A stretch of 53,591 nt of DNA. Source: a virus. The position numbers and the translations under genes were made by a program. Positions within the stretch are counted from its first letter, which is position 1; each line of letters opens with the position of its first letter. This document shows positions 1 through 53,591 of this stretch, in pieces. The DNA is taken from positions 1-53,591 of IMG/VR virus record IMGVR_UViG_3300020477_000033. The stretch is one strand, 5' to 3'. The notes under the pieces are model-generated. The model ran no database searches, was not told the DNA's origin, and saw only the letters and a program-made list of their open reading frames with translations.

Positions 1-530
1 GACATATATTAGAATTTGGCTTTGGTATGGGTATTAGTGCTGGTTTAATACAAGAAAAAGATATTGAATCGCATACTATTATTGAGATTAATGATACTAT
101 ATATAATTCATTAGTCGAGTGGGCTAAAGATAAGCCTAATGTAATAGCAGTAAAAGGTGATTGGTATGATGATATACCTACAGATAAAAAGTATGATGGT
201 GTCTTTTATGATGGATTTGGTGATATGTTAAATAAAAGATATTTTCCTACAAGAATTATGCAGCATTGCAAAGAAGGAACTATACTTACTTGGTATAACA
301 ATCTTTTAAAAGAAGAAAGCCAATATGATGGTTCTGTAAAAACAATGAATAGGACTGAGAAAGGTGTTCCATTAGGAGATTTAGAACAGTTTAAAAATCC
401 AGAAAGAATTACTTACGAAACAGTAAGTTTAACAATACCAGATGAAGCTAGAATAAAATGGTATTTAGAGGGGAGTGGTAATACTTACTATGCCCCTAAA
501 TTAATAGTGGATAATAATGATTTAAATTAA
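1..530 (+). CDS. GAMT-like SAM methyltransferase, 5' truncated by window edge
   Basis: This is the C-terminal 176 codons of a class I S-adenosylmethionine methyltransferase; reading opens at base 3 and the first residues are already motif I (ILEFGFGMGIS). The acidic loop IIEIND and the post-motif YDGFGD follow. It is a diverged second copy of the complete gene at 51883-52554, which shows the part missing here. Relationship to guanidinoacetate N-methyltransferase is argued at the full copy. The C-terminus differs from the other copy (ends NDLN rather than TDIGG). An internal ATG at base 27 is not the true start because homology continues upstream to the edge. Confidence 0.85.
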   Translation, partial: HILEFGFGMGISAGLIQEKDIESHTIIEINDTIYNSLVEWAKDKPNVIAVKGDWYDDIPTDKKYDGVFYDGFGDMLNKRYFPTRIMQHCKEGTILTWYNNLLKEESQYDGSVKTMNRTEKGVPLGDLEQFKNPERITYETVSLTIPDEARIKWYLEGSGNTYYAPKLIVDNNDLN

Positions 531-565
531 TAAATTATATGCACTTAAAATAATAGGAGAAATAA

Positions 566-835
566 ATGAAAAGAAAGAAACCATATAGACCTTTAAAAGA
601 AGCTAGAAAGACTGCAAGGAAAGTAGGTAAAAAAGGATTTGGAACATCTGGAAAAGGCGGAGTTAAAGGTGCTAAAATTGCAAAAAAGGCAGCTAAGAAA
701 CAGGGTAAAGCTGCTCTAAAAGCTGCTAGAAAGAATGTAAGAGCTATGAGAAAAAGTAAAAGAAGACTTAAAAGACTTACTAGAAAACATGGTAGAGCAC
801 TTTTAAAGAAAGGCTCAATTTCAAGAAAACAATAA
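566..835 (+). CDS. Small histone-like Lys/Arg/Ala-rich protein (89 aa)
   Basis: No family is recognised. About half of the residues are Lys or Arg, with Ala and Gly making up much of the rest (for example KKAAKKQGKAALKAARK), so the protein is extremely basic and probably helical. Composition resembles histone H1 tails and phage DNA-condensing or RNA-binding proteins. An RBS (GGAG) lies at 556-559, seven bases before the ATG. It sits between the methyltransferase and the anchored coiled-coil gene, in the segment absent from the right-hand repeat copy, so it is variable cargo. DNA packaging or nucleoid binding is inference from composition only. Confidence 0.7.
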   Translation: MKRKKPYRPLKEARKTARKVGKKGFGTSGKGGVKGAKIAKKAAKKQGKAALKAARKNVRAMRKSKRRLKRLTRKHGRALLKKGSISRKQ

Positions 836-851
836 GAAATAAGGAGAAAAA

Positions 852-1019
852 ATGGCTAAAGAACAAGATAAAGCAAAAGAAGTAGTTCAAGAACCTATCA
901 ATTTAGAAGAACAATTGAAGGTAATTGAGGCTCAAATTGCTGAATTGCGTGGAACACACAACTACATAAATAGTCTTTTACAACAAGGCTTTAAAGTTGT
1001 GCCTCCAGCTGAAAAATAG
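852..1019 (+). CDS. Small coiled-coil protein (55 aa)
   Basis: A 56-codon frame starts at ATG 852 behind a good RBS (AAGGAG, 841-846) and ends TAG at 1017-1019. The product begins MAKEQDKAKE and has a heptad-like centre (LEEQLKVIEAQIAEL), predicting a short coiled coil, then a polar tail ending PPAEK. It resembles in size and layout the 68-residue protein at 5450-5656 and the 79-residue protein at 51301-51540, which also follow structural genes. It is absent from the right copy of the repeated block. Function unknown. Confidence 0.65.
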   Translation: MAKEQDKAKEVVQEPINLEEQLKVIEAQIAELRGTHNYINSLLQQGFKVVPPAEK

Positions 1020-1026
1020 AAATGAG

Positions 1027-1047
1027 GGGGGAGTAATACTCTCCCCA
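1027..1047. other. G-rich intergenic hairpin
   Basis: GGGGGGAG, loop TAATA, CTCTCCCC forms an 8-bp stem with one G-T pair, 30 bases before the next ATG. No U-run follows, so it looks more like an attenuator or mRNA-stability hairpin than a strong terminator. A similar G6/C6 hairpin follows the capsid gene at 44331-44353. Confidence 0.55.
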
Positions 1048-1076
1048 ACATTAACACTTTAGATTACGGAGATAAC

Positions 1077-1367
1077 ATGGAAGTAGGAAAAGACACTAAG
1101 TTTAGTCTTACAATTGAAACAGCAATTAGTATTGTTGTTACCTTAGGTATGGTTATTGGTATGTGGTTTACTCTTAAAGCCGACATAGAAGAAGCAAAAG
1201 AATTACCAGTACCAGAAGTGGGTCGTACAGAATATGATTTAAAAGACCAAATGATACGAAACACAATCATCGAAACGCAAAAAGACGTTACAGAAATGAA
1301 GGAAGAGCAAAAAGAAATGCGTGATGATGTTAAAAATATCGAACGTATGATGATGCAACAAAACTAA
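1077..1367 (+). CDS. N-terminal membrane anchor plus coiled coil, spanin/XhlA-like (96 aa)
   Basis: One hydrophobic segment (about residues 16-33, AISIVVTLGMVIGMWFTL) is followed by a charged helix rich in Glu and Lys with heptad spacing (MKEEQKEMRDDVKNIERM). That layout fits an inner-membrane i-spanin or an XhlA-type lysis accessory protein. A closely similar paralogue is at 52556-52849. Downstream come an exported thioredoxin-like protein, a beta-barrel protein and a holin, so a lysis or envelope role is plausible. No o-spanin lipoprotein was recognised. The start is set by the RBS-like TACGGAG at 1066-1072. Confidence 0.65.
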   Translation: MEVGKDTKFSLTIETAISIVVTLGMVIGMWFTLKADIEEAKELPVPEVGRTEYDLKDQMIRNTIIETQKDVTEMKEEQKEMRDDVKNIERMMMQQN

Positions 1368-1379
1368 TGAGGAAACATT

Positions 1380-1787
1380 ATGATAAAGACATTCTTATTA
1401 CGATGCTTATTGCTGGGTGGCTTTTTTTGGCATTCATCCTTGCTATATGGGCAATCAACTCTTAAAAATTTACAAGAAGTACAATTCTTAAGTCAAAACC
1501 AATGTGTAGTTATACAGGTTAATGCAGATTGGAATGCAAGAGCTGCTATTGATTTAGGTAAAATGAAAAACTGTGTTTGGTTTAATGCTAGTATAGACAA
1601 TAAAGAATATGGTGTTATAATAGCAAACGAATGGAAGATTGCTTCAGTTCCTACAATACTTATGTTTGAAAAGGGTAAAGAGATTAAAAGATGGGAAGCA
1701 GGATTATCATTTGCATTAAATGCAGACGATATTAAAAAAGAAATCAAAAAAGAAATTGATGAAATAATGTTAAGAAGATTTCAATAA
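1380..1787 (+). CDS. Exported thioredoxin-fold protein lacking the CXXC motif (135 aa)
   Basis: The N-terminus has a basic-hydrophobic signal peptide (about residues 1-25, ending LLYGQS). The rest follows a thioredoxin pattern: a beta strand (VVIQVNADW), a helix, a central strand, then the cis-proline loop SVPTILMF (P91) and the strand KEIKRWEAG. Where WCGPC is expected the sequence is W51-N-A-R-A55, so redox chemistry should be absent. The same replacement occurs in the paralogue at 52859-53266, so it is not a local error. A periplasmic binding, folding or decoy role is inferred. It overlaps no neighbour and has an RBS (GAGG) at 1369-1372. Confidence 0.75.
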   Translation: MIKTFLLRCLLLGGFFWHSSLLYGQSTLKNLQEVQFLSQNQCVVIQVNADWNARAAIDLGKMKNCVWFNASIDNKEYGVIIANEWKIASVPTILMFEKGKEIKRWEAGLSFALNADDIKKEIKKEIDEIMLRRFQ

Positions 1788-1796
1788 GGAGAAAAT

Positions 1797-2870
1797 ATGA
1801 AGAAATTATTAGCAGGATTAATGTTAATGTGCTCATTGAGTGCTCAGGACTTTTTTAAGTTTAGTACTATTTATGGAGCATACAATTTAACAAGTCCTTT
1901 AACAAAAGACCAAACCTATCAAGTAAGTAATGGTGCTTTACAAGAGATACAAGAAGAGTTAGAAGACCACGGTTCTTTAACTTTAGGTATTAGAAAATTA
2001 GCACGATTTGATTATGAGAATAAACCTGAAGTATGGTATACAGGAAAAGAAGCTCCTATCAATGAAAGTGTTATGATTGGTAATGGTATGGCACAAGGTT
2101 GGGAATATGTATTAGAATACTCTCAACACAAGCAATTTGGTGAAGAGTTTGATAATCATGAATATATGTTAAGATATTTAGCTCCTAAGTTTATCTTTAA
2201 AGCTAACTACGATGCTAAAGGATTAGAAGATTTAGAGTTTGCTGCAGTTGATATGCGATTAAGAAAAAATCTAGGTAATCTAGATTTATCTGTCGGTCTT
2301 GCAGGAAGATCACATCCAGCATATTTAGACTTCCTACCTATTGATTTATGGTGGGATGAACAAGGTATAGATACAAGTGAGTATATTCCTTTTTGGTTAT
2401 TTGCTTATGATAAAGGATATACAGATGAATGGACACAACAATATACTCAATATGGTTATGAGTTTTACGATTGGTTGTGGTGGGATGAAGAAGGAAATCT
2501 TGTAGCAACTACTGATGAAGAGTTTTATACTTTAGTATATGGTGATTTAGTAGATGATTATAATGAAGATTATGCTCGTGATCTAGGCTATCAGTATGAA
2601 TTATCTTTATCTTTAGGATTAGATTATTATAAGTATTTAGATGATAGTTGGATTCACATGTGGAGCACTATATATCCTTATAATAAAGGAATGTCAGATT
2701 ATTCATTTAATTATGAAATAGCAGACAATAAAATAGACTACGATATGGGAATAGTATTAGGATGGAAACTATCTCCTAAATTCGGAGTATTTGTTCAAGG
2801 TCGTTATCTTTCTATGTATGACGTACAAAGTTATGAAGCAATGACTGGTATTAATTGGTTAATATATTAA
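1797..2870 (+). CDS. Exported beta-barrel-like protein (357 aa)
   Basis: A clear signal peptide (MKKLLAGLMLMCSLSAQ) precedes a protein rich in Tyr, Trp and Asp with alternating polar/aromatic strands, and the chain ends in an aromatic-flanked strand (GINWLIY) as outer-membrane beta-barrels do. Acidic stretches near residues 180-260 may be surface loops. No family is recognised. A closely related copy begins at 53266 and is cut by the right edge. It follows directly on the thioredoxin-like gene with a strong RBS (AAGGAG). Possible roles are receptor masking, superinfection exclusion or outer-membrane disruption; none is shown. Confidence 0.65.
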   Translation: MKKLLAGLMLMCSLSAQDFFKFSTIYGAYNLTSPLTKDQTYQVSNGALQEIQEELEDHGSLTLGIRKLARFDYENKPEVWYTGKEAPINESVMIGNGMAQGWEYVLEYSQHKQFGEEFDNHEYMLRYLAPKFIFKANYDAKGLEDLEFAAVDMRLRKNLGNLDLSVGLAGRSHPAYLDFLPIDLWWDEQGIDTSEYIPFWLFAYDKGYTDEWTQQYTQYGYEFYDWLWWDEEGNLVATTDEEFYTLVYGDLVDDYNEDYARDLGYQYELSLSLGLDYYKYLDDSWIHMWSTIYPYNKGMSDYSFNYEIADNKIDYDMGIVLGWKLSPKFGVFVQGRYLSMYDVQSYEAMTGINWLIY

Positions 2871-2879
2871 GGAGAAAAT

Positions 2880-3251
2880 ATGCCTAAATTAAATGTTGTA
2901 GCAGGAATTATAGATAAAGTAGCAGGTCATGTTGATAAGTTTACTTTAGATAAACAAGAAAAAGCTGAATTAATTGCTGAAATTAATAAAGCTCAACTTG
3001 AGGTTAATAAAGTAGAAGCAGGACATACTTCTAAGTTTGTAAGTGGCTGGAGGCCGTTTACAGGCTGGATTTGTGCAACTGCACTTGGATATCATTATAT
3101 TTTACAACCATTACTTACTTTTGTCTTATATTCATTTGGTAATGAAATAACTTTACCAACATTTGACATGACTACATTAACTACAGTCTTACTTGGGATG
3201 CTCGGGCTTGGGGGAATGCGTAGTCTAGAAAAGGTAAAGAGGTCAGCTTGA
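2880..3251 (+). CDS. Holin of the 3TM / GTA type (123 aa)
   Basis: The N-terminal half is an amphipathic charged helix (KQEKAELIAEINKAQLEV), then the hallmark GWRPFTGW at residues 56-63 and two or three hydrophobic segments (about 62-80, 80-98, 100-115). This is the architecture of the holin_3TMs family, in which the protein forms inner-membrane pores that release the endolysin. The start codon follows AAGGAG by six bases. The gene closes a membrane/lysis module; the lysozyme is 7 kb downstream rather than adjacent. The stop codon overlaps a TTG start of the next small gene. Confidence 0.8.
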   Translation: MPKLNVVAGIIDKVAGHVDKFTLDKQEKAELIAEINKAQLEVNKVEAGHTSKFVSGWRPFTGWICATALGYHYILQPLLTFVLYSFGNEITLPTFDMTTLTTVLLGMLGLGGMRSLEKVKRSA

Positions 3252-3382
3252 GAAGATCTTTATTTAAAAGTCAAAGAATAGTAAAAAAGAAAAAGAAGAA
3301 AACACGACAAGGAAATAGTAATAATACTAAGTATGGCACTAAAATTAGTAAGAAATACTACAAAAAAAGGAAAAAAAATTAA
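3248..3382 (+). CDS. Small Lys-rich protein with TTG start (44 aa)
   Basis: A 45-codon frame starts at TTG 3248, overlapping the holin stop (TTGA), and ends TAA at 3380-3382. The product is strongly basic (RRSLFKSQRIVKKKKKKTRQ ... YYKKRKKN). The tight TTGA coupling and the similarity in composition to other small Lys-rich products here (566-835, 6516-6644) support it. No RBS stands alone, so translation is probably coupled to the holin. Function unknown; nucleic-acid or membrane binding are both possible. Confidence 0.55.
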   Translation: MRRSLFKSQRIVKKKKKKTRQGNSNNTKYGTKISKKYYKKRKKN

Positions 3383-3383
3383 T

Positions 3384-3428
3384 TATGTCAAGTAAAATCT
3401 TGACATAAAGTAAAAAAACTATTATATT
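3384..3428 (+). promoter_or_regulatory. Sigma70-like promoter with an operator-like inverted repeat
   Basis: TTGACA (3400-3405), a 17-base spacer and TATATT (3423-3428) make a near-consensus promoter 12 bases upstream of the ATG at 3441. A perfect 9-bp inverted repeat (TATGTCAAG, six bases, CTTGACATA; 3384-3407) covers the whole -35 box. It could be an operator, or a weak terminator for the membrane/lysis genes, although no U-run follows. It begins a new rightward transcription unit for the following structural genes. Confidence 0.65.
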
Positions 3429-3440
3429 AGAGGTAAAATT

Positions 3441-3995
3441 ATGGCGACACCACAAGACAAAAAAACTGGTTTATATCCTGATTATTCTGATAGTACATAT
3501 GCTCATTTAGATATTACTACTGAAAATAACATATTAGGTTATGAACAATATGGATCAGGTTGGCAACCTGGAGATGGCTTGATTAACTTCTTTCTTGGAG
3601 AAGACAATTTTGCAAGAGGAGGAAGAAAAGATCTCTTATTACGTCCAAAAGATGGAGATAATGTATATAATCAAATAGTAGACTGGGCTAAGGAGAAATC
3701 CTTTATATCTGATGCAGCTAAAGACAATCTATTAAGACTTTCAGAACCAATAGAAAGTAGAAGAGAATTTGATGCATTTAAAGATGAATATGGATGGGGA
3801 ATGACGACTGGAAATGTAGCTCAAGCTGCTCTTACAAATTGGGCTGCTCCTGGTAAAGCAATAACCGCAGGTGTTGGTGCTTTGGCCAGAAAATTTCCAA
3901 AATTAGCCAAAGGAACTAAATGGACTGGTGGCTTAGGTTTAGGTGGATATGGTAGTTTTAGATTACTTGATTGGTATAATGAAGGAGGAGAGTAG
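3441..3995 (+). CDS. Conserved-looking phage protein of unknown function (184 aa)
   Basis: No family is recognised. The N-terminal 120 residues are polar and aromatic, and the C-terminal 60 are Gly/Ala-rich with a hydrophobic stretch (AALTNWAAPGKAITAGVGAL), suggesting a membrane-active or virion-internal region. It is the first gene behind the promoter at 3400-3428, with AGAGG as RBS (3429-3433), and is separated by two bases from the basic 477-residue protein. Position suggests a virion or ejection component. Confidence 0.55.
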   Translation: MATPQDKKTGLYPDYSDSTYAHLDITTENNILGYEQYGSGWQPGDGLINFFLGEDNFARGGRKDLLLRPKDGDNVYNQIVDWAKEKSFISDAAKDNLLRLSEPIESRREFDAFKDEYGWGMTTGNVAQAALTNWAAPGKAITAGVGALARKFPKLAKGTKWTGGLGLGGYGSFRLLDWYNEGGE

Positions 3996-3997
3996 AT

Positions 3998-5431
3998 ATG
4001 GGACAACAAGAAAGAAAGTTATTAAAAGATCAGCTAAAAGATTATGCAAAAACGAAAGATCAGTTTACAGAACATGTTGATAGTGAGAAAGCTGGTAAAG
4101 ATATTTGGCAAGCTGCTCAAGGCCCATTAGCAGTAGGAACTGGAATAGGTATTTATTTAGCAGGAAAAGGAATACACAGAGGATATAAATCTATTAAAGA
4201 AAAAAGTGGAGTCATAGGAAAAGGTATTAAAAAAATACAAAGACTTGGTGCAAAGATTTCTGAAACATCTAAAGAAAGACAAACAAGAAAAGCAAATAAA
4301 AGATTAAGATTACCTGCACCAAGTGCAGAGTGGTTAGCAAAGTCTGAATTAGAAAAACAAGATGAAATAGATAGAAAAAATAGAAGAATTAGCGATAGAG
4401 ATAAGCCTAAGAAAGCTAGAAAACCTAAAGTAATAAAATTTGGTGAAATAACATATATGCCTGGAGGTAGTAGTAAAAATATTAAACCATTAACTACTCC
4501 AACTAAAGCAGAAAGATCTAAAAAGAAATATGGAGGTAAAAAAACATCTCTTGGATTTATTAAAACAGGTCAAAAGTTTGATCCAGGCAAAAAAGCTAAA
4601 GATAATATTGGCTTAAGAGTTACTAGAACTGAAATGGGAACTCCCACTAAACATAGTTATTATCCTCAAACAAAAGGAAAAAGTAAGCAAGTAAAATCTA
4701 CTCTATATACCGATGCTACAAAGCAAGAGTATTTATATAAACCTACAGGTAAAAAAGGTAAAGCTGGTAAGCAAGTTTTTGATGTAACAACATCTAAAAG
4801 CAAACTTATTCGTCAAGCTTCTGCTCAGCAAAAGATAATTGACCAAGGTGGAAGAAGTCGTGGTGGAAAGATTTTTAAATCACCATCAGCTGTAAAGAGA
4901 GCTGAAAGCAAATTAGCTTCTATTCAACAGCAAGCACATTCACGTTTGTTAACTGGTGGTAAGTCAGGCGGTTTTGGATCAAGTGGAAGACATGCTAAAT
5001 CTACTATATATGATGCAAAATATGGTGGTAAACCTAGAATTGAGTCAATGCCTCAATCTAAAAAGGTAAGACCTCACACTTCTAATTTACCTGCAGTTAC
5101 TAGATATTCACAAGATGCATTAACTAGTCCAATGGTAAGAGCAAAACATGGTAAAAGCACTGTTTTAGTTCCACAAGGACGACAACAAGCCCAAATTGAT
5201 CAAGCAGCAAGAAGTAGATCAGCAAAATTTAGTAGGCTGGCACCAAGAATAACAAAAAGGTTAGAGAGACAAGGAAAAATACCTGGTGAGGCAACTCGTA
5301 CAGCATTAGCTAGAGCTACATCTCCAAGAAAAATTGGAGGAGTTCCAGCATATCAATCTAATGCAGCTAGACAAGCAGCGTTTTCTTTATTAGGTAAAAA
5401 AGGAAAATTCATTAAAAAATTAATTAAATAA
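3998..5431 (+). CDS. Large basic protein with short hydrophobic segment (477 aa)
   Basis: No family is recognised. Residues about 45-62 are hydrophobic and glycine-rich (GPLAVGTGIGIYLAGKG). The rest is a long Lys/Arg/Ser/Gly-rich, low-complexity chain with no clear globular core (GGKKTSLGF, GRSRGGKIF, KGKFIKKLIK at the end). Its composition is that of a nucleic-acid-binding or packaged virion protein. GGAGGAG at 3982-3988 serves as RBS within the end of the previous gene. Its location ahead of structural genes suggests an internal virion protein; this is inference. Confidence 0.55.
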   Translation: MGQQERKLLKDQLKDYAKTKDQFTEHVDSEKAGKDIWQAAQGPLAVGTGIGIYLAGKGIHRGYKSIKEKSGVIGKGIKKIQRLGAKISETSKERQTRKANKRLRLPAPSAEWLAKSELEKQDEIDRKNRRISDRDKPKKARKPKVIKFGEITYMPGGSSKNIKPLTTPTKAERSKKKYGGKKTSLGFIKTGQKFDPGKKAKDNIGLRVTRTEMGTPTKHSYYPQTKGKSKQVKSTLYTDATKQEYLYKPTGKKGKAGKQVFDVTTSKSKLIRQASAQQKIIDQGGRSRGGKIFKSPSAVKRAESKLASIQQQAHSRLLTGGKSGGFGSSGRHAKSTIYDAKYGGKPRIESMPQSKKVRPHTSNLPAVTRYSQDALTSPMVRAKHGKSTVLVPQGRQQAQIDQAARSRSAKFSRLAPRITKRLERQGKIPGEATRTALARATSPRKIGGVPAYQSNAARQAAFSLLGKKGKFIKKLIK

Positions 5432-5449
5432 AACAGGAGAACCTAGATA

Positions 5450-5656
5450 ATGTCAAATAAAAAAGAAAAAGTTAGTTTAAAAGATACAGCTATGGAAGAG
5501 ATGCAAAAATTAATTGAATCTCATAATCAGCTTATTCAACAAATTAATGATGCTAATGCACAATTAGCAGATCTTAAATCAGCAATCGTAGAAAAACAAG
5601 GATACTTAAAAGGCCTTGAAGACTGCGATGCACAATGCGACAAGGAGAAAAAATAA
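5450..5656 (+). CDS. Small coiled-coil protein (68 aa)
   Basis: The product is mostly one predicted coiled coil (MQKLIESHNQLIQQINDANA, then AQLADLKSAI) with a polar start and an acidic/Cys-containing tail (CDAQCDKEKK). Its build (short charged head, heptads, terminal QGY-type turn) is like the 55-residue protein at 852-1019. RBS CAGGAG lies at 5434-5439. It is followed two bases later by a 30-residue cationic peptide gene. Function unknown; a small scaffolding or assembly protein is possible. Confidence 0.6.
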   Translation: MSNKKEKVSLKDTAMEEMQKLIESHNQLIQQINDANAQLADLKSAIVEKQGYLKGLEDCDAQCDKEKK

Positions 5657-5657
5657 C

Positions 5658-5750
5658 ATGGCTAAGGCAAAGAAAAAAATGATTGTGAAACTATGGTGGA
5701 TCAATTTAAAGAAAAAAGTAAAGCTTTGGTGGAAAAAGCTCTCTAAATAA
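5658..5750 (+). CDS. 30-residue Trp/Lys-rich cationic peptide
   Basis: ATG 5658 to TAA 5750 encodes a peptide starting MAKAKKKM that contains the duplicated unit KLWW (VKLWWINL and VKLWWKKL). The net charge is strongly positive and the Trp pairs recur 14 residues apart, as in amphipathic membrane-active peptides. A good RBS (AAGGAG, 5642-5647) precedes it, and it ends 11 bases before the next start. The design resembles cationic antimicrobial peptides and the phage 'disruptin' class of outer-membrane-disrupting lysis peptides. That role is inference; it could also be a nucleic-acid-binding peptide. Confidence 0.5.
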   Translation: MAKAKKKMIVKLWWINLKKKVKLWWKKLSK

Positions 5751-5761
5751 TAGGAGGTCCT

Positions 5762-6529
5762 TTGAAAGTAAAAAAGCGTGGTATTATAATACCAGATACG
5801 CATTATCCATTACAAGATAATGCAGCAATTAATTGCGTAGTTAAAGCAATTAAAAAAGTCAAACCAGATGTATTTGTTAATCTGGGTGACGTAGGAGAAT
5901 GGGAATCGGTATCAGCATGGAGATATAAAGATAAAAAATTACCTCCATTAGAATACCAAATTCCTATAATTGATGAAGATATTAGGTTAGTAAATGAAGG
6001 GTTAGATGTTTGGGACAAAGTACTTAAACAAGTCGGATGTAAAGAAAAATATTTACTCCAAGGCAACCATGATCTCTGGTTGGATAATTTTGTTACTAAA
6101 TATCCCTATATGGTTGACTATTCTTTTAAGAAAGCATGTAAAATCAAAGAAAGAGGATACAAGTACACAGAATACAACCTCCCAATCCAAATAGGAAAAT
6201 TAACTTTTTTCCATGGAGCGTTTGCTACTACATATCATGCAAAGAAGCATTTAGAGACATATGGTGAAAATGTAATTTATGGACATACTCATGATTTACA
6301 AAGACACACTCAAACTAAACTAGGTGGAACTATAGGAGCCTGGTCCTTAGGCTGTTTAAAAGATATGTCTCATGAAAATAATAAATGGTTAAAGGGTAGG
6401 CTTCATAATTGGGTTCATGCTTTTGCTATTGTTGACTGGTTTTCAAACGGTCATTTTAAGGTAGAAATTGTAGAAATCCATAATGGAGTTACCAGTGTTT
6501 GGGGGGATATTATAGATGGCAATATATAG
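5762..6529 (+). CDS. Calcineurin-like metallophosphoesterase (255 aa)
   Basis: All five metal-site motifs of the calcineurin-like phosphoesterase family are present in order: PDTHYP (D12, H14), LGDVG (D43), GNHD (N102-D104), FHGA (H151) and YGHTHD (H175, H177). The enzyme should hydrolyse phosphate mono- or diesters with two metal ions; the substrate cannot be told. Length is normal for the family. The start is TTG at 5762 behind AGGAGG (5753-5758). It is placed among structural genes rather than replication genes, so a virion-linked or nucleotide/second-messenger role are both open. Confidence 0.9.
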   Translation: MKVKKRGIIIPDTHYPLQDNAAINCVVKAIKKVKPDVFVNLGDVGEWESVSAWRYKDKKLPPLEYQIPIIDEDIRLVNEGLDVWDKVLKQVGCKEKYLLQGNHDLWLDNFVTKYPYMVDYSFKKACKIKERGYKYTEYNLPIQIGKLTFFHGAFATTYHAKKHLETYGENVIYGHTHDLQRHTQTKLGGTIGAWSLGCLKDMSHENNKWLKGRLHNWVHAFAIVDWFSNGHFKVEIVEIHNGVTSVWGDIIDGNI

Positions 6530-6644
6530 CAATAATATAGGAAATGAATTTAGGCAATCTGGTCTTACTGAAAGAAGAATGCATAATATGGCTTCCTATA
6601 CTACACCTAAAAAGAAAAAGAAGAAAAAGAAAAAGAAGAAATGA
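6516..6644 (+). CDS. 42-residue protein with 11-lysine tail
   Basis: ATG 6516 lies inside the end of the phosphoesterase gene and the frame ends TGA 6642-6644, overlapping the next ATG (ATGA). The first 31 residues are ordinary (MAIYSNNIGNEF ... SYTTP) and are followed by eleven consecutive lysines to the C-terminus. The coupled starts on both sides support translation. A DNA- or RNA-contacting tail is inferred. The A/G-rich tract could also be a slippery site, so an out-of-frame product is possible. Confidence 0.55.
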   Translation: MAIYSNNIGNEFRQSGLTERRMHNMASYTTPKKKKKKKKKKK

Positions 6645-9109
6645 AGAATGCTATAAATATTTCTAATTTTTCTGGAGGATTTAATAACTCTACTAATGTA
6701 AGAGATTTATCTGATATTGAATTTGCAGAAATGCTAAATTTAAACAACGAAATACCAGGTAAATTACAACCTTATGGTAAACACGTTAATGACTCCAAAT
6801 GTGATGCTGCCATTTCTATAGATAATGTTATTTATGGAAGTGGTGCGTATCATTTTAATCTTGATAGAACTCTTGATGGTCCAGGAACTATAAGTAATAC
6901 TGAATATATTGCAGTAAATGATCCTACAAATAAAACTGTTAAGTTTATAAACTATACAGGAACTAGTAGTGGTTCTAACAGTATCTCAGCTAAAACAGCA
7001 GTATATGGAGGATCATCTACTACTCAAAAAGTATGTGTTTATGCTCAAGACGGAGATATAAGAGTAGTTCCACATCCTGGGAGTACTGGAACACCTAAAG
7101 TTATGCATTATTTACAAGGAATTAGAGATTTTGGAAATACTGGAACAACTAATTTAGCTATATCACTTAATGCTTATAATTCTGATGATTTATTTATTGC
7201 AGGATTAACAGGTAAAGTTGGAAGTGCAGCTACTACCAATAATTTAGATCCAGAAAGATTATATAAAAAAGGAGAAGTATTTAAACCTAATTATAAATCT
7301 GAATTATTTATGGAATCTAATTTAACTAGTGCCAATATTTTTGATGAATCAGGTAATACAGTTGATGATTCATATGATAGATCAAGAGCTGATCATCATA
7401 GTTTATTTGGAGCAAATACAGATTATGGTGCTGGACTATCAGATGATAAAGGTTCCATGGCTGTAATAGCTTATTGGGGAAAGAAAGGGAATGCTACAGA
7501 TCAAGATGATACATCTGAAGCTGTTATATATCCAGCATCACAGAAAAAAGTTTATGGACTATGGGCATCATGTCTATATAAAAATTCAGAATCTCCTGCT
7601 TTATTTTTAGGAGATATAGCACAGCAAGATGTTACTGGAAATAATGAAAGAAAAAGATTTTTATATTTTGGATTATATGGAAGAGTTCCTAGCACAAATC
7701 AAAGAATTACAGGTTATAAGTTTTATTGGGGATTAATAGAAAATTATGATACTAGTGCTAATGATTATGCATCTGGTTCTGTTACTAGTAAATTCTTATT
7801 GGCAGAAGTTGACTTTATTCAAGGTATTAGATGGGCAGGAAAAGATACTTATGATAACTTTACTGAAGAATTAACATCTTCAAGCGGGGGAAATTTTTAT
7901 AATTATATATATCCTGTAGGGGCTTATGCTAATGCAAGTTATTTTGTAGGTAAACAAATAGGTAAATTATCTTTAGAGGAACCTTATTTAGTTGATAAGA
8001 GATCATTAATAGGGCCTGCAAATACGGGATTTAAGACCGTTGCAATAGCTAACCGAAGGGCATATATAGGTAATGTTAAGTATTACGATTCTCAGGGCAA
8101 TCTCGTTGAAAAAAACGATAGAATTTTAAAGAGCAAGATCAATGAATTTGATTACTTTGAAGAAGATGGGTTTATTGATGTAGAGGTTGAAGATGGAGAT
8201 GATATTATTTCTCTTCAGACTGTTGGTCCAAAATTATTAGAATTTAAAACACAAAAATTATATATTATTAATACTTCTAGAAGATTAGAGTTTTTAGAAG
8301 GAGTGTTTGAATATAAGGGTGCAAACTTTGAAAATCATATTACCAAAGGAGAAGGATTTGTAACATGGTTTAATGAACACGGTCTTTACGTATATGATGG
8401 ACAAAGAATTCATGATTTAGTTATTGGAAAAAATGGACAGCCATTAATAGATGATTTTAAAACTACTATATATAACGATGATTCAGTTATAGGCTATATG
8501 CCTAAAACTAAAGAAATAATTATACTTGCTAAAGATAATGTTGTTTTAAAATATGATTTAAAATCAGAATCTTTTACAAGAAGCACTACTCAAATGCAAA
8601 CAGTAGATATAACTAATACAATTAATACTAACGATGGTACATTGTCTTATTTTTATCAAGAATCTGGTAGTCCTGATGTAATGAAAATGCAAAATTGGAG
8701 TAACACTCCACAAAGTATTACATATGGAAGTAAAACAACATTATTAAAAACAAAAGAATGGGATTTTACTAATCCTGCAGCAAGAAAAAATATATATACT
8801 ATTTATATTAACTATAAAGCTGGAGATAATGTTTTTGTTGGTGGCTATGCTACTAAGTATAATGCATCTCCTGTAGAAGGTAGTTTAACTGATGTTAATC
8901 AAACATTAGCAAGCCCTGGTGCTAATTGGGCTGGAACAGAATTGACTAATACATCAAATGAATTTAAAACAGAGAAAATTAAAGTATCTAGCAGTAATTT
9001 TAAAAATGTTTTATCGTTTGGTTTAATTTTTTATGGAAATGGTGCAGTTAGTAATAATTTCGTATTAAATGATATTCAAATAGTATTTAGAGGAAAGGTT
9101 CTAAAATGA
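6641..9109 (+). CDS. Large beta-rich structural protein, putative tail/neck component (822 aa)
   Basis: The N-terminus (NISNFSGGFNNSTN ... FAEMLNLN) and the repeating short beta strands with Asn, Gly and Thr turns resemble phage tail or neck propeller-type proteins. A segment such as ISLQTVGPKLLEFKTQKLYI and then GLYVYDGQRIHDL looks like successive blades. No catalytic motif was seen. It overlaps its upstream and downstream neighbours by ATGA (6641-6644 and 9106-9109), so it belongs to one co-translated structural unit. Assignment rests on composition, size and context; the family is not certain. Confidence 0.5.
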   Translation: MKNAINISNFSGGFNNSTNVRDLSDIEFAEMLNLNNEIPGKLQPYGKHVNDSKCDAAISIDNVIYGSGAYHFNLDRTLDGPGTISNTEYIAVNDPTNKTVKFINYTGTSSGSNSISAKTAVYGGSSTTQKVCVYAQDGDIRVVPHPGSTGTPKVMHYLQGIRDFGNTGTTNLAISLNAYNSDDLFIAGLTGKVGSAATTNNLDPERLYKKGEVFKPNYKSELFMESNLTSANIFDESGNTVDDSYDRSRADHHSLFGANTDYGAGLSDDKGSMAVIAYWGKKGNATDQDDTSEAVIYPASQKKVYGLWASCLYKNSESPALFLGDIAQQDVTGNNERKRFLYFGLYGRVPSTNQRITGYKFYWGLIENYDTSANDYASGSVTSKFLLAEVDFIQGIRWAGKDTYDNFTEELTSSSGGNFYNYIYPVGAYANASYFVGKQIGKLSLEEPYLVDKRSLIGPANTGFKTVAIANRRAYIGNVKYYDSQGNLVEKNDRILKSKINEFDYFEEDGFIDVEVEDGDDIISLQTVGPKLLEFKTQKLYIINTSRRLEFLEGVFEYKGANFENHITKGEGFVTWFNEHGLYVYDGQRIHDLVIGKNGQPLIDDFKTTIYNDDSVIGYMPKTKEIIILAKDNVVLKYDLKSESFTRSTTQMQTVDITNTINTNDGTLSYFYQESGSPDVMKMQNWSNTPQSITYGSKTTLLKTKEWDFTNPAARKNIYTIYINYKAGDNVFVGGYATKYNASPVEGSLTDVNQTLASPGANWAGTELTNTSNEFKTEKIKVSSSNFKNVLSFGLIFYGNGAVSNNFVLNDIQIVFRGKVLK

Positions 9110-9354
9110 ATATTGGAAAAAAAATTAGAGATAAACCATTATTAAATCTTATACAAGAAAAAGAAAATAATATTGAGTTTGATAAACAGCAAGCACAATA
9201 TGAAACTCCTATAGATGTTGTTTCATCTAGAATACCAGTGAAAACTGAAGGAAATGTAGGAGATCGTATGGTTGTAAAATTAGGTCATGATGCCTATTTG
9301 TATGTTAAGGTTGAAAAAAATAAATGGATGAAGGTACAATTGGAGGAATTGTAA
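9106..9354 (+). CDS. Small virion-associated protein (82 aa)
   Basis: The N-terminal half is charged and probably helical. The C-terminal half (GNVGDRMVVKLGHDAYLYVK, then NKWMKVQLEEL) matches a pattern common at the ends or joints of phage fibre proteins, where a short beta hairpin reads 'GxxGDxxVV...LYVK...KW'. It overlaps the previous stop by ATGA and the next start by TAATG, so it is translated between two structural proteins. Probably a fibre or connector accessory protein. Confidence 0.5.
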   Translation: MNIGKKIRDKPLLNLIQEKENNIEFDKQQAQYETPIDVVSSRIPVKTEGNVGDRMVVKLGHDAYLYVKVEKNKWMKVQLEEL

Positions 9355-10577
9355 TGGCAATTAAAGGTGATTATAAAAAAGATAAAAGTTTAGACTGGGG
9401 AGAATATAAGTCCCCTTCAATGATTGCTTCAGAGTTTGAAGGCAAGAAAGGGATGTTAGACTTCCAGGATGATTGGGATGTAGCACATAGCGATTTGATT
9501 GCAGGTGTTCAGATGCTTGATGCTGGAATGACAGGAGCAATGGGAGCTGGTGATCTCTTGTGGGGCTTAACACCAGATGAGGGTAAGGAAGCTTATGAAC
9601 AAGCTATGAAAGAAAAAGCTAGTGCTAGAAAATCAGGAGTAGAATACAAATCTATTTTAGATAAATGGAGAGAAGCTCCTGCTCTTGAAGCACAAAAAAC
9701 CTATAAAGAAGAAACTATGTCTATGGCTGAAGATATGCTAGTTCAATCAGTAGGTGATAATATTATAAGACATAGCATGAACCCTGATGGAACTTATATG
9801 GATGCATCAACATGGAAACTTCCAGACGAATATCAACGTCTTAGTGAACGTGAAAGAAGAGCTATAAGAGAAGGAGTTTCTGTTCATGCACAAGAGTATT
9901 TAAGAGCACAAGGTATTCCAGAAAAAGATTGGAAAGATTATTATGATACTGCTTATATGACTGGAGACGGTCGAGTAATTCTTGAGGGTGGAGAAATTTC
10001 ACAAACACGTGGTCCATTTAAGCTTTTTAGAAGACAGGACGAATTTGAAGGAAGAAGAACAACTATAGAAGATCCTCGTTCAGCTGGAATACATCAATAT
10101 TATGAAGATGAGAGGCAAAGGGATTATCCTGGTAAACAAATGTTTGGAATTTGGGGAGATAGAATACAAAAATTTGGAGAGTCTATTGAAGGGCCAGATT
10201 TTTCAGATTTCAAAAATGATATGAAGAAATGGGGAAAAGATATGGACAAGAAAAGACAAGATTTAATGGATAGATTCGGTAAATGGGCAACTCCTCCAGA
10301 AAGTAGCACTCCTTATGGAGATACTAAGCCAGGTTCAGAGGCTGCAAAAAATATAGGAGAACAAGTTGGTCAATCGGGTACAGAAAACGCAAACGTAGAA
10401 ACATGGGAAATGCCAGAGTTTGAGGCTCTTCCTGATGACGCTCCTCTAAAGAGTGACGATCCTTATATCATACTGGCTAACAAGTTGCTTAAAGAAGGAA
10501 GAGATCCACGATGGGTAGAGGATTTTGTAAATCATCAGATGCAGTTAGATGAAGAGTCAGAAGCAAGAGGTTATTAA
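9354..10577 (+). CDS. Structural/ejection-type protein of unknown family (407 aa)
   Basis: The start is taken at ATG 9354, which overlaps the preceding stop (TAATG) and follows a strong GGAGG (9342-9346); an in-frame ATG 30 bases upstream lacks this RBS. The protein is acidic-polar with many helices (ALEAQKTYKEETMSMAEDM) and a Pro/Ser/Thr-rich linker around residues 310-345. No family is recognised. It is followed by the lysozyme with a TAATG overlap. Context suggests a virion protein. Confidence 0.55.
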   Translation: MAIKGDYKKDKSLDWGEYKSPSMIASEFEGKKGMLDFQDDWDVAHSDLIAGVQMLDAGMTGAMGAGDLLWGLTPDEGKEAYEQAMKEKASARKSGVEYKSILDKWREAPALEAQKTYKEETMSMAEDMLVQSVGDNIIRHSMNPDGTYMDASTWKLPDEYQRLSERERRAIREGVSVHAQEYLRAQGIPEKDWKDYYDTAYMTGDGRVILEGGEISQTRGPFKLFRRQDEFEGRRTTIEDPRSAGIHQYYEDERQRDYPGKQMFGIWGDRIQKFGESIEGPDFSDFKNDMKKWGKDMDKKRQDLMDRFGKWATPPESSTPYGDTKPGSEAAKNIGEQVGQSGTENANVETWEMPEFEALPDDAPLKSDDPYIILANKLLKEGRDPRWVEDFVNHQMQLDEESEARGY

Positions 10578-11077
10578 TGTTAATTCCTGAACCAATGTTT
10601 GGATTTTCTTTTAGAAAAAAACTTTATAAACATATGAAGTTAAGAGAGGGTTATAAAGAAGAAGTATATTTAGATACTTTAGACAAACCAACTTGTGGTA
10701 TTGGACATTTATTAACTAAAGAGGAACAAGAGAAATATAAAGTTGGCGATGTAGTTGATGAAAAAATTATTAATAAATGGTTTGAAGAAGATATTGAAGA
10801 AGCATTAGTTGCTTGTAATGAACAATGTGTAAAACTAGAAGTATTTGATAAAGATTTTAAGATAGCTTTAACATCAGTTAATTTTCAATTAGGAAGTAAA
10901 TGGTATAAAAAATTTCCTAAAACATGGAAAGCTTTGTGTGAAAAAAGATATGATGATGCTATAGCAGAAATAACATATAAAAAGCCTGGAGAACCAGAAT
11001 ATTCTGATTGGTATAAACAAACACCAGTTAGAGTGTTAGATTTTTCTAAGGCAATAGAACAAATTATGGAGGAATAA
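10577..11077 (+). CDS. T4-type lysozyme, GH24 endolysin (166 aa)
   Basis: The catalytic signature is complete: REGY (E24), YLDT (D33) and PTCGIGH (T39-H44), with the same 9- and 6-residue spacing as Glu11, Asp20 and Thr26 in T4 lysozyme. The enzyme cleaves the MurNAc-GlcNAc bond of peptidoglycan. Length matches the family (about 165). No signal peptide or membrane anchor is visible, so export would need the holin. It lies amid structural genes, 7 kb from the holin, so it may act during entry as a virion lysozyme as well as in lysis. Confidence 0.92.
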   Translation: MLIPEPMFGFSFRKKLYKHMKLREGYKEEVYLDTLDKPTCGIGHLLTKEEQEKYKVGDVVDEKIINKWFEEDIEEALVACNEQCVKLEVFDKDFKIALTSVNFQLGSKWYKKFPKTWKALCEKRYDDAIAEITYKKPGEPEYSDWYKQTPVRVLDFSKAIEQIMEE

Positions 11078-11313
11078 TGGCTACTAAAGAAAAATCAGAA
11101 TTAAATTTAGATCCTATAACTAGCCCAATAGAAGAAACGGTGGAGACTGTGGTTCCCTTTGAACCTAAAATGCCATCAGAAAGCACTGACGCAGAAGAAC
11201 GTCATAGACGTTATAATAGAATACGTCAATATGTATCTTTTCAATTTGCTAAAGATTGGGATATGAATGCTACAATGGGTAGATTAGGCTTTGGATGGAA
11301 GGAGGATAGATAA
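11077..11313 (+). CDS. Small unknown protein (78 aa)
   Basis: No family is recognised. The first 45 residues are acidic and probably disordered (EETVETVVPFEPKMPSEST); the last 30 are aromatic and basic (RRYNRIRQYVSFQFAKDW ... GFGWKEDR). Start overlaps the lysozyme stop (TAATG) with GGAGG just upstream; the stop overlaps the next start. It is part of the 9-12 kb coupled gene series. Confidence 0.55.
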   Translation: MATKEKSELNLDPITSPIEETVETVVPFEPKMPSESTDAEERHRRYNRIRQYVSFQFAKDWDMNATMGRLGFGWKEDR

Positions 11314-11882
11314 TGGGTTGGTTTGGAAGAATTGCTAAAAAACTTACTGGTATTTTAGGTCCAGATAGTCCAGCTGGAGGACTTCTTGAAGCTGCTATGC
11401 CTTGGGGTAAAGCAATAGGATTTATAGGCGGCATGGGTATGCAATATGATGCAATTCAGCAAGAAAGAGATAGATTAAAAAAATTAAGAAAATATGGTCG
11501 AGAAGGACAACAGAAAGCTATTGATAATGAGAAATATGCAGTAGAAGATTATCAAATAGATAAAGGTCTTTTAGGTAGAAAATTTGATTTACAAGCAGAT
11601 CTAAAAGTTGATCAACTAGGAACTGCTGTAGATAGAATTGATTATGCTGGAGGTGCTACGAATTTAGTATCTGGTGAAGTCAACGCAATGAAAGACGATG
11701 CTATGAAGATGTATGGACATCAGACAGATGCTTTAGCATTACAGTATGATGTTTCCAATAGAGCTTTACAAAAAGATTTAAGAAAAGAATTAGGAAGATA
11801 TCAAACGCAATATGATATGTTAGGACAATATACAAATGATATGTCATATAATTTTATGGAAGCCTATAAAAATATAGTTTAA
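11313..11882 (+). CDS. Putative internal virion protein (189 aa)
   Basis: The N-terminal 50 residues are Gly/Ala-rich and partly hydrophobic (AAMPWGKAIGFIGGMGMQYD); the remainder is a long charged helix with regular Gln/Asp/Leu spacing. This build, a short membrane-active head followed by coiled coil, is like the small ejection proteins of podoviruses (T7 gp14 style). The gene precedes another helical protein and then the giant protein, matching the order of podovirus internal-core genes. Family not identified. Confidence 0.5.
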   Translation: MGWFGRIAKKLTGILGPDSPAGGLLEAAMPWGKAIGFIGGMGMQYDAIQQERDRLKKLRKYGREGQQKAIDNEKYAVEDYQIDKGLLGRKFDLQADLKVDQLGTAVDRIDYAGGATNLVSGEVNAMKDDAMKMYGHQTDALALQYDVSNRALQKDLRKELGRYQTQYDMLGQYTNDMSYNFMEAYKNIV

Positions 11883-11891
11883 GGAGGAATA

Positions 11892-12506
11892 ATGGGTTAC
11901 GCAGCAGAAACGCTATTAGCTTTTAAAGGATTTACTGAAACACTAGATCAATTTACTGGTGCTTCAGCAAGAAGAGCTGAACAAGCAGAAATAAGAAAGG
12001 AAGAAAGAACTATCGTTAATAATATGGCAACTATGGCTATGCAGTCAATGAGTAAAATGCCAATGCAAGATCAAATTAATTTTGAACAATCAGGTTTACT
12101 TGGATATGGTATGTCTACTTTAGGTGGTTTTATTGATATGCCCTTTCAACAATCTCTTGCACAAAGAACATATGGTAATTATTTAGATTCTTATGAAACA
12201 AATACAGTACCATATTTGCAGGATTTGGCTTCTACTAGAGCTTTATTAAATTATTATTCTCCAGATAATCCAATGGTTAATGTAATAGATGGTAAAATTA
12301 ATTCTGAAATGGGTAAATTTCAGAATACTACAATGAATTACATGGATCAAAGTATTAGATTTTCTAGGGTTGCTACAGAAGAATCTCAAAGATTCATGCC
12401 AGCTATATCTTTCCAAGCTAAATCTGATTGGGAACAAACAAAAAAGCTTGCAGATATAAATGATAATTTATTAGCTACATTAACTATAGATCCACACGGG
12501 GAATAA
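11892..12506 (+). CDS. Putative internal virion protein (204 aa)
   Basis: The protein is helical and Met/Gln-rich (MATMAMQSMSKMPMQDQI) with a small hydrophobic patch near residue 70 (GLLGYGMSTLGGFIDMPF). No family is recognised. A strong AAGGAGG lies at 11881-11887. It ends three bases before the GTG start of the 3533-residue protein, so the two are probably made together and packaged together. Confidence 0.5.
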   Translation: MGYAAETLLAFKGFTETLDQFTGASARRAEQAEIRKEERTIVNNMATMAMQSMSKMPMQDQINFEQSGLLGYGMSTLGGFIDMPFQQSLAQRTYGNYLDSYETNTVPYLQDLASTRALLNYYSPDNPMVNVIDGKINSEMGKFQNTTMNYMDQSIRFSRVATEESQRFMPAISFQAKSDWEQTKKLADINDNLLATLTIDPHGE

Positions 12507-12509
12507 TAA

Positions 12510-15500
12510 GTGGCAACACCGTATAATACTCAAATAGATTATTTGACTAATCTAAGAGACGTTGGTATCATTAATCCACAAGAATATTTAAAAAGATTAG
12601 ATACATCTTATAGAATGAAACCAAATCTTTTCAGTGAAGAAGATTTAGACTATATAGAAAAAGAGCATAAAAAATACGATATAAAATGGAATCGTGATTT
12701 ACAAGAATCTGGTGCTTCATTATTATCTGTTGTTAATCAATTTACATCTGGATTAGTAGAAGGTTTTACTACAATAGGTTGGGCAGATGAACCAGATACA
12801 GCAGTTGAAAGAATTGCTGGATCATTTGGACACTTGCTTGGATTTGCTCCAGATGTTATTGCTAGTGTTTTAAGTGGTGGTAGATATATTCCTATAGCTG
12901 CTGCTAAACAAGCTTCAAAGAAAAGTCAAAAAGCTGTAAGAGAAGGTATATCAAAAGTTGCTTCTAAGTCTCCTTCTTTATTAAGAAAAGAAATTTCTCC
13001 TAATACATTTGCTTTAAGATCAATTCCTATGTTAGTAGCTGATAAAGTGTTAGAGCATTCAAAGGCTGCATTAGGATCTACTAATCTAACTTCTCTTGGG
13101 TTTTTATCTAGAGGATTACTTGGAAAAGCATCTGTAAGAAATGCAGCACATCAAGCTGTTCACCTAGGTGTAGCATTAGGTGTATCATCATGGAAAGATG
13201 GCCCTAAAGCTATGATAGATGCTACTATGCACGGTGCAGCTGCTGGTGCTATATTTGGTAGTATTGGTAATTATGTTCGTATTGGAGACATGTTAAGATC
13301 TAAGGATACTGCACAAATGGGTAGAGAAGCTGTTAAATTAGCTTCTAGACAATTATATCAAGACCCTAATAAATATGAAGCTATTGAAATGCTTATGAAA
13401 GGTAGTTTAGGGGCATCATTTCAAGGTGGGTTAACCACATTACAAGGAGCACCATTACCAGATCAAATATATGAATATTTATTAGGTTTCTTCTTCGGTG
13501 CTTCAGCTAAATCTGCTGGATTTATGAATAGAACTAAATTTATTAATCAAAGATTTTTCCCTAGTAATGAAAATATATCAAGAGTAAAAGAGAAATGGCA
13601 AGCAGATCCAGAGTATCAAGCATTACCAAAGGTTGATAGACAATATATAGATAGCTATTTAGATTCAATTAGAAGACAGCAATTAAATATTATTAATAGT
13701 GATAGACCTTCCTGGGCTCAAGGTTTATCTCAAACCATTAAAGATATAGCTAAAGAAAAAAATATTGATTTAACCGAACCTATAACTATTGAAAAGAAAA
13801 TAATTTTAGATAATGAACAAAAGAAAATAGAAAAAATAAAAACTCCTAAAAAAGATACTGTTGATAATGAAGGAATTAATGTTCAAATGCCTGAAATACC
13901 TAAGAATAAAGAAGAAACTTTTAAAATGGCTTACAGGAAAGAAACAGGAACAGAAACTAAAAATAATTTAGTTGCTTCTATTAATTCTGGAATGCAATCT
14001 GGTGCAGATTATGGAGGTTTAAAGGGTGGTAAAAGAAGAGGTGCAAAAACAGGTGGTTGGATTACAAGTGATTTTAAAACTAAAATTAGTGGTTCTAAAA
14101 AACAAAAAGATCAATTAATAAAAGATTATGGATTAAAATTAGTTACTGAACCTATTACTGTTGAAGTAGAACGAGGGAAAAAAAGAACATTTCCACCAGA
14201 ATCTTATCCTAATAGAACTATTAGAAATGTCAATGATAATGATGCTACTGTTATATTTGCCCTACCTGAACATATTGATAAAAGTGTTGGAACTAATAAA
14301 ACTATAGGATATGCGTCAGAAGGTAAATGGGTTAGAGGATCTAGTAAAAAACAATTAAAAAGTGCATCATATTTATCAGGATATAGGCCTCATATTATTA
14401 TTACTGGAGGGTATAAAAGCAAAAAGATGGCTGATATAGAGGCACAAAATTTAACAGACTTTATACTTAATGTAACTAAAAAAAATAATGGAAAAATTCC
14501 AAATATTAATATTGCTGGACATGGAAATGATAGAGTCCCAGGTAATAAAACCTGGAAAAGTTTTGAAGACTATGTGGACTATATAGTTGATAAATCGTTA
14601 GAAGGAAAGGTAGAAACATCTCCTATTCCACCAAATGTAGATAATGGTGGTGTTGAAATTACAGCTTCAAACCCAAGGCCTCCTAAAACTGTAAAAGATT
14701 ATGCTAAAGAAAGAATGGGGGATTATAAGCATGAAATATCAAAAGGTATTGAAGAAATAGAGAATGCTTCTTCAGACCATTCTTCAAAGACTATTCTTTC
14801 AAGACCTACAAATATAGCTGCTGAATATATAGTAAGTCAAAATAAAAAATTAAGACTTGATACAGTAAAATTGGAAATGAATGATTTGATTGAAAAATCA
14901 ACAAGTGATATAAAGTTTTTTGAAAAACTTGATATAAAATTTGGAGTAAGTATTCCAGAAAATATTAGAAAAGAACTTGGTAGAGCTTATTTAATAAAAA
15001 GAAATCTTAAAGAACAAACTGATCATGGAATTCAAAATTTAAAATCTTTTAAAAAAGAGCCATATAAAGAAGAATTTAATCATGAACAATTTCCTAGTGA
15101 AGATATAGATGGTACAATACTTGTTAAATATCGAACAGAAAATAAACATGATAGACATGTAAAAGGAACAGTAGAAGACGTATCTTATATTCTTTCTTCT
15201 GTTCAGATAGATCAAAAACAAGGTCGTGCATTTAAAACAATTGACAATGTTCAAGGGCCTATATTATATAAAATGGAATATAAGCCTATTTTAACTCATC
15301 AAGTTCCTAAAGGTAAAAAAGAACCTATCACAGGTAAAAAAGCATGGGAATATACCTTAACTAAAGAAGGATTAGATGCAATAAATCAAAAATTAGAAAA
15401 AGATGGATACTATGTTTCAAGAGCTTATAAAGATAAAGGAGTTTTAGAAGTAACTCCATATGCAATTTCAGAAAAAAATCCATATAAAGATAATTATTTA

Positions 15501-18500
15501 AGTAAAGATGATCAGGTATCAGTATTAAAAGAATTATGGCAATCAGACAGAAAGCCTAAAACAGACGTAGAAAGAAAAACTCTAATATCAAATCTTTATT
15601 ATCTTTTAAGAGAACATAGTTTAAAAGGAATAAAGGGGCATGGTAAAATTACAGCTGATAGCCTTATTAAAGGTATTAGAGAAGTTAGAGCTAATGATAA
15701 TCAAAAATTAAATTATAAAGATGTTGTAGAATACAATAAGTATGCATCTTTAGATTGGGCTACAAATATTCCTCTTAATAGAAAAGATTATAATATTTAT
15801 GATGCTGGAAGTAAAACAAAAGCTGTTTATGTTCCAGATTTACCAGCAGAAGTTCATAAAGTTATTATGCTAGGCAATACTGATTCTGTTCACTTAAGAA
15901 GACAGGATGTATTTGATGCTGTTGCTAAAAGACATTATATAGATGCTAAAGATGATAAAATAAAATTAACAGCTTTTAGAGGAGCTAGAAATGATGTAAA
16001 TCTTATTAAAAATAAAATAGGTACTGAAAGAGTTAGTGATGCTTTAGACAAACTAATGCATAAGTTTAATATTCATGATATTTTTTATGAAAGTGGAGGA
16101 AAAACAAATAAAGGCAATTTTAATTTAGCGAGATTAAGATTTAATGAAAAAACAAAAGAGTATTTCTTTGAAGGTGGTATTAATGATAAAAATATTGTTG
16201 ATTATAATTGGAATGAATGGTATATAGATTTAGGTGTAAGGCAAAATTCTTCTCATATGAACAGAGGAGCTAGCGTAGGTAAGCAGTTGTATGATTCAAT
16301 ATCTATGTCTAGAATTAGAGGTGAAAGCATTGAAAGGGGAGATCGATTAGATAAAGCAGTATCAGATTGGATAGACCTTAGTAATGCAGGAGATCCAGTT
16401 TTAGGTACTGAAATTATTAATAATTTTAGAGCAGGAAAAGAATTAACTCGTGATTTTGATATTCATATGGTTCCAGAAGATGTTATCATAGAAATGAAAA
16501 ATGATGTAACCAGAGGAGGTATAGACAATCCTGTTTTTAAACAAGTTTTAAAGAAAATAGTTGAATCAAATGAATTAGATATATCTTCACAAGTTTGGGA
16601 CCCTCAAAAGTCTGCAGATTTAAAAAAAGATATTATGGAACAATACCAAGTATCTGAAATTCTTAATATGCATGACTATGATCCATTAGTGTTTACAACT
16701 CATCCATATAAAGATTTTATTAATAAAGCATTATTTAGGCATCTTGTAAACAAGAAACGACAACCGAGAGATCCAGATGCATTTCAAACAACATTAAATG
16801 GTTTAAATGCAGAAGAATTAGTTCTACATAAACCTAGAAAAAATCAAGGTCCTAACAAAATTAGAACAGGAGTCGGTGATGGTTTATTTATGATGGGTAG
16901 AGACGTTAGAGATAAACCTGTTAGAATACCACAAATAAAAGCTATTAAAACTATGGGACAAGCATGGGATATGCTTAGAAATACAAAGTTAGATAAAACA
17001 GAAGCTATAGCTATACAAGAAGTTTTAGATGGACAGGTATTACTTCGTGTTCCTAATAGTGCTGTTAGTGGTGCTAGAGTTCCAAGGTTTGGTGGTTTTG
17101 TAAATAGAGATGGAATTGGATTATATGTAGGTCCTAAAGATAAATATTATATGGATGGTGCAGATAATGATTTTGATGAAGCTTTTGTATTTAGAAATAT
17201 CCCAAAAGAATTAAGAGAAGAATTTGCTAGAAATCAAGAGTTTTTAAAAGACGAAAAAGGTGAATTAATTAATTTAGAAACTCCACCTGATTGGTTGATT
17301 AAAGATGGATATTTTACTCCTTATGAAGCTAAAACTTCTAATGACGTCTTAATAGATATGGTAACACCATGGCCTAGGCTTGAAGCTGGTAGAAGTGCTG
17401 CTGTAGGTAAAGAATCTATGGGTGGTGCTATTAATTCATTAGATAGACAATTATCTGTAATGGATGCGGTTATTAATACTAAAATTACAGAACCTTCTAG
17501 AGAAATTCCTTATATGTTAGTCAATGTTACTAAAACTGACAATAAACAGAATGCATATTTTGATAATAGTTTTGATCATAGAATAGTTTTATTAGATGGT
17601 AAAGGAAAACCTATGACATCTACTAATTTAAAAGATTATGATGTGCTTCTTAAACAGTTTGAAGTAGATGCTTTAAAAATAAAAAATGGATATGCAGATA
17701 GTCCTAAATATTTAAATATTCCTAGTAATTTTCAAATAGCTGAAATGACTTGGAATAAATATTTTAGAGTTCAAAGATTAAGCCAAGGTGTATGGAAAGA
17801 TTTAGGTAAACATAGTAGTATAAGTTGGCTTAATACTACTAGCACACAAGCTAAATATAAAAATAAAGCAGGTAAATGGATTCCTGTTAGAAAAATTCAA
17901 GAAATTCAAAACTTAGCAGATACTTATAAATTAATACATGGTATGCCTTCAATGAAAGAAATTAACGAATCTCCAAGGGTTTTTAACGAATTTATTAGCA
18001 ATCCAAACTATAGATATGATTTACAAGTATATAATACAGCTAAAAAGCTAGCCGATAGAACTGATTGGACTATAGATTCTTTTGAATATTTACAATCTTA
18101 TAGAGGATTTGAACACCTATATGATAACTCTATAGAACCTTATGATTTTGTATTAAGAATGACTACTGAGTTACAAAAAAGATTAATAAATAGTAAATAT
18201 TTTGATAAATATGGTTTAATACCTAATTACAGACATGAAACTCAAGCTATATTCTCTTTAAAAAGAAGTGGTAATTTTATGTTTAAAAACTTAAAAGATA
18301 TTGCTAACAAAAATTATAAAACTTTAGCAATGACACCTACAAGAGAAATTGAAAATCATTTTGATAATGCTCTTAATTTAAATGTTGCTGATTATGTTTC
18401 TGATATGTTTATTACCAAGGTTGCTAAAAGCAGATTAACTGAAATGAATGTCCATGAAGCATTTAATTTAATTAAAGATATTCAAACAAGAGTTAATCAG

Positions 18501-21500
18501 ATAAAAGAAACATGGTATTATGGATCAAATAATTTTAGAGACAATACTGGTTATACAGTACCTAGAGAAAGATTAGATTATAAATGGATTAATCAAGAAT
18601 TAGCAAAATTAAAAGTTAGATATAATAAAATTCCATCTTATAAACCTTTTATTAAAGACATAGAATTAGTAATTGATGCATATTTAAAGGCTAATCCTAG
18701 ATTTAGGTTTAAAGAATTAGCTAATAAAACTACTGAAGATTTAATGAAACTTGTTAACAATCATAGTAGATATATTGCAAACAAATTAACTCAAAAAACA
18801 GTAGATGGTAAAAGAAAGTTTACCCCAGAACAACTCTCTGCACTTACTCCTGAAACTTATGATAAATTTTCAAAGGATAATAATTTATTAAAATTAGAAC
18901 AAGCTATTAGATTTAGAGAAGATGCTTTAAATGTTTTATTTCAAAGAATTTCTCACTTTGATAGAACTAAAATGGTTAAACCTGAAAATAGAATAGCTTT
19001 ACTTAAATTAAAAAAAGAGATTTTGAGTAAAGGTTTAGAATCTGTTAATAAAAATGTTAAACTACCTAAAGAAACAAGTGATTTTATTAGAACACTTTAT
19101 CAGACTAATTCTGCTGATCAAATTTTAGATATCAATACTGTTAATAATAAAAAGATTGTTAAAACTAAACAAGAAGAAGTAGATACAGATATTAAGAAGT
19201 TTAAAAAAGAGCAAAAAAAATTAAAAGTTAGTAAGACAAAAAAGATTTACGGAACAGATCCAGAAGGAAAGAAAAAAGTTATTGGAGAAGAACTAGGAGA
19301 TGTTGATAATATCTTTGGAACACTAACATCTCAAAAGGAAGTATTAAAAGGTTTAGCAAGAAAGTTTAGAGATAAAAAACAAGATCCAGATGTAGTTAAA
19401 CAACGAACTGTATCAACTATTAAAAGAGCTTTTAAGAAACCATTTAGCTTTTTAGAACGTTTAGATAGTAATATTCTTGAGCCAATAACTCCAGAAAATC
19501 AAAAAGTTTTAGATGCTTTTAGAGGTTTAATAGAAAAACATCCTCAAGTATTAGAGAATTTAGATTGGTATTTTGGAAAATTTACAAAAGATAGTGAAGG
19601 AATTGTAAGAGATTTAGCTTCTATGAATAGTAAAGAGGCTCTTTTATTTGTAAAGCAATTAGAACGTTCTTTTAAACCTATGACAGGATTGGTTGGTAGA
19701 GATGGTAAGTTTAAAGAAAAACCAAGGAAGAGTGATCATGTATGGTTTTATGATTATGCTGGAGAAAGATTAGGATTTATGGAAAGTGATTTAGAATTAA
19801 AACCTATGCTTGAAAATAAAATGATGGTAAATGGAGATATTAAATCTGAATATATGGAGCAACCAATGTCTTCATTGCAGTTAATAAAAGAGCATATAGA
19901 TTTTACAGATACAATTACTAAAGCAGCTAGAGATAATATTGAGAAAACTCATGTTGGTCACTTTGGAGAAATTTTAACATCAGACAGTAAAGAACTTGCT
20001 AGACATCGTAAATTACTTGAAGAACATGCTATTAATAGTATTGAATATCTTGAAATAGGTAAAAATGAAAAGGCACGCAATAGCTTTCACAGTAATAACT
20101 ATTTAAAGAAAAAATATAAAGATTCTAAAAAGTTAATTGATCAATTACAAAATGAAGGAGTTAAAATACCTTATTTAGGTAATAATTTACCTCCTCATAT
20201 TTTTGTTCAAGAATTAATTAAGAAACATAAATCATTTACAAAATGGGTGGCAGATAGTTATATAGAATCTAGGCATAAAAATATTAAAGAAACTTTTCTA
20301 CATATTAGTTCATGGAATCCAAAATTCAAAATGTGGTTTCCTAAAGATGAATTTTCTAGAAAAGAAAAGTATACAGAAAAAGATGGATATAAGTATCAAA
20401 TTCAAGAACTAGAAAAGATGTTTTATGATAAAGAAACTGGTCTTTTTAAGCAAGATAGATATATAGCATATTATTATTCCCTTATGAACTATCAAGGAGC
20501 ATATATAAAAAGAGATGGAAGTACTAAAAAATCTGATATTACTGGACAGTTTAATAATAGAGAAATATCTCAACACTTACTACCAAGTTTTAATGATATG
20601 ATATTTATAAAAAATGCAATGAAAATAAAAGATAGAGCACAAGATAAATTTACAAAATGGGATTTAAGTAGACCTGAAAAATTAACACAAAAACAAAAAG
20701 ATAAAGTTAAAGAATGGGTTATGAGAGAAATTTCAGTAAATAGTGATTATATGAAAATGTTTGATAACTCTATAATTGAATCTGGTTATCACCCTAGAGT
20801 TGGTCATACAGAAATACAAAAAAATGCAGAAAAAATTCAAGAACTAATGTTAGAAATTGCTGATAAAGAAATGGCTACTATAACCACTCCAGATAAGTTA
20901 GATCCAGAAATTAGAAATCAAATGATTCTTGTTAATCCCGAAAGAGGAAGACCTCTTACTTTTACAGAAGCTAAACAATTACAAAAAGCAAAGATGTTAT
21001 CTTTAACTCAAGCAGAGTTTACTAATTCTGCACTTGAAGGACAGATGGGAAATGAGTTAGCAATTAGTGATTTAATGACTAGAGATAGATCTGGAAACAA
21101 TAGATACATAGGTGATTATACTCCTGCTAATATGCATAAAAGAGGACGTTGGATTATGCCTTTTTATCGATTAGATGTAGAAGCTTTAAGAAAATACGGT
21201 AATATACTCACTAAATCCCATTTAACTAATGTTACTGGTCTTAATCTTGAAATGATTGTTAAAAAATTTGATAGAGTTAATAATGTTGAAAATGATATAA
21301 ATGCTTTAGGTTGGTCTGGGTATTTAAGAGATGCTGCATTAAATATGATGGGAATGAGTCATCATAAGCCTATAGATATACATGGTATACAAGAAAAACA
21401 TAAACCGTTGTATCAAAGTTTTATCGATAATAATTTTTCAACAAAAGGTTTAAAGCTTTCAAAGGCAGAGCATGATTTAATATATGACTTTAAAAGATCT

Positions 21501-23111
21501 ATTGATATATCTCCTGATAGAAAAGCTAATTTAATAATGATGCATAAAGCCAATATCGAAAAAGCTGACAGTGCGTATTACAGAGAACTAAAAGCCAATG
21601 CAAGCCGTGTATTGAAACGTCCTAATTTAACAAATAAATACGGAAGTTTATACCACATGACTAGTGATGATGCTGTAGGTCGTAGAATGCAAGGAATTAA
21701 TGATGCTCTTGGAGGTAGATTATTTGGTCCACTATCTAGTGATCCTGCTCAAGCACGTTCTCAAGTAAATGAGGGAATTAGATATCTTAGTAATTTAGAA
21801 GGTAAGTATGAACTTGTTTCTTTATTGTCTGCTCCTAAAACTCCTATTACTAACTTTATAGGTGGTTTTGGTAATCTTATTACAGATGTTGGTTTAGGTC
21901 CTGTGAGAAAATCTTTTAATACTGAGTGGATGTTGAAGAATCTTTTTGTAGAGTATAATTATGAAACTGCACAAATGGAGCGTGCTACTTATGAATATGT
22001 TGATCCAGTAACTTCAAAAGTTGAACAAAAACCAATGACTAATAGAGAAGATATATTTAACTGGATGGATGGTAGTATTGGTGTATTTGACACTACACAA
22101 TTGCAATTAGTTGCTGTAGAAAAACATTTTGGTAGAAATAATGCAGCTACTGTAGTTAGAGAGTTTGCAAATAGATTAGCAGACGCTAGAGCATCTGGTT
22201 ATGATATGGTAACACCAGCAAGTAGAAACAGATTAAGAGAAGCTACTATGTGGGAGTTAGCAAGAGAATATAAAGTAACTGAATCTATTACTGATATGGG
22301 TGCTTTCTTCATGAGAGAATCTGAAAGAATACTTAGAGGACAAGCTTTCTTATCTGGTATGATATTCCATAAAACTAATACATTATCTACTCCTGATGGT
22401 TATGCTACTCGTAATATTTCATTTAACAATCCTGGGTTAATTAAACTATCTTTAGATACAGTTAAAGCTTCTCAGTTCCTTTATCAAGCTACTGAAAGAT
22501 CTAACTTCTCAAATACTGCACTAGGTCGTGTTATGACAAGATTCCAGCCTTATGCTTGGAATAGTATTAGAAGAAGACTTGATATATACAGAAATGCTAG
22601 ATCAGTAGGTTTTGACTATAAAAAGATAGCAAGTAAAAGATTTCAAAGACAAGTATCTTTTGATATGTTCTCTTTAGCACTAGCAAATGCATTTGTTGCA
22701 AGTATATTTGAATATTCACTATCACCACCAATGAATTGGATGCAAGATACAGCTCAATTACTATTAGGTGATGAAGAAGAAAGAGAACGTGCTTTCTTTA
22801 ATCAGTATCCATCTAAAGTGTTAGCACCATTGCAAGCAGTTACTCCACCAGCTGCAAGATTTATATTACCACCAATAACTGCAACTATAAATGGTAGTTA
22901 TGATAACTTCTTTAAGTTCCATGCAGCTACATATTTTCCATTTGGTAGATTAGGACGTGATCTATATAGAACATATCAGAGTCCTGCAATGGCTGTAGAT
23001 TTTATGACTGGGCTTCCTTTACATAGAATACATCAGTATAGACGTGATCAGATAGAAGCTAATAACGAAATTGAGAATATTGAGTCAGAAATTGACGATT
23101 CTGATGTTTAA
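12510..23111 (+). CDS. Giant polyvalent virion protein: candidate crAss-like virion RNA polymerase with an inserted SLOG domain (3533 aa)
   Basis: The start is GTG 12510 just after the previous stop. Residues 1-350 contain Gly/Ala-rich hydrophobic segments. Residues about 473-710 look like a circularly permuted YpsA (SLOG) domain: NSGMQSGAD (492-500), TGGW, a 'NDNDATVIFA' strand and INIAGHG. Residues about 1500-1560 read RVPNSAVSG ... RFGGFV ... DGADNDFDEAFVF with Asp at 1552, 1554 and 1556, matching the metal-binding loop (GSDFDID-type) of the crAss-like single-chain RNA polymerase; a conserved AAVGKESMGGAINSL follows near 1630. The rest is helical, with SLLSAPKTPITNFIGG near the C-terminus. 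It would be ejected with the DNA to transcribe early genes; that is inference. A giant structural protein without polymerase activity is the alternative. Confidence 0.7.
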   Translation: MATPYNTQIDYLTNLRDVGIINPQEYLKRLDTSYRMKPNLFSEEDLDYIEKEHKKYDIKWNRDLQESGASLLSVVNQFTSGLVEGFTTIGWADEPDTAVERIAGSFGHLLGFAPDVIASVLSGGRYIPIAAAKQASKKSQKAVREGISKVASKSPSLLRKEISPNTFALRSIPMLVADKVLEHSKAALGSTNLTSLGFLSRGLLGKASVRNAAHQAVHLGVALGVSSWKDGPKAMIDATMHGAAAGAIFGSIGNYVRIGDMLRSKDTAQMGREAVKLASRQLYQDPNKYEAIEMLMKGSLGASFQGGLTTLQGAPLPDQIYEYLLGFFFGASAKSAGFMNRTKFINQRFFPSNENISRVKEKWQADPEYQALPKVDRQYIDSYLDSIRRQQLNIINSDRPSWAQGLSQTIKDIAKEKNIDLTEPITIEKKIILDNEQKKIEKIKTPKKDTVDNEGINVQMPEIPKNKEETFKMAYRKETGTETKNNLVASINSGMQSGADYGGLKGGKRRGAKTGGWITSDFKTKISGSKKQKDQLIKDYGLKLVTEPITVEVERGKKRTFPPESYPNRTIRNVNDNDATVIFALPEHIDKSVGTNKTIGYASEGKWVRGSSKKQLKSASYLSGYRPHIIITGGYKSKKMADIEAQNLTDFILNVTKKNNGKIPNINIAGHGNDRVPGNKTWKSFEDYVDYIVDKSLEGKVETSPIPPNVDNGGVEITASNPRPPKTVKDYAKERMGDYKHEISKGIEEIENASSDHSSKTILSRPTNIAAEYIVSQNKKLRLDTVKLEMNDLIEKSTSDIKFFEKLDIKFGVSIPENIRKELGRAYLIKRNLKEQTDHGIQNLKSFKKEPYKEEFNHEQFPSEDIDGTILVKYRTENKHDRHVKGTVEDVSYILSSVQIDQKQGRAFKTIDNVQGPILYKMEYKPILTHQVPKGKKEPITGKKAWEYTLTKEGLDAINQKLEKDGYYVSRAYKDKGVLEVTPYAISEKNPYKDNYLSKDDQVSVLKELWQSDRKPKTDVERKTLISNLYYLLREHSLKGIKGHGKITADSLIKGIREVRANDNQKLNYKDVVEYNKYASLDWATNIPLNRKDYNIYDAGSKTKAVYVPDLPAEVHKVIMLGNTDSVHLRRQDVFDAVAKRHYIDAKDDKIKLTAFRGARNDVNLIKNKIGTERVSDALDKLMHKFNIHDIFYESGGKTNKGNFNLARLRFNEKTKEYFFEGGINDKNIVDYNWNEWYIDLGVRQNSSHMNRGASVGKQLYDSISMSRIRGESIERGDRLDKAVSDWIDLSNAGDPVLGTEIINNFRAGKELTRDFDIHMVPEDVIIEMKNDVTRGGIDNPVFKQVLKKIVESNELDISSQVWDPQKSADLKKDIMEQYQVSEILNMHDYDPLVFTTHPYKDFINKALFRHLVNKKRQPRDPDAFQTTLNGLNAEELVLHKPRKNQGPNKIRTGVGDGLFMMGRDVRDKPVRIPQIKAIKTMGQAWDMLRNTKLDKTEAIAIQEVLDGQVLLRVPNSAVSGARVPRFGGFVNRDGIGLYVGPKDKYYMDGADNDFDEAFVFRNIPKELREEFARNQEFLKDEKGELINLETPPDWLIKDGYFTPYEAKTSNDVLIDMVTPWPRLEAGRSAAVGKESMGGAINSLDRQLSVMDAVINTKITEPSREIPYMLVNVTKTDNKQNAYFDNSFDHRIVLLDGKGKPMTSTNLKDYDVLLKQFEVDALKIKNGYADSPKYLNIPSNFQIAEMTWNKYFRVQRLSQGVWKDLGKHSSISWLNTTSTQAKYKNKAGKWIPVRKIQEIQNLADTYKLIHGMPSMKEINESPRVFNEFISNPNYRYDLQVYNTAKKLADRTDWTIDSFEYLQSYRGFEHLYDNSIEPYDFVLRMTTELQKRLINSKYFDKYGLIPNYRHETQAIFSLKRSGNFMFKNLKDIANKNYKTLAMTPTREIENHFDNALNLNVADYVSDMFITKVAKSRLTEMNVHEAFNLIKDIQTRVNQIKETWYYGSNNFRDNTGYTVPRERLDYKWINQELAKLKVRYNKIPSYKPFIKDIELVIDAYLKANPRFRFKELANKTTEDLMKLVNNHSRYIANKLTQKTVDGKRKFTPEQLSALTPETYDKFSKDNNLLKLEQAIRFREDALNVLFQRISHFDRTKMVKPENRIALLKLKKEILSKGLESVNKNVKLPKETSDFIRTLYQTNSADQILDINTVNNKKIVKTKQEEVDTDIKKFKKEQKKLKVSKTKKIYGTDPEGKKKVIGEELGDVDNIFGTLTSQKEVLKGLARKFRDKKQDPDVVKQRTVSTIKRAFKKPFSFLERLDSNILEPITPENQKVLDAFRGLIEKHPQVLENLDWYFGKFTKDSEGIVRDLASMNSKEALLFVKQLERSFKPMTGLVGRDGKFKEKPRKSDHVWFYDYAGERLGFMESDLELKPMLENKMMVNGDIKSEYMEQPMSSLQLIKEHIDFTDTITKAARDNIEKTHVGHFGEILTSDSKELARHRKLLEEHAINSIEYLEIGKNEKARNSFHSNNYLKKKYKDSKKLIDQLQNEGVKIPYLGNNLPPHIFVQELIKKHKSFTKWVADSYIESRHKNIKETFLHISSWNPKFKMWFPKDEFSRKEKYTEKDGYKYQIQELEKMFYDKETGLFKQDRYIAYYYSLMNYQGAYIKRDGSTKKSDITGQFNNREISQHLLPSFNDMIFIKNAMKIKDRAQDKFTKWDLSRPEKLTQKQKDKVKEWVMREISVNSDYMKMFDNSIIESGYHPRVGHTEIQKNAEKIQELMLEIADKEMATITTPDKLDPEIRNQMILVNPERGRPLTFTEAKQLQKAKMLSLTQAEFTNSALEGQMGNELAISDLMTRDRSGNNRYIGDYTPANMHKRGRWIMPFYRLDVEALRKYGNILTKSHLTNVTGLNLEMIVKKFDRVNNVENDINALGWSGYLRDAALNMMGMSHHKPIDIHGIQEKHKPLYQSFIDNNFSTKGLKLSKAEHDLIYDFKRSIDISPDRKANLIMMHKANIEKADSAYYRELKANASRVLKRPNLTNKYGSLYHMTSDDAVGRRMQGINDALGGRLFGPLSSDPAQARSQVNEGIRYLSNLEGKYELVSLLSAPKTPITNFIGGFGNLITDVGLGPVRKSFNTEWMLKNLFVEYNYETAQMERATYEYVDPVTSKVEQKPMTNREDIFNWMDGSIGVFDTTQLQLVAVEKHFGRNNAATVVREFANRLADARASGYDMVTPASRNRLREATMWELAREYKVTESITDMGAFFMRESERILRGQAFLSGMIFHKTNTLSTPDGYATRNISFNNPGLIKLSLDTVKASQFLYQATERSNFSNTALGRVMTRFQPYAWNSIRRRLDIYRNARSVGFDYKKIASKRFQRQVSFDMFSLALANAFVASIFEYSLSPPMNWMQDTAQLLLGDEEERERAFFNQYPSKVLAPLQAVTPPAARFILPPITATINGSYDNFFKFHAATYFPFGRLGRDLYRTYQSPAMAVDFMTGLPLHRIHQYRRDQIEANNEIENIESEIDDSDV

Positions 23112-23165
23112 GGCTCTATTTAATGCCTTAATGGTGATATAATTATTTACTGGGTACTTACTACT

Positions 23166-23213
23166 AAAAAAAAAGATTACAAGCTTCTAGGGCTATTCTC
23201 GTAATCTTTTTTT
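23166..23213. terminator. Bidirectional Rho-independent terminator
   Basis: An A-rich run joined to AGATTAC (23166-23180) pairs with GTAATCT joined to a T-run (23201-23213) across a 20-base loop. The stem gives a U-tract on both strands, so it should stop the rightward late transcript after the giant gene and the leftward transcript. It marks the only convergent junction in the window. The stop codon of the last leftward gene (23193-23195) falls in the loop. Confidence 0.85.
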
Positions 23214-23348
23214 CTTTAACTTGTTATTTTCTTCTGTTAATTCAGCTAAAAGTCGTTTTAGTGGAAAATCTTTCTTAAATATCATATTATTTTTATTTAA
23301 GTGGTATTCATGCTTTAATGACCAAGCTTTATTAATATCAACTTTCAT
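23193..23348 (-). CDS. Small coiled-coil protein (51 aa)
   Basis: On the minus strand ATG 23348 begins a 52-codon frame that overlaps the GroES stop codon and ends TAG inside the terminator loop. The product starts MKVDINKAWSLKHEY and ends in a charged helix (LAELTEENNKLKKKRLRE). A second in-frame ATG lies one codon upstream. It is probably translated by coupling to the GroES-like gene. Function unknown. Confidence 0.55.
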   Translation of the reverse strand: MKVDINKAWSLKHEYHLNKNNMIFKKDFPLKRLLAELTEENNKLKKKRLRE

Positions 23349-23604
23349 CATATTTAGCTAGTATTTGACTTTCTTCCATGAATACTAACTCCTTTCCATC
23401 TATATTTACTTTGTAACCACCAGCTTGAATTAAAACTTTATCATTGATCTTAAGAGACTTAACTGCATCTGCAACTTCTACTACCTTAGCTAGTATAGTT
23501 TTATCTCTAGATGTATGATAATCATCTGTTAATACAATACCTGATTCAGTTTTAGATTCTTTAGGTATTTCTTCTAGTATAACTTCATTTCTTAATGGTC
23601 TCAT
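23338..23604 (-). CDS. groES: Phage co-chaperonin, GroES-like (88 aa)
   Basis: The product begins MRPLRNEVILEE and keeps GroES features: RPL near the start, the mobile-loop region ESGIVLTDD (cf. GGIVLT), a strand ILAKVVEVAD, NDKVLIQAGGY and the C-terminal strand QILAKYD. GroES caps GroEL for folding; phage versions such as T4 gp31 adapt host GroEL for capsid protein. The start is ATG 23604 behind AAGGAG, not the ATG 51 bases upstream, which would add a non-homologous leader. No GroEL is present, so the host chaperonin would be used. Its 5' leader carries a long inverted repeat (23620-23761). Confidence 0.85.
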   Translation of the reverse strand: MRPLRNEVILEEIPKESKTESGIVLTDDYHTSRDKTILAKVVEVADAVKSLKINDKVLIQAGGYKVNIDGKELVFMEESQILAKYDES

Positions 23605-23619
23605 ATTTCTCCTTAAAGT

Positions 23620-23761
23620 TTTGTAGGTACACGGTGCCAACCAATTGTTTATCAAAAGTCTAATTATTTACGTTACTAAAGGGGTAAATGGGATTGGATA
23701 CCCACCCGCTTCCTTTTAAAGCGTATTAATTGTTAATTTATTTAAACAGTGTACCTACAAA
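23620..23761. repeat. Long inverted repeat enclosing a structured leader upstream of groES
   Basis: TTTGTAGGTACAC (23620-23632) and GTGTACCTACAAA (23749-23761) are a perfect 13-bp inverted pair around 116 non-coding bases. In the leftward transcript the closing arm ends a few bases before the groES RBS. Inside, GGGTGGG...CCC...ACCC (about 23680-23708) can form a further imperfect stem. It may be a structured 5' leader that gates groES translation, or the ends of a small inserted element. No gene was seen within it. Confidence 0.6.
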
Positions 23762-23762
23762 T

Positions 23763-23909
23763 TTATAACTCGTTTATCTCATCTAGTAATTTTTCTACTA
23801 GTTTGATCTCTTGCTTTGAAAGAAATGGTGCTTTCTTATAGTTAACTAATGCATTTTTCAGTATTACTAACTCAGCTACTGAATTTAGTTTTATATTAAA
23901 CTCCTTCAT
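23763..23909 (-). CDS. Small helical protein (48 aa)
   Basis: ATG 23909 follows AAGGAG on the minus strand and the frame ends TAA at 23763. The product (MKEFNIKLNSVAELVILKNA then PFLSKQEIKLVEKLLDEI) is two amphipathic helices joined by a short turn, as in small phage regulators. It fills the gap between the nuclease and the groES leader. Function unknown. Confidence 0.55.
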   Translation of the reverse strand: MKEFNIKLNSVAELVILKNALVNYKKAPFLSKQEIKLVEKLLDEINEL

Positions 23910-23918
23910 TTCATCTCC

Positions 23919-24293
23919 TTATACACCTTCTCCAGATAAAGACCTTAGTAGTTCAAGTTCTTTTTTATCTGATAGGGGCATATTCTTTTTTTCTGATATT
24001 ATTTCTATGAATTTCTCTAATGTCATAACAACTAATGGTTCTTTACGATCCATTCTTGTTACTACTAGATCAACATCATCTCCATGATAATCTGGATATA
24101 GCCATTGTGCTATCTTTTTCTTTCTTTTGGCTTGAATGCAAAAATCTTCAACGATTACGTCAACTACTTCAGATTTTCCTAAAGATCTACCATCTGAGGC
24201 ATAGGCCCTCTTTGCAGAGAGCCCAGCTTCTTTGGCGATATTGACGATTTCACGCTCTAAATTATTGCCACGTATTTTATTTCTATGCGTCAT
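23919..24293 (-). CDS. PD-(D/E)XK nuclease, Holliday-junction-resolvase-like (124 aa)
   Basis: The order of motifs fits small phage PD-(D/E)XK endonucleases: RGNNLEREIV (E13, E15) at the start, then GKSEVVDVIV (D45), then IQAKRKKK (Q54-x-K56), then a strand DVDLVVTR and EPLVVMTLEKF. The usual E-x-K is Q-x-K here, a variation also known in VRR-NUC-type enzymes. The enzyme probably resolves branched DNA before packaging. It lies at the distal end of the replication operon, next to the primase-helicase. The start overlaps the 83-residue gene upstream. Confidence 0.75.
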   Translation of the reverse strand: MTHRNKIRGNNLEREIVNIAKEAGLSAKRAYASDGRSLGKSEVVDVIVEDFCIQAKRKKKIAQWLYPDYHGDDVDLVVTRMDRKEPLVVMTLEKFIEIISEKKNMPLSDKKELELLRSLSGEGV

Positions 24294-24534
24294 ACATTTT
24301 CATCCTAATTTCCTTTGGTTCTTTAGAAGCTTTCCAGAGCATAATTGCCCATTCAAATTCTAATTTATCAAAGATTCTTACGAAGAAAGTAACTTTGTTT
24401 GCAAAGTCTACTGGTATATAACTTGCACCCATAGCTATAAAAGTAAATAGTTTTATTACAAAGTGATTACCTGTATGATTCATCACTTCAGTATTATGCA
24501 TCTTTATATCAATTAAGTATTTTAGATATTTCAT
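24283..24534 (-). CDS. Unknown protein with hydrophobic segment (83 aa)
   Basis: A hydrophobic run (FVIKLFTFIAMGASYIPVDF, about residues 25-44) and a second weaker one near FFVRIF suggest membrane association. The C-terminus is Lys/Glu-rich. It overlaps the nuclease start by eleven bases and lies 15 bases downstream of the primase-helicase, with AAGGAG upstream. No family is recognised. Confidence 0.5.
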   Translation of the reverse strand: MKYLKYLIDIKMHNTEVMNHTGNHFVIKLFTFIAMGASYIPVDFANKVTFFVRIFDKLEFEWAIMLWKASKEPKEIRMKMYDA

Positions 24535-24549
24535 ATCCTTTTCTTCTCC

Positions 24550-26340
24550 TTATTGTATTTCTGTTTTATTAAATGTGAAAGTATTGTAGTCAAATTCTGC
24601 AATCATTTCAAATCTGCCTTCATCTCTAGATTTCTCAGAGTTGATGACTCTATGAATTTCGTTACGATTTCCCTTAACTACAAGAACTTTATCTGCTTTC
24701 TGTACAACATTGGTAGAACCTTTTAAAGAGTGTAATCCTACAACTCCTTGAGAAGCACTAACTTTATTGATATGATGTACTGCAATAACAATAGTATGAT
24801 TTCTTTGAGCTATGCCCTTTAAGCCATCTATAATATTGTTTTGCTTTTCTATGTCTGATGCTTTGTAATTAGATTGCAATTCATCAGTAGTATCTACAAC
24901 TAGAACATTTGGTTCATGTTGAGCTACTATCTTTTTAACAGCTTCGATATCTGGTGCTATAGTAACAATCTTAATATGTCCTAATTCATCTTGAAAAGAG
25001 ATCTCTGGATTATTTTTGTATTGATCAATAACCCATTGAGCATTCTTCTTTTTTGCAATTTGAACAAATCTTCTGAATGTTAATATTTCGTTCATTTCTA
25101 GTGATAGAAATAAAGTATCTTTTTTAGCTTTTGCTACAATGTTCTGAACAAAAGCTGATTTACCCATTCCTGTATCACCACTACAAATTACTAATTCACC
25201 TGGTTTAAATACAAAACTGTTACAGTTAAATATATCTTTCAGATCTATAGACTTCTTAGTCATATCATTTTCTATGTATGCTTTGAAGTAATCTTCAAGT
25301 GCCATAACATCTTTAATGTCCATCATGTAATCTTTTCTTTTAAAGTGAATACATTTTGGATCACAGTATTCTGCCATAATAACATCTTGACAACCATACA
25401 TATAGTTTTCTTCATATATATTGCTAACTGTTCTAGTTACTTCATCTGGATCGAGTTGTCCATTAGCCCAATTTATCATACCTTGTAAGGTTACAAGATA
25501 GGGAATACCTGCTCTCTTGTAAGAACTTGACATACGCATTATCTTTGTATTTCTGGAACCTTGTGTAGGTCCTTCATTAAAGATATGTTGTACGCAAGTA
25601 ACAACAGATGTAGTATCCCCTGTCTTGTTCGTATTGGATTGAACAACCGATGGTGAAGTAATTATGTACTTTTGTAAATAAGGTTCTACCTCTTTATTGG
25701 TATTTAAAGTATTGTAGAATCCTTCTTTTGATTTTGCAAAATTAGTATAACTTCTTTTAGAAGTTGCTATTTTACAAACATCACTATATGATAAGTCCCA
25801 TATGTATTGTATTGGTATGAATACTTTATACAACTTACTTTTTGGATTTAATGACCACTTGGATCTAATGATTCTAGTTTTGTCATATATATTATCTCCA
25901 AAAGTAAAGTATTCTTTCATTGTAGCTTTAACTTTAGTATGAAGATTTTTACTTGGTTGAAAACCAAATACATTTTGTAGTTCAATGTGATAACCATTTC
26001 CACTAAACCACAAATTAATATCTTCTTGCCTAACGTCAAAGTCAAACAACTCATTCAAGCAATATCTAACATATTCTTGGAACTTATCATCGTTGTGATC
26101 TGATTTGTCTATATCTATAGTAATAGTATCTACGTAAGCTAAACCGTCAAAACCTTTAACTGTTTTGTTAGTTAATACATAGTCACCAAAGGTTGAGTCA
26201 AATGAATAGTATGATCGGTACATTTCTTTACCAAAACTATTCTTTTCTTCAATCTTGTTATAGACATCTAATGTAGCTACTTTATTTCTATTTGATAGAC
26301 TACCTTGGATCACTTCGATTACAGTGTTTCTATTTTCCAT
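24550..26340 (-). CDS. AEP primase-RecA-like helicase fusion (596 aa)
   Basis: The N-terminal half has archaeo-eukaryotic primase motifs: TITIDIDKS (D76, D78) and WFSGNGYHIEL (S113-H118). A Cys/His cluster (C317, C326, C330, H332) looks like a PriCT-type zinc site. The C-terminal half is a DnaB/RecA-type ATPase with Walker A GDTGMGKS (388-395), Walker B VLVVDTTDE (479-487) and a downstream HHINK. The protein should prime and unwind DNA at the fork. No DNA polymerase was found, so host polymerase is probably used. The start overlaps the 86-residue gene upstream by 22 bases. Confidence 0.88.
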   Translation of the reverse strand: MENRNTVIEVIQGSLSNRNKVATLDVYNKIEEKNSFGKEMYRSYYSFDSTFGDYVLTNKTVKGFDGLAYVDTITIDIDKSDHNDDKFQEYVRYCLNELFDFDVRQEDINLWFSGNGYHIELQNVFGFQPSKNLHTKVKATMKEYFTFGDNIYDKTRIIRSKWSLNPKSKLYKVFIPIQYIWDLSYSDVCKIATSKRSYTNFAKSKEGFYNTLNTNKEVEPYLQKYIITSPSVVQSNTNKTGDTTSVVTCVQHIFNEGPTQGSRNTKIMRMSSSYKRAGIPYLVTLQGMINWANGQLDPDEVTRTVSNIYEENYMYGCQDVIMAEYCDPKCIHFKRKDYMMDIKDVMALEDYFKAYIENDMTKKSIDLKDIFNCNSFVFKPGELVICSGDTGMGKSAFVQNIVAKAKKDTLFLSLEMNEILTFRRFVQIAKKKNAQWVIDQYKNNPEISFQDELGHIKIVTIAPDIEAVKKIVAQHEPNVLVVDTTDELQSNYKASDIEKQNNIIDGLKGIAQRNHTIVIAVHHINKVSASQGVVGLHSLKGSTNVVQKADKVLVVKGNRNEIHRVINSEKSRDEGRFEMIAEFDYNTFTFNKTEIQ

Positions 26341-26579
26341 CCTTTTACCTTACCATTCGTATTGTGTTGTATTTCAGTTAAACTAATACCATGTTTATCT
26401 AATACATTACTTTCACGTATCTTTCTAAATGTCCTAGAATAAGAACTTGCAGTATGTACCTTACCTGTTGTAAGTCTTCCATAAACTGGTATTGCTTCTT
26501 CAAATTCATAACTATAGAAGTTAGCATTGGATCTAACACGACTTTTGATCCAGTTAACTACTATTTCTTCCATAGTCAT
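26319..26579 (-). CDS. Small winged-helix-like protein (86 aa)
   Basis: The pattern of two helices, a turn and a beta hairpin (VVNWIKSRVRSNANFYSYEF, then SSYSRTFRKIRES, then IQHNTNGKVKGWKIE) suggests a winged-helix DNA-binding fold, as in small replication adaptors. Start at ATG 26579 overlaps the SSB stop (TAATG); the gene ends inside the primase-helicase start. It lies between SSB and helicase, so a helicase-loader or origin role is possible but not shown. Confidence 0.5.
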   Translation of the reverse strand: MTMEEIVVNWIKSRVRSNANFYSYEFEEAIPVYGRLTTGKVHTASSYSRTFRKIRESNVLDKHGISLTEIQHNTNGKVKGWKIETL

Positions 26580-27130
26580 TAGAATGGTAAGTCATCAGAT
26601 TCAACTTTATCACCTGCATCATTATTGATTAATGTGTCCATGACATCTTGTTCCATCTGTGACGGTTTCTTATAGTCTTTTGGATAACCTTTCTCAACTT
26701 GTTTCATAAACAACTTTTCAAGATCATCTTTTTTGTTAAGACTAGATACAACACCCCATGTATTTCTCTTATATTTTCCTGTGGAACTATAAGTAATACA
26801 TGCTATTTCCTTATCAACTAAAGCTTCTAAAGATTTAGGTGATAAAGTACCATTGTCAGAAACATTTAAGTCTGCTCCTGCAGCTAGGTATAAGGTATTA
26901 AGATCTGCTGGAAATGCCATATCTACAACAACACCATTAGTATCTTTATCAAAGTTCTGATTAACAAAGCATGTATACGTATAGCTGTTATCTTTGTCTT
27001 CTAATGATAATTTAATACTAAGATCAGTGTATTGACTTTCCATTACTTCAGCGTCAGTAATTTTACACTCATTAACGAAATAGTTTCTAAGTGTTGTTCC
27101 TGATGCTACTTTTGTACCTGTAATTGCCAT
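26579..27130 (-). CDS. Single-stranded DNA-binding protein (183 aa)
   Basis: The chain has a beta-rich core (about 1-125) and a Glu/Asp-rich linker, ending DDLPF at 179-183, the acidic tip by which SSB proteins recruit partners (compare DDDIPF). It lies between the annealing-protein module and the primase-helicase, which is the normal setting. The core does not obviously match classic OB-fold SSBs, so it may be a distant phage type. Start codon follows GGAGAAC, one base after the upstream stop. Confidence 0.75.
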   Translation of the reverse strand: MAITGTKVASGTTLRNYFVNECKITDAEVMESQYTDLSIKLSLEDKDNSYTYTCFVNQNFDKDTNGVVVDMAFPADLNTLYLAAGADLNVSDNGTLSPKSLEALVDKEIACITYSSTGKYKRNTWGVVSSLNKKDDLEKLFMKQVEKGYPKDYKKPSQMEQDVMDTLINNDAGDKVESDDLPF

Positions 27131-27131
27131 A

Positions 27132-27410
27132 TTATTGTTCTCCTGTTAGTGGATCTTCACTATCAGCTGCTTCCATATTGTCCATAGCATGATCCAAATT
27201 ACGTTCTCTAGCAGCTTCTTCATATTGTGTATTCAATTTTTCTAAATACTGTTTGAAGTTTTGTAAACATTTTGACATGTCTATAGTTCCTTCTTCTAGT
27301 ATAGGTAAATTGTACAATATAAAGTGGCCTTGACTGTTTACAAAGTTTTCAATGTCTCCTGGCTCTGCAGTTACATTGTATCTTTCAACAGATTCTTTAT
27401 TTACTTCCAT
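27132..27410 (-). CDS. Acidic recombination-cluster protein (92 aa)
   Basis: The start is taken at ATG 27410, which overlaps the end of the annealing-protein gene and follows GAGGAGG; an ATG five codons upstream lacks that RBS. The protein is acidic with a long helix (MSKCLQNFKQYLEKLNTQYE) and a tail ending EDPLTGEQ. No family is recognised. Its position between ERF-type protein and SSB suggests a partner of one of them. Confidence 0.55.
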   Translation of the reverse strand: MEVNKESVERYNVTAEPGDIENFVNSQGHFILYNLPILEEGTIDMSKCLQNFKQYLEKLNTQYEEAARERNLDHAMDNMEAADSEDPLTGEQ

Positions 27411-27975
27411 CTGCAACCTCCTCAACTGGTGCTGGGATAGACTTTGTAAAGAAATCCATAGTCTTATTGTATCTTACTTTAGTATCGTAAAATCCAGCAG
27501 ATCTTCTGTCTCTGTATGTTTTGAAATGTTCTTCACCGATATATGGCTTAACTTTCCTAGATAATGTATCTAACTTATCTAACATATCTACAGTTACAGC
27601 TGATTTCTTTTGTGCTGCTTTTGCATTTTCTACTTCTTCTTTAGAAGCAATTGCAAAGTCACCACCAAATCCTGCAAATGCAAGAGCTCTTCCAACTGCA
27701 GATGTTTCACAATTTTCTAGAGCTGATGTTTTGTTTACAAATCCAGTATTATCACGTTCGGCTGCATAGCCTGTGTAATAAATTTCTGGTTCTTGTAATG
27801 GGTTTGGGACCACCGTTGCTTTAACAACATATTCATTGCATTGTTCTCCGCTTGGTGTGTCTGTTATAGAACTTACTGAGACTAATTCAGTTTGAATTGT
27901 AGATCCTGGATAATCTGATAAGAATCCAGCTAATCTATCTTTTACTTCAGTATATTCTTTACCTTTAAACTTCAT
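27397..27975 (-). CDS. ERF-type single-strand annealing recombinase (192 aa)
   Basis: The signature of the ERF/Sak-like annealing family is clear at residues 84-111: SALENCETSAVGRALAFAGF then DFAIASKEEV. An upstream strand GYAAERD fits as well. These proteins coat single strands and anneal complementary DNA, used for phage recombination and for forming concatemers. The C-terminal 80 residues are a helical tail. It starts behind AAAGGA and opens a recombination-replication series (annealing protein, acidic protein, SSB, winged-helix, primase-helicase, nuclease). Confidence 0.85.
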   Translation of the reverse strand: MKFKGKEYTEVKDRLAGFLSDYPGSTIQTELVSVSSITDTPSGEQCNEYVVKATVVPNPLQEPEIYYTGYAAERDNTGFVNKTSALENCETSAVGRALAFAGFGGDFAIASKEEVENAKAAQKKSAVTVDMLDKLDTLSRKVKPYIGEEHFKTYRDRRSAGFYDTKVRYNKTMDFFTKSIPAPVEEVADGSK

Positions 27976-28098
27976 ATTCTTGTCCTTTTATTTTAACTAT
28001 TAGTATTGATAATTAAAAGCACTTAACTGATCCTCTCAAACCTAGGTTAAAAGCTAGGCTATACTTGAATTTCAATTAAGTACTTCTAATTATATGCA

Positions 28099-28116
28099 CT
28101 ATATTAACCAATATAG
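28099..28116. other. Intergenic hairpin upstream of the annealing-protein gene
   Basis: CTATATT, loop AACC, AATATAG is a perfect 7-bp stem in the 176-base gap 27976-28151, which otherwise holds only the palindrome AACCTAGGTT (about 28039-28048) and the annealing-gene RBS. It belongs to the series of intergenic hairpins along the leftward block. Confidence 0.5.
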
Positions 28117-28151
28117 CTTAATATACAAAAGTAATACCAATAATGCAAATA

Positions 28152-28604
28152 TTATTTTTCTGCTTTAGAAAGCGGAACTAATTCCGTTTCTTCAAAATTA
28201 CAATATTCACATATTGCTATCATTTCGTAATCATTGTCTATGTATGTGCTGCCATCATTTGGATTTATAAACTGTTGTATATAAACTCCTGGAGATATGC
28301 AGTTACTACATACTAAGGTATCATCGTCATTCTCATAGAATAAGTCAGTATTTTTAATTAGTTTTATGTTATCAACTAATTTTTTTCTATCATCTTGTGA
28401 TAAGTCTAATTTCCTATCATCCAATATATTTGATAGTGTTCTAAGTATATCTACATATAAAGCTTCAACTTTATATGCTACAACAAGCTTAATAAGAACA
28501 TAAAACATGTGATCTTCCTCACCATTAAAGTGATTCTTTTCATCGTGCCACATGTAATCTAATATTTTATGTATTTGATTTGTGACTTCAGTAGTATATT
28601 TCAT
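28152..28604 (-). CDS. Zinc-ribbon-like protein (150 aa)
   Basis: The first 90 residues are helical. The last 60 hold two CXXC pairs (VCSNCIS and ICEYCNF) 36 residues apart, a four-Cys zinc-ribbon arrangement. No family is recognised. It is the last gene of the leftward stretch that contains the ubiquitin-like genes and is one base from the 77-residue gene before it. The zinc site could bind nucleic acid or protein. Confidence 0.6.
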   Translation of the reverse strand: MKYTTEVTNQIHKILDYMWHDEKNHFNGEEDHMFYVLIKLVVAYKVEALYVDILRTLSNILDDRKLDLSQDDRKKLVDNIKLIKNTDLFYENDDDTLVCSNCISPGVYIQQFINPNDGSTYIDNDYEMIAICEYCNFEETELVPLSKAEK

Positions 28605-28605
28605 A

Positions 28606-28839
28606 TTAACCTGCTTCCTGTTGTAGCTTTTGAACTTTTAACTTATCACCTTCTTCCTTAGCTTTAAGTATCTCTGATCTCTTTTGGTGTTCAATTGCTA
28701 CAAATTCTACTACAATAGATAGTTTATTGATATCTAACTCACCTGAATAACTAACTTTTACTAAGAAACCTAAGTCTCTTAATTTATTAACTGATTCAGA
28801 TACTTCTTTTTGTAGTTCTAAGATTTTATTATCACTCAT
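28606..28839 (-). CDS. Small coiled-coil protein (77 aa)
   Basis: A helical N-terminus (LELQKEVSESVNKLRDLGF), a short strand pair and a C-terminal charged helix (SEILKAKEEGDKLKVQKLQQ) are visible. No family is recognised. AGGAG precedes the start. It directly follows the E1-like gene, separated from it by a large hairpin (28859-28917). Confidence 0.5.
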   Translation of the reverse strand: MSDNKILELQKEVSESVNKLRDLGFLVKVSYSGELDINKLSIVVEFVAIEHQKRSEILKAKEEGDKLKVQKLQQEAG

Positions 28840-28858
28840 TTGTTTCTCCTAAATGTGG

Positions 28859-28917
28859 GGCGGTAGTAGTAATGGATATAGTAGATCGTAGTGAAGAGTA
28901 TAAGCACTACCACCGCC
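28859..28917. other. Large intergenic hairpin
   Basis: GGCGGTAGTAGT (28859-28870) pairs with the CACTACCACCGCC arm (ending 28917) over about 12 bp with one mismatch, filling most of the gap between the E1-like gene and the next leftward gene. It is GC-richer than the surroundings. Candidate RNA-processing site or attenuator. Confidence 0.65.
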
Positions 28918-28924
28918 ACCTATA

Positions 28925-29596
28925 TTATTGATTATCCACAACTCCAGATCTTCTCATTGTAAGACTTGGAAAGTGAAATGATAACTCTTTATAGTAAACA
29001 CTATTAGTAAGTAATTTCTTTATAGTGTCTGAAATAAAGCTACCAGACATGTTACTGCAATAACTTGTTGCTTTTGCATTACATGGTTCTGGATCACCTT
29101 GTTCGTCACTATACCAGTGTTTAATATAAGCATTTAAAGTAGGACTTGCAAGAACTACTTGGTGATAATGCTCTGCTCCCATTCTACCATCTATTACAAA
29201 AGCTGGTCTATCTGAGTGCAATATTATCTCCATAGCTTCTTTTCTTGAAGCCATTGAGTCAAATCCTAATACAACTACATCGTTAGTAGCTGAGTTTCTA
29301 GGTCTCCAGTCATTTACATTAAATCTATTATTGAATGTATTTACTGCACAATCTGGATTTATCTTCTTTAGCTGCTCTCTTAAAGCTTCTACTTTTAACT
29401 TGTTAAGATCTTCACGAGTATATTGCGATACTCCTATATTCTCAGTGCCAACTGTATCCATATCATACAGAACAAGATTATTAGCACCCATTCTTACTAG
29501 CTGAGTAGCAGCAGCACTACCTATTGCTCCACATCCTAGTATATGGTAAGTATACTTATCATAGTTATTAACTAATCCTTCGTATCTTTCTCTCAT
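28925..29596 (-). CDS. E1/ThiF-like activating enzyme (223 aa)
   Basis: The Rossmann ATP site is clear (ILGCGAIGS, G21-G26), followed by YDMDTVGTENIGVSQY with D45, D47, N53 and Q58, and then LGFDSMASR (D113), all as in MoeB/ThiF/E1 enzymes. These adenylate the C-terminal Gly of a ubiquitin-like or sulfur-carrier protein. A Cys in EPCNAKATSY (C172) is in the right place to be the thioester cysteine. The length is near that of minimal ThiF proteins. It shares an operon with a JAMM protease and a Gly-Gly protein, as in bacterial ubiquitin-like and PRTRC-type clusters. Confidence 0.88.
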   Translation of the reverse strand: MRERYEGLVNNYDKYTYHILGCGAIGSAAATQLVRMGANNLVLYDMDTVGTENIGVSQYTREDLNKLKVEALREQLKKINPDCAVNTFNNRFNVNDWRPRNSATNDVVVLGFDSMASRKEAMEIILHSDRPAFVIDGRMGAEHYHQVVLASPTLNAYIKHWYSDEQGDPEPCNAKATSYCSNMSGSFISDTIKKLLTNSVYYKELSFHFPSLTMRRSGVVDNQ

Positions 29597-29832
29597 TTTT
29601 TGTTCCTCCTATACTTTAGAAACTGTTTGTATTCTTTGTGAAATTGCATTATCCAGGGTAATCTCCTGTAGACTCTAGGGTTCCATCCTTCAAAGTACCA
29701 CCATCCATTTCCTGTTTCTTTATGAATGGCCTTTCTAGCTTCAGCTTCTGCTTTCTTAGTCTTGAAAGGCCACTCTTTGGATTTGTACTTTTTGATAGGA
29801 TTACCATTATGGTCGTATGATTCTCCTTTCAT
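29593..29832 (-). CDS. Small basic aromatic protein (79 aa)
   Basis: A basic protein rich in Trp and Tyr (GNGWWYFEGWNPRVYRRLPW), with an N-terminal Lys-rich part and a Lys/Arg tail. It overlaps the E1-like gene by ATGA and lies two bases after the JAMM protease stop, so it is translated with both. No family is recognised; a substrate or adaptor of the neighbouring enzymes is possible. Confidence 0.5.
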   Translation of the reverse strand: MKGESYDHNGNPIKKYKSKEWPFKTKKAEAEARKAIHKETGNGWWYFEGWNPRVYRRLPWIMQFHKEYKQFLKYRRNKK

Positions 29833-29834
29833 AG

Positions 29835-30689
29835 TTAATTACCCCACAAATTAAGTTGTTTTTTAACTACAGTAATTAAGGTAGCAGCATTAAATCCATC
29901 TTTATTTGTTGATGCTAATTTGTCTATCTCTCTTTTTGTAGTTTCTTTTACTCTTAATTCACTTCTGTTTCCTTCTAGTTCTTCATTTAATGCAGTAATT
30001 CTCTCATTAAACTCTTTATACTTGATAGTTTCACAGTAGTAATCAGTAAGCATGTCATCAAGAACAGATTCTAACTGTGTATATTCCTGATCCATTTCAT
30101 TCACTTGATTCCAGTAATTATTATTGCTATAATAATAGTTACTTGGAATTATTGGTTTATGCTTACTAGCTATTTTTACAGTAGGTATATCAGAACATAA
30201 TTTCTTATATTCTTTAACTATACTTTTAGGTATTTTCTTTTCTGGCCTTATAATATCTATAGTTAAGTCTTGGTGTGCCTCTATTGGTTGCCAAATATTA
30301 ACTCTAAATAGATATTCTTCTTTCAGGTTAACTACTAACGACATACTGACACTACCAGTTTTAGTAGTGTCAATAGTTGCTAGGTCGGTACCTGACCAGA
30401 AAGCTGCCATAGTATGATGACTATGCCACCATACAAATACTATATCTTTACCAGCATGCTTTATTGCTGTTTTAGAATAGTATTTTGCTAAGGCTTCTTT
30501 ATCAAGTATAGTGTTACTACCACTAACTTGTTGTTTAAGGATAACTGGTTCAGACAATACAAAGTCACCATCATTGTTCTTAGATGCTATTAACATACCA
30601 CCTATTTCTGACTGATCTTCTTCCCATGCCACTTTGGCATACATTATTATCTTGTCCCAGTCTTGACTATCCATTTTGAACTTACTCAT
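29835..30689 (-). CDS. JAMM/JAB metalloprotease (284 aa)
   Basis: The zinc site is exact: E28 in SEIGG, then H89-S-H91, seven residues, S99, two residues, D102 (WWHSHH ... FWSGTD), the H-x-H-x7-S-x2-D motif of JAMM deubiquitinases. Such enzymes remove or trim ubiquitin-like proteins. Residues after about 170 form a long helical tail. The start is ATG 30689, which overlaps the upstream stop (ATGA) and has an AAGGAG RBS; an in-frame ATG 33 bases further upstream would lie within the neighbouring gene. Confidence 0.92.
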   Translation of the reverse strand: MSKFKMDSQDWDKIIMYAKVAWEEDQSEIGGMLIASKNNDGDFVLSEPVILKQQVSGSNTILDKEALAKYYSKTAIKHAGKDIVFVWWHSHHTMAAFWSGTDLATIDTTKTGSVSMSLVVNLKEEYLFRVNIWQPIEAHQDLTIDIIRPEKKIPKSIVKEYKKLCSDIPTVKIASKHKPIIPSNYYYSNNNYWNQVNEMDQEYTQLESVLDDMLTDYYCETIKYKEFNERITALNEELEGNRSELRVKETTKREIDKLASTNKDGFNAATLITVVKKQLNLWGN

Positions 30690-33193
30690 CGGTTGTTTCT
30701 CCTTCTTATGTGTGCAGACCATTCTGCTCTACCTTCTTCCGTGGTAAAGTCAAATGAACTGCTATTTGCTTCATCCTCAGCAACTCTTTCTGATATTATA
30801 TTATCAAGGAAATCAGCTACTGTTTCTTCTGTATCTACATGCACTTCCTCAGGTTCATGCACAGCTTCGTTAATTTCTTCTCTTTGCATTTGAGATATTA
30901 CTCTAGCACAAAGATCGTAAAGAAACATTTCAAGAGGGTATTCACCTTCTGACATACTTTCTTCATACTTAGTTACGAAGTGGTAGTTTTGAGGATCTTT
31001 GCTTGCTTTTATTTCAAGATATGTATCTGTAAATACTTTATACATATCTATTACTGACAATGTATAATCTGATTCATACCTATAAGCTGAATGGTAATTT
31101 CTAAGTATAGGCCTTGATTCTGGGTTAGCAGCCTCTCTTAGCATCTTTCCATATGTATTTTCTTCAGATTGTAGAATTGCAGTGTCTTCTAGCTCCTCGA
31201 TATCACGATTGACCTGGTATTGTGTATTTTTCCAGTTTTCAACTTTTTCTGATTGATATTCGAAACTTAATGTCTCCTGAATTACTTCTTTGATAAAGTA
31301 TTCATCAAAGTTTTCTGATCCTGTATGTATTACATTATCTAAATCAGGTGCATTACTATCTCTTCTACTTCTACCGTATCCTCTATATCTACTGCCCATG
31401 TGATCAGGCTTTTTAGATCTAAAGTATCTGAATGCTGCTTGTATTTTGTTGACATACTCACTTATATGTTGAAAATAGTATCTATCATCAGATTTAAGAA
31501 GTGCGATACTTGTTAAATCAAAGTTAACTGATCTACAATCTTCTACAAAGTCAAAGTATCCAAATGGTCTGCTAATCTTTTGACCTAGACCATTTCTTAG
31601 TAGTAACTGACCAGCAGCCCAGTCAGTACTTCCTCTCTTTTCTCCCATACCTTCAGAATCTGGAGGTAGTGTTAGTATACAGTTGTTTAGAGAGTTTAGT
31701 GGATTTGTTCTGTCATTGTAGTAGTCCATCCACTTTGTTAAGAGAATTCCTAAGCCAGTAAAGTTACCTTTTCTACCAGCCTGATAGATATCATTCTGAA
31801 GGTTACCAAAGCAACAAGCTTTTGGCATAGAGTGAGTAAACTGCCACTCTCTGTCATAATTTCTATCTCCATTTTGAGTGAAATGTTTCTTAAGTTCACC
31901 CTCTCTTATCATACCTTCTTTCTCTTTTCCAAACATGTCCTTAAACAATTTACTGAAGAATTTCTTCTGAGTAAGTACTCCCCAGCCAGATTGTCCAGTT
32001 CTACTTGTTCTGTTAATGAATGGAAAGAAGGTTCCGTCATTATGTCCGTGATATATTCCTGATACATCAAATCCTGACATACTGTGGTAGCTACCTTCTT
32101 CAAAGTCGTAATTGCTGTATCCAGGGTCTTCTAATTCACTTCGATACATTCTTTGTTGAGGGTCACCACCTAACCAAGTTATTGATCTATCTCCCAACAT
32201 AAGTGGTAGATTACTATGATGATCCTGTCTATTTAGCATTTCATGTAACCATTCTTTTCTACTTTCATATGGTTCTGGCTTATTATCTTCCATTGGACCA
32301 TATTTACAAAAGCTATTTTTAGAACTGTCATATTCTTGCCAAATACCATACCAGTCATCTATCCATCTTTGTACTAGTGATGTTAAGTGATATCTAAATA
32401 ATACTGTTACAGGTTCTGTATCTATATCACCTATATATTCACTATCATTTGTATGGTATTTTATTGTTGGATTATGAAAATGAACTGCTACAATAAACTC
32501 TTTATGTAAATTTCTATACATATCTAGTGCTTCTATGTAAGGTTCATCTATTTTGTATCTGTTTCCGTTGTAAGTCATTCTTGATTCTGATGTTGATTCA
32601 GATCTTTGTATTCCTTGCAAACTAACAAAGTATGGATGTATGCTAATATTTTCTGAATTTTTATACATTTCAATTCCAGAATCTACATTATTAAAGAACC
32701 ATTCTAGTGCTTCATCTAGAAAGTTTTCCATTCTTTTTCTTTCAGACTCATCTGTTAAGTTGTTTTTACCAACACTTTTAATTTGCTTTAATGACGTCTC
32801 TATTGAATCTAAGTCATTTTGTGCTCTCATCCATTGTCTTCTAGTTGACTTTGGTCTTCTAACAAACTTAAGTCCAATAGCACCACCTTTATTGAATTGT
32901 AGTAATCTATCAACAAACAATTGTTCTATTGTATTGACAGTTCCTCTTTGCCAATTAAGTTTATTAGTTAGTCCTATATCTTCTAAAGGACTAAGCACTG
33001 ATCTATTATTGTTAAGATATCTTGGTCGTATCCAGTCATTATTGAATTGTTCTATCTTTTCCATTAACATTTTAAGTGGACCATCTAGAACTACCTTAGA
33101 TATCATTGCACCTGACATGTGATCAGATGATTTGCTTGGTTTATATTCTTCTATATCCAAACTTCTTCTTCCATATGTGTGTTCTAAGTTCAT
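30686..33193 (-). CDS. Unknown 835-residue protein, candidate E2-like or substrate-binding partner
   Basis: No family can be assigned with confidence. The protein is acidic and aromatic-rich. Near its middle it has SMPKACCFGN (C460-C461) followed by a helix (NFTGLGILLTKWMDYYND) and NPLN, which in outline recalls the active-site region of E2-like proteins in bacterial ubiquitin-like clusters (a Cys followed by GN and helices). The C-terminal 100 residues are acidic and contain a coiled coil. It lies between the candidate ubiquitin-like protein and the JAMM protease with ATGA coupling. It may instead be a virion-related protein. Confidence 0.55.
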   Translation of the reverse strand: MNLEHTYGRRSLDIEEYKPSKSSDHMSGAMISKVVLDGPLKMLMEKIEQFNNDWIRPRYLNNNRSVLSPLEDIGLTNKLNWQRGTVNTIEQLFVDRLLQFNKGGAIGLKFVRRPKSTRRQWMRAQNDLDSIETSLKQIKSVGKNNLTDESERKRMENFLDEALEWFFNNVDSGIEMYKNSENISIHPYFVSLQGIQRSESTSESRMTYNGNRYKIDEPYIEALDMYRNLHKEFIVAVHFHNPTIKYHTNDSEYIGDIDTEPVTVLFRYHLTSLVQRWIDDWYGIWQEYDSSKNSFCKYGPMEDNKPEPYESRKEWLHEMLNRQDHHSNLPLMLGDRSITWLGGDPQQRMYRSELEDPGYSNYDFEEGSYHSMSGFDVSGIYHGHNDGTFFPFINRTSRTGQSGWGVLTQKKFFSKLFKDMFGKEKEGMIREGELKKHFTQNGDRNYDREWQFTHSMPKACCFGNLQNDIYQAGRKGNFTGLGILLTKWMDYYNDRTNPLNSLNNCILTLPPDSEGMGEKRGSTDWAAGQLLLRNGLGQKISRPFGYFDFVEDCRSVNFDLTSIALLKSDDRYYFQHISEYVNKIQAAFRYFRSKKPDHMGSRYRGYGRSRRDSNAPDLDNVIHTGSENFDEYFIKEVIQETLSFEYQSEKVENWKNTQYQVNRDIEELEDTAILQSEENTYGKMLREAANPESRPILRNYHSAYRYESDYTLSVIDMYKVFTDTYLEIKASKDPQNYHFVTKYEESMSEGEYPLEMFLYDLCARVISQMQREEINEAVHEPEEVHVDTEETVADFLDNIISERVAEDEANSSSFDFTTEEGRAEWSAHIRRRNNR

Positions 33194-33233
33194 ATGTTGT
33201 TACTCCTACATTAGTTTTTTATTGGTTAATATT

Positions 33234-33286
33234 AGAGACTACATAGTAGAAAGCAATGCCCCTATATGCTTCCTACTATAGTCTCT
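33234..33286. other. Large intergenic hairpin
   Basis: AGAGACTACATAGTAGAAAGCA (33234-33255) pairs with the arm TGCTTCCTACTATAGTCTCT (33267-33286) with only two or three mispairs and an 11-base loop. It fills the gap between the candidate ubiquitin-like gene and the 835-residue gene. Confidence 0.7.
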
Positions 33287-33320
33287 TTACTGATCTAGCG
33301 TGGCTGAAACCTAACCGCTA

Positions 33321-33614
33321 TTAAATTGACAACAGTTCCTGGTAGTATCTTACGAGTCCACCAGTTTTGTTCTCATTTACGAAAGTGATATACAATGTGC
33401 CATCAGCGTTTTCGTAGTCAGTAAAACTTTTTGCTTCGTCAAGAGCTTGTGTCTCTCCTACGTATGTTACAGCATCACTGACATTTGTGTGTCCTGCTTC
33501 TGATAAGTGACTTCTTAGAGTTCTAAGATTCACTACTTCAGAAGGAACATCTAATGATGTAAAGTGCTGAGCACCTGGCATCATTACCTTTAAAACAACA
33601 GAATTTTCACTCAT
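33321..33614 (-). CDS. Candidate ubiquitin-like (beta-grasp) protein with C-terminal tail (97 aa)
   Basis: The pattern strand-turn-strand (VVLKVMMPGAQHFTSLDVP), helix (LRTLRSHLSEAG), then strands (AVTYVG, LYITFVNE) is that of beta-grasp folds. It ends NKTGG at 82-86 followed by an 11-residue tail (LVRYYQELLSI). A Gly-Gly followed by a tail is how unprocessed ubiquitin-like proteins look before a JAMM protease trims them. The gene is in the same operon as the E1-like and JAMM genes. Sequence similarity to a named family was not recognised, so the fold is inferred. It overlaps the upstream gene by eight bases and has a GGAG RBS. Confidence 0.6.
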   Translation of the reverse strand: MSENSVVLKVMMPGAQHFTSLDVPSEVVNLRTLRSHLSEAGHTNVSDAVTYVGETQALDEAKSFTDYENADGTLYITFVNENKTGGLVRYYQELLSI

Positions 33615-34134
33615 TGGTTGTTTCTCCTATAGTTAGTCGTTGTTGTTGAACTTTATAAGATACTGCAAGAGTAAAGGCACTAAATAACAACGAATTTAGT
33701 TCTCTTTTTAGCAAGTCTCTTATAACTATCTCCTTATCAGACAATATAGTTGCTGTTAAGTAGACTAACAAATCTAGTAGCTCATCTATTGCTTCTTCTA
33801 GATTGTCTCTTGAATGTTCTTCACATTCTTCTTTAGTAATTGGTACTTCTGCTAAATAGCTAGACTTACCAACTTCTAATCTTTTTTCAATTCTTTTTGA
33901 TATCCATCTAATCATATTATTTAAATTAGTAGGATAATCTTTCTCTTCTAGTTCAACTAGTAGAGTATTGTTTTCAAGGGTAAATATGTTTTTCCATATC
34001 TCTCTTGTATCATAATTATTACATAAACTAAACATTTTTCTGTTTAAGTGAAGTAATATTCTATCGTTATTCATTAGTTTCTCCTCTTTCATTTGAAATA
34101 TCTCATCTGCATAATCTTCCATGGTAAAGCTCAT
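33607..34134 (-). CDS. Helical unknown protein (175 aa)
   Basis: An all-helical protein with an acidic segment EEAIDELLDLLVYLTATI (about residues 112-129) that resembles the metal-binding helix of MazG/all-alpha NTP pyrophosphatases, though the full set of motifs is not seen. It starts behind AAGGAG and overlaps the candidate ubiquitin-like gene. It may belong to that cluster or be an unrelated early gene. Low confidence in any function. Confidence 0.5.
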   Translation of the reverse strand: MSFTMEDYADEIFQMKEEKLMNNDRILLHLNRKMFSLCNNYDTREIWKNIFTLENNTLLVELEEKDYPTNLNNMIRWISKRIEKRLEVGKSSYLAEVPITKEECEEHSRDNLEEAIDELLDLLVYLTATILSDKEIVIRDLLKRELNSLLFSAFTLAVSYKVQQQRLTIGETTNE

Positions 34135-34153
34135 TTGTTACTCCTTGGTTAAT

Positions 34154-34187
34154 GCAATAGGTAGAACATTTCTGAACTACCTATTGC
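34154..34187. other. Perfect 11-bp intergenic hairpin
   Basis: GCAATAGGTAG (34154-34164), 12-base loop, CTACCTATTGC (34177-34187). It lies in the short gap upstream of the 175-residue gene and downstream of the interrupted frame at 34217-34390. Confidence 0.7.
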
Positions 34188-34216
34188 TTTGCTATCAGTG
34201 TAATAGAAGATAACAA

Positions 34217-34390
34217 CTAACGATATCTTTCATAACTGTCTGTTACTCTATCTTCAAAAGATATTAATTCGTTTAACTCATTATTCTCTTTAGATAAGTC
34301 AGTCACTAGGCTGATTAGTGCTTTTTTAGACAATTTATGTATATTGTTAGTTTGCTTTCTTCTAAATAATAGTCAATTTAATGTTCTCAT
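34217..34390 (-). pseudogene. Small frame interrupted by an in-frame UGA at codon 6
   Basis: ATG 34390 overlaps the upstream stop (ATGA) and has a very good RBS (AAAGGAGG). It reads MRTLN, then UGA (34373-34375) followed by CUA, and then continues in the same frame for 51 more codons to TAG at 34217 (LLFRRKQTNNIHKLSKKALI ... LSKENNELNELI ... DSYERYR). The downstream part looks like a real small coiled-coil protein but has no good start of its own; TTG at codon 20 lacks an RBS. It could be a point-nonsense pseudogene, a sequencing error, or programmed readthrough. Confidence 0.5.
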
Positions 34391-34713
34391 TTGACTATTC
34401 CTCCTTTGTCAGTCAACTCAAAATACTTTCTTCTTGGTATTAAGTAACATTTCTGATCCTTGTCAACTATTAACTTTACTAGAAAGTCATAGTTTGTTGT
34501 TACGTGAAGGTATCTGAGAAAACTACTGTCTAATTCAATCCAACACTTATCCATTCTATATCTCTCGTAATTAACATGGTAAAGGTATTTAATTAACTCT
34601 CTTGGTATTTCGTAGTCAACATCTACACCTTTTAAGTATTTTTTGAATGTGGTTAAACTACCTCGTAATCCAATAGTTGAATCGTAAGATAGTATTGCTT
34701 CTAATATGTTCAT
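34387..34713 (-). CDS. Unknown early protein (108 aa)
   Basis: The start is taken at ATG 34713 behind CAAGGAG; an ATG 51 bases upstream lies within the arm of a hairpin and lacks an RBS. The product (MNILEAILSYDSTIGLRGSL ... LRYLHVTTNYDFLVKLIV) is mixed alpha/beta with no recognised family. It is the first gene downstream of the hairpin-rich non-coding region in the direction of transcription. Confidence 0.55.
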   Translation of the reverse strand: MNILEAILSYDSTIGLRGSLTTFKKYLKGVDVDYEIPRELIKYLYHVNYERYRMDKCWIELDSSFLRYLHVTTNYDFLVKLIVDKDQKCYLIPRRKYFELTDKGGIVK

Positions 34714-34729
34714 TGTTTTCTCCTTGATA

Positions 34730-34824
34730 GTATAGTAGAACAATAGTGACAATGATAGTATCACTCAACACTAACTTTAAACCTCACTATGTGAGGAAGG
34801 AAAGGCACTATTGTTAAACTATAC
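34730..34824. other. Long imperfect hairpin at the end of the non-coding region
   Basis: GTATAGTAGAACAATAGTG (34730-34748) pairs with CACTATTGTTAAACTATAC (34806-34824) over 19 positions with one or two mismatches. The interior contains a perfect CCTCAC-TAT-GTGAGG hairpin (34782-34796). In the leftward transcript the structure lies just before the RBS of the 108-residue gene. Confidence 0.7.
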
Positions 34825-34840
34825 TTTCTTTTCTTAATAC

Positions 34841-34975
34841 TAGCTCAGTAGCAAATTGTCGTCATAGATGACCTATCTCTACAGATACGTGCTATAGATG
34901 CATAGCTGAATACAAAACATGAAAAGAATTAAGGTATCTGTATTAACAATAGGGACTTGTATTGTTACTGAGCTA
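34841..34975 (-). ncRNA. Candidate multibranch structured RNA
   Basis: A closing stem TAGCTCAGTA/TACTGAGCTA (34841-34850 with 34966-34975, 10 bp perfect) encloses three stems: GTCA-TAGA-TGAC (34861-34872); TACAGATAC/GTATCTGTA (34880-34888 with 34934-34942, 9 bp perfect) holding GCTAT/ATAGC; and AACAATA/TATTGTT (34945-34951 with 34960-34966). Together they form a compact cloverleaf-like shape. No tRNA signature (GGTTCGA, CCA end) is present. It lies inside a gene-free part of the leftward transcript. Strand is assigned by flanking genes only. Confidence 0.5.
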
Positions 34976-34984
34976 AAACTTTTT

Positions 34985-35033
34985 ATTAAGTATAAGTGTT
35001 CAGTATTTTTACATACTAAACACTATACTTAAT
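34985..35033. other. Long hairpin (about 20 bp with two bulges)
   Basis: ATTAAGTATA, A, GTGTT, C, AGTAT pairs with ATACT, A, AACAC, TATACTTAAT around a six-base loop. It follows the cloverleaf-like element immediately. Confidence 0.65.
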
Positions 35034-35040
35034 GTGTCCG

Positions 35041-35533
35041 TGTGAGATTTGAGTATACTCACAATGCTGTTGATTTAGTTGCCAGGAATCTGTCCTGGAT
35101 TAGCACATAGTCATACCATAACTGGCATACTCAAACAAGTTTGATAGTGTCTCCACTCTTGTCCATTGTATTAATCTTACGACACAGCAAGGCTCGACAT
35201 ACTTTGACCTTGTGTTCTGTGCATTTGCTAATGATAACCTACTCGTTATCTCTAGTGTGCAGCATTCGGTTGTTACTAACTCTCGTTAGCTTTCAACATG
35301 CTATTTGACATGTTGGTAGTCTATCGACAACTGTAACCAGCCTGATGTGGGTTAATTCACATTGTACAGGCTTACGAACTTAAGTAACAAGATAGCTAAT
35401 CTTATTACTTAATTCTTGTAATTATTTAAAATACATAGTAGTAAGTAAGTAGAAAATAGGGTAAACTGAATGATAACTCGAACTGTTTTGAAACTACTCA
35501 CCTACTACTTGTATTTGAGGTAAACAAATACAA
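35041..35533. other. Hairpin-dense non-coding region, about 0.5 kb
   Basis: No plausible gene is seen in 34714-35584 on either strand. This part holds a row of short perfect stems: TGTGAG/CTCACA (35041-35063), CCAGGA/TCCTGG (35082-35098), TCAAA/TTTGA (35131-35144), GATAAC/GTTATC (35233-35250), CTAAC/GTTAG (35276-35289), CAACATG/CATGTTG (35294-35315), GCCTGATGTG/CACAT..CAGGC (35340-35371), TTAAGTAA-C-AAGAT/ATCTT-A-TTACTTAA (35380-35412) and TTGTATTTG/CAAATACAA (35509-35533). Spacing is a few tens of bases. It may be an untranslated RNA, a replication origin or a packaging element. Confidence 0.65.
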
Positions 35534-35584
35534 AGTAGCCAAATGGGCTGTGATCTAGATGGCTACAATGTATTGATTAAGCAA

Positions 35585-35797
35585 CTAACTAATAATTTTG
35601 TTTACTTGCTTGATTAGTAGAATTCTATGAACTCTACCATTTTTAGTGCTTGCTTTTAGTATTTTGTGAAGTTGAGATGGTAATAAACTCTCTAACTTAT
35701 TTACATCACAACAAAAGGTAGCACTTCTCCCTGCATAGTATTGTTGGTTAACAATCTCATCTATTACAGTGAGTAAATCTGATCTATTTAATAGCAT
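35585..35797 (-). CDS. Small early protein (70 aa)
   Basis: A helical, basic protein (MLLNRSDLLTVIDEIVNQQY ... SQLHKILKASTKNGRVHRIL) that could be a small DNA-binding regulator. It has a good RBS (GGAGG) and lies between two hairpins and the non-coding region. No family is recognised. Confidence 0.55.
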   Translation of the reverse strand: MLLNRSDLLTVIDEIVNQQYYAGRSATFCCDVNKLESLLPSQLHKILKASTKNGRVHRILLIKQVNKIIS

Positions 35798-35820
35798 AAT
35801 CTTACCTCCGTAAGTTTGTA

Positions 35821-35840
35821 CAACAAGTAGTGACTTGTTG
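35821..35840. other. Perfect 7-bp intergenic hairpin
   Basis: CAACAAG (35821-35827), six-base loop TAGTGA, CTTGTTG (35834-35840), just upstream of the 70-residue gene in the leftward direction. Confidence 0.6.
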
Positions 35841-35889
35841 GGTATTAGTTAAACTGCGGTGTTTTGATACTCTATCTGAACTGCTTAAA

Positions 35890-35922
35890 GTAGAAAAGGT
35901 AGCAAAATGCTACCCTTTCTAC
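35890..35922. terminator. Near-perfect 15-bp hairpin, possible terminator or processing site
   Basis: GTAGAAAAGGTAGCA (35890-35904) and TGCTACCCTTTCTAC (35908-35922) pair over 15 positions with one mismatch and a three-base loop. On the minus strand the stem is followed by a short T-containing stretch (TTTAAG), so partial termination after the 120-residue gene is possible. Confidence 0.6.
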
Positions 35923-35940
35923 CAAAGTAACTGTTAGTTA

Positions 35941-36303
35941 CTAGCCGCCGAAAGTAGGACCAGATGGCAACTTCTCTGACTTCTTGTAGTAGACGGCTAC
36001 ACACTCGTGTGTGCCGCTACCAAAGAACTTGTCAGTGAGTTTCTCCATATGCACACTACCTTGGTATTGTGCTTGGAGAGACTGCTTGGCTGTGTCCCTA
36101 TCTTTGTCTGTTAGGACCGAAGATGGATCGTAAGCCATTACGACAACTCGCCAATCATTACTTCTGATTTCTTCAGGAGTAAGGTTGATGATGTCATCAT
36201 CTGGCAACTCGACTTCATCTAAATTGAAGTCGAAAACTTTCAAAACGACTTTCACTGATAAGTCGTTTAGCGATTTGCTAAACTTTTTATCTGGTTCACT
36301 CAT
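35941..36303 (-). CDS. First leftward gene: acidic protein ending in Gly-Gly (120 aa)
   Basis: The product starts MSEPDKKFSKSL, has strands VKVVLKVFDF and WRVVVMAYDP, and ends SGPTFGG exactly at the stop, so the C-terminus is a free Gly-Gly. Two or three beta strands and a helix (TAKQSLQAQY) are plausible. Base composition is clearly less AT-rich than its neighbours, which hints at a different origin or at strong expression. Being the promoter-proximal gene of an operon that encodes an E1 and a JAMM protease, it could be a second ubiquitin-like or tagged protein. The fold is not established. RBS AAGGAG precedes the ATG. Confidence 0.6.
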   Translation of the reverse strand: MSEPDKKFSKSLNDLSVKVVLKVFDFNLDEVELPDDDIINLTPEEIRSNDWRVVVMAYDPSSVLTDKDRDTAKQSLQAQYQGSVHMEKLTDKFFGSGTHECVAVYYKKSEKLPSGPTFGG

Positions 36304-36325
36304 TTTTCAGTCTCCTTAATTGGTT

Positions 36326-36373
36326 AAAATAGTCAGGCTACAAAGCCTAAACCAAAGGTTTACTGACTATTTT
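36326..36373. other. Three-way-junction RNA element in the leftward leader
   Basis: AAAATAGTCA/TGACTATTTT (10 bp) encloses two side-by-side perfect hairpins, GGCT-ACAA-AGCC and TAAACC-AAA-GGTTTA, with almost no unpaired bases between them. It lies 23 bases upstream of the 120-residue gene's ATG. Confidence 0.7.
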
Positions 36374-36380
36374 CTTATTT

Positions 36381-36455
36381 AAGTATCTACTAACGTTTTA
36401 GGAAGTTTCAACTGAAAGTTGAATACAAACCTAAAACAAAGGGTAGTAGATACTT
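36381..36455. other. 75-base nested hairpin in the leftward leader
   Basis: Outer stem AAGTATCTACTA/TAGTAGATACTT (12 bp perfect), middle stem GTTTTAGG/CCTAAAAC (8 bp), inner stem TTCAACT-GAA-AGTTGAA (7 bp). It lies between the divergent promoters and the three-way junction, so it would be at the very 5' part of the leftward transcript. Confidence 0.75.
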
Positions 36456-36480
36456 CATAAAAGACGTGCATACATTCTAC

Positions 36481-36515
36481 TTGCATTTTTGAAAAAGGGG
36501 CATTATATTATAACA
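36481..36515. promoter_or_regulatory. Overlapping divergent promoters
   Basis: Rightward: TTGCAT (36481-36486), 17 bases, TATATT (36504-36509). Leftward: an extended -10 TGTTATAAT read on the minus strand (36507-36515 on the plus strand). The two -10 boxes share bases, so RNA polymerase could occupy only one at a time. This is where the two gene blocks of the genome diverge. The rightward start site would fall at or within a few bases of the ATG at 36515. Confidence 0.6.
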
Positions 36516-36781
36516 TGTCTATTAAAAAACTAAAAAAATTTTTTGATATAAAATTAACATTGGATCAAGTTGTTAGAGAGGCTAGACGTTCTATAGACTA
36601 TTCAACCCCCTTGACGAAGTTTAATAGGGAAAATGGATCGTGGGAGACTATAAAGATGGATTTTAACGATGAAGAGATGTTAACTGTAAAAGATCTGCAT
36701 ATAGCAGAAATGGAAGTATATTTAGTTATAGAAGCAATGAAAGAAAATTTATTAGATTTGAAAAGAAGTAATTTAGATTAA
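36515..36781 (+). CDS. First rightward gene, unknown (88 aa)
   Basis: A helical protein (MSIKKLKKFFDIKLTLDQVV ... EMEVYLVIEAMKENLLDL) of unknown family, perhaps a regulator. It lies immediately behind the rightward promoter with no Shine-Dalgarno site, so its mRNA may be leaderless. A hairpin (36783-36840) follows before the next gene. Confidence 0.55.
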   Translation: MSIKKLKKFFDIKLTLDQVVREARRSIDYSTPLTKFNRENGSWETIKMDFNDEEMLTVKDLHIAEMEVYLVIEAMKENLLDLKRSNLD

Positions 36782-36782
36782 C

Positions 36783-36840
36783 ATACTTAAAGTATATAAG
36801 ACACAAATATAAGATTTGTTAAGTATTATGCTTTAAGTAT
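36783..36840. other. Intergenic hairpin in the rightward unit
   Basis: ATACTTAAAG (36783-36792) pairs with CTTTAAGTAT (36831-36840), and an inner stem ACAAAT-ATAAG-ATTTGT (36803-36819) fills the middle. It shows that the hairpin habit also occurs just right of the divergent promoters. Confidence 0.6.
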
Positions 36841-36871
36841 ACAACATTAAAATGAGGATGTCAAGTAAAAT

Positions 36872-37114
36872 ATGATAAAAAAGAAAAATAAGCCAACATT
36901 GAAAGAACTAATCAAAGTATTAGGAATGGTCAGTATTCAGTTAGAACAGCTCCAACAGCACGTTTTTAAGGGAGATCAAGCTTTAGACGAATATATGAAG
37001 ATGCAAGGCACAAAAGATAAGTTTATAAAATACTTAGAGGACAATTTTAAAGAAAAAAATGATCAAGATAAGCAGGAAGCTGAAGATAAACAATTATCAG
37101 CCGAAGACGTATAA
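36872..37114 (+). CDS. Small helical protein before terminase (80 aa)
   Basis: A basic start (MIKKKNKPTLKELIKVLGM) leads into a charged helix (SIQLEQLQQHVFKGDQALDE) and an acidic tail (EAEDKQLSAEDV). No family is recognised; it may be a DNA-recognition partner in packaging. Its end overlaps the terminase small subunit frame by 56 bases. Confidence 0.55.
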   Translation: MIKKKNKPTLKELIKVLGMVSIQLEQLQQHVFKGDQALDEYMKMQGTKDKFIKYLEDNFKEKNDQDKQEAEDKQLSAEDV

Positions 37115-37853
37115 TATATATACGGAAGAAGAATTTAAGAATTTAAAGGTTAAATATGACCATTGGAGCAAATGTAGCCCAGGAGAATGGGGTGTAAGTG
37201 ACGATGGTTATGTTTCAGAGTGTATATCACGTAATTTGTATGGAAAAAACATAGAAATGGTATTTCCTTATGGAAAACAGTTTTTATCTGAAACATCTAA
37301 ATTATTGTTTGAACCACACTATGAAACAAAGAATTATGCTAGCATTTCAACTAAAACATATAATGAGATGGAAGCACAAAGAGATAGAGCTGAATTAGCA
37401 GTAGATACTTTTGTTAACTACAAATTAGCTGGAGAAGTTCCCGATTTTTATAAAATAGGGAAAATATATCGTCCAGATCAAGAGAATCCTGAAATTGCAG
37501 CTAAAAGGTTATTTAAGACAAAGGAAATAAAACAAATGGTTAGTGATAAGTTAAAAGATGTTTTAATAGAAAAAGACATAGATGAAGGCTATGTATTAGA
37601 TGTGATCAAAGATGCTATCACTATTGCTACAGGAAAGGAAGATAGTAGTAATATGATAAAAGCAGCAGATAAGTTGTCAGAGTTCTTAGAAATGAAACCT
37701 AAGTCTAAAACACAGACAGATACACTAGAACTAGATATATCGCATCAAATAGCAGATTCATATGAAAAACAAACAAAGAAATTGAAGGCAACCAAAGTAA
37801 AGGAGCTTGAATCTGATGAAGAAGAAGTCAATCACAGTGCAATCAAAGAGTGA
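37059..37853 (+). CDS. terS: Putative terminase small subunit (264 aa)
   Basis: The central part (ENPEIAAKRLFKTKEIKQMV, then DIDEGYVLDVIKDAITIATG and MIKAADKLSEFLEM) fits small terminase subunits of the kind with paired helical repeats and a C-terminal acidic tail. It directly precedes the large terminase, as usual. The ATG at 37059 is the only one before residue 85; it overlaps the previous gene by 56 bases with only a weak RBS. The protein would recognise phage DNA and load the large subunit. Confidence 0.7.
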   Translation: MIKISRKLKINNYQPKTYNIYTEEEFKNLKVKYDHWSKCSPGEWGVSDDGYVSECISRNLYGKNIEMVFPYGKQFLSETSKLLFEPHYETKNYASISTKTYNEMEAQRDRAELAVDTFVNYKLAGEVPDFYKIGKIYRPDQENPEIAAKRLFKTKEIKQMVSDKLKDVLIEKDIDEGYVLDVIKDAITIATGKEDSSNMIKAADKLSEFLEMKPKSKTQTDTLELDISHQIADSYEKQTKKLKATKVKELESDEEEVNHSAIKE

Positions 37854-37932
37854 GAAGATCTTATTACTTTTTATAGCTACCTTGAAAGATGTAGCAAAAG
37901 ATATGGGCTTAAAGGTGAAAATAAGTGAATAA
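37816..37932 (+). CDS. 38-residue protein bridging the terminase genes
   Basis: ATG 37816 with AAAGGAG ten bases upstream begins a 39-codon frame (MKKKSITVQSKSEKILLLFI ... DMGLKVKISE) overlapping the end of the small terminase and the GTG start of the large terminase. Both overlaps suggest translational coupling. The product is short, basic and amphipathic. Function unknown. Confidence 0.55.
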   Translation: MKKKSITVQSKSEKILLLFIATLKDVAKDMGLKVKISE

Positions 37933-39409
37933 ACAAAAAATGTTATTAGAGATGCAACAGGATATGTTGTTGTTTGGTAGAATGGTAATGCCAAACATGT
38001 TTAGTGAGAATTCTCCACCCTTTCACTATGAAATTACTAAATACCTACAGGATGACGATATAAAACAATTAAATGTAATTGCTCCTCGTGGTCATGCTAA
38101 GAGTTCAGTAGTTGCTGGTGTTTACCCTTTATTCCATTTAATGTTTGATCAAGGTGTAAAAGTAATTGTATTAGTATCTAGAACACAACAACATGCTGTA
38201 AAGCTTTTAGGTACAATAAAAGATGTATTAGACTATTCACAAGAGTTTAGATACTTTTTTGGATATTGGGGGGCAAACTCTGCAAGAAAATGGACCAATA
38301 CAGAAATAGAGCTAAAAGACGGTTCTGTTATTATTTGTAAGGGTACAGGTCAGCAGATAAGAGGAATCAAACACGGAAACCAACGTCCTACTCTGTTGAT
38401 CCTTGATGACCCTGAAGATGAAAATAATACCAAAACTGCAGAAGCTATGGAATATAATCTCAGATGGTTATTGCAGAGTGGTGTCCCTTCTCTAGATCCT
38501 AAACGTGGAAAGATATGTGTTATTGGTACTCCCCAACACGAACGGTGTATGGTAGAAACACTAAAAGATATGAAGGGTTGGAAAAACTTTACATTTAAAC
38601 CAGACCTGGAAAATAATTTTGCTTTATGGCCTGAGGTATGGCCAGTCGATAAATTAAAACAAAAGAAAGAAGAATTAGATAGTATTAATCGTCTTTCTGT
38701 GTTTTATAGGGAATATTTATGTGAAATCGTTGGAGATGAAGATGCTTTGTTCAGACAAGAGTTTATTCAGACATACGATGGATTTATAGAAAGAACAGAG
38801 GAAGGGTTGTCGAACCTTGTCCTGACGAAGCTTAATGGTGAGGAAGTAGACATTGTTCGACCTGTAAATGTGTTTACAGGCATCGACCCTGCTTCTAGCA
38901 CTAAAAGTACTGCTGACTATTCAGTTATATTTAACTTGGCAGTAGATGAAGATAATAACAGATTTTGCTTACCATACTATAGAAAAAGAGCAACACCATT
39001 AGATTTAGCAGATGCTATTATACATAATTTTAAACAGTATAAAAGTCAAAGAACAAGGATTGAGGCTGTTGGATATCAGGAAATGTTAAGACAATATATT
39101 AAAGAACAATCTGAGCAACTGGGATTATTTATACCTGGATTAGAAATAAAAGAAAATCCTAGAACTAGAAAGTCTTTTAGATTAGAAAGTTTACAGCCAT
39201 TGTTTGCAAATTATAAAGTTTTCATAAAAGAAGATCAACAAGCCTTGTTAGATGAGCTATTATTATACCCTAGAGGTAAACATGATGACTTGTTAGATGG
39301 GTTCTTTTATGCTAATAAAAATTGCTATAGACCCCATCATGAAGCTAAAAAAGTATATGAAGAGCCAGAATATATGCAATTTACTAAAAAAAGTTGGAAA
39401 ACTCTGTAG
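37925..39409 (+). CDS. terL: Terminase large subunit (494 aa)
   Basis: The ATPase motifs are clear: Walker A APRGHAKSS (53-61) and Walker B LLILDDPE (157-164), followed by the coupling motif VIGTP (199-203). The nuclease domain has GIDPASSTKSTADYS (D321) and HDDLLDG (D454, D455). The protein pumps DNA into the prohead and cuts the concatemer. Length is typical. The start is GTG 37925, overlapping the 38-residue gene. A promoter follows the gene at 39417. Confidence 0.95.
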   Translation: MNKQKMLLEMQQDMLLFGRMVMPNMFSENSPPFHYEITKYLQDDDIKQLNVIAPRGHAKSSVVAGVYPLFHLMFDQGVKVIVLVSRTQQHAVKLLGTIKDVLDYSQEFRYFFGYWGANSARKWTNTEIELKDGSVIICKGTGQQIRGIKHGNQRPTLLILDDPEDENNTKTAEAMEYNLRWLLQSGVPSLDPKRGKICVIGTPQHERCMVETLKDMKGWKNFTFKPDLENNFALWPEVWPVDKLKQKKEELDSINRLSVFYREYLCEIVGDEDALFRQEFIQTYDGFIERTEEGLSNLVLTKLNGEEVDIVRPVNVFTGIDPASSTKSTADYSVIFNLAVDEDNNRFCLPYYRKRATPLDLADAIIHNFKQYKSQRTRIEAVGYQEMLRQYIKEQSEQLGLFIPGLEIKENPRTRKSFRLESLQPLFANYKVFIKEDQQALLDELLLYPRGKHDDLLDGFFYANKNCYRPHHEAKKVYEEPEYMQFTKKSWKTL

Positions 39410-39416
39410 AAAAGAC

Positions 39417-39445
39417 TTGACAAGTCGATTATTTTTTAATAATTT
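39417..39445 (+). promoter_or_regulatory. Sigma70-like promoter for the head genes
   Basis: TTGACA (39417-39422), 17-base spacer, TAATTT (39440-39445), in the only gap between terminase and portal. It is the same pattern as the promoter at 3400-3428. Transcription would begin about ten bases before the ATG at 39461, leaving a very short leader without a clear Shine-Dalgarno site. Confidence 0.6.
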
Positions 39446-39460
39446 ATCAGTAAAATTCTA

Positions 39461-39628
39461 ATGTTAGAAAAAGAAGTTAAAAAAAAATATAAGTTCACAA
39501 TCAAAGATTTATTAAAAACTCTTGATGATTACGGAATTATACCTGAGGACTATATTGAGATAAAAAAAGATAATGCCGAAAAAACCGAAGAACATAGCAG
39601 AAAACAGATTTCAGAATCCACTAGATAA
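39461..39628 (+). CDS. Small Lys/Glu-rich protein before portal (55 aa)
   Basis: ATG 39461 to TAA 39626-39628 encodes MLEKEVKKKYKFTIKDLLKT ... IPEDYIEIKK, then a polar tail. It overlaps the portal start by 56 bases, so the two may be coupled. The helical N-terminus recalls small portal or terminase adaptor proteins. Function unknown. Confidence 0.55.
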   Translation: MLEKEVKKKYKFTIKDLLKTLDDYGIIPEDYIEIKKDNAEKTEEHSRKQISESTR

Positions 39629-41897
39629 AGATTTTACTTTTGGATATAAAAGAGGTTCAATACAGGACGAAACAATGACTCCTGAGGTTAAAGAAAGCAT
39701 TGAATTATTTGATGAATATAAAAGTTCTAGACAAATATGGGCTCAAGGATTTCAGGAAGCATTAGAATTTAGAGCTGGAGCACAGTGGTCTCACGAAGAA
39801 AAAGATATATTAGAATCACGTGGACAAGCACCAATAGTAGTAAATAGAATTCATCCTATTGTAGAAACTGCCAAATCTTTACTAACATATAACTCACCTC
39901 AATTTAGAGCTACTGCAAAAGAAGACTCTGATTCAAAAACAGCTAAAGTCTTTTCTGACTTATTTCAGCATATATGGCACTTTTCATCAGGTGATGAAGA
40001 ATTGAAAAAAACTATTGATGATTACTATGTAGGAGGAATGGGAGTATTTCAAGTTTATCAAGATCCAGGAGTGGATAATGGTAAAGGAGAAGTTATGATA
40101 AAATCTATTAATCCTTTAGATGTTTATATTGATCCTAATTCAAAAGACCCATACGCTAGAGATGCTTCAAATATTATAGTTTGTAAGCATATGACAGATG
40201 AAGTTGCTTCAAATATTTATCCATCATTTATGGATATTATTGAAAATTCATCTCCAGCTGTAATGGACGATGATGACTATCCTGCTACTGACTTAGCTGC
40301 TACAGAAGGTCAGATGTTTTATTCAGATGATCAATCAAAAAAACATACAAAACGTAAATATATGGAAAGATATTCTAGGGTATCACATCCGTATTATCAT
40401 GTTTATGAACCTTTTGCAAATGAAGAATTTATCTTTAATGAAGAAGAATACGGTGGTTATTTACAAAATTATTACTTTATTGTAAGAAAAGTAACTGGAG
40501 AAGAAGAGATAGTACATGATGATGCAGGTATAGCAATCCTTGCTCAACACATAGTAGATGTTGGACATGTATTTCACTTTAGATTACCAGATCCTAAATT
40601 TGATGAAATGGGAGCACCTATTCAGCAACAACCTGAAATAGTTCCAGGAGTAGAAAATTCAGATGGAATACCAGGATCTACTGTTCAATTAATTCCTATG
40701 TCTAAAGAAGAATTAATAGGAACAGGAAGAATTAAAGTAAACAATATATTAAAACCTTGCATAGAGCAAACAGTATCAGTTGGTCAATCACTTTTATACA
40801 CAAGAGTGCTTCCAACAGATGATTATCCTATTATACCTATGATGAATGTTCACCATAGAAATCCTTATCCTGATTCAGACGTTAGGCTTTATAGACCTTT
40901 ACAAGAATATATTAATAAGATACGTTCATTGATTATAGCTCATGCAAGTACAAGCACAAATGTAAAATTATTAATACCTAGAGGCTCAGCCGATCTTCGA
41001 CAAATAGAGTCGGAGTGGAGTAAAGCTGGAACCAGTGTTATCGAGTTTGATGCTGAGCTAGGTGCACCGATCGTTGCTGGTCCAGTTCCTCTGCCTAATG
41101 AACTATATAAAAATGAAGCTGATGCTAAATATGATTTAGAATACGGCTTTGGTATTTTTGAACTAATGCAAGGAAGCACATCAAGTGCTCCTTCTACCTA
41201 TAGAGGAACATTAGTTATTGATGAGTTTGGGCAGAGAAGAATTAAATCTCGTAGAGATGATATAGAAAACTTTTTAACTCAAGTTGCAAAAGTTGCAGTT
41301 CCATTAATGCAGCAATTATATACTGAAGAAAAAGTAATAAGATTATTACAGCCTAATGGCGAATTAGATGAACAAAGAATTAATTTTTATTCTGAAATGG
41401 AAGATGGAACAGTTAAAAGATTTCACGATGTTGGAGTAGGTAAATATGACATTCATATTGTATCAGGCTCTACATTACCAACAAATAGAATGGCATTATT
41501 ACAAACTTATCAAGAAATGTATCAAGCTGGATTAATAGACCAAGTTGAAGTATTGAAGAAATCAGAACTTGTAGATGTTGAAGGAGTATTAAATAGAGCA
41601 GGACATATTCAAAGATTAGAACAAATGGTGCAAGGATTACAAGAAGAATTAAAGAAGGTCAAGGGAGATCTTCAAACTGCTGAACGTGAAGAAATACATG
41701 CTAAGAAACGTTTAGAAGTAGAAAAATTCAGTGGCGACTTAGATAAAATATCGAATCGTGCTGACGCAAGTGCTAGCTTAATGAAGGCTAGGCTTAATGA
41801 TGCAAAAACAAATCTAATGAACTCTGTTACCCCTGAGGATACAACAAATGAAAACGACAATATGTTTAATGCGTTGACTGAGGATATGGAGAGTTAG
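39573..41897 (+). CDS. Portal protein (774 aa)
   Basis: Gene order (terminase, portal, scaffold, capsid), length and features fit podovirus portals: an early WAQGFQEALEFRAGAQW helix, 'RGQAPIVVNRIHPIVETAKS', a beta-rich wing, 'GSTSSAPSTYRGTLVIDEFG' in the crown-proximal region, and a C-terminal coiled coil (QRLEQMVQGLQEELKKVKGD). The portal forms the dodecameric vertex through which DNA enters and leaves. The start overlaps the 55-residue gene, and no strong RBS is visible (AAAAAGA). Confidence 0.88.
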   Translation: MPKKPKNIAENRFQNPLDKDFTFGYKRGSIQDETMTPEVKESIELFDEYKSSRQIWAQGFQEALEFRAGAQWSHEEKDILESRGQAPIVVNRIHPIVETAKSLLTYNSPQFRATAKEDSDSKTAKVFSDLFQHIWHFSSGDEELKKTIDDYYVGGMGVFQVYQDPGVDNGKGEVMIKSINPLDVYIDPNSKDPYARDASNIIVCKHMTDEVASNIYPSFMDIIENSSPAVMDDDDYPATDLAATEGQMFYSDDQSKKHTKRKYMERYSRVSHPYYHVYEPFANEEFIFNEEEYGGYLQNYYFIVRKVTGEEEIVHDDAGIAILAQHIVDVGHVFHFRLPDPKFDEMGAPIQQQPEIVPGVENSDGIPGSTVQLIPMSKEELIGTGRIKVNNILKPCIEQTVSVGQSLLYTRVLPTDDYPIIPMMNVHHRNPYPDSDVRLYRPLQEYINKIRSLIIAHASTSTNVKLLIPRGSADLRQIESEWSKAGTSVIEFDAELGAPIVAGPVPLPNELYKNEADAKYDLEYGFGIFELMQGSTSSAPSTYRGTLVIDEFGQRRIKSRRDDIENFLTQVAKVAVPLMQQLYTEEKVIRLLQPNGELDEQRINFYSEMEDGTVKRFHDVGVGKYDIHIVSGSTLPTNRMALLQTYQEMYQAGLIDQVEVLKKSELVDVEGVLNRAGHIQRLEQMVQGLQEELKKVKGDLQTAEREEIHAKKRLEVEKFSGDLDKISNRADASASLMKARLNDAKTNLMNSVTPEDTTNENDNMFNALTEDMES

Positions 41898-41911
41898 AAA
41901 AGGAGAATAAA

Positions 41912-42820
41912 ATGGCACAAGACAGAAACGAAATATTGGACGAAACACAGGGACAACAACCAGAACAATCGACTGCAAACGAGTCTGGCATACAAGAAGA
42001 CATCTTTACTGAGATATTTGGAGGTCCTGCAGTAGAAGAGTTTGTTGCAACAGACACTTCTCAACAGCAGCCAGATAATCAGGAGGTGGCACCTTCGGAT
42101 TCAGTTCCAGTGAATGAAGATCCAAGGAGTGACGATAGCCAATTTCAATATTGGCAAAGTCAAGCAGATAAAAGGCAAGCGGAAGTAGATCTTTTAAAAG
42201 AGCAAGTAGCTCAATTATCAGAACAAAAAATACAACCAGAAGCTCAAGTTCAAAAGGAAACAGAAGTATCAAAACCTGTTAAACCTAGAAAACCTGCTGG
42301 ATTTAGTCATTCTGAAGCTCTAGATGATCCTGAGAGTGATTCTGCAAAGTATCTCTCTCAAAAAGATCAATACGTGGATGATTTAGCAGACTATATGGAA
42401 CATACAGAAAATCAAAGACAACAGTCTGCAGTGATGCAAGAAAAAGAAAGGCAAGTAGCTCTTCGTAACCAACAAGTTATGAGTGATTTACAAACTAGAC
42501 ATTCTTACAGTGCTGCTGAAGCTGCTGATTTCATAGAAGTCATGAATGATCCAAGTTCTATGTCTTTAGACAATTTAGTGCAATTACATAAGATACGAAG
42601 AGGTGCAAGAACACAAGCTGGCGTAAGTCAAGCCCAAGTTCAAAGGCAAGCTCAAGTTCAACAAAAAGTTGCAGAAATGGATAATAGACAAAAAAACTTA
42701 ACTGTTCCCCAGCCATTAGGGGTGCAATCTGGAGCTAGTGTGCAGTCATCAACAAAAGTGGAAGACCAAATGATGGATTCTATGATTCAAAATCATAAGA
42801 AAAGAAACCCATTTGGTTAA
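41912..42820 (+). CDS. Putative scaffolding protein (302 aa)
   Basis: A Gln/Glu/Ser-rich, mostly disordered and coiled-coil protein (QSQADKRQAEVDLLKEQVAQ) with a short basic C-terminus (QNHKKRNPFG), directly between portal and capsid. These are the features of phage scaffolds, which fill the prohead and leave through the portal. No protease motif was seen. RBS AAAGGAG precedes the ATG. Confidence 0.8.
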   Translation: MAQDRNEILDETQGQQPEQSTANESGIQEDIFTEIFGGPAVEEFVATDTSQQQPDNQEVAPSDSVPVNEDPRSDDSQFQYWQSQADKRQAEVDLLKEQVAQLSEQKIQPEAQVQKETEVSKPVKPRKPAGFSHSEALDDPESDSAKYLSQKDQYVDDLADYMEHTENQRQQSAVMQEKERQVALRNQQVMSDLQTRHSYSAAEAADFIEVMNDPSSMSLDNLVQLHKIRRGARTQAGVSQAQVQRQAQVQQKVAEMDNRQKNLTVPQPLGVQSGASVQSSTKVEDQMMDSMIQNHKKRNPFG

Positions 42821-42850
42821 TTTAATATAAACTAAAAAAGGGGAAATAAC

Positions 42851-44311
42851 ATGAGTAATGTTTATACCAGTACTATTACAGGTGTTAACAATGCTTCTAA
42901 CGTCCAAGGTACATCTATCAATAATGATAGACGAATTTTTAACTTTGGCGATAGAGTTGCTGAATTAGCACCTGCTCAGTCTCCTTTCTTCACTTATTTG
43001 TCAATGGTTGCTAAAATACCTACAGACGATCCAGTGTTTAAGTTCTTAGAACAAAGACACCAGTGGCAACGTAGAAACTTCCAAATTGAAACAGCGGTTA
43101 CTTCAGATGCCGCAGGAGCCGATCATACTGGCTTAGATATTGCTTCAGGGAAGAATCTATACGTTGATTGTAAATATGACAAATTCGGAAGAAGTGTGAC
43201 AACACCAGTTGCTCCTGAGTTCTTACTTGCAGATCAAATCTTAGCTATCGAATGTGATTATGACGCAAACGCTAGTGGAGGAAATGATGCAGCAGAACCA
43301 GACGCAATTGCATATTATAAAGTAGGAGAGATCGAAAAAACAAGTTCAGCTAAAGTGAAAATCAAAACTGCAACTTTCTTAAAGTTAATGCTTAAACCAA
43401 CTCGTACAGCAGATGGTGAAGAAGCAGCAACTAAAGGAGAGCAAGATCCAGCAGATGCATCTAAATTAATTTTTAGAGAAAATGCAGATGGTCAAGTAAT
43501 TGGTTCAGCTTTTGCTGAGGGAACAAAAGACCCAGAGGGTTGGCACGATCAATTCTATAACAGAGAAGGATACTGTCAGATCTTTAAGACTGCAGTACCT
43601 CTATTCTCTGGAACTGCACTCGCTACTAGATATCGTGGTGTTTCAAATGAATACATGAGAGTGTATCAAGAAAAACTTATGGAACATAAGATGGATCTTG
43701 AACACGCTATGTTATTCGGTGTTGGAACAGACGACCTAGATACTGATGGCGGAGGCCCAATTCGTAGAACACATGGAATCGTACCTTACACTGAAATGAA
43801 TGGTAAAGTGAAAACTTTTGCATATGGTTCAGCTAATTACGATCACTTCATTGACGCTATGGAAGATGTCTTTGCACCAGAATCTGGAAACAGTGGTGAA
43901 AAGCTAGTATTAGCTTCAAGAAAAGTACTATCTTGGTTGAATAAACTAGGTGGTTCTTCATTCTTAGGTAATACAATGAGTGCTAACAGTATGACAGGAA
44001 GTGGAATTGACATGCAGAACGTAGATGGCCAATTTGGTCACCTTGTGACACGTGTATCAACTCTATATGGTAATCTAAACTTTGTTTTAGAACCACTATT
44101 TAGAGGATTCCATGAAGATACAGCTATCATGATCGATTTAAATAATGTAGCATACCGTCCTTTAATGGGTAACGGTGTATCACGTGATACTCAGATCATT
44201 ACTAACGTTCAAGACAGAGATGTTGACGGTAGAAAAGACATGATTCTTACAGAAGCAGGTCTTGAAATTCAATTACCAGAAACTCACACTGTATTGAAAT
44301 TTAACGAGTAG
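42851..44311 (+). CDS. Major capsid protein (486 aa)
   Basis: The position after the scaffold, the size, a strong RBS (AAAGGGG) and codon use richer in C/G third positions than neighbours fit a highly expressed capsid protein. N-terminal region FNFGDRVAELAPAQSPFFTY and later RGFHEDTAIMIDLNNVAYRP resemble HK97-fold capsid proteins of large podoviruses. A Ser/Ala/Lys-rich region near residue 150-210 may be a surface insertion. A phage GroES in the leftward block may help fold it. Confidence 0.85.
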   Translation: MSNVYTSTITGVNNASNVQGTSINNDRRIFNFGDRVAELAPAQSPFFTYLSMVAKIPTDDPVFKFLEQRHQWQRRNFQIETAVTSDAAGADHTGLDIASGKNLYVDCKYDKFGRSVTTPVAPEFLLADQILAIECDYDANASGGNDAAEPDAIAYYKVGEIEKTSSAKVKIKTATFLKLMLKPTRTADGEEAATKGEQDPADASKLIFRENADGQVIGSAFAEGTKDPEGWHDQFYNREGYCQIFKTAVPLFSGTALATRYRGVSNEYMRVYQEKLMEHKMDLEHAMLFGVGTDDLDTDGGGPIRRTHGIVPYTEMNGKVKTFAYGSANYDHFIDAMEDVFAPESGNSGEKLVLASRKVLSWLNKLGGSSFLGNTMSANSMTGSGIDMQNVDGQFGHLVTRVSTLYGNLNFVLEPLFRGFHEDTAIMIDLNNVAYRPLMGNGVSRDTQIITNVQDRDVDGRKDMILTEAGLEIQLPETHTVLKFNE

Positions 44312-44330
44312 TATTCGTTAACATATAACT

Positions 44331-44353
44331 GGGGGGAGACCTAGTTTCCCCCC
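44331..44353 (+). terminator. G6/C6 hairpin after the capsid gene
   Basis: GGGGGGA, nine-base loop, TCCCCCC forms a strong 7-bp stem 20 bases after the capsid stop. The following bases (TATATTA) are not a clean U-run, so it is likely a partial terminator or a 3' stabiliser that sets capsid mRNA apart from downstream genes. Confidence 0.65.
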
Positions 44354-44372
44354 TATATTAAAGGAGACAACG

Positions 44373-44951
44373 ATGAGTTGGAAGAGAAAAATAGGACAAA
44401 CAATTTTTGGGGCACCTAGACGTCCAGCTAGAGGAGTAAGATATACAAGCCCAAGAAGTTCATTAGATGAATTACAAAGTCAATCTGAAAAAATTAGAAT
44501 GGCAAGAAGATCAGGGCAACCTATGGATAGTGCATGGTCTGAATTAGCACGTAGAAGACCTTCACGTAAATTTTCAGATTCAATGAGACCAGTTTATGGT
44601 CCAGGACTTGGAAAAGAAGCTAGAAATCCAGATATGGGTAAAAGAATTGGCGATCTTACAAGAGGTTCTAGAACAAAAACAAAAGAACTAGAATACTATC
44701 CTGCAGCAAAAACTGATTTGGTAAAAGCATATAGATCAGGAAGAAGTGCTAAAAGAGGTGAACCAGGATATATTGATGAAGTATTTGGCTTTAGTGACGA
44801 TCCATATAAAGCTGGATATAAAGGCGATTGGAGTAATGACCCTCAATTAAAAGCTGTCACTGCTTATGAGAGGAACAAGACACTAGGAAATAGATTATAT
44901 GATCCTAGAGTTGATTTTATTCCAAGCAAACGAAAAGGACGTAAGGTATAA
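44373..44951 (+). CDS. Basic unknown virion-region protein (192 aa)
   Basis: An Arg/Lys/Ser-rich, low-complexity protein (FGAPRRPARGVRYTSPRSS, SELARRRPSRKF) with a more ordered C-terminal part (EVFGFSDDPYKAGYKGDW). No family is recognised; a head-decoration or DNA-contacting role is possible. It starts behind AAAGGAG and shares its stop with the next start (TAATG). Confidence 0.55.
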   Translation: MSWKRKIGQTIFGAPRRPARGVRYTSPRSSLDELQSQSEKIRMARRSGQPMDSAWSELARRRPSRKFSDSMRPVYGPGLGKEARNPDMGKRIGDLTRGSRTKTKELEYYPAAKTDLVKAYRSGRSAKRGEPGYIDEVFGFSDDPYKAGYKGDWSNDPQLKAVTAYERNKTLGNRLYDPRVDFIPSKRKGRKV

Positions 44952-45796
44952 TGAGTTTTCTTACTGAAGTAGAAAGCATTACAGGAGCTTTAACTTCTGC
45001 TGAAAAAGATAATTTAAATCTTTATCTACCAGAAGGAGTTAGGTTTATTACTAGAGCATTATCTCAAAATGGTTCATTGGTGCATCAGTTTACTCAAGAG
45101 TCTGATGTAAATAATGGAAATGGATTTAGTTTAGACAATGTTATAAATATAACAGAAGTTGTTAGAAAAGACAATGATGGGACTAATTCTAAAAAACGAG
45201 AATGTCAAAGAGTAGCTAATAATAGAATATATGACTTAAGTGATGAGAATAGTATATATTATTCTAATAAATATGATCCTAAGTTTTATATTAAAAATGG
45301 TAAACTATATATATTTCCAGCACCAAATGCTAATGAATTTGGAGAAATACAATATATTTCATGTGATAGCAGTGTTACACATGCACAAAATTCTGGTGAT
45401 ATAGATAATTTTCCAAAAGAATACGAAAGAGGAGTTATTCTTTATGCTGCTATTCAATGTGTAAGAAAAAAAATGCATGATATTGGAGAACCTGATATTC
45501 AGGGAGGTTCAACTTTAACTGGTATAGAAGCAGGAGACGTAGAAACAGCTTCACACAGATTAGATTATCCTAAATGGTGGGATATGGTTGGTGATTATTT
45601 AGCAGATGAAGATGTTGAATTGGCGACTACTATGTTAAATAATATATCTTCATATTTAGGTGCATATCAAACTGAATTAGGGTCATCTACTTCTCAATAC
45701 CAGTGGCATGAATCTCAATATGTTAAATTACAACAAGAATTAATTCAATGGTTAGGAAATTATTTACCATTAGGATTACAAGGAGGAGAAGAATGA
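44951..45796 (+). CDS. Putative head-tail connector/neck protein (281 aa)
   Basis: The layout, an N-terminal helix pair (EVESITGALTSAEKDNLNLY), a central beta region (PKFYIKNGKLYIFPAPNANE) and a C-terminal helical tail, matches adaptor or neck proteins encoded just after capsid genes in podoviruses. The motif 'Y.KFYIKNGKLYIFP' is common there. Exact family not assigned. It overlaps its neighbours tightly. Confidence 0.6.
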   Translation: MSFLTEVESITGALTSAEKDNLNLYLPEGVRFITRALSQNGSLVHQFTQESDVNNGNGFSLDNVINITEVVRKDNDGTNSKKRECQRVANNRIYDLSDENSIYYSNKYDPKFYIKNGKLYIFPAPNANEFGEIQYISCDSSVTHAQNSGDIDNFPKEYERGVILYAAIQCVRKKMHDIGEPDIQGGSTLTGIEAGDVETASHRLDYPKWWDMVGDYLADEDVELATTMLNNISSYLGAYQTELGSSTSQYQWHESQYVKLQQELIQWLGNYLPLGLQGGEE

Positions 45797-46071
45797 AACT
45801 ACAAAAAATGATAGAATTAGTTCAAAAACATCATCCAGATCTTGGAGTAAATGAAGTTATAACATTATTAAACCAAGCACAAGATGAATTTTGTGCAAGA
45901 ACTTTAATATTAGATGGTGCAACTAAATTTAATACAGCAGATGGAACAAGATACTATGGATTAAAAGATGAAATACTAGAGATTAAATCTGTAGATATGA
46001 AAAATTCAGATGGAGATACTTTTAACATTAAGAGGTTAGTAGGAAGGCCTCATTATAGGGATATTGACTAA
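45793..46071 (+). CDS. Putative head-tail connector protein (92 aa)
   Basis: The start is ATG 45793 (GGAGGAG just upstream, overlapping the previous stop); a longer frame from 45748 would add a non-homologous leader. The N-terminal helices (MKLQKMIELVQKHHPDLGVN, then EVITLLNQAQDEFCARTLIL) followed by a short strand region (TRYYGLKDEILEIKSVDM) resemble the adaptor fold of podovirus connectors. Confidence 0.6.
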   Translation: MKLQKMIELVQKHHPDLGVNEVITLLNQAQDEFCARTLILDGATKFNTADGTRYYGLKDEILEIKSVDMKNSDGDTFNIKRLVGRPHYRDID

Positions 46072-46484
46072 TGGCAACTACAAATTATAGCAGAATTTAT
46101 ACCAGAATTTCTAAACAGTATGTTTGGTGGATAGAACGTGATTCAATAGGGATAGCATTATACGATCCTTTAACAAGTGAAAAAAATAGGTTTAAGTCCC
46201 CTGATGCTGTTTATGAAATAACATTATTTTATTATAAAAAACCAACTGCACTTAAAACTTTAGATGTAGCTGGAGCTGACTTAACTGATGATCCTGATAT
46301 ACCAACTCAATTTCATCAATATTTAGTAGATAGAGCTATTCAATTAGGATATGAACAAGATGCAGATCCAAGAATGGCTCAATACTTTGAAATGAAATTT
46401 GAAAAAGGTGTTAAAGAAGGAAAAACTTTTGCTAATAGAGGAAGAGTAAGTGGGTCGTTTCAAATAAAACAACATGATATGTAA
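46071..46484 (+). CDS. Putative connector/neck protein (137 aa)
   Basis: Beta strands (YVWWIERDSIGIALYDPL) followed by a C-terminal helix that includes PTQFHQYLVDRAIQLGYEQ look like the second half of the same connector architecture: in related phages the segment 'P..FH..L.....A..LGYE' closes the adaptor. The 92- and 137-residue genes overlap by TAATG and may form one functional unit, perhaps a split version of a longer adaptor protein. Confidence 0.6.
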   Translation: MATTNYSRIYTRISKQYVWWIERDSIGIALYDPLTSEKNRFKSPDAVYEITLFYYKKPTALKTLDVAGADLTDDPDIPTQFHQYLVDRAIQLGYEQDADPRMAQYFEMKFEKGVKEGKTFANRGRVSGSFQIKQHDM

Positions 46485-46780
46485 TGGCAAATAATTGGAA
46501 AAACGGAGAACTGGGATTACAGTATTTAAGTGCTGTTAATTCAACTTTTAATGAAACAATTGATTCATTTAATGATGATGTTAATTCTGAGTATACAAAT
46601 TTAAGTATTCCATCTAATCCAACATTTGCTAATGAATCATATGCATCAAGCAGTATTTATACAGATATTACTAATCCTGGTAATCCAACTTTTAGTTCAG
46701 TCGGAGGAAGTTCTGCTTCATTTTCGGATGTAAGCAATCCTTCTGAGCCAACATATGACAACGTAGGAGTAAATTATTAA
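46484..46780 (+). CDS. Repeat-containing fibre-linked protein (98 aa)
   Basis: After a short N-terminus the chain is made of a repeat of about 21 residues beginning NPxxPTF or NPxEPTY (IPSNPTF, TNPGNPTF, SNPSEPTY) with Ser/Asp/Val between. It lies immediately before the fibre genes and overlaps both neighbours (TAATG). Probably a fibre-joining or decoration protein. Confidence 0.6.
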   Translation: MANNWKNGELGLQYLSAVNSTFNETIDSFNDDVNSEYTNLSIPSNPTFANESYASSSIYTDITNPGNPTFSSVGGSSASFSDVSNPSEPTYDNVGVNY

Positions 46781-47046
46781 TGGGTGGAAGCTTAACAAAA
46801 CCAAATAGAATTAAAGACGTTTATACTAAACTAGTATTTTATGATAATGGAAGTTTTAAAGTAGATAACGGATCAGCAGATGTAACTATTACTTCTGCAA
46901 CAAGTTTTAGTGGAGACACTAATTTACATGAGTTAGATGATATAAATCTAACAAGTCCAGCAGATGGAGCTGTATTAAGATATGATACAAGCAGTTCCAA
47001 GTGGATTGACGATAACACATTAGATGGCGGTAGCTATCAACCATAA
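46780..47046 (+). CDS. Small tail-fibre-type protein (88 aa)
   Basis: The C-terminal half (ELDDINLTSPADGAVLRYDT then SSKWIDDNTL) is a well-known joint motif of phage fibres ('DVxxxxPxDGxVLxYDxxxxKW'). The N-terminal half is a beta region. Likely a fibre adaptor between tail and the two larger fibre proteins downstream. Confidence 0.65.
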   Translation: MGGSLTKPNRIKDVYTKLVFYDNGSFKVDNGSADVTITSATSFSGDTNLHELDDINLTSPADGAVLRYDTSSSKWIDDNTLDGGSYQP

Positions 47047-47060
47047 TGGGAGAATAAACT

Positions 47061-47876
47061 ATGGCGACAACAATACAAATTAAAAAAAGTGTATATGGTG
47101 CCAGTGCAGGTGCTCCAAGCTCACTTTTATATGGTGAATTAGCTTGGGATAACGCTGCTGGTAAACTATACATAGGTAAACAAACAGCAAGTGATACAGT
47201 AACAGTAACTGATTTAGAAGTTTCAGTTCCTGATGCAACATCAAGTGTTAAAGGTAAAGCATCTTTTTCTACAAATAATTTTACAGTTAGTAGTGGTGCA
47301 GTACAAATTAAAGATCTTGGAGTAGCAACAGCTGAATTAGCAGCTGATGCAGTTACTGGAGCAAAACTAGCAGATGATGCAGTAAACAGTGAACATATAA
47401 CTGATGGTTCCGTTGATTTAGCACACATGTCAGCTAATTCAGTAGATAGTGATCAATATGTAGACGGATCTATTGATACAGCACATATTGCAGATAATGC
47501 AGTTACTGGTGATAAATTAGCAGATAGTATTACAATTGCATCTGCTTTAACAGTTACTGGAGATTTAACAGTAAATGGTACAACTACTACAGTAAATAGC
47601 ACTAACACTACTTTAGATGATCCATTAATGGAACTAAATAGTGGAGCAGGAAGTAATGCAAATGATTGTGGTATTATTATAGAACGTGGTTCTACAGGAG
47701 ATAATGCTACATTATTTTGGGATGAAAGTGCAGATAAATGGACTTTAGGAACTACAACAGCAACAGCTTCTAGCACTGGTAATATGAGTGGATTTACTAA
47801 AGGAACATTAGTAGCTAATCTAGATACTACAACTATTACAAATGCTACAATTGACTGCGGTACATACGCTAACTAA
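47061..47876 (+). CDS. Tail fibre protein with short repeats (271 aa)
   Basis: The N-terminus (IKKSVYGASAGAPSSLLYGE, then LAWDNAAGKLYIG) is an attachment module also present in the next gene. Residues about 90-160 carry the short repeat 'A-x-x-A-V-T-G-x-K-L-A-D-D-x-V' (for example ADAVTGAKLADDAV and DNAVTGDKLAD). A beta region (TVNGTTTTVNSTNTTLDD) follows. These are features of long fibres in marine phages. It probably pairs with the S74 fibre downstream. Confidence 0.8.
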   Translation: MATTIQIKKSVYGASAGAPSSLLYGELAWDNAAGKLYIGKQTASDTVTVTDLEVSVPDATSSVKGKASFSTNNFTVSSGAVQIKDLGVATAELAADAVTGAKLADDAVNSEHITDGSVDLAHMSANSVDSDQYVDGSIDTAHIADNAVTGDKLADSITIASALTVTGDLTVNGTTTTVNSTNTTLDDPLMELNSGAGSNANDCGIIIERGSTGDNATLFWDESADKWTLGTTTATASSTGNMSGFTKGTLVANLDTTTITNATIDCGTYAN

Positions 47877-47888
47877 TAGGAGTAATTA

Positions 47889-50800
47889 ATGCCTTCTGGA
47901 GTTAAAATAAAAAGAGGTGATGGTGCACCTGCAGCTGGAGCTGATGGATCAGGCGGTGTTTGGCCTTACGAACTAGCTTGGGATTACACGAATAATAAGT
48001 TATATATTAACGATAACGGAACTATGCGTGAAATTGGTGGTGACACTTATTCAGCAGGAACAAATATATCCTTATCAGGCACTACTTTTAATGTAGATGA
48101 TGCCTTTCTAAAGAATGATGCAAGTGATACTATGAGTGGCTCTTTAACAGTTACTGGAGTTGTACATGTTCAAAGTGGAGATGATTTTGCATTAGGAGAA
48201 ATAACTAATACCTTAAGAATGAAAGGTAATAGCACAAATTCATTTAATTTCTTAAATAATGGTAATGGTTGGGCACATTTAAATTGTGGTAATGTAGTAG
48301 CAGCAGGGTCAGTATCAATAGGTGGACACGCAGTTGACGATATTGATGTTGGTTCTGAGTTCGTTGATGCTGACGACCACTTAATGACTTCTGGAGCTAT
48401 TAAAGAAAAAATTGAGAGTTATGGATATGTTACAAGTGCAGGAATATCTCACGATGGTTCTACTAATAATGGTGTATTAACCTATAAAGATGCAGATGAA
48501 GCAACAGTAGAATCTAATCTTACTTTTAATGGAAGCACTTTAACTCTTGACGGTTCAAACGATGGTAATAGAAATATTGAAATTGGTTCAGGTGGTTCTG
48601 GAACAGCCTTTGTAGATTTAATTGCAAGTGATACTTATTCAGATTATAGTTTAAGACTTATTAGATGGTCTGGAGATAATGCTACATCAGATTTAACTCA
48701 TAGAGGAACTGGAGATTTGAGATTTATCACTTCAGATGCTGCTAATATTTTATGGCTTACTGGTGGTGCTGAAAAAATGCGAATGGTTCATAGCACAGGA
48801 AATCTTGGAATAGGCACTAACTCGCCAACACAAAAATTAGATGTTGCAGGACATGCTCACATAGAAGGTAATATATATTTTGGAGATGATAGTGTTTGGC
48901 AATTAGATGATACTTCTTGGACAGGTGGGAGTGCTAATCAAGCAAATATTATGCTTACAGGTTCAAGTGGTTGGTTTGGATTTCACGGAGATAGTAGTAA
49001 TACTGTTAGCATACTTGCCGACGGAGATATAAGAGCATTAGGACATATGAGAGTTGGCAATAATGAGGGTTATACTCAATATGATGCAGCAGGAAATATT
49101 GCAACAGTAATGAACCAAGATGGTTCTGATATTTTATTTATAGGAGATACAACCCATACTGAACAAATAAAAATTCGTTCTGCTAATAAGACAGGTAATG
49201 GATATATACATTGTCAAACAGATGGCAATATAGGATTTAATGGTAATGCTACTTTTAGTTCTCCAATGACTTGTAATTATGGAGCAGTATTTAATGAGGG
49301 TAGTCATGATTCAGATTTTAGAGTAGAAAGCAATGGGTATGCAAATGCTTTTAAAGTAGATGCAGGGTCAGACAGGGTAGATATTGGAGTATCTCATAAA
49401 GCCGAATATGGTATGAGATTAGATGGTTTAAATAGGACAGGCGGTAATGCGTCAAGTCATCACTTAACATCTTGGCACAATATTCTAACTTATAGTGATA
49501 ATACTAATATGGCAGGCTCAATAATTATTAATACTGATATTACAAGGGCGTCTGCTAGAATGTGTAGTATACATGTTGTAGGTTATGCTTATGGAGCGTC
49601 AAAGGCAATAGATTTTACAATATCATTTTATACTTATTCAGGGGTAAATGGACAAGATGGGGTAGCAGGTTATCCATATGCAGCGTCCTTAGTTGATAGA
49701 GGAACAGATGGTTTCAATAAATATGTAGGAGTTAATTCAAGCGGTAATATTGCTATCGCTATTGGCGACCACGATAGTGGAAATAAATATTATTATGGAT
49801 TTAAAGTAACGAGGGATAACCACTTAAATTCAACAGGACATAGTGCTTATAGCAGTTGGACAACTGGTTCATCAACTACTGATGGATTTGGTTGGCTAGA
49901 CAAAAGAACTCCAACCCATTATCTTAATAGGGGAATGACTTATGACCAAACTTATACAAAGATTATAGACCCATCAGGAAATACAAAAGCGTGGTTTGGA
50001 GATAGTGGAGATGAAAACAATTATTACAATGGCGGACAACATATTTTTAGAGCAGCGAATAGTACAGAATATTTAAGAATAACAAGTGGTCATATATCTA
50101 ATACTTCAGGTGGAGATTTCCATTTAAGACGAGATACTTCAAATGATGACATGATTGAAATTAATGCATCTGATACAAGAATTTATGGAGATGCAAACGA
50201 ACGAATGAGAATTGGTAGCATTGTTCGTTGTTATAAACCTTTTTATGTAAAAACAACTTCAAGTTCAGCAGAAATGAGATTTTATCACGAAGATGGAACT
50301 GGTAATATAGCAGATACTTTTGCTGACACAACAACTGATAAATCTTATATTAATTTTCAAGCAGGAGATAGTAGCAATGACCCTGGGTATATTATGCACG
50401 AAACATCTGATAGTGAAACTAATGAAGGTGTTATTCACATTTGTCCATCAGATGATAATGCTGATGCTGATTATGTTTCTATTCACGGAACAAATGATGC
50501 TGATAGTTTAAAACTTTCTACATCAGGAAAAATTGAAGGAGTTAGCACTATAAGTGCAGATGACGGTAGTGCAGGTTCTCCAAGTTATACAAATAATGGA
50601 GACAATAATACAGGTATGTATTTCCCTGCTGCAGACAATATAGGATTTAGTGTTAATGGTGGAGAAGTGGTTAGAATAGATGGTTCTGGACTTGGAGTAG
50701 GAATAACTCCAGCAGAAACATTAGATTTAAAAACTTCTTCTGGGGATTGTAGAATTAGAATGGATGCTCCTGATGGAAGTGATTGTGAAATTAAATTTTA

Positions 50801-51308
50801 TAATGATGGAACAGTTCAATATACTATGGGATATGACGATGGTGCTGATGAATTTAGAATTGGAACAAGTAATGTTGATAGTGGAGTAAGATTTAAATTA
50901 ACTGACAATGGTGTTAACATTGCAGATGGTGGTTTAGGAGTAGATGTTGCTCCAAGCACTACTGATGGAAGAATAGATGCTGCTAATGATGTAGTTGCTT
51001 ATTCAACATCAGATAAAAGATTGAAAGAAAATATTAAACCATTAGATAATGCATTAGATAAAGTAATGCAGATTAGTGGTGTAGAATTTGACTGGAAAAA
51101 ACTAACTGAAAAAGAGAAAGAAACTATTCATGGTAATGAAGGACACGATGTTGGTGTTATTGCACAAGAAGTTGAAGAAGTATTACCAGAAGTAGTTACT
51201 CAAAGAGATAGTGGATATAAAGCAGTTAAATATGAGAAAATAGTGCCTTTACTAATAGAGGCAATTAAGGAACTTAAACAAGAGATACAGGAGTTAAAAA
51301 ATGGCTAA
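47889..51308 (+). CDS. Tail fibre with C-terminal intramolecular chaperone, peptidase S74 (1139 aa)
   Basis: The N-terminus repeats the attachment module of the previous fibre (VKIKRGDGAP ... YELAWDYTNNKLYI). The shaft is a long Gly/Ser/Thr/Asn-rich beta region with many 'GNxG' turns. The end is a peptidase S74 chaperone: STSDKRLKENI with the S1041/K1046 dyad, then VGVIAQEVEEVLPEVV and a coiled coil to the C-terminus. Such domains trimerise the fibre and cleave themselves off before the Ser. Probably the receptor-binding fibre. Confidence 0.93.
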   Translation: MPSGVKIKRGDGAPAAGADGSGGVWPYELAWDYTNNKLYINDNGTMREIGGDTYSAGTNISLSGTTFNVDDAFLKNDASDTMSGSLTVTGVVHVQSGDDFALGEITNTLRMKGNSTNSFNFLNNGNGWAHLNCGNVVAAGSVSIGGHAVDDIDVGSEFVDADDHLMTSGAIKEKIESYGYVTSAGISHDGSTNNGVLTYKDADEATVESNLTFNGSTLTLDGSNDGNRNIEIGSGGSGTAFVDLIASDTYSDYSLRLIRWSGDNATSDLTHRGTGDLRFITSDAANILWLTGGAEKMRMVHSTGNLGIGTNSPTQKLDVAGHAHIEGNIYFGDDSVWQLDDTSWTGGSANQANIMLTGSSGWFGFHGDSSNTVSILADGDIRALGHMRVGNNEGYTQYDAAGNIATVMNQDGSDILFIGDTTHTEQIKIRSANKTGNGYIHCQTDGNIGFNGNATFSSPMTCNYGAVFNEGSHDSDFRVESNGYANAFKVDAGSDRVDIGVSHKAEYGMRLDGLNRTGGNASSHHLTSWHNILTYSDNTNMAGSIIINTDITRASARMCSIHVVGYAYGASKAIDFTISFYTYSGVNGQDGVAGYPYAASLVDRGTDGFNKYVGVNSSGNIAIAIGDHDSGNKYYYGFKVTRDNHLNSTGHSAYSSWTTGSSTTDGFGWLDKRTPTHYLNRGMTYDQTYTKIIDPSGNTKAWFGDSGDENNYYNGGQHIFRAANSTEYLRITSGHISNTSGGDFHLRRDTSNDDMIEINASDTRIYGDANERMRIGSIVRCYKPFYVKTTSSSAEMRFYHEDGTGNIADTFADTTTDKSYINFQAGDSSNDPGYIMHETSDSETNEGVIHICPSDDNADADYVSIHGTNDADSLKLSTSGKIEGVSTISADDGSAGSPSYTNNGDNNTGMYFPAADNIGFSVNGGEVVRIDGSGLGVGITPAETLDLKTSSGDCRIRMDAPDGSDCEIKFYNDGTVQYTMGYDDGADEFRIGTSNVDSGVRFKLTDNGVNIADGGLGVDVAPSTTDGRIDAANDVVAYSTSDKRLKENIKPLDNALDKVMQISGVEFDWKKLTEKEKETIHGNEGHDVGVIAQEVEEVLPEVVTQRDSGYKAVKYEKIVPLLIEAIKELKQEIQELKNG

Positions 51309-51540
51309 GAAAATAGCAGAAAAATCGCAAGACATAGCAGACGCAATTAAGTATGTTGAAATTAAACATCTTCGCACAATGAAAAATGAAGAAGGTAAAG
51401 ATGTTACAGTTGTGGATAAAGTTCAAGAAAAACCAGTGGACGAAGCAATCGCACAAGCAGAAAAGAGATTGGCAGTGGTAGAGGCGGAAGCAACTGAACT
51501 TAAAGCAGACATTGCTGAATATAAAAAGATAAAGGGATAG
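51301..51540 (+). CDS. Small coiled-coil protein after the fibre (79 aa)
   Basis: A charged helical protein (AIAQAEKRLAVVEAEATELK) with a C-terminal coiled coil. It overlaps the fibre stop by eight bases and ends two bases before the next start. It resembles in layout other small coiled-coil products here (852-1019, 5450-5656). A fibre-assembly chaperone is one possibility. Confidence 0.55.
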   Translation: MAKKIAEKSQDIADAIKYVEIKHLRTMKNEEGKDVTVVDKVQEKPVDEAIAQAEKRLAVVEAEATELKADIAEYKKIKG

Positions 51541-51541
51541 T

Positions 51542-51886
51542 ATGGCAGGTCCAGCAGTAGGAACAAGTAATGTGGGACTTAGAGCAATAGGTAGTGCTAT
51601 TGGTGAAGCTACGCAAGTATCTCAAACTAGTAATTTAAGTTTGGCAAGTATATTAAGTGGCGATAGTCATGATGGAATACAAAATACATTTCCAAACAAT
51701 GACGATAGTGGTCCAGCAGATACTTTTAATAGAATAGGTGGAACTAATAATCCTATACAAAGCACATCATTAGATAATCCTGGTGCAAGTATTATGAATA
51801 ATTTGTCTTCAGCTCCATTTCATATGAGCCATACATTTGGTGGACAACACGCTGATTTAGGTGGCGGAGGAGGTCCAGGTCGATGA
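51542..51886 (+). CDS. Gly/Ser/Asn-rich small protein (114 aa)
   Basis: A low-complexity protein (MAGPAVGTSNVGLRAIGSAI at the start; HADLGGGGGPGR at the end) with Ser, Asn and Gly throughout and no charged core. It resembles fibre-associated decoration peptides. No family is recognised. Its stop overlaps the methyltransferase start (ATGA). Confidence 0.5.
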   Translation: MAGPAVGTSNVGLRAIGSAIGEATQVSQTSNLSLASILSGDSHDGIQNTFPNNDDSGPADTFNRIGGTNNPIQSTSLDNPGASIMNNLSSAPFHMSHTFGGQHADLGGGGGPGR

Positions 51887-52554
51887 AAGGTTATGCATAT
51901 GGTGCAACTTATACTGTAACAGAAGATGCAATAATAGATGAAGCAACAGGTTGGGATGTAATGTCTACTTGGGAAACTCCTATTATGCAAAAACATGCTG
52001 ATATAGTATGTGCTAATGGTGGACATATATTAGAATTTGGTTTTGGTATGGGTATTAGTGCTGGTTTAATACAAGAAAAAGATATTGAATCGCATACGAT
52101 CATTGAGATCAATGATGGAATATATGCTAATTTAGTAGAATGGGCTAAAGATAAGCCTAATGTTATAGCAGTTAAAGGAGACTGGTATAATGATATACCT
52201 AAAGATAAGAAATATGATGGTATTTTTTATGATGGGTTTGGAGATATGATGAATAAAAGATATTTTCCTACAAGAATTATGGAACATTGTAAGGTTGGGA
52301 CTATCCTTACTTGGTATAATAATCTCTTAAAAGAAGAAAGCCAATATGATGGTGATGTAAAAACAATGAACAGATTACATAATGGTAAAGCATTGGGAGA
52401 TTTAGAACAGTTTAAAAGTCCAGAAAGAATTACTTACGAAGCAGTAAGTTTAACAATACCAGATGAAGCTAGAGTAAAATGGTATTTAGAGGGTGATGGT
52501 AATGTTTACTATGCACCAAAATTAACAGTAGATAACACCGATATAGGGGGATAA
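51883..52554 (+). CDS. GAMT-like SAM methyltransferase, complete copy (223 aa)
   Basis: The sequence follows guanidinoacetate N-methyltransferase closely: VMSTWETPIM (residues 26-35, E31), then GGHILEFGFGMGISA (motif I, SAM binding), HTIIEINDGIYANLVEWA (E75), VIAVKGDWYNDIP and YDGIFYDGFGD (D117). In animal GAMT the corresponding Glu of WETP and Asp of YDTY bind guanidinoacetate, and both are kept here. A methyl acceptor with a guanidino group (small molecule or protein Arg) is therefore likely. It lies after the fibre genes, so virion modification is also possible. A diverged, truncated copy opens the window. Confidence 0.85.
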   Translation: MKGYAYGATYTVTEDAIIDEATGWDVMSTWETPIMQKHADIVCANGGHILEFGFGMGISAGLIQEKDIESHTIIEINDGIYANLVEWAKDKPNVIAVKGDWYNDIPKDKKYDGIFYDGFGDMMNKRYFPTRIMEHCKVGTILTWYNNLLKEESQYDGDVKTMNRLHNGKALGDLEQFKSPERITYEAVSLTIPDEARVKWYLEGDGNVYYAPKLTVDNTDIGG

Positions 52555-52555
52555 A

Positions 52556-52849
52556 GTGGCAAACGAAGTAAGTAAAGATAGCAAATTTACACTTAGTATA
52601 GAAACACTAGCTGGAATAGCTACAAGTATTTTTCTTGTAGTTGGTATGTGGTTTACGCTTCAAGCTGATATTGAAGAAGCAAAAGAATTACCAAAACCAG
52701 AAGTAGGTCGAACAGAGTATGATTTGAAAGATCAAATGATTAGAAATACAATCATCGAGACACAAAAAGATGTGGGTGAGATGAAAGAAGAACAAAAAGA
52801 AATGCGTGAAGATGTTAAGAATATTGAACGTATGATGATGCAGAAGTGA
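52556..52849 (+). CDS. N-terminal membrane anchor plus coiled coil, second copy (97 aa)
   Basis: Paralogue of the 96-residue protein at 1077-1367: hydrophobic segment (LAGIATSIFLVVGMWFTL) then a charged helix with the same heptads (MKEEQKEMREDVKNIERM). It starts with GTG one base after the methyltransferase stop, with GGGGG as RBS. Differences are concentrated in the N-terminal 35 residues, so the coiled coil is the constrained part. Spanin- or XhlA-like role inferred. Confidence 0.65.
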   Translation: MANEVSKDSKFTLSIETLAGIATSIFLVVGMWFTLQADIEEAKELPKPEVGRTEYDLKDQMIRNTIIETQKDVGEMKEEQKEMREDVKNIERMMMQK

Positions 52850-52858
52850 GGAAACATT

Positions 52859-53266
52859 ATGATGAAAAAATACTTAAAACAATGCTTATTAGTCTTTGGA
52901 TTGTTTTTATCCTCGTCCTTATTGTATGGGCAAAGTAAGCTTAAAAATTTACAAGAAGTACAATTCTTAAGTCAAAACCAATGTGTGGTTATACAGGTTA
53001 ATGCAGACTGGAATGCAAGAGCTGGTATTGATTTAGGAAAAATGAAGAACTGTGTTTGGTTTAATGCCAGTATAGACAATAAAGAATATGGTGCTATAAT
53101 AGCAACTGAATGGAAGATTGCTTCAGTTCCTACAATAATTATGTTTGAAAAAGGAAAAGAGATTAAAAGATGGGAAGCAGGATTATCATTTGCATTAAAT
53201 GCAGACGATATTAAAAAAGAAATAAAGAATGAAATTGATGAAATTATGTTAAGGAGGTTTCAGTAA
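52859..53266 (+). CDS. Exported cysteine-less thioredoxin-fold protein, second copy (135 aa)
   Basis: Close paralogue of the gene at 1380-1787. It again has a signal peptide (about residues 1-25), WNARAG in place of WCGPC, and the cis-Pro loop SVPTIIMF. The signal peptide has changed the most while the mature part is nearly the same, which suggests the mature protein is under selection. The stop overlaps the next ATG (TAATG). Confidence 0.75.
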   Translation: MMKKYLKQCLLVFGLFLSSSLLYGQSKLKNLQEVQFLSQNQCVVIQVNADWNARAGIDLGKMKNCVWFNASIDNKEYGAIIATEWKIASVPTIIMFEKGKEIKRWEAGLSFALNADDIKKEIKNEIDEIMLRRFQ

Positions 53267-53591
53267 TGAAAAAACTATTAGTAGGATTAATGTTAATGTG
53301 CTCTTTAAGTGCTCAAGACTTCTTTAAGTTTAGCACTATTTATGGAGCATACAACTTAACAAGTCCTTTAACAAAAGACCAGACTTATCAAGTTAGTAAT
53401 GGTGCTTTACAAGAAATACAAGAAGAGCTAGAAGACCACGGTTCTTTAACTCTAGGTATTAGAAAGTTAGCAAGATTTGATTATGAGAATAAACCTGAAG
53501 TATGGTATACAGGGAAAGAAGCTCCTATCAATGAAAGTGTTATGATTGGTAATGGTATGGCACAAGGTTGGGAATATGTATTAGAATACTC
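53266..53591 (+). CDS. Exported beta-barrel-like protein, second copy, 3' truncated by window edge
   Basis: The signal peptide (MKKLLVGLMLMCSLSAQ) and the first 108 codons match the gene at 1797-2870 almost residue for residue before the window ends. GGAGG upstream is the RBS. Its truncation, together with the 5' truncation of the methyltransferase at base 1, supports the view that the contig overlaps itself. Confidence 0.8.
   Translation, partial: MKKLLVGLMLMCSLSAQDFFKFSTIYGAYNLTSPLTKDQTYQVSNGALQEIQEELEDHGSLTLGIRKLARFDYENKPEVWYTGKEAPINESVMIGNGMAQGWEYVLEY

Follow-up and report, generated by a model that had tools for sequence, protein, structure and literature searches.

A conserved gene cassette of tailed phages encodes a putative ubiquitin-like conjugation and deconjugation pathway

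Background

Bacterial Bil operons carry their genes in the order Ubl-E2-E1-JAMM, while QbsE, QbsD and QbsC constitute a sulfur-carrier system with JAMM trimming. The Bil components are BilA (Ubl), BilB (E2), BilC (E1) and BilD (JAMM) (Hor et al. 2024, as cited in PMC12660748 and PMC12135933). Iyer et al. (2006) distinguished operon types 6a-6e, of which 6d comprises Ubl, JAB, E1, E2 and an alpha-helical protein (PMC1779556). In type II CBASS, Cap2 is an E2-E1 fusion and Cap3 is a JAB protein (PMC10097602). The lambda-type tail assembly protein I is a Ubl accompanied by the JAB/NlpC protein K (PMC1779556), and the Caldiarchaeum operon encodes ubiquitin, E1, E2 and a small RING protein (PMC5654768).

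Here we describe a locus within a 53,591-nucleotide viral DNA (IMG/VR record IMGVR_UViG_3300020477_000033; "the window" hereafter). It was originally predicted to resemble Bil, PRTRC and CBASS-associated systems. Three parts of the Bil-type set of Ubl, E2, E1 and JAMM are present in the phage cassette, and a protein that we call X is a putative E2. As in Bil, the small modifier, putative E2, E1 and JAMM peptidase are encoded by four separate genes. Unlike Bil, which is carried by the defended host, the cassette is virus-encoded, has the order Ubl-X-JAMM-E1, and lies in a replication module; its X proteins are 330-890 aa long, with no E2-family profile match detected. Like the Iyer types and the PRTRC plasmid cassette, it is an operon on mobile DNA that combines a stand-alone Ubl with C-terminal Gly, a JAB, an E1 and a Cys protein with a putative relation to E2. 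The likeness to PRTRC did not extend to the sequence models, as the window proteins scored far below their cut-offs (17 bits against PRTRC_A, cut-off 101.8; 23.7 bits against PRTRC_ThiF, cut-off 144.75). No other PRTRC protein was recognized in the window region, and neither Prok-E2 nor Prok_Ub from Pfam matched the phage cassette.

The cassette resembles CBASS in its predicted activation by an E1 and deconjugation by a JAB protein, but the phage E1 is a 223-aa protein on its own rather than an E1-E2 fusion, belongs to another clade, and is accompanied by a separate modifier gene. No nucleotidyltransferase match indicative of a CBASS cyclase (CD-NTase) was obtained among the ten region proteins scanned. 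Although the lambda-type I and K proteins are also a phage-encoded Ubl and JAB, they occur among tail genes without E1 or E2, whereas the window cassette has all four parts and sits among replication genes. The Caldiarchaeum operon is likewise a compact prokaryotic conjugation operon, but it is cellular with eukaryote-like sequences, and the phage X is not recognizable as a eukaryote-like E2. Finally, the ThiS/ThiF, MoaD/MoeB and Qbs systems have a beta-grasp Gly-Gly protein and an E1, with JAMM trimming in Qbs as well; the phage cassette differs in its invariant-Cys partner X, its separate E1 clade, and the lack of recognized sulfur genes nearby.

Results

Organization of the locus

All open reading frames of the predicted leftward operon were located on the minus strand. 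In order of transcription, they encode a 175-aa protein (33607..34134), a 97-aa predicted ubiquitin-like modifier precursor with Gly-Gly (33321..33614), the 835-aa protein X (30686..33193), a JAMM/Prok-JAB isopeptidase (29835..30722), a 79-aa protein (29593..29832), the E1/ThiF-type adenylyltransferase (28925..29596), a 77-aa protein (28606-28839) and a 150-aa CxxC/CxxC (zinc-ribbon) protein (28152-28604). The last two genes, downstream of E1, fall outside the conserved cassette. The 835-aa reading frame is open, and its stop overlaps the likely JAMM start in an ATGA; translation of JAMM is likely to begin at 30689, giving 284 aa, rather than at 30722. Promoter-like matches in the region were as numerous as expected from shuffled sequence. 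As X and JAMM overlap and the JAMM, 79-aa and E1 genes are almost contiguous, the run is likely expressed as a single transcript.

The E1 and JAMM proteins

The E1 matched Pfam ThiF (PF00899) at 4.8e-23. The ATP site and candidate cysteine predicted for this protein were both intact, as the GCGAIGS loop (G21-S27, 29516-29536) and C172 (29081-29083), respectively, and D45, D47, N53, K68, D113, R118 and C172 were invariant in 135/135 E1 homologues. A midpoint-rooted tree of 35 sequences (23 phage and 12 cellular, the latter a small outgroup of ThiF, MoeB, TcdA, multiubiquitin and CBASS E1s) separated the phage E1s from the cellular ones as a single clade with a bootstrap of 100. Where 12/12 cellular E1s sampled have the Arg of the SNLxRQ motif, 23/23 phage E1s have V, I, G or N instead; the adenylation chemistry of the phage enzymes may therefore differ. 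R4 and R138 are 99-100% conserved across the phage E1 family and may stand in for the missing Arg.

The JAMM protein scored 26.1 bits against Pfam Prok-JAB (cut-off 25), and a BLAST search with the window protein against phages returned no match. Its predicted signature was found exactly: HSHHTMAAFWSGTD conforms to H-x-H-x7-S-x2-D (H100-D113, 30384-30425). Together with Glu39 (30606-30608), the signature residues H100, H102, S110 and D113 were conserved in 98-100% of 147 JAMM homologues.

The small modifier

Gly85-Gly86 (33357-33362, minus strand) of the predicted 97-residue Gly-Gly protein is followed by an 11-residue tail, LVRYYQELLSI. When 49 diverged small proteins of the window group were aligned, Gly-Gly was the sole feature invariant in all 49. 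The number of residues after it varied from 0 to about 18, and 21 of 65 distinct sequences ended exactly in GG. Since many modifiers that already end in GG are still accompanied by a JAMM gene, the role of the JAMM protein appears to be more than maturation.

Direct family scans of the window 97-aa protein gave no match; only family alignments did. Pfam ThiS (PF02597) matched 12/49 homologues (best 7.5e-6), and the moaD and ThiS models also matched. The top PDB sequence match was MoaD (1fm0, E 0.047), followed by the ubiquitin-like domain of Dsk2, all of these being weak. Profile matches of the family thus point to a ThiS/MoaD-type beta-grasp protein, consistent with the beta-grasp-like pattern noted originally, and the window protein is assigned to this group through its family.

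The counterpart in crAss-like phages was linked to the window-group modifier by profile comparison (hhalign E 1.2e-5). These crAss-type modifiers have an invariant Ser-Gly, not Gly-Gly, and then an extension of about 130 residues. In one crAss-like phage (L140:2968-4171) the modifier reading frame is split: the first ORF stops two residues past Ser-Gly (KKIKSGKF), and the C-terminal extension is a separate ORF after a gap of about 530 bases. This could be an inserted element or a natural fission.

Protein X

The 835-aa protein had been proposed as a candidate E2. Direct family scans of it returned no match, and no Pfam or NCBIfam E2 family profile matched X. In the window group, Cys461 (31811-31813) and Pro498 (in TNPLN, 31700-31702) were invariant in 67/67 sequences and Trp488 (31730-31732) was conserved in 99%; Pro391 (32021-32023) lies in an FPFI motif, all on the minus strand. 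The motifs begin with (H/F)P(Y/F)I, followed after 13-70 residues by CxG and, after a further 27 residues, by W and then (T/S)NP. X contains the E2-type active-Cys context HPx...C(L), which was spotted by eye first and counted afterwards, and the HPx/CLG/W/NP order resembles that of E2s in four lineages. In the crAss group, Cys198, Ser181-His182 and an ES..G.P motif were invariant in 58/58 sequences. The X proteins of the two groups were linked by profile comparison (E 5e-4) and by a Foldseek search of predicted viral structures, in which crAss-like and podovirus X matched with prob 0.96-1.0.

The AlphaFold2 model of window X reached a pLDDT of 65.6, which is moderate only, and as Foldseek with this model gave nothing, a compact X relative was modeled (pLDDT 85). 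In the compact model a six-stranded sheet is followed by the PYI loop, by the Cys, located where a strand ends, and by a pair of helices; this predicted order of elements resembles that of an E2. Neither model had a Foldseek match in the PDB, and the matches of the compact model were confined to other phage X proteins. Comparisons of X with CBASS Cap2 (E2-E1) and eukaryotic E2 by hhalign were below significance, the best local alignment to eukaryotic E2, itself non-significant, falling on the Cys motif. The candidate E2 thus proved to have an E2-like motif whose Cys is invariant, but an E2 fold or profile was found neither by Foldseek against the PDB nor with Pfam/NCBIfam or hhalign. Because AlphaFold2 and Foldseek yielded no E2 structure, we infer the E2 identity of X from its motifs and refer to it as a putative E2-like enzyme.

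X might instead be a specific substrate or another type of Cys enzyme, with the E1 transferring the modifier directly to X or to the targets, as in the E2-less archaeal SAMP/TtuB systems. The failure of Foldseek to give an E2 fold and the E1s' own conserved Cys would fit such an arrangement, which we nonetheless consider unlikely given the invariant Cys and the E2-resembling order of the HPx/CLG/W/NP motifs in four lineages.

Most window-group X proteins (e.g. L080:3043-4506) have an extra four-Cys cluster (C ... C-x4-C-x5-C) that possibly binds zinc or iron-sulfur. Window X is without the C-x4-C-x5-C cluster, which we read as lost.

Distribution of the cassette

Viral contigs were scanned with E1 and JAMM alignments, about 200 loci were fetched (some being near-duplicates or truncated contigs), and the four families were assigned by iterated HMMs. 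A survey for shared gene order had been suggested with the original prediction, and Ubl-X-JAMM-E1 recurred in 140/203 fetched loci, most of the others being without one end of the cassette. This recurrence, together with catalytic residues invariant across 49-147 distinct homologues, exceeds chance.

Two large unrelated groups hold the cassette: relatives of the window phage, and crAss-like and Flavobacterium phages. The second group includes cr111_1, cr128_1, FpV4 and the cultured Bacteroides phages crAss001 and DAC15; the crAss001 cassette corresponds to gp79-gp78-gp77-gp76. Existing annotations in this group label the E1 "thiamine biosynthesis", the JAMM "metalloprotease" and the other two genes hypothetical. 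A short-pattern, non-exhaustive scan of 84,980 cellular genomes gave a single match, which was MAG-derived, so the cassette is viral as far as seen. The window phage also encodes a terminase, a portal and a capsid of its own, for which we found no close known relative. Ownership by the phage, as predicted, is borne out by the cassette's presence in genomes with terminase, portal and capsid and by its conservation as a viral unit.

The small partners and zinc-ribbon protein originally counted as members of the set were too restricted in their homologues among the fetched loci. In blastp clusters of these loci, the 79-aa and 150-aa (zinc-ribbon) genes had detectable homologues in a sister phage only, and the 175-aa gene, directly upstream of the modifier, had homologues in about 10 (with a weak phrog_7609 match, 2.8e-4). 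No homologue of the 77-aa gene was found in any fetched locus. Most loci are without the 79-aa gene between JAMM and E1. This distribution rules out the zinc-ribbon and small ORFs as parts of the system, and we regard the 79-aa and 175-aa genes as accessory.

Directly 3' of the E1 in L225 (L225:6148-6960) and other crAss-group loci is a gene of 220-360 aa (gp75 of crAss001). About half of the loci in the crAss group have such a gene after E1, and it is possibly an extra cassette component. In the conjugative Lactiplantibacillus plasmid pLL441-1 (L212:3689-7633), a ThiF-like gene is followed by two hypotheticals and an MFS transporter, which we take as an unrelated cellular E1 context.

Diverged cassettes

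Diverged variants were found in an archaeal-MAG contig (L211:5627-8868, WSZW01000107.1) and in the Xanthomonas jumbo phage PhiXhv-15 (L224:2733-6612). The archaeal-MAG contig encodes a tandem di-Ubl, a 227-aa E2-like X, JAMM, an additional protein of 171 aa and E1. The two Ubl repeats are identical at 60/70 positions and each ends in KIDGG; their HMMER match to polyubiquitin (3e-11) adds up repeats that score about 10 bits apiece, and we did not take it as proof. Its X contains RIHPHVSHGDVCVG and has a Cys-rich C-terminus. In PhiXhv-15 the modifier is a 141-aa protein with ASGG at its C-terminus; X, of 892 aa, contains RIHPHMAVPSSQESHGSLCLG and has a Cys-rich tail, and an E1 is present as well. 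No Prok-JAB match was obtained in the whole PhiXhv-15 genome; the modifier, ending exactly in GG, needs no trimming. In both variants X bears the motif RIHPH-x(n)-HG(D/S)(V/L)C(V/L)G and adjoins E1 and the Gly-Gly protein. As these lineages have the clearest E2-like motif, they make the E2 reading of X more likely. Searches for further loci of the archaeal-MAG type or its close relatives found none.

Genomic neighborhood and alternative functions

In the window, the leftward run continues on the minus strand into replication and recombination genes (24550..27975): a primase-helicase (24550-26340; PHROG DnaB/primase-helicase, 1.7e-22), an SSB-like gene (26579-27130) and a recombinase-like gene (27397-27975), the last two labels being our own sequence readings rather than database assignments. 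Related loci again have these replication/recombination families next to the cassette, and its surroundings in both large groups consist of primase/helicase, Sak4-like ATPase, SSB-like, glycosylase and exonuclease genes. Elsewhere in the window, positions 12510-23111 form one ORF of 3533 aa, for which PHROG gave no match.

Modification of virion proteins had been suggested as a role. Because the cassette lies among replication/recombination rather than virion genes, this suggestion has no positional support and we rejected it.

The main alternative to protein conjugation is a sulfur relay, in which the small protein would be a ThiS/MoaD/QbsE-type carrier whose Gly-Gly is unmasked by the JAMM protein (QbsD-type), the E1 would adenylate it for thiocarboxylation, and X would modify a nucleotide, tRNA or cofactor. 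The nearest annotated families of the E1 and the small protein are ThiF/MoeB and ThiS/MoaD, the neighborhood is one of nucleic-acid metabolism, and sets of JAMM, ThiS-like protein and E1 without conjugation are known in sulfur metabolism (PMC1779556). Yet none of the recurring neighbors was recognized as a rhodanese, cysteine desulfurase, ThiG/ThiH or thiolase, the phage E1s stand apart from the ThiF, MoeB and TcdA sampled, and the invariant Cys of X falls within an E2-like motif. The tandem modifier of the archaeal-MAG contig, with both copies ending in GG, is moreover an arrangement typical of protein modifiers. On balance we judge a sulfur relay quite unlikely.

The cassette could also serve counter-defense by mimicking or antagonizing host Bil or type II CBASS, with the JAMM protein stripping host modifiers off phage proteins and the phage modifier competing for host enzymes. 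Host Bil systems attack phages (as cited in PMC12135933 and PMC12660748), as do host CBASS Cap2/Cap3 (PMC10097602), and for Borg elements, viral JAMM-like deconjugases have been suggested (PMC12660748). Such a role would not, however, require a phage E1 with every activating residue, nor the partner with an invariant Cys that nearly all loci having both flanks contain, and the cassette is positioned in the replication module instead of a variable accessory region. Counter-defense is improbable as the explanation of the cassette, though it may be an added role.

Discussion

We consider that the four genes probably encode a virus-encoded ubiquitin-like conjugation and deconjugation pathway. The conserved viral unit, a modifier apparently of the ThiS/MoaD group and the invariant Cys of X favor the original prediction of a phage-encoded conjugation cluster. 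The genes, their order, the conservation of their catalytic signatures and the apparent kinship between the small protein and ThiS/MoaD are read from the sequences themselves. In the proposed pathway, the JAMM protein would expose the Gly-Gly of the 97-aa beta-grasp protein by cutting off the 11 residues behind it. The E1 would adenylate this end with ATP and then hold the modifier as a thioester on Cys172. X would take the modifier on Cys461 and, in an E2-like role, attach it to targets, probably with no separate E3. No E3 was recognized. The JAMM protein would also remove the modifier from targets. As for these targets, the two large groups of phages both have the cassette in the replication/recombination module, so our best guess, which follows from position only, is phage DNA replication/recombination proteins or host factors acting there.

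More broadly, we lean slightly toward the view that tailed phages, including the crAss-like ones of the human gut, carry a complete and ancient E1-E2-Ubl-deconjugase pathway in their replication module, apart from every cellular branch sampled, and that it would represent a viral core function and not only host defense. We found no published account of such a phage cassette in the open-access PMC literature.

Bacterial ubiquitin-like systems are known as anti-phage weapons; here it is phages that carry an apparent full conjugation-deconjugation pathway. If this reading is true, it would give a function to "thiamine biosynthesis" and hypothetical genes of very abundant gut viruses. The presence of the cassette in the cultured models crAss001, DAC15 and FpV4 opens the targets of viral ubiquitin-like tagging to a direct laboratory test, and a phage cassette of this kind bears on the origin of the E1/E2/Ubl combination.
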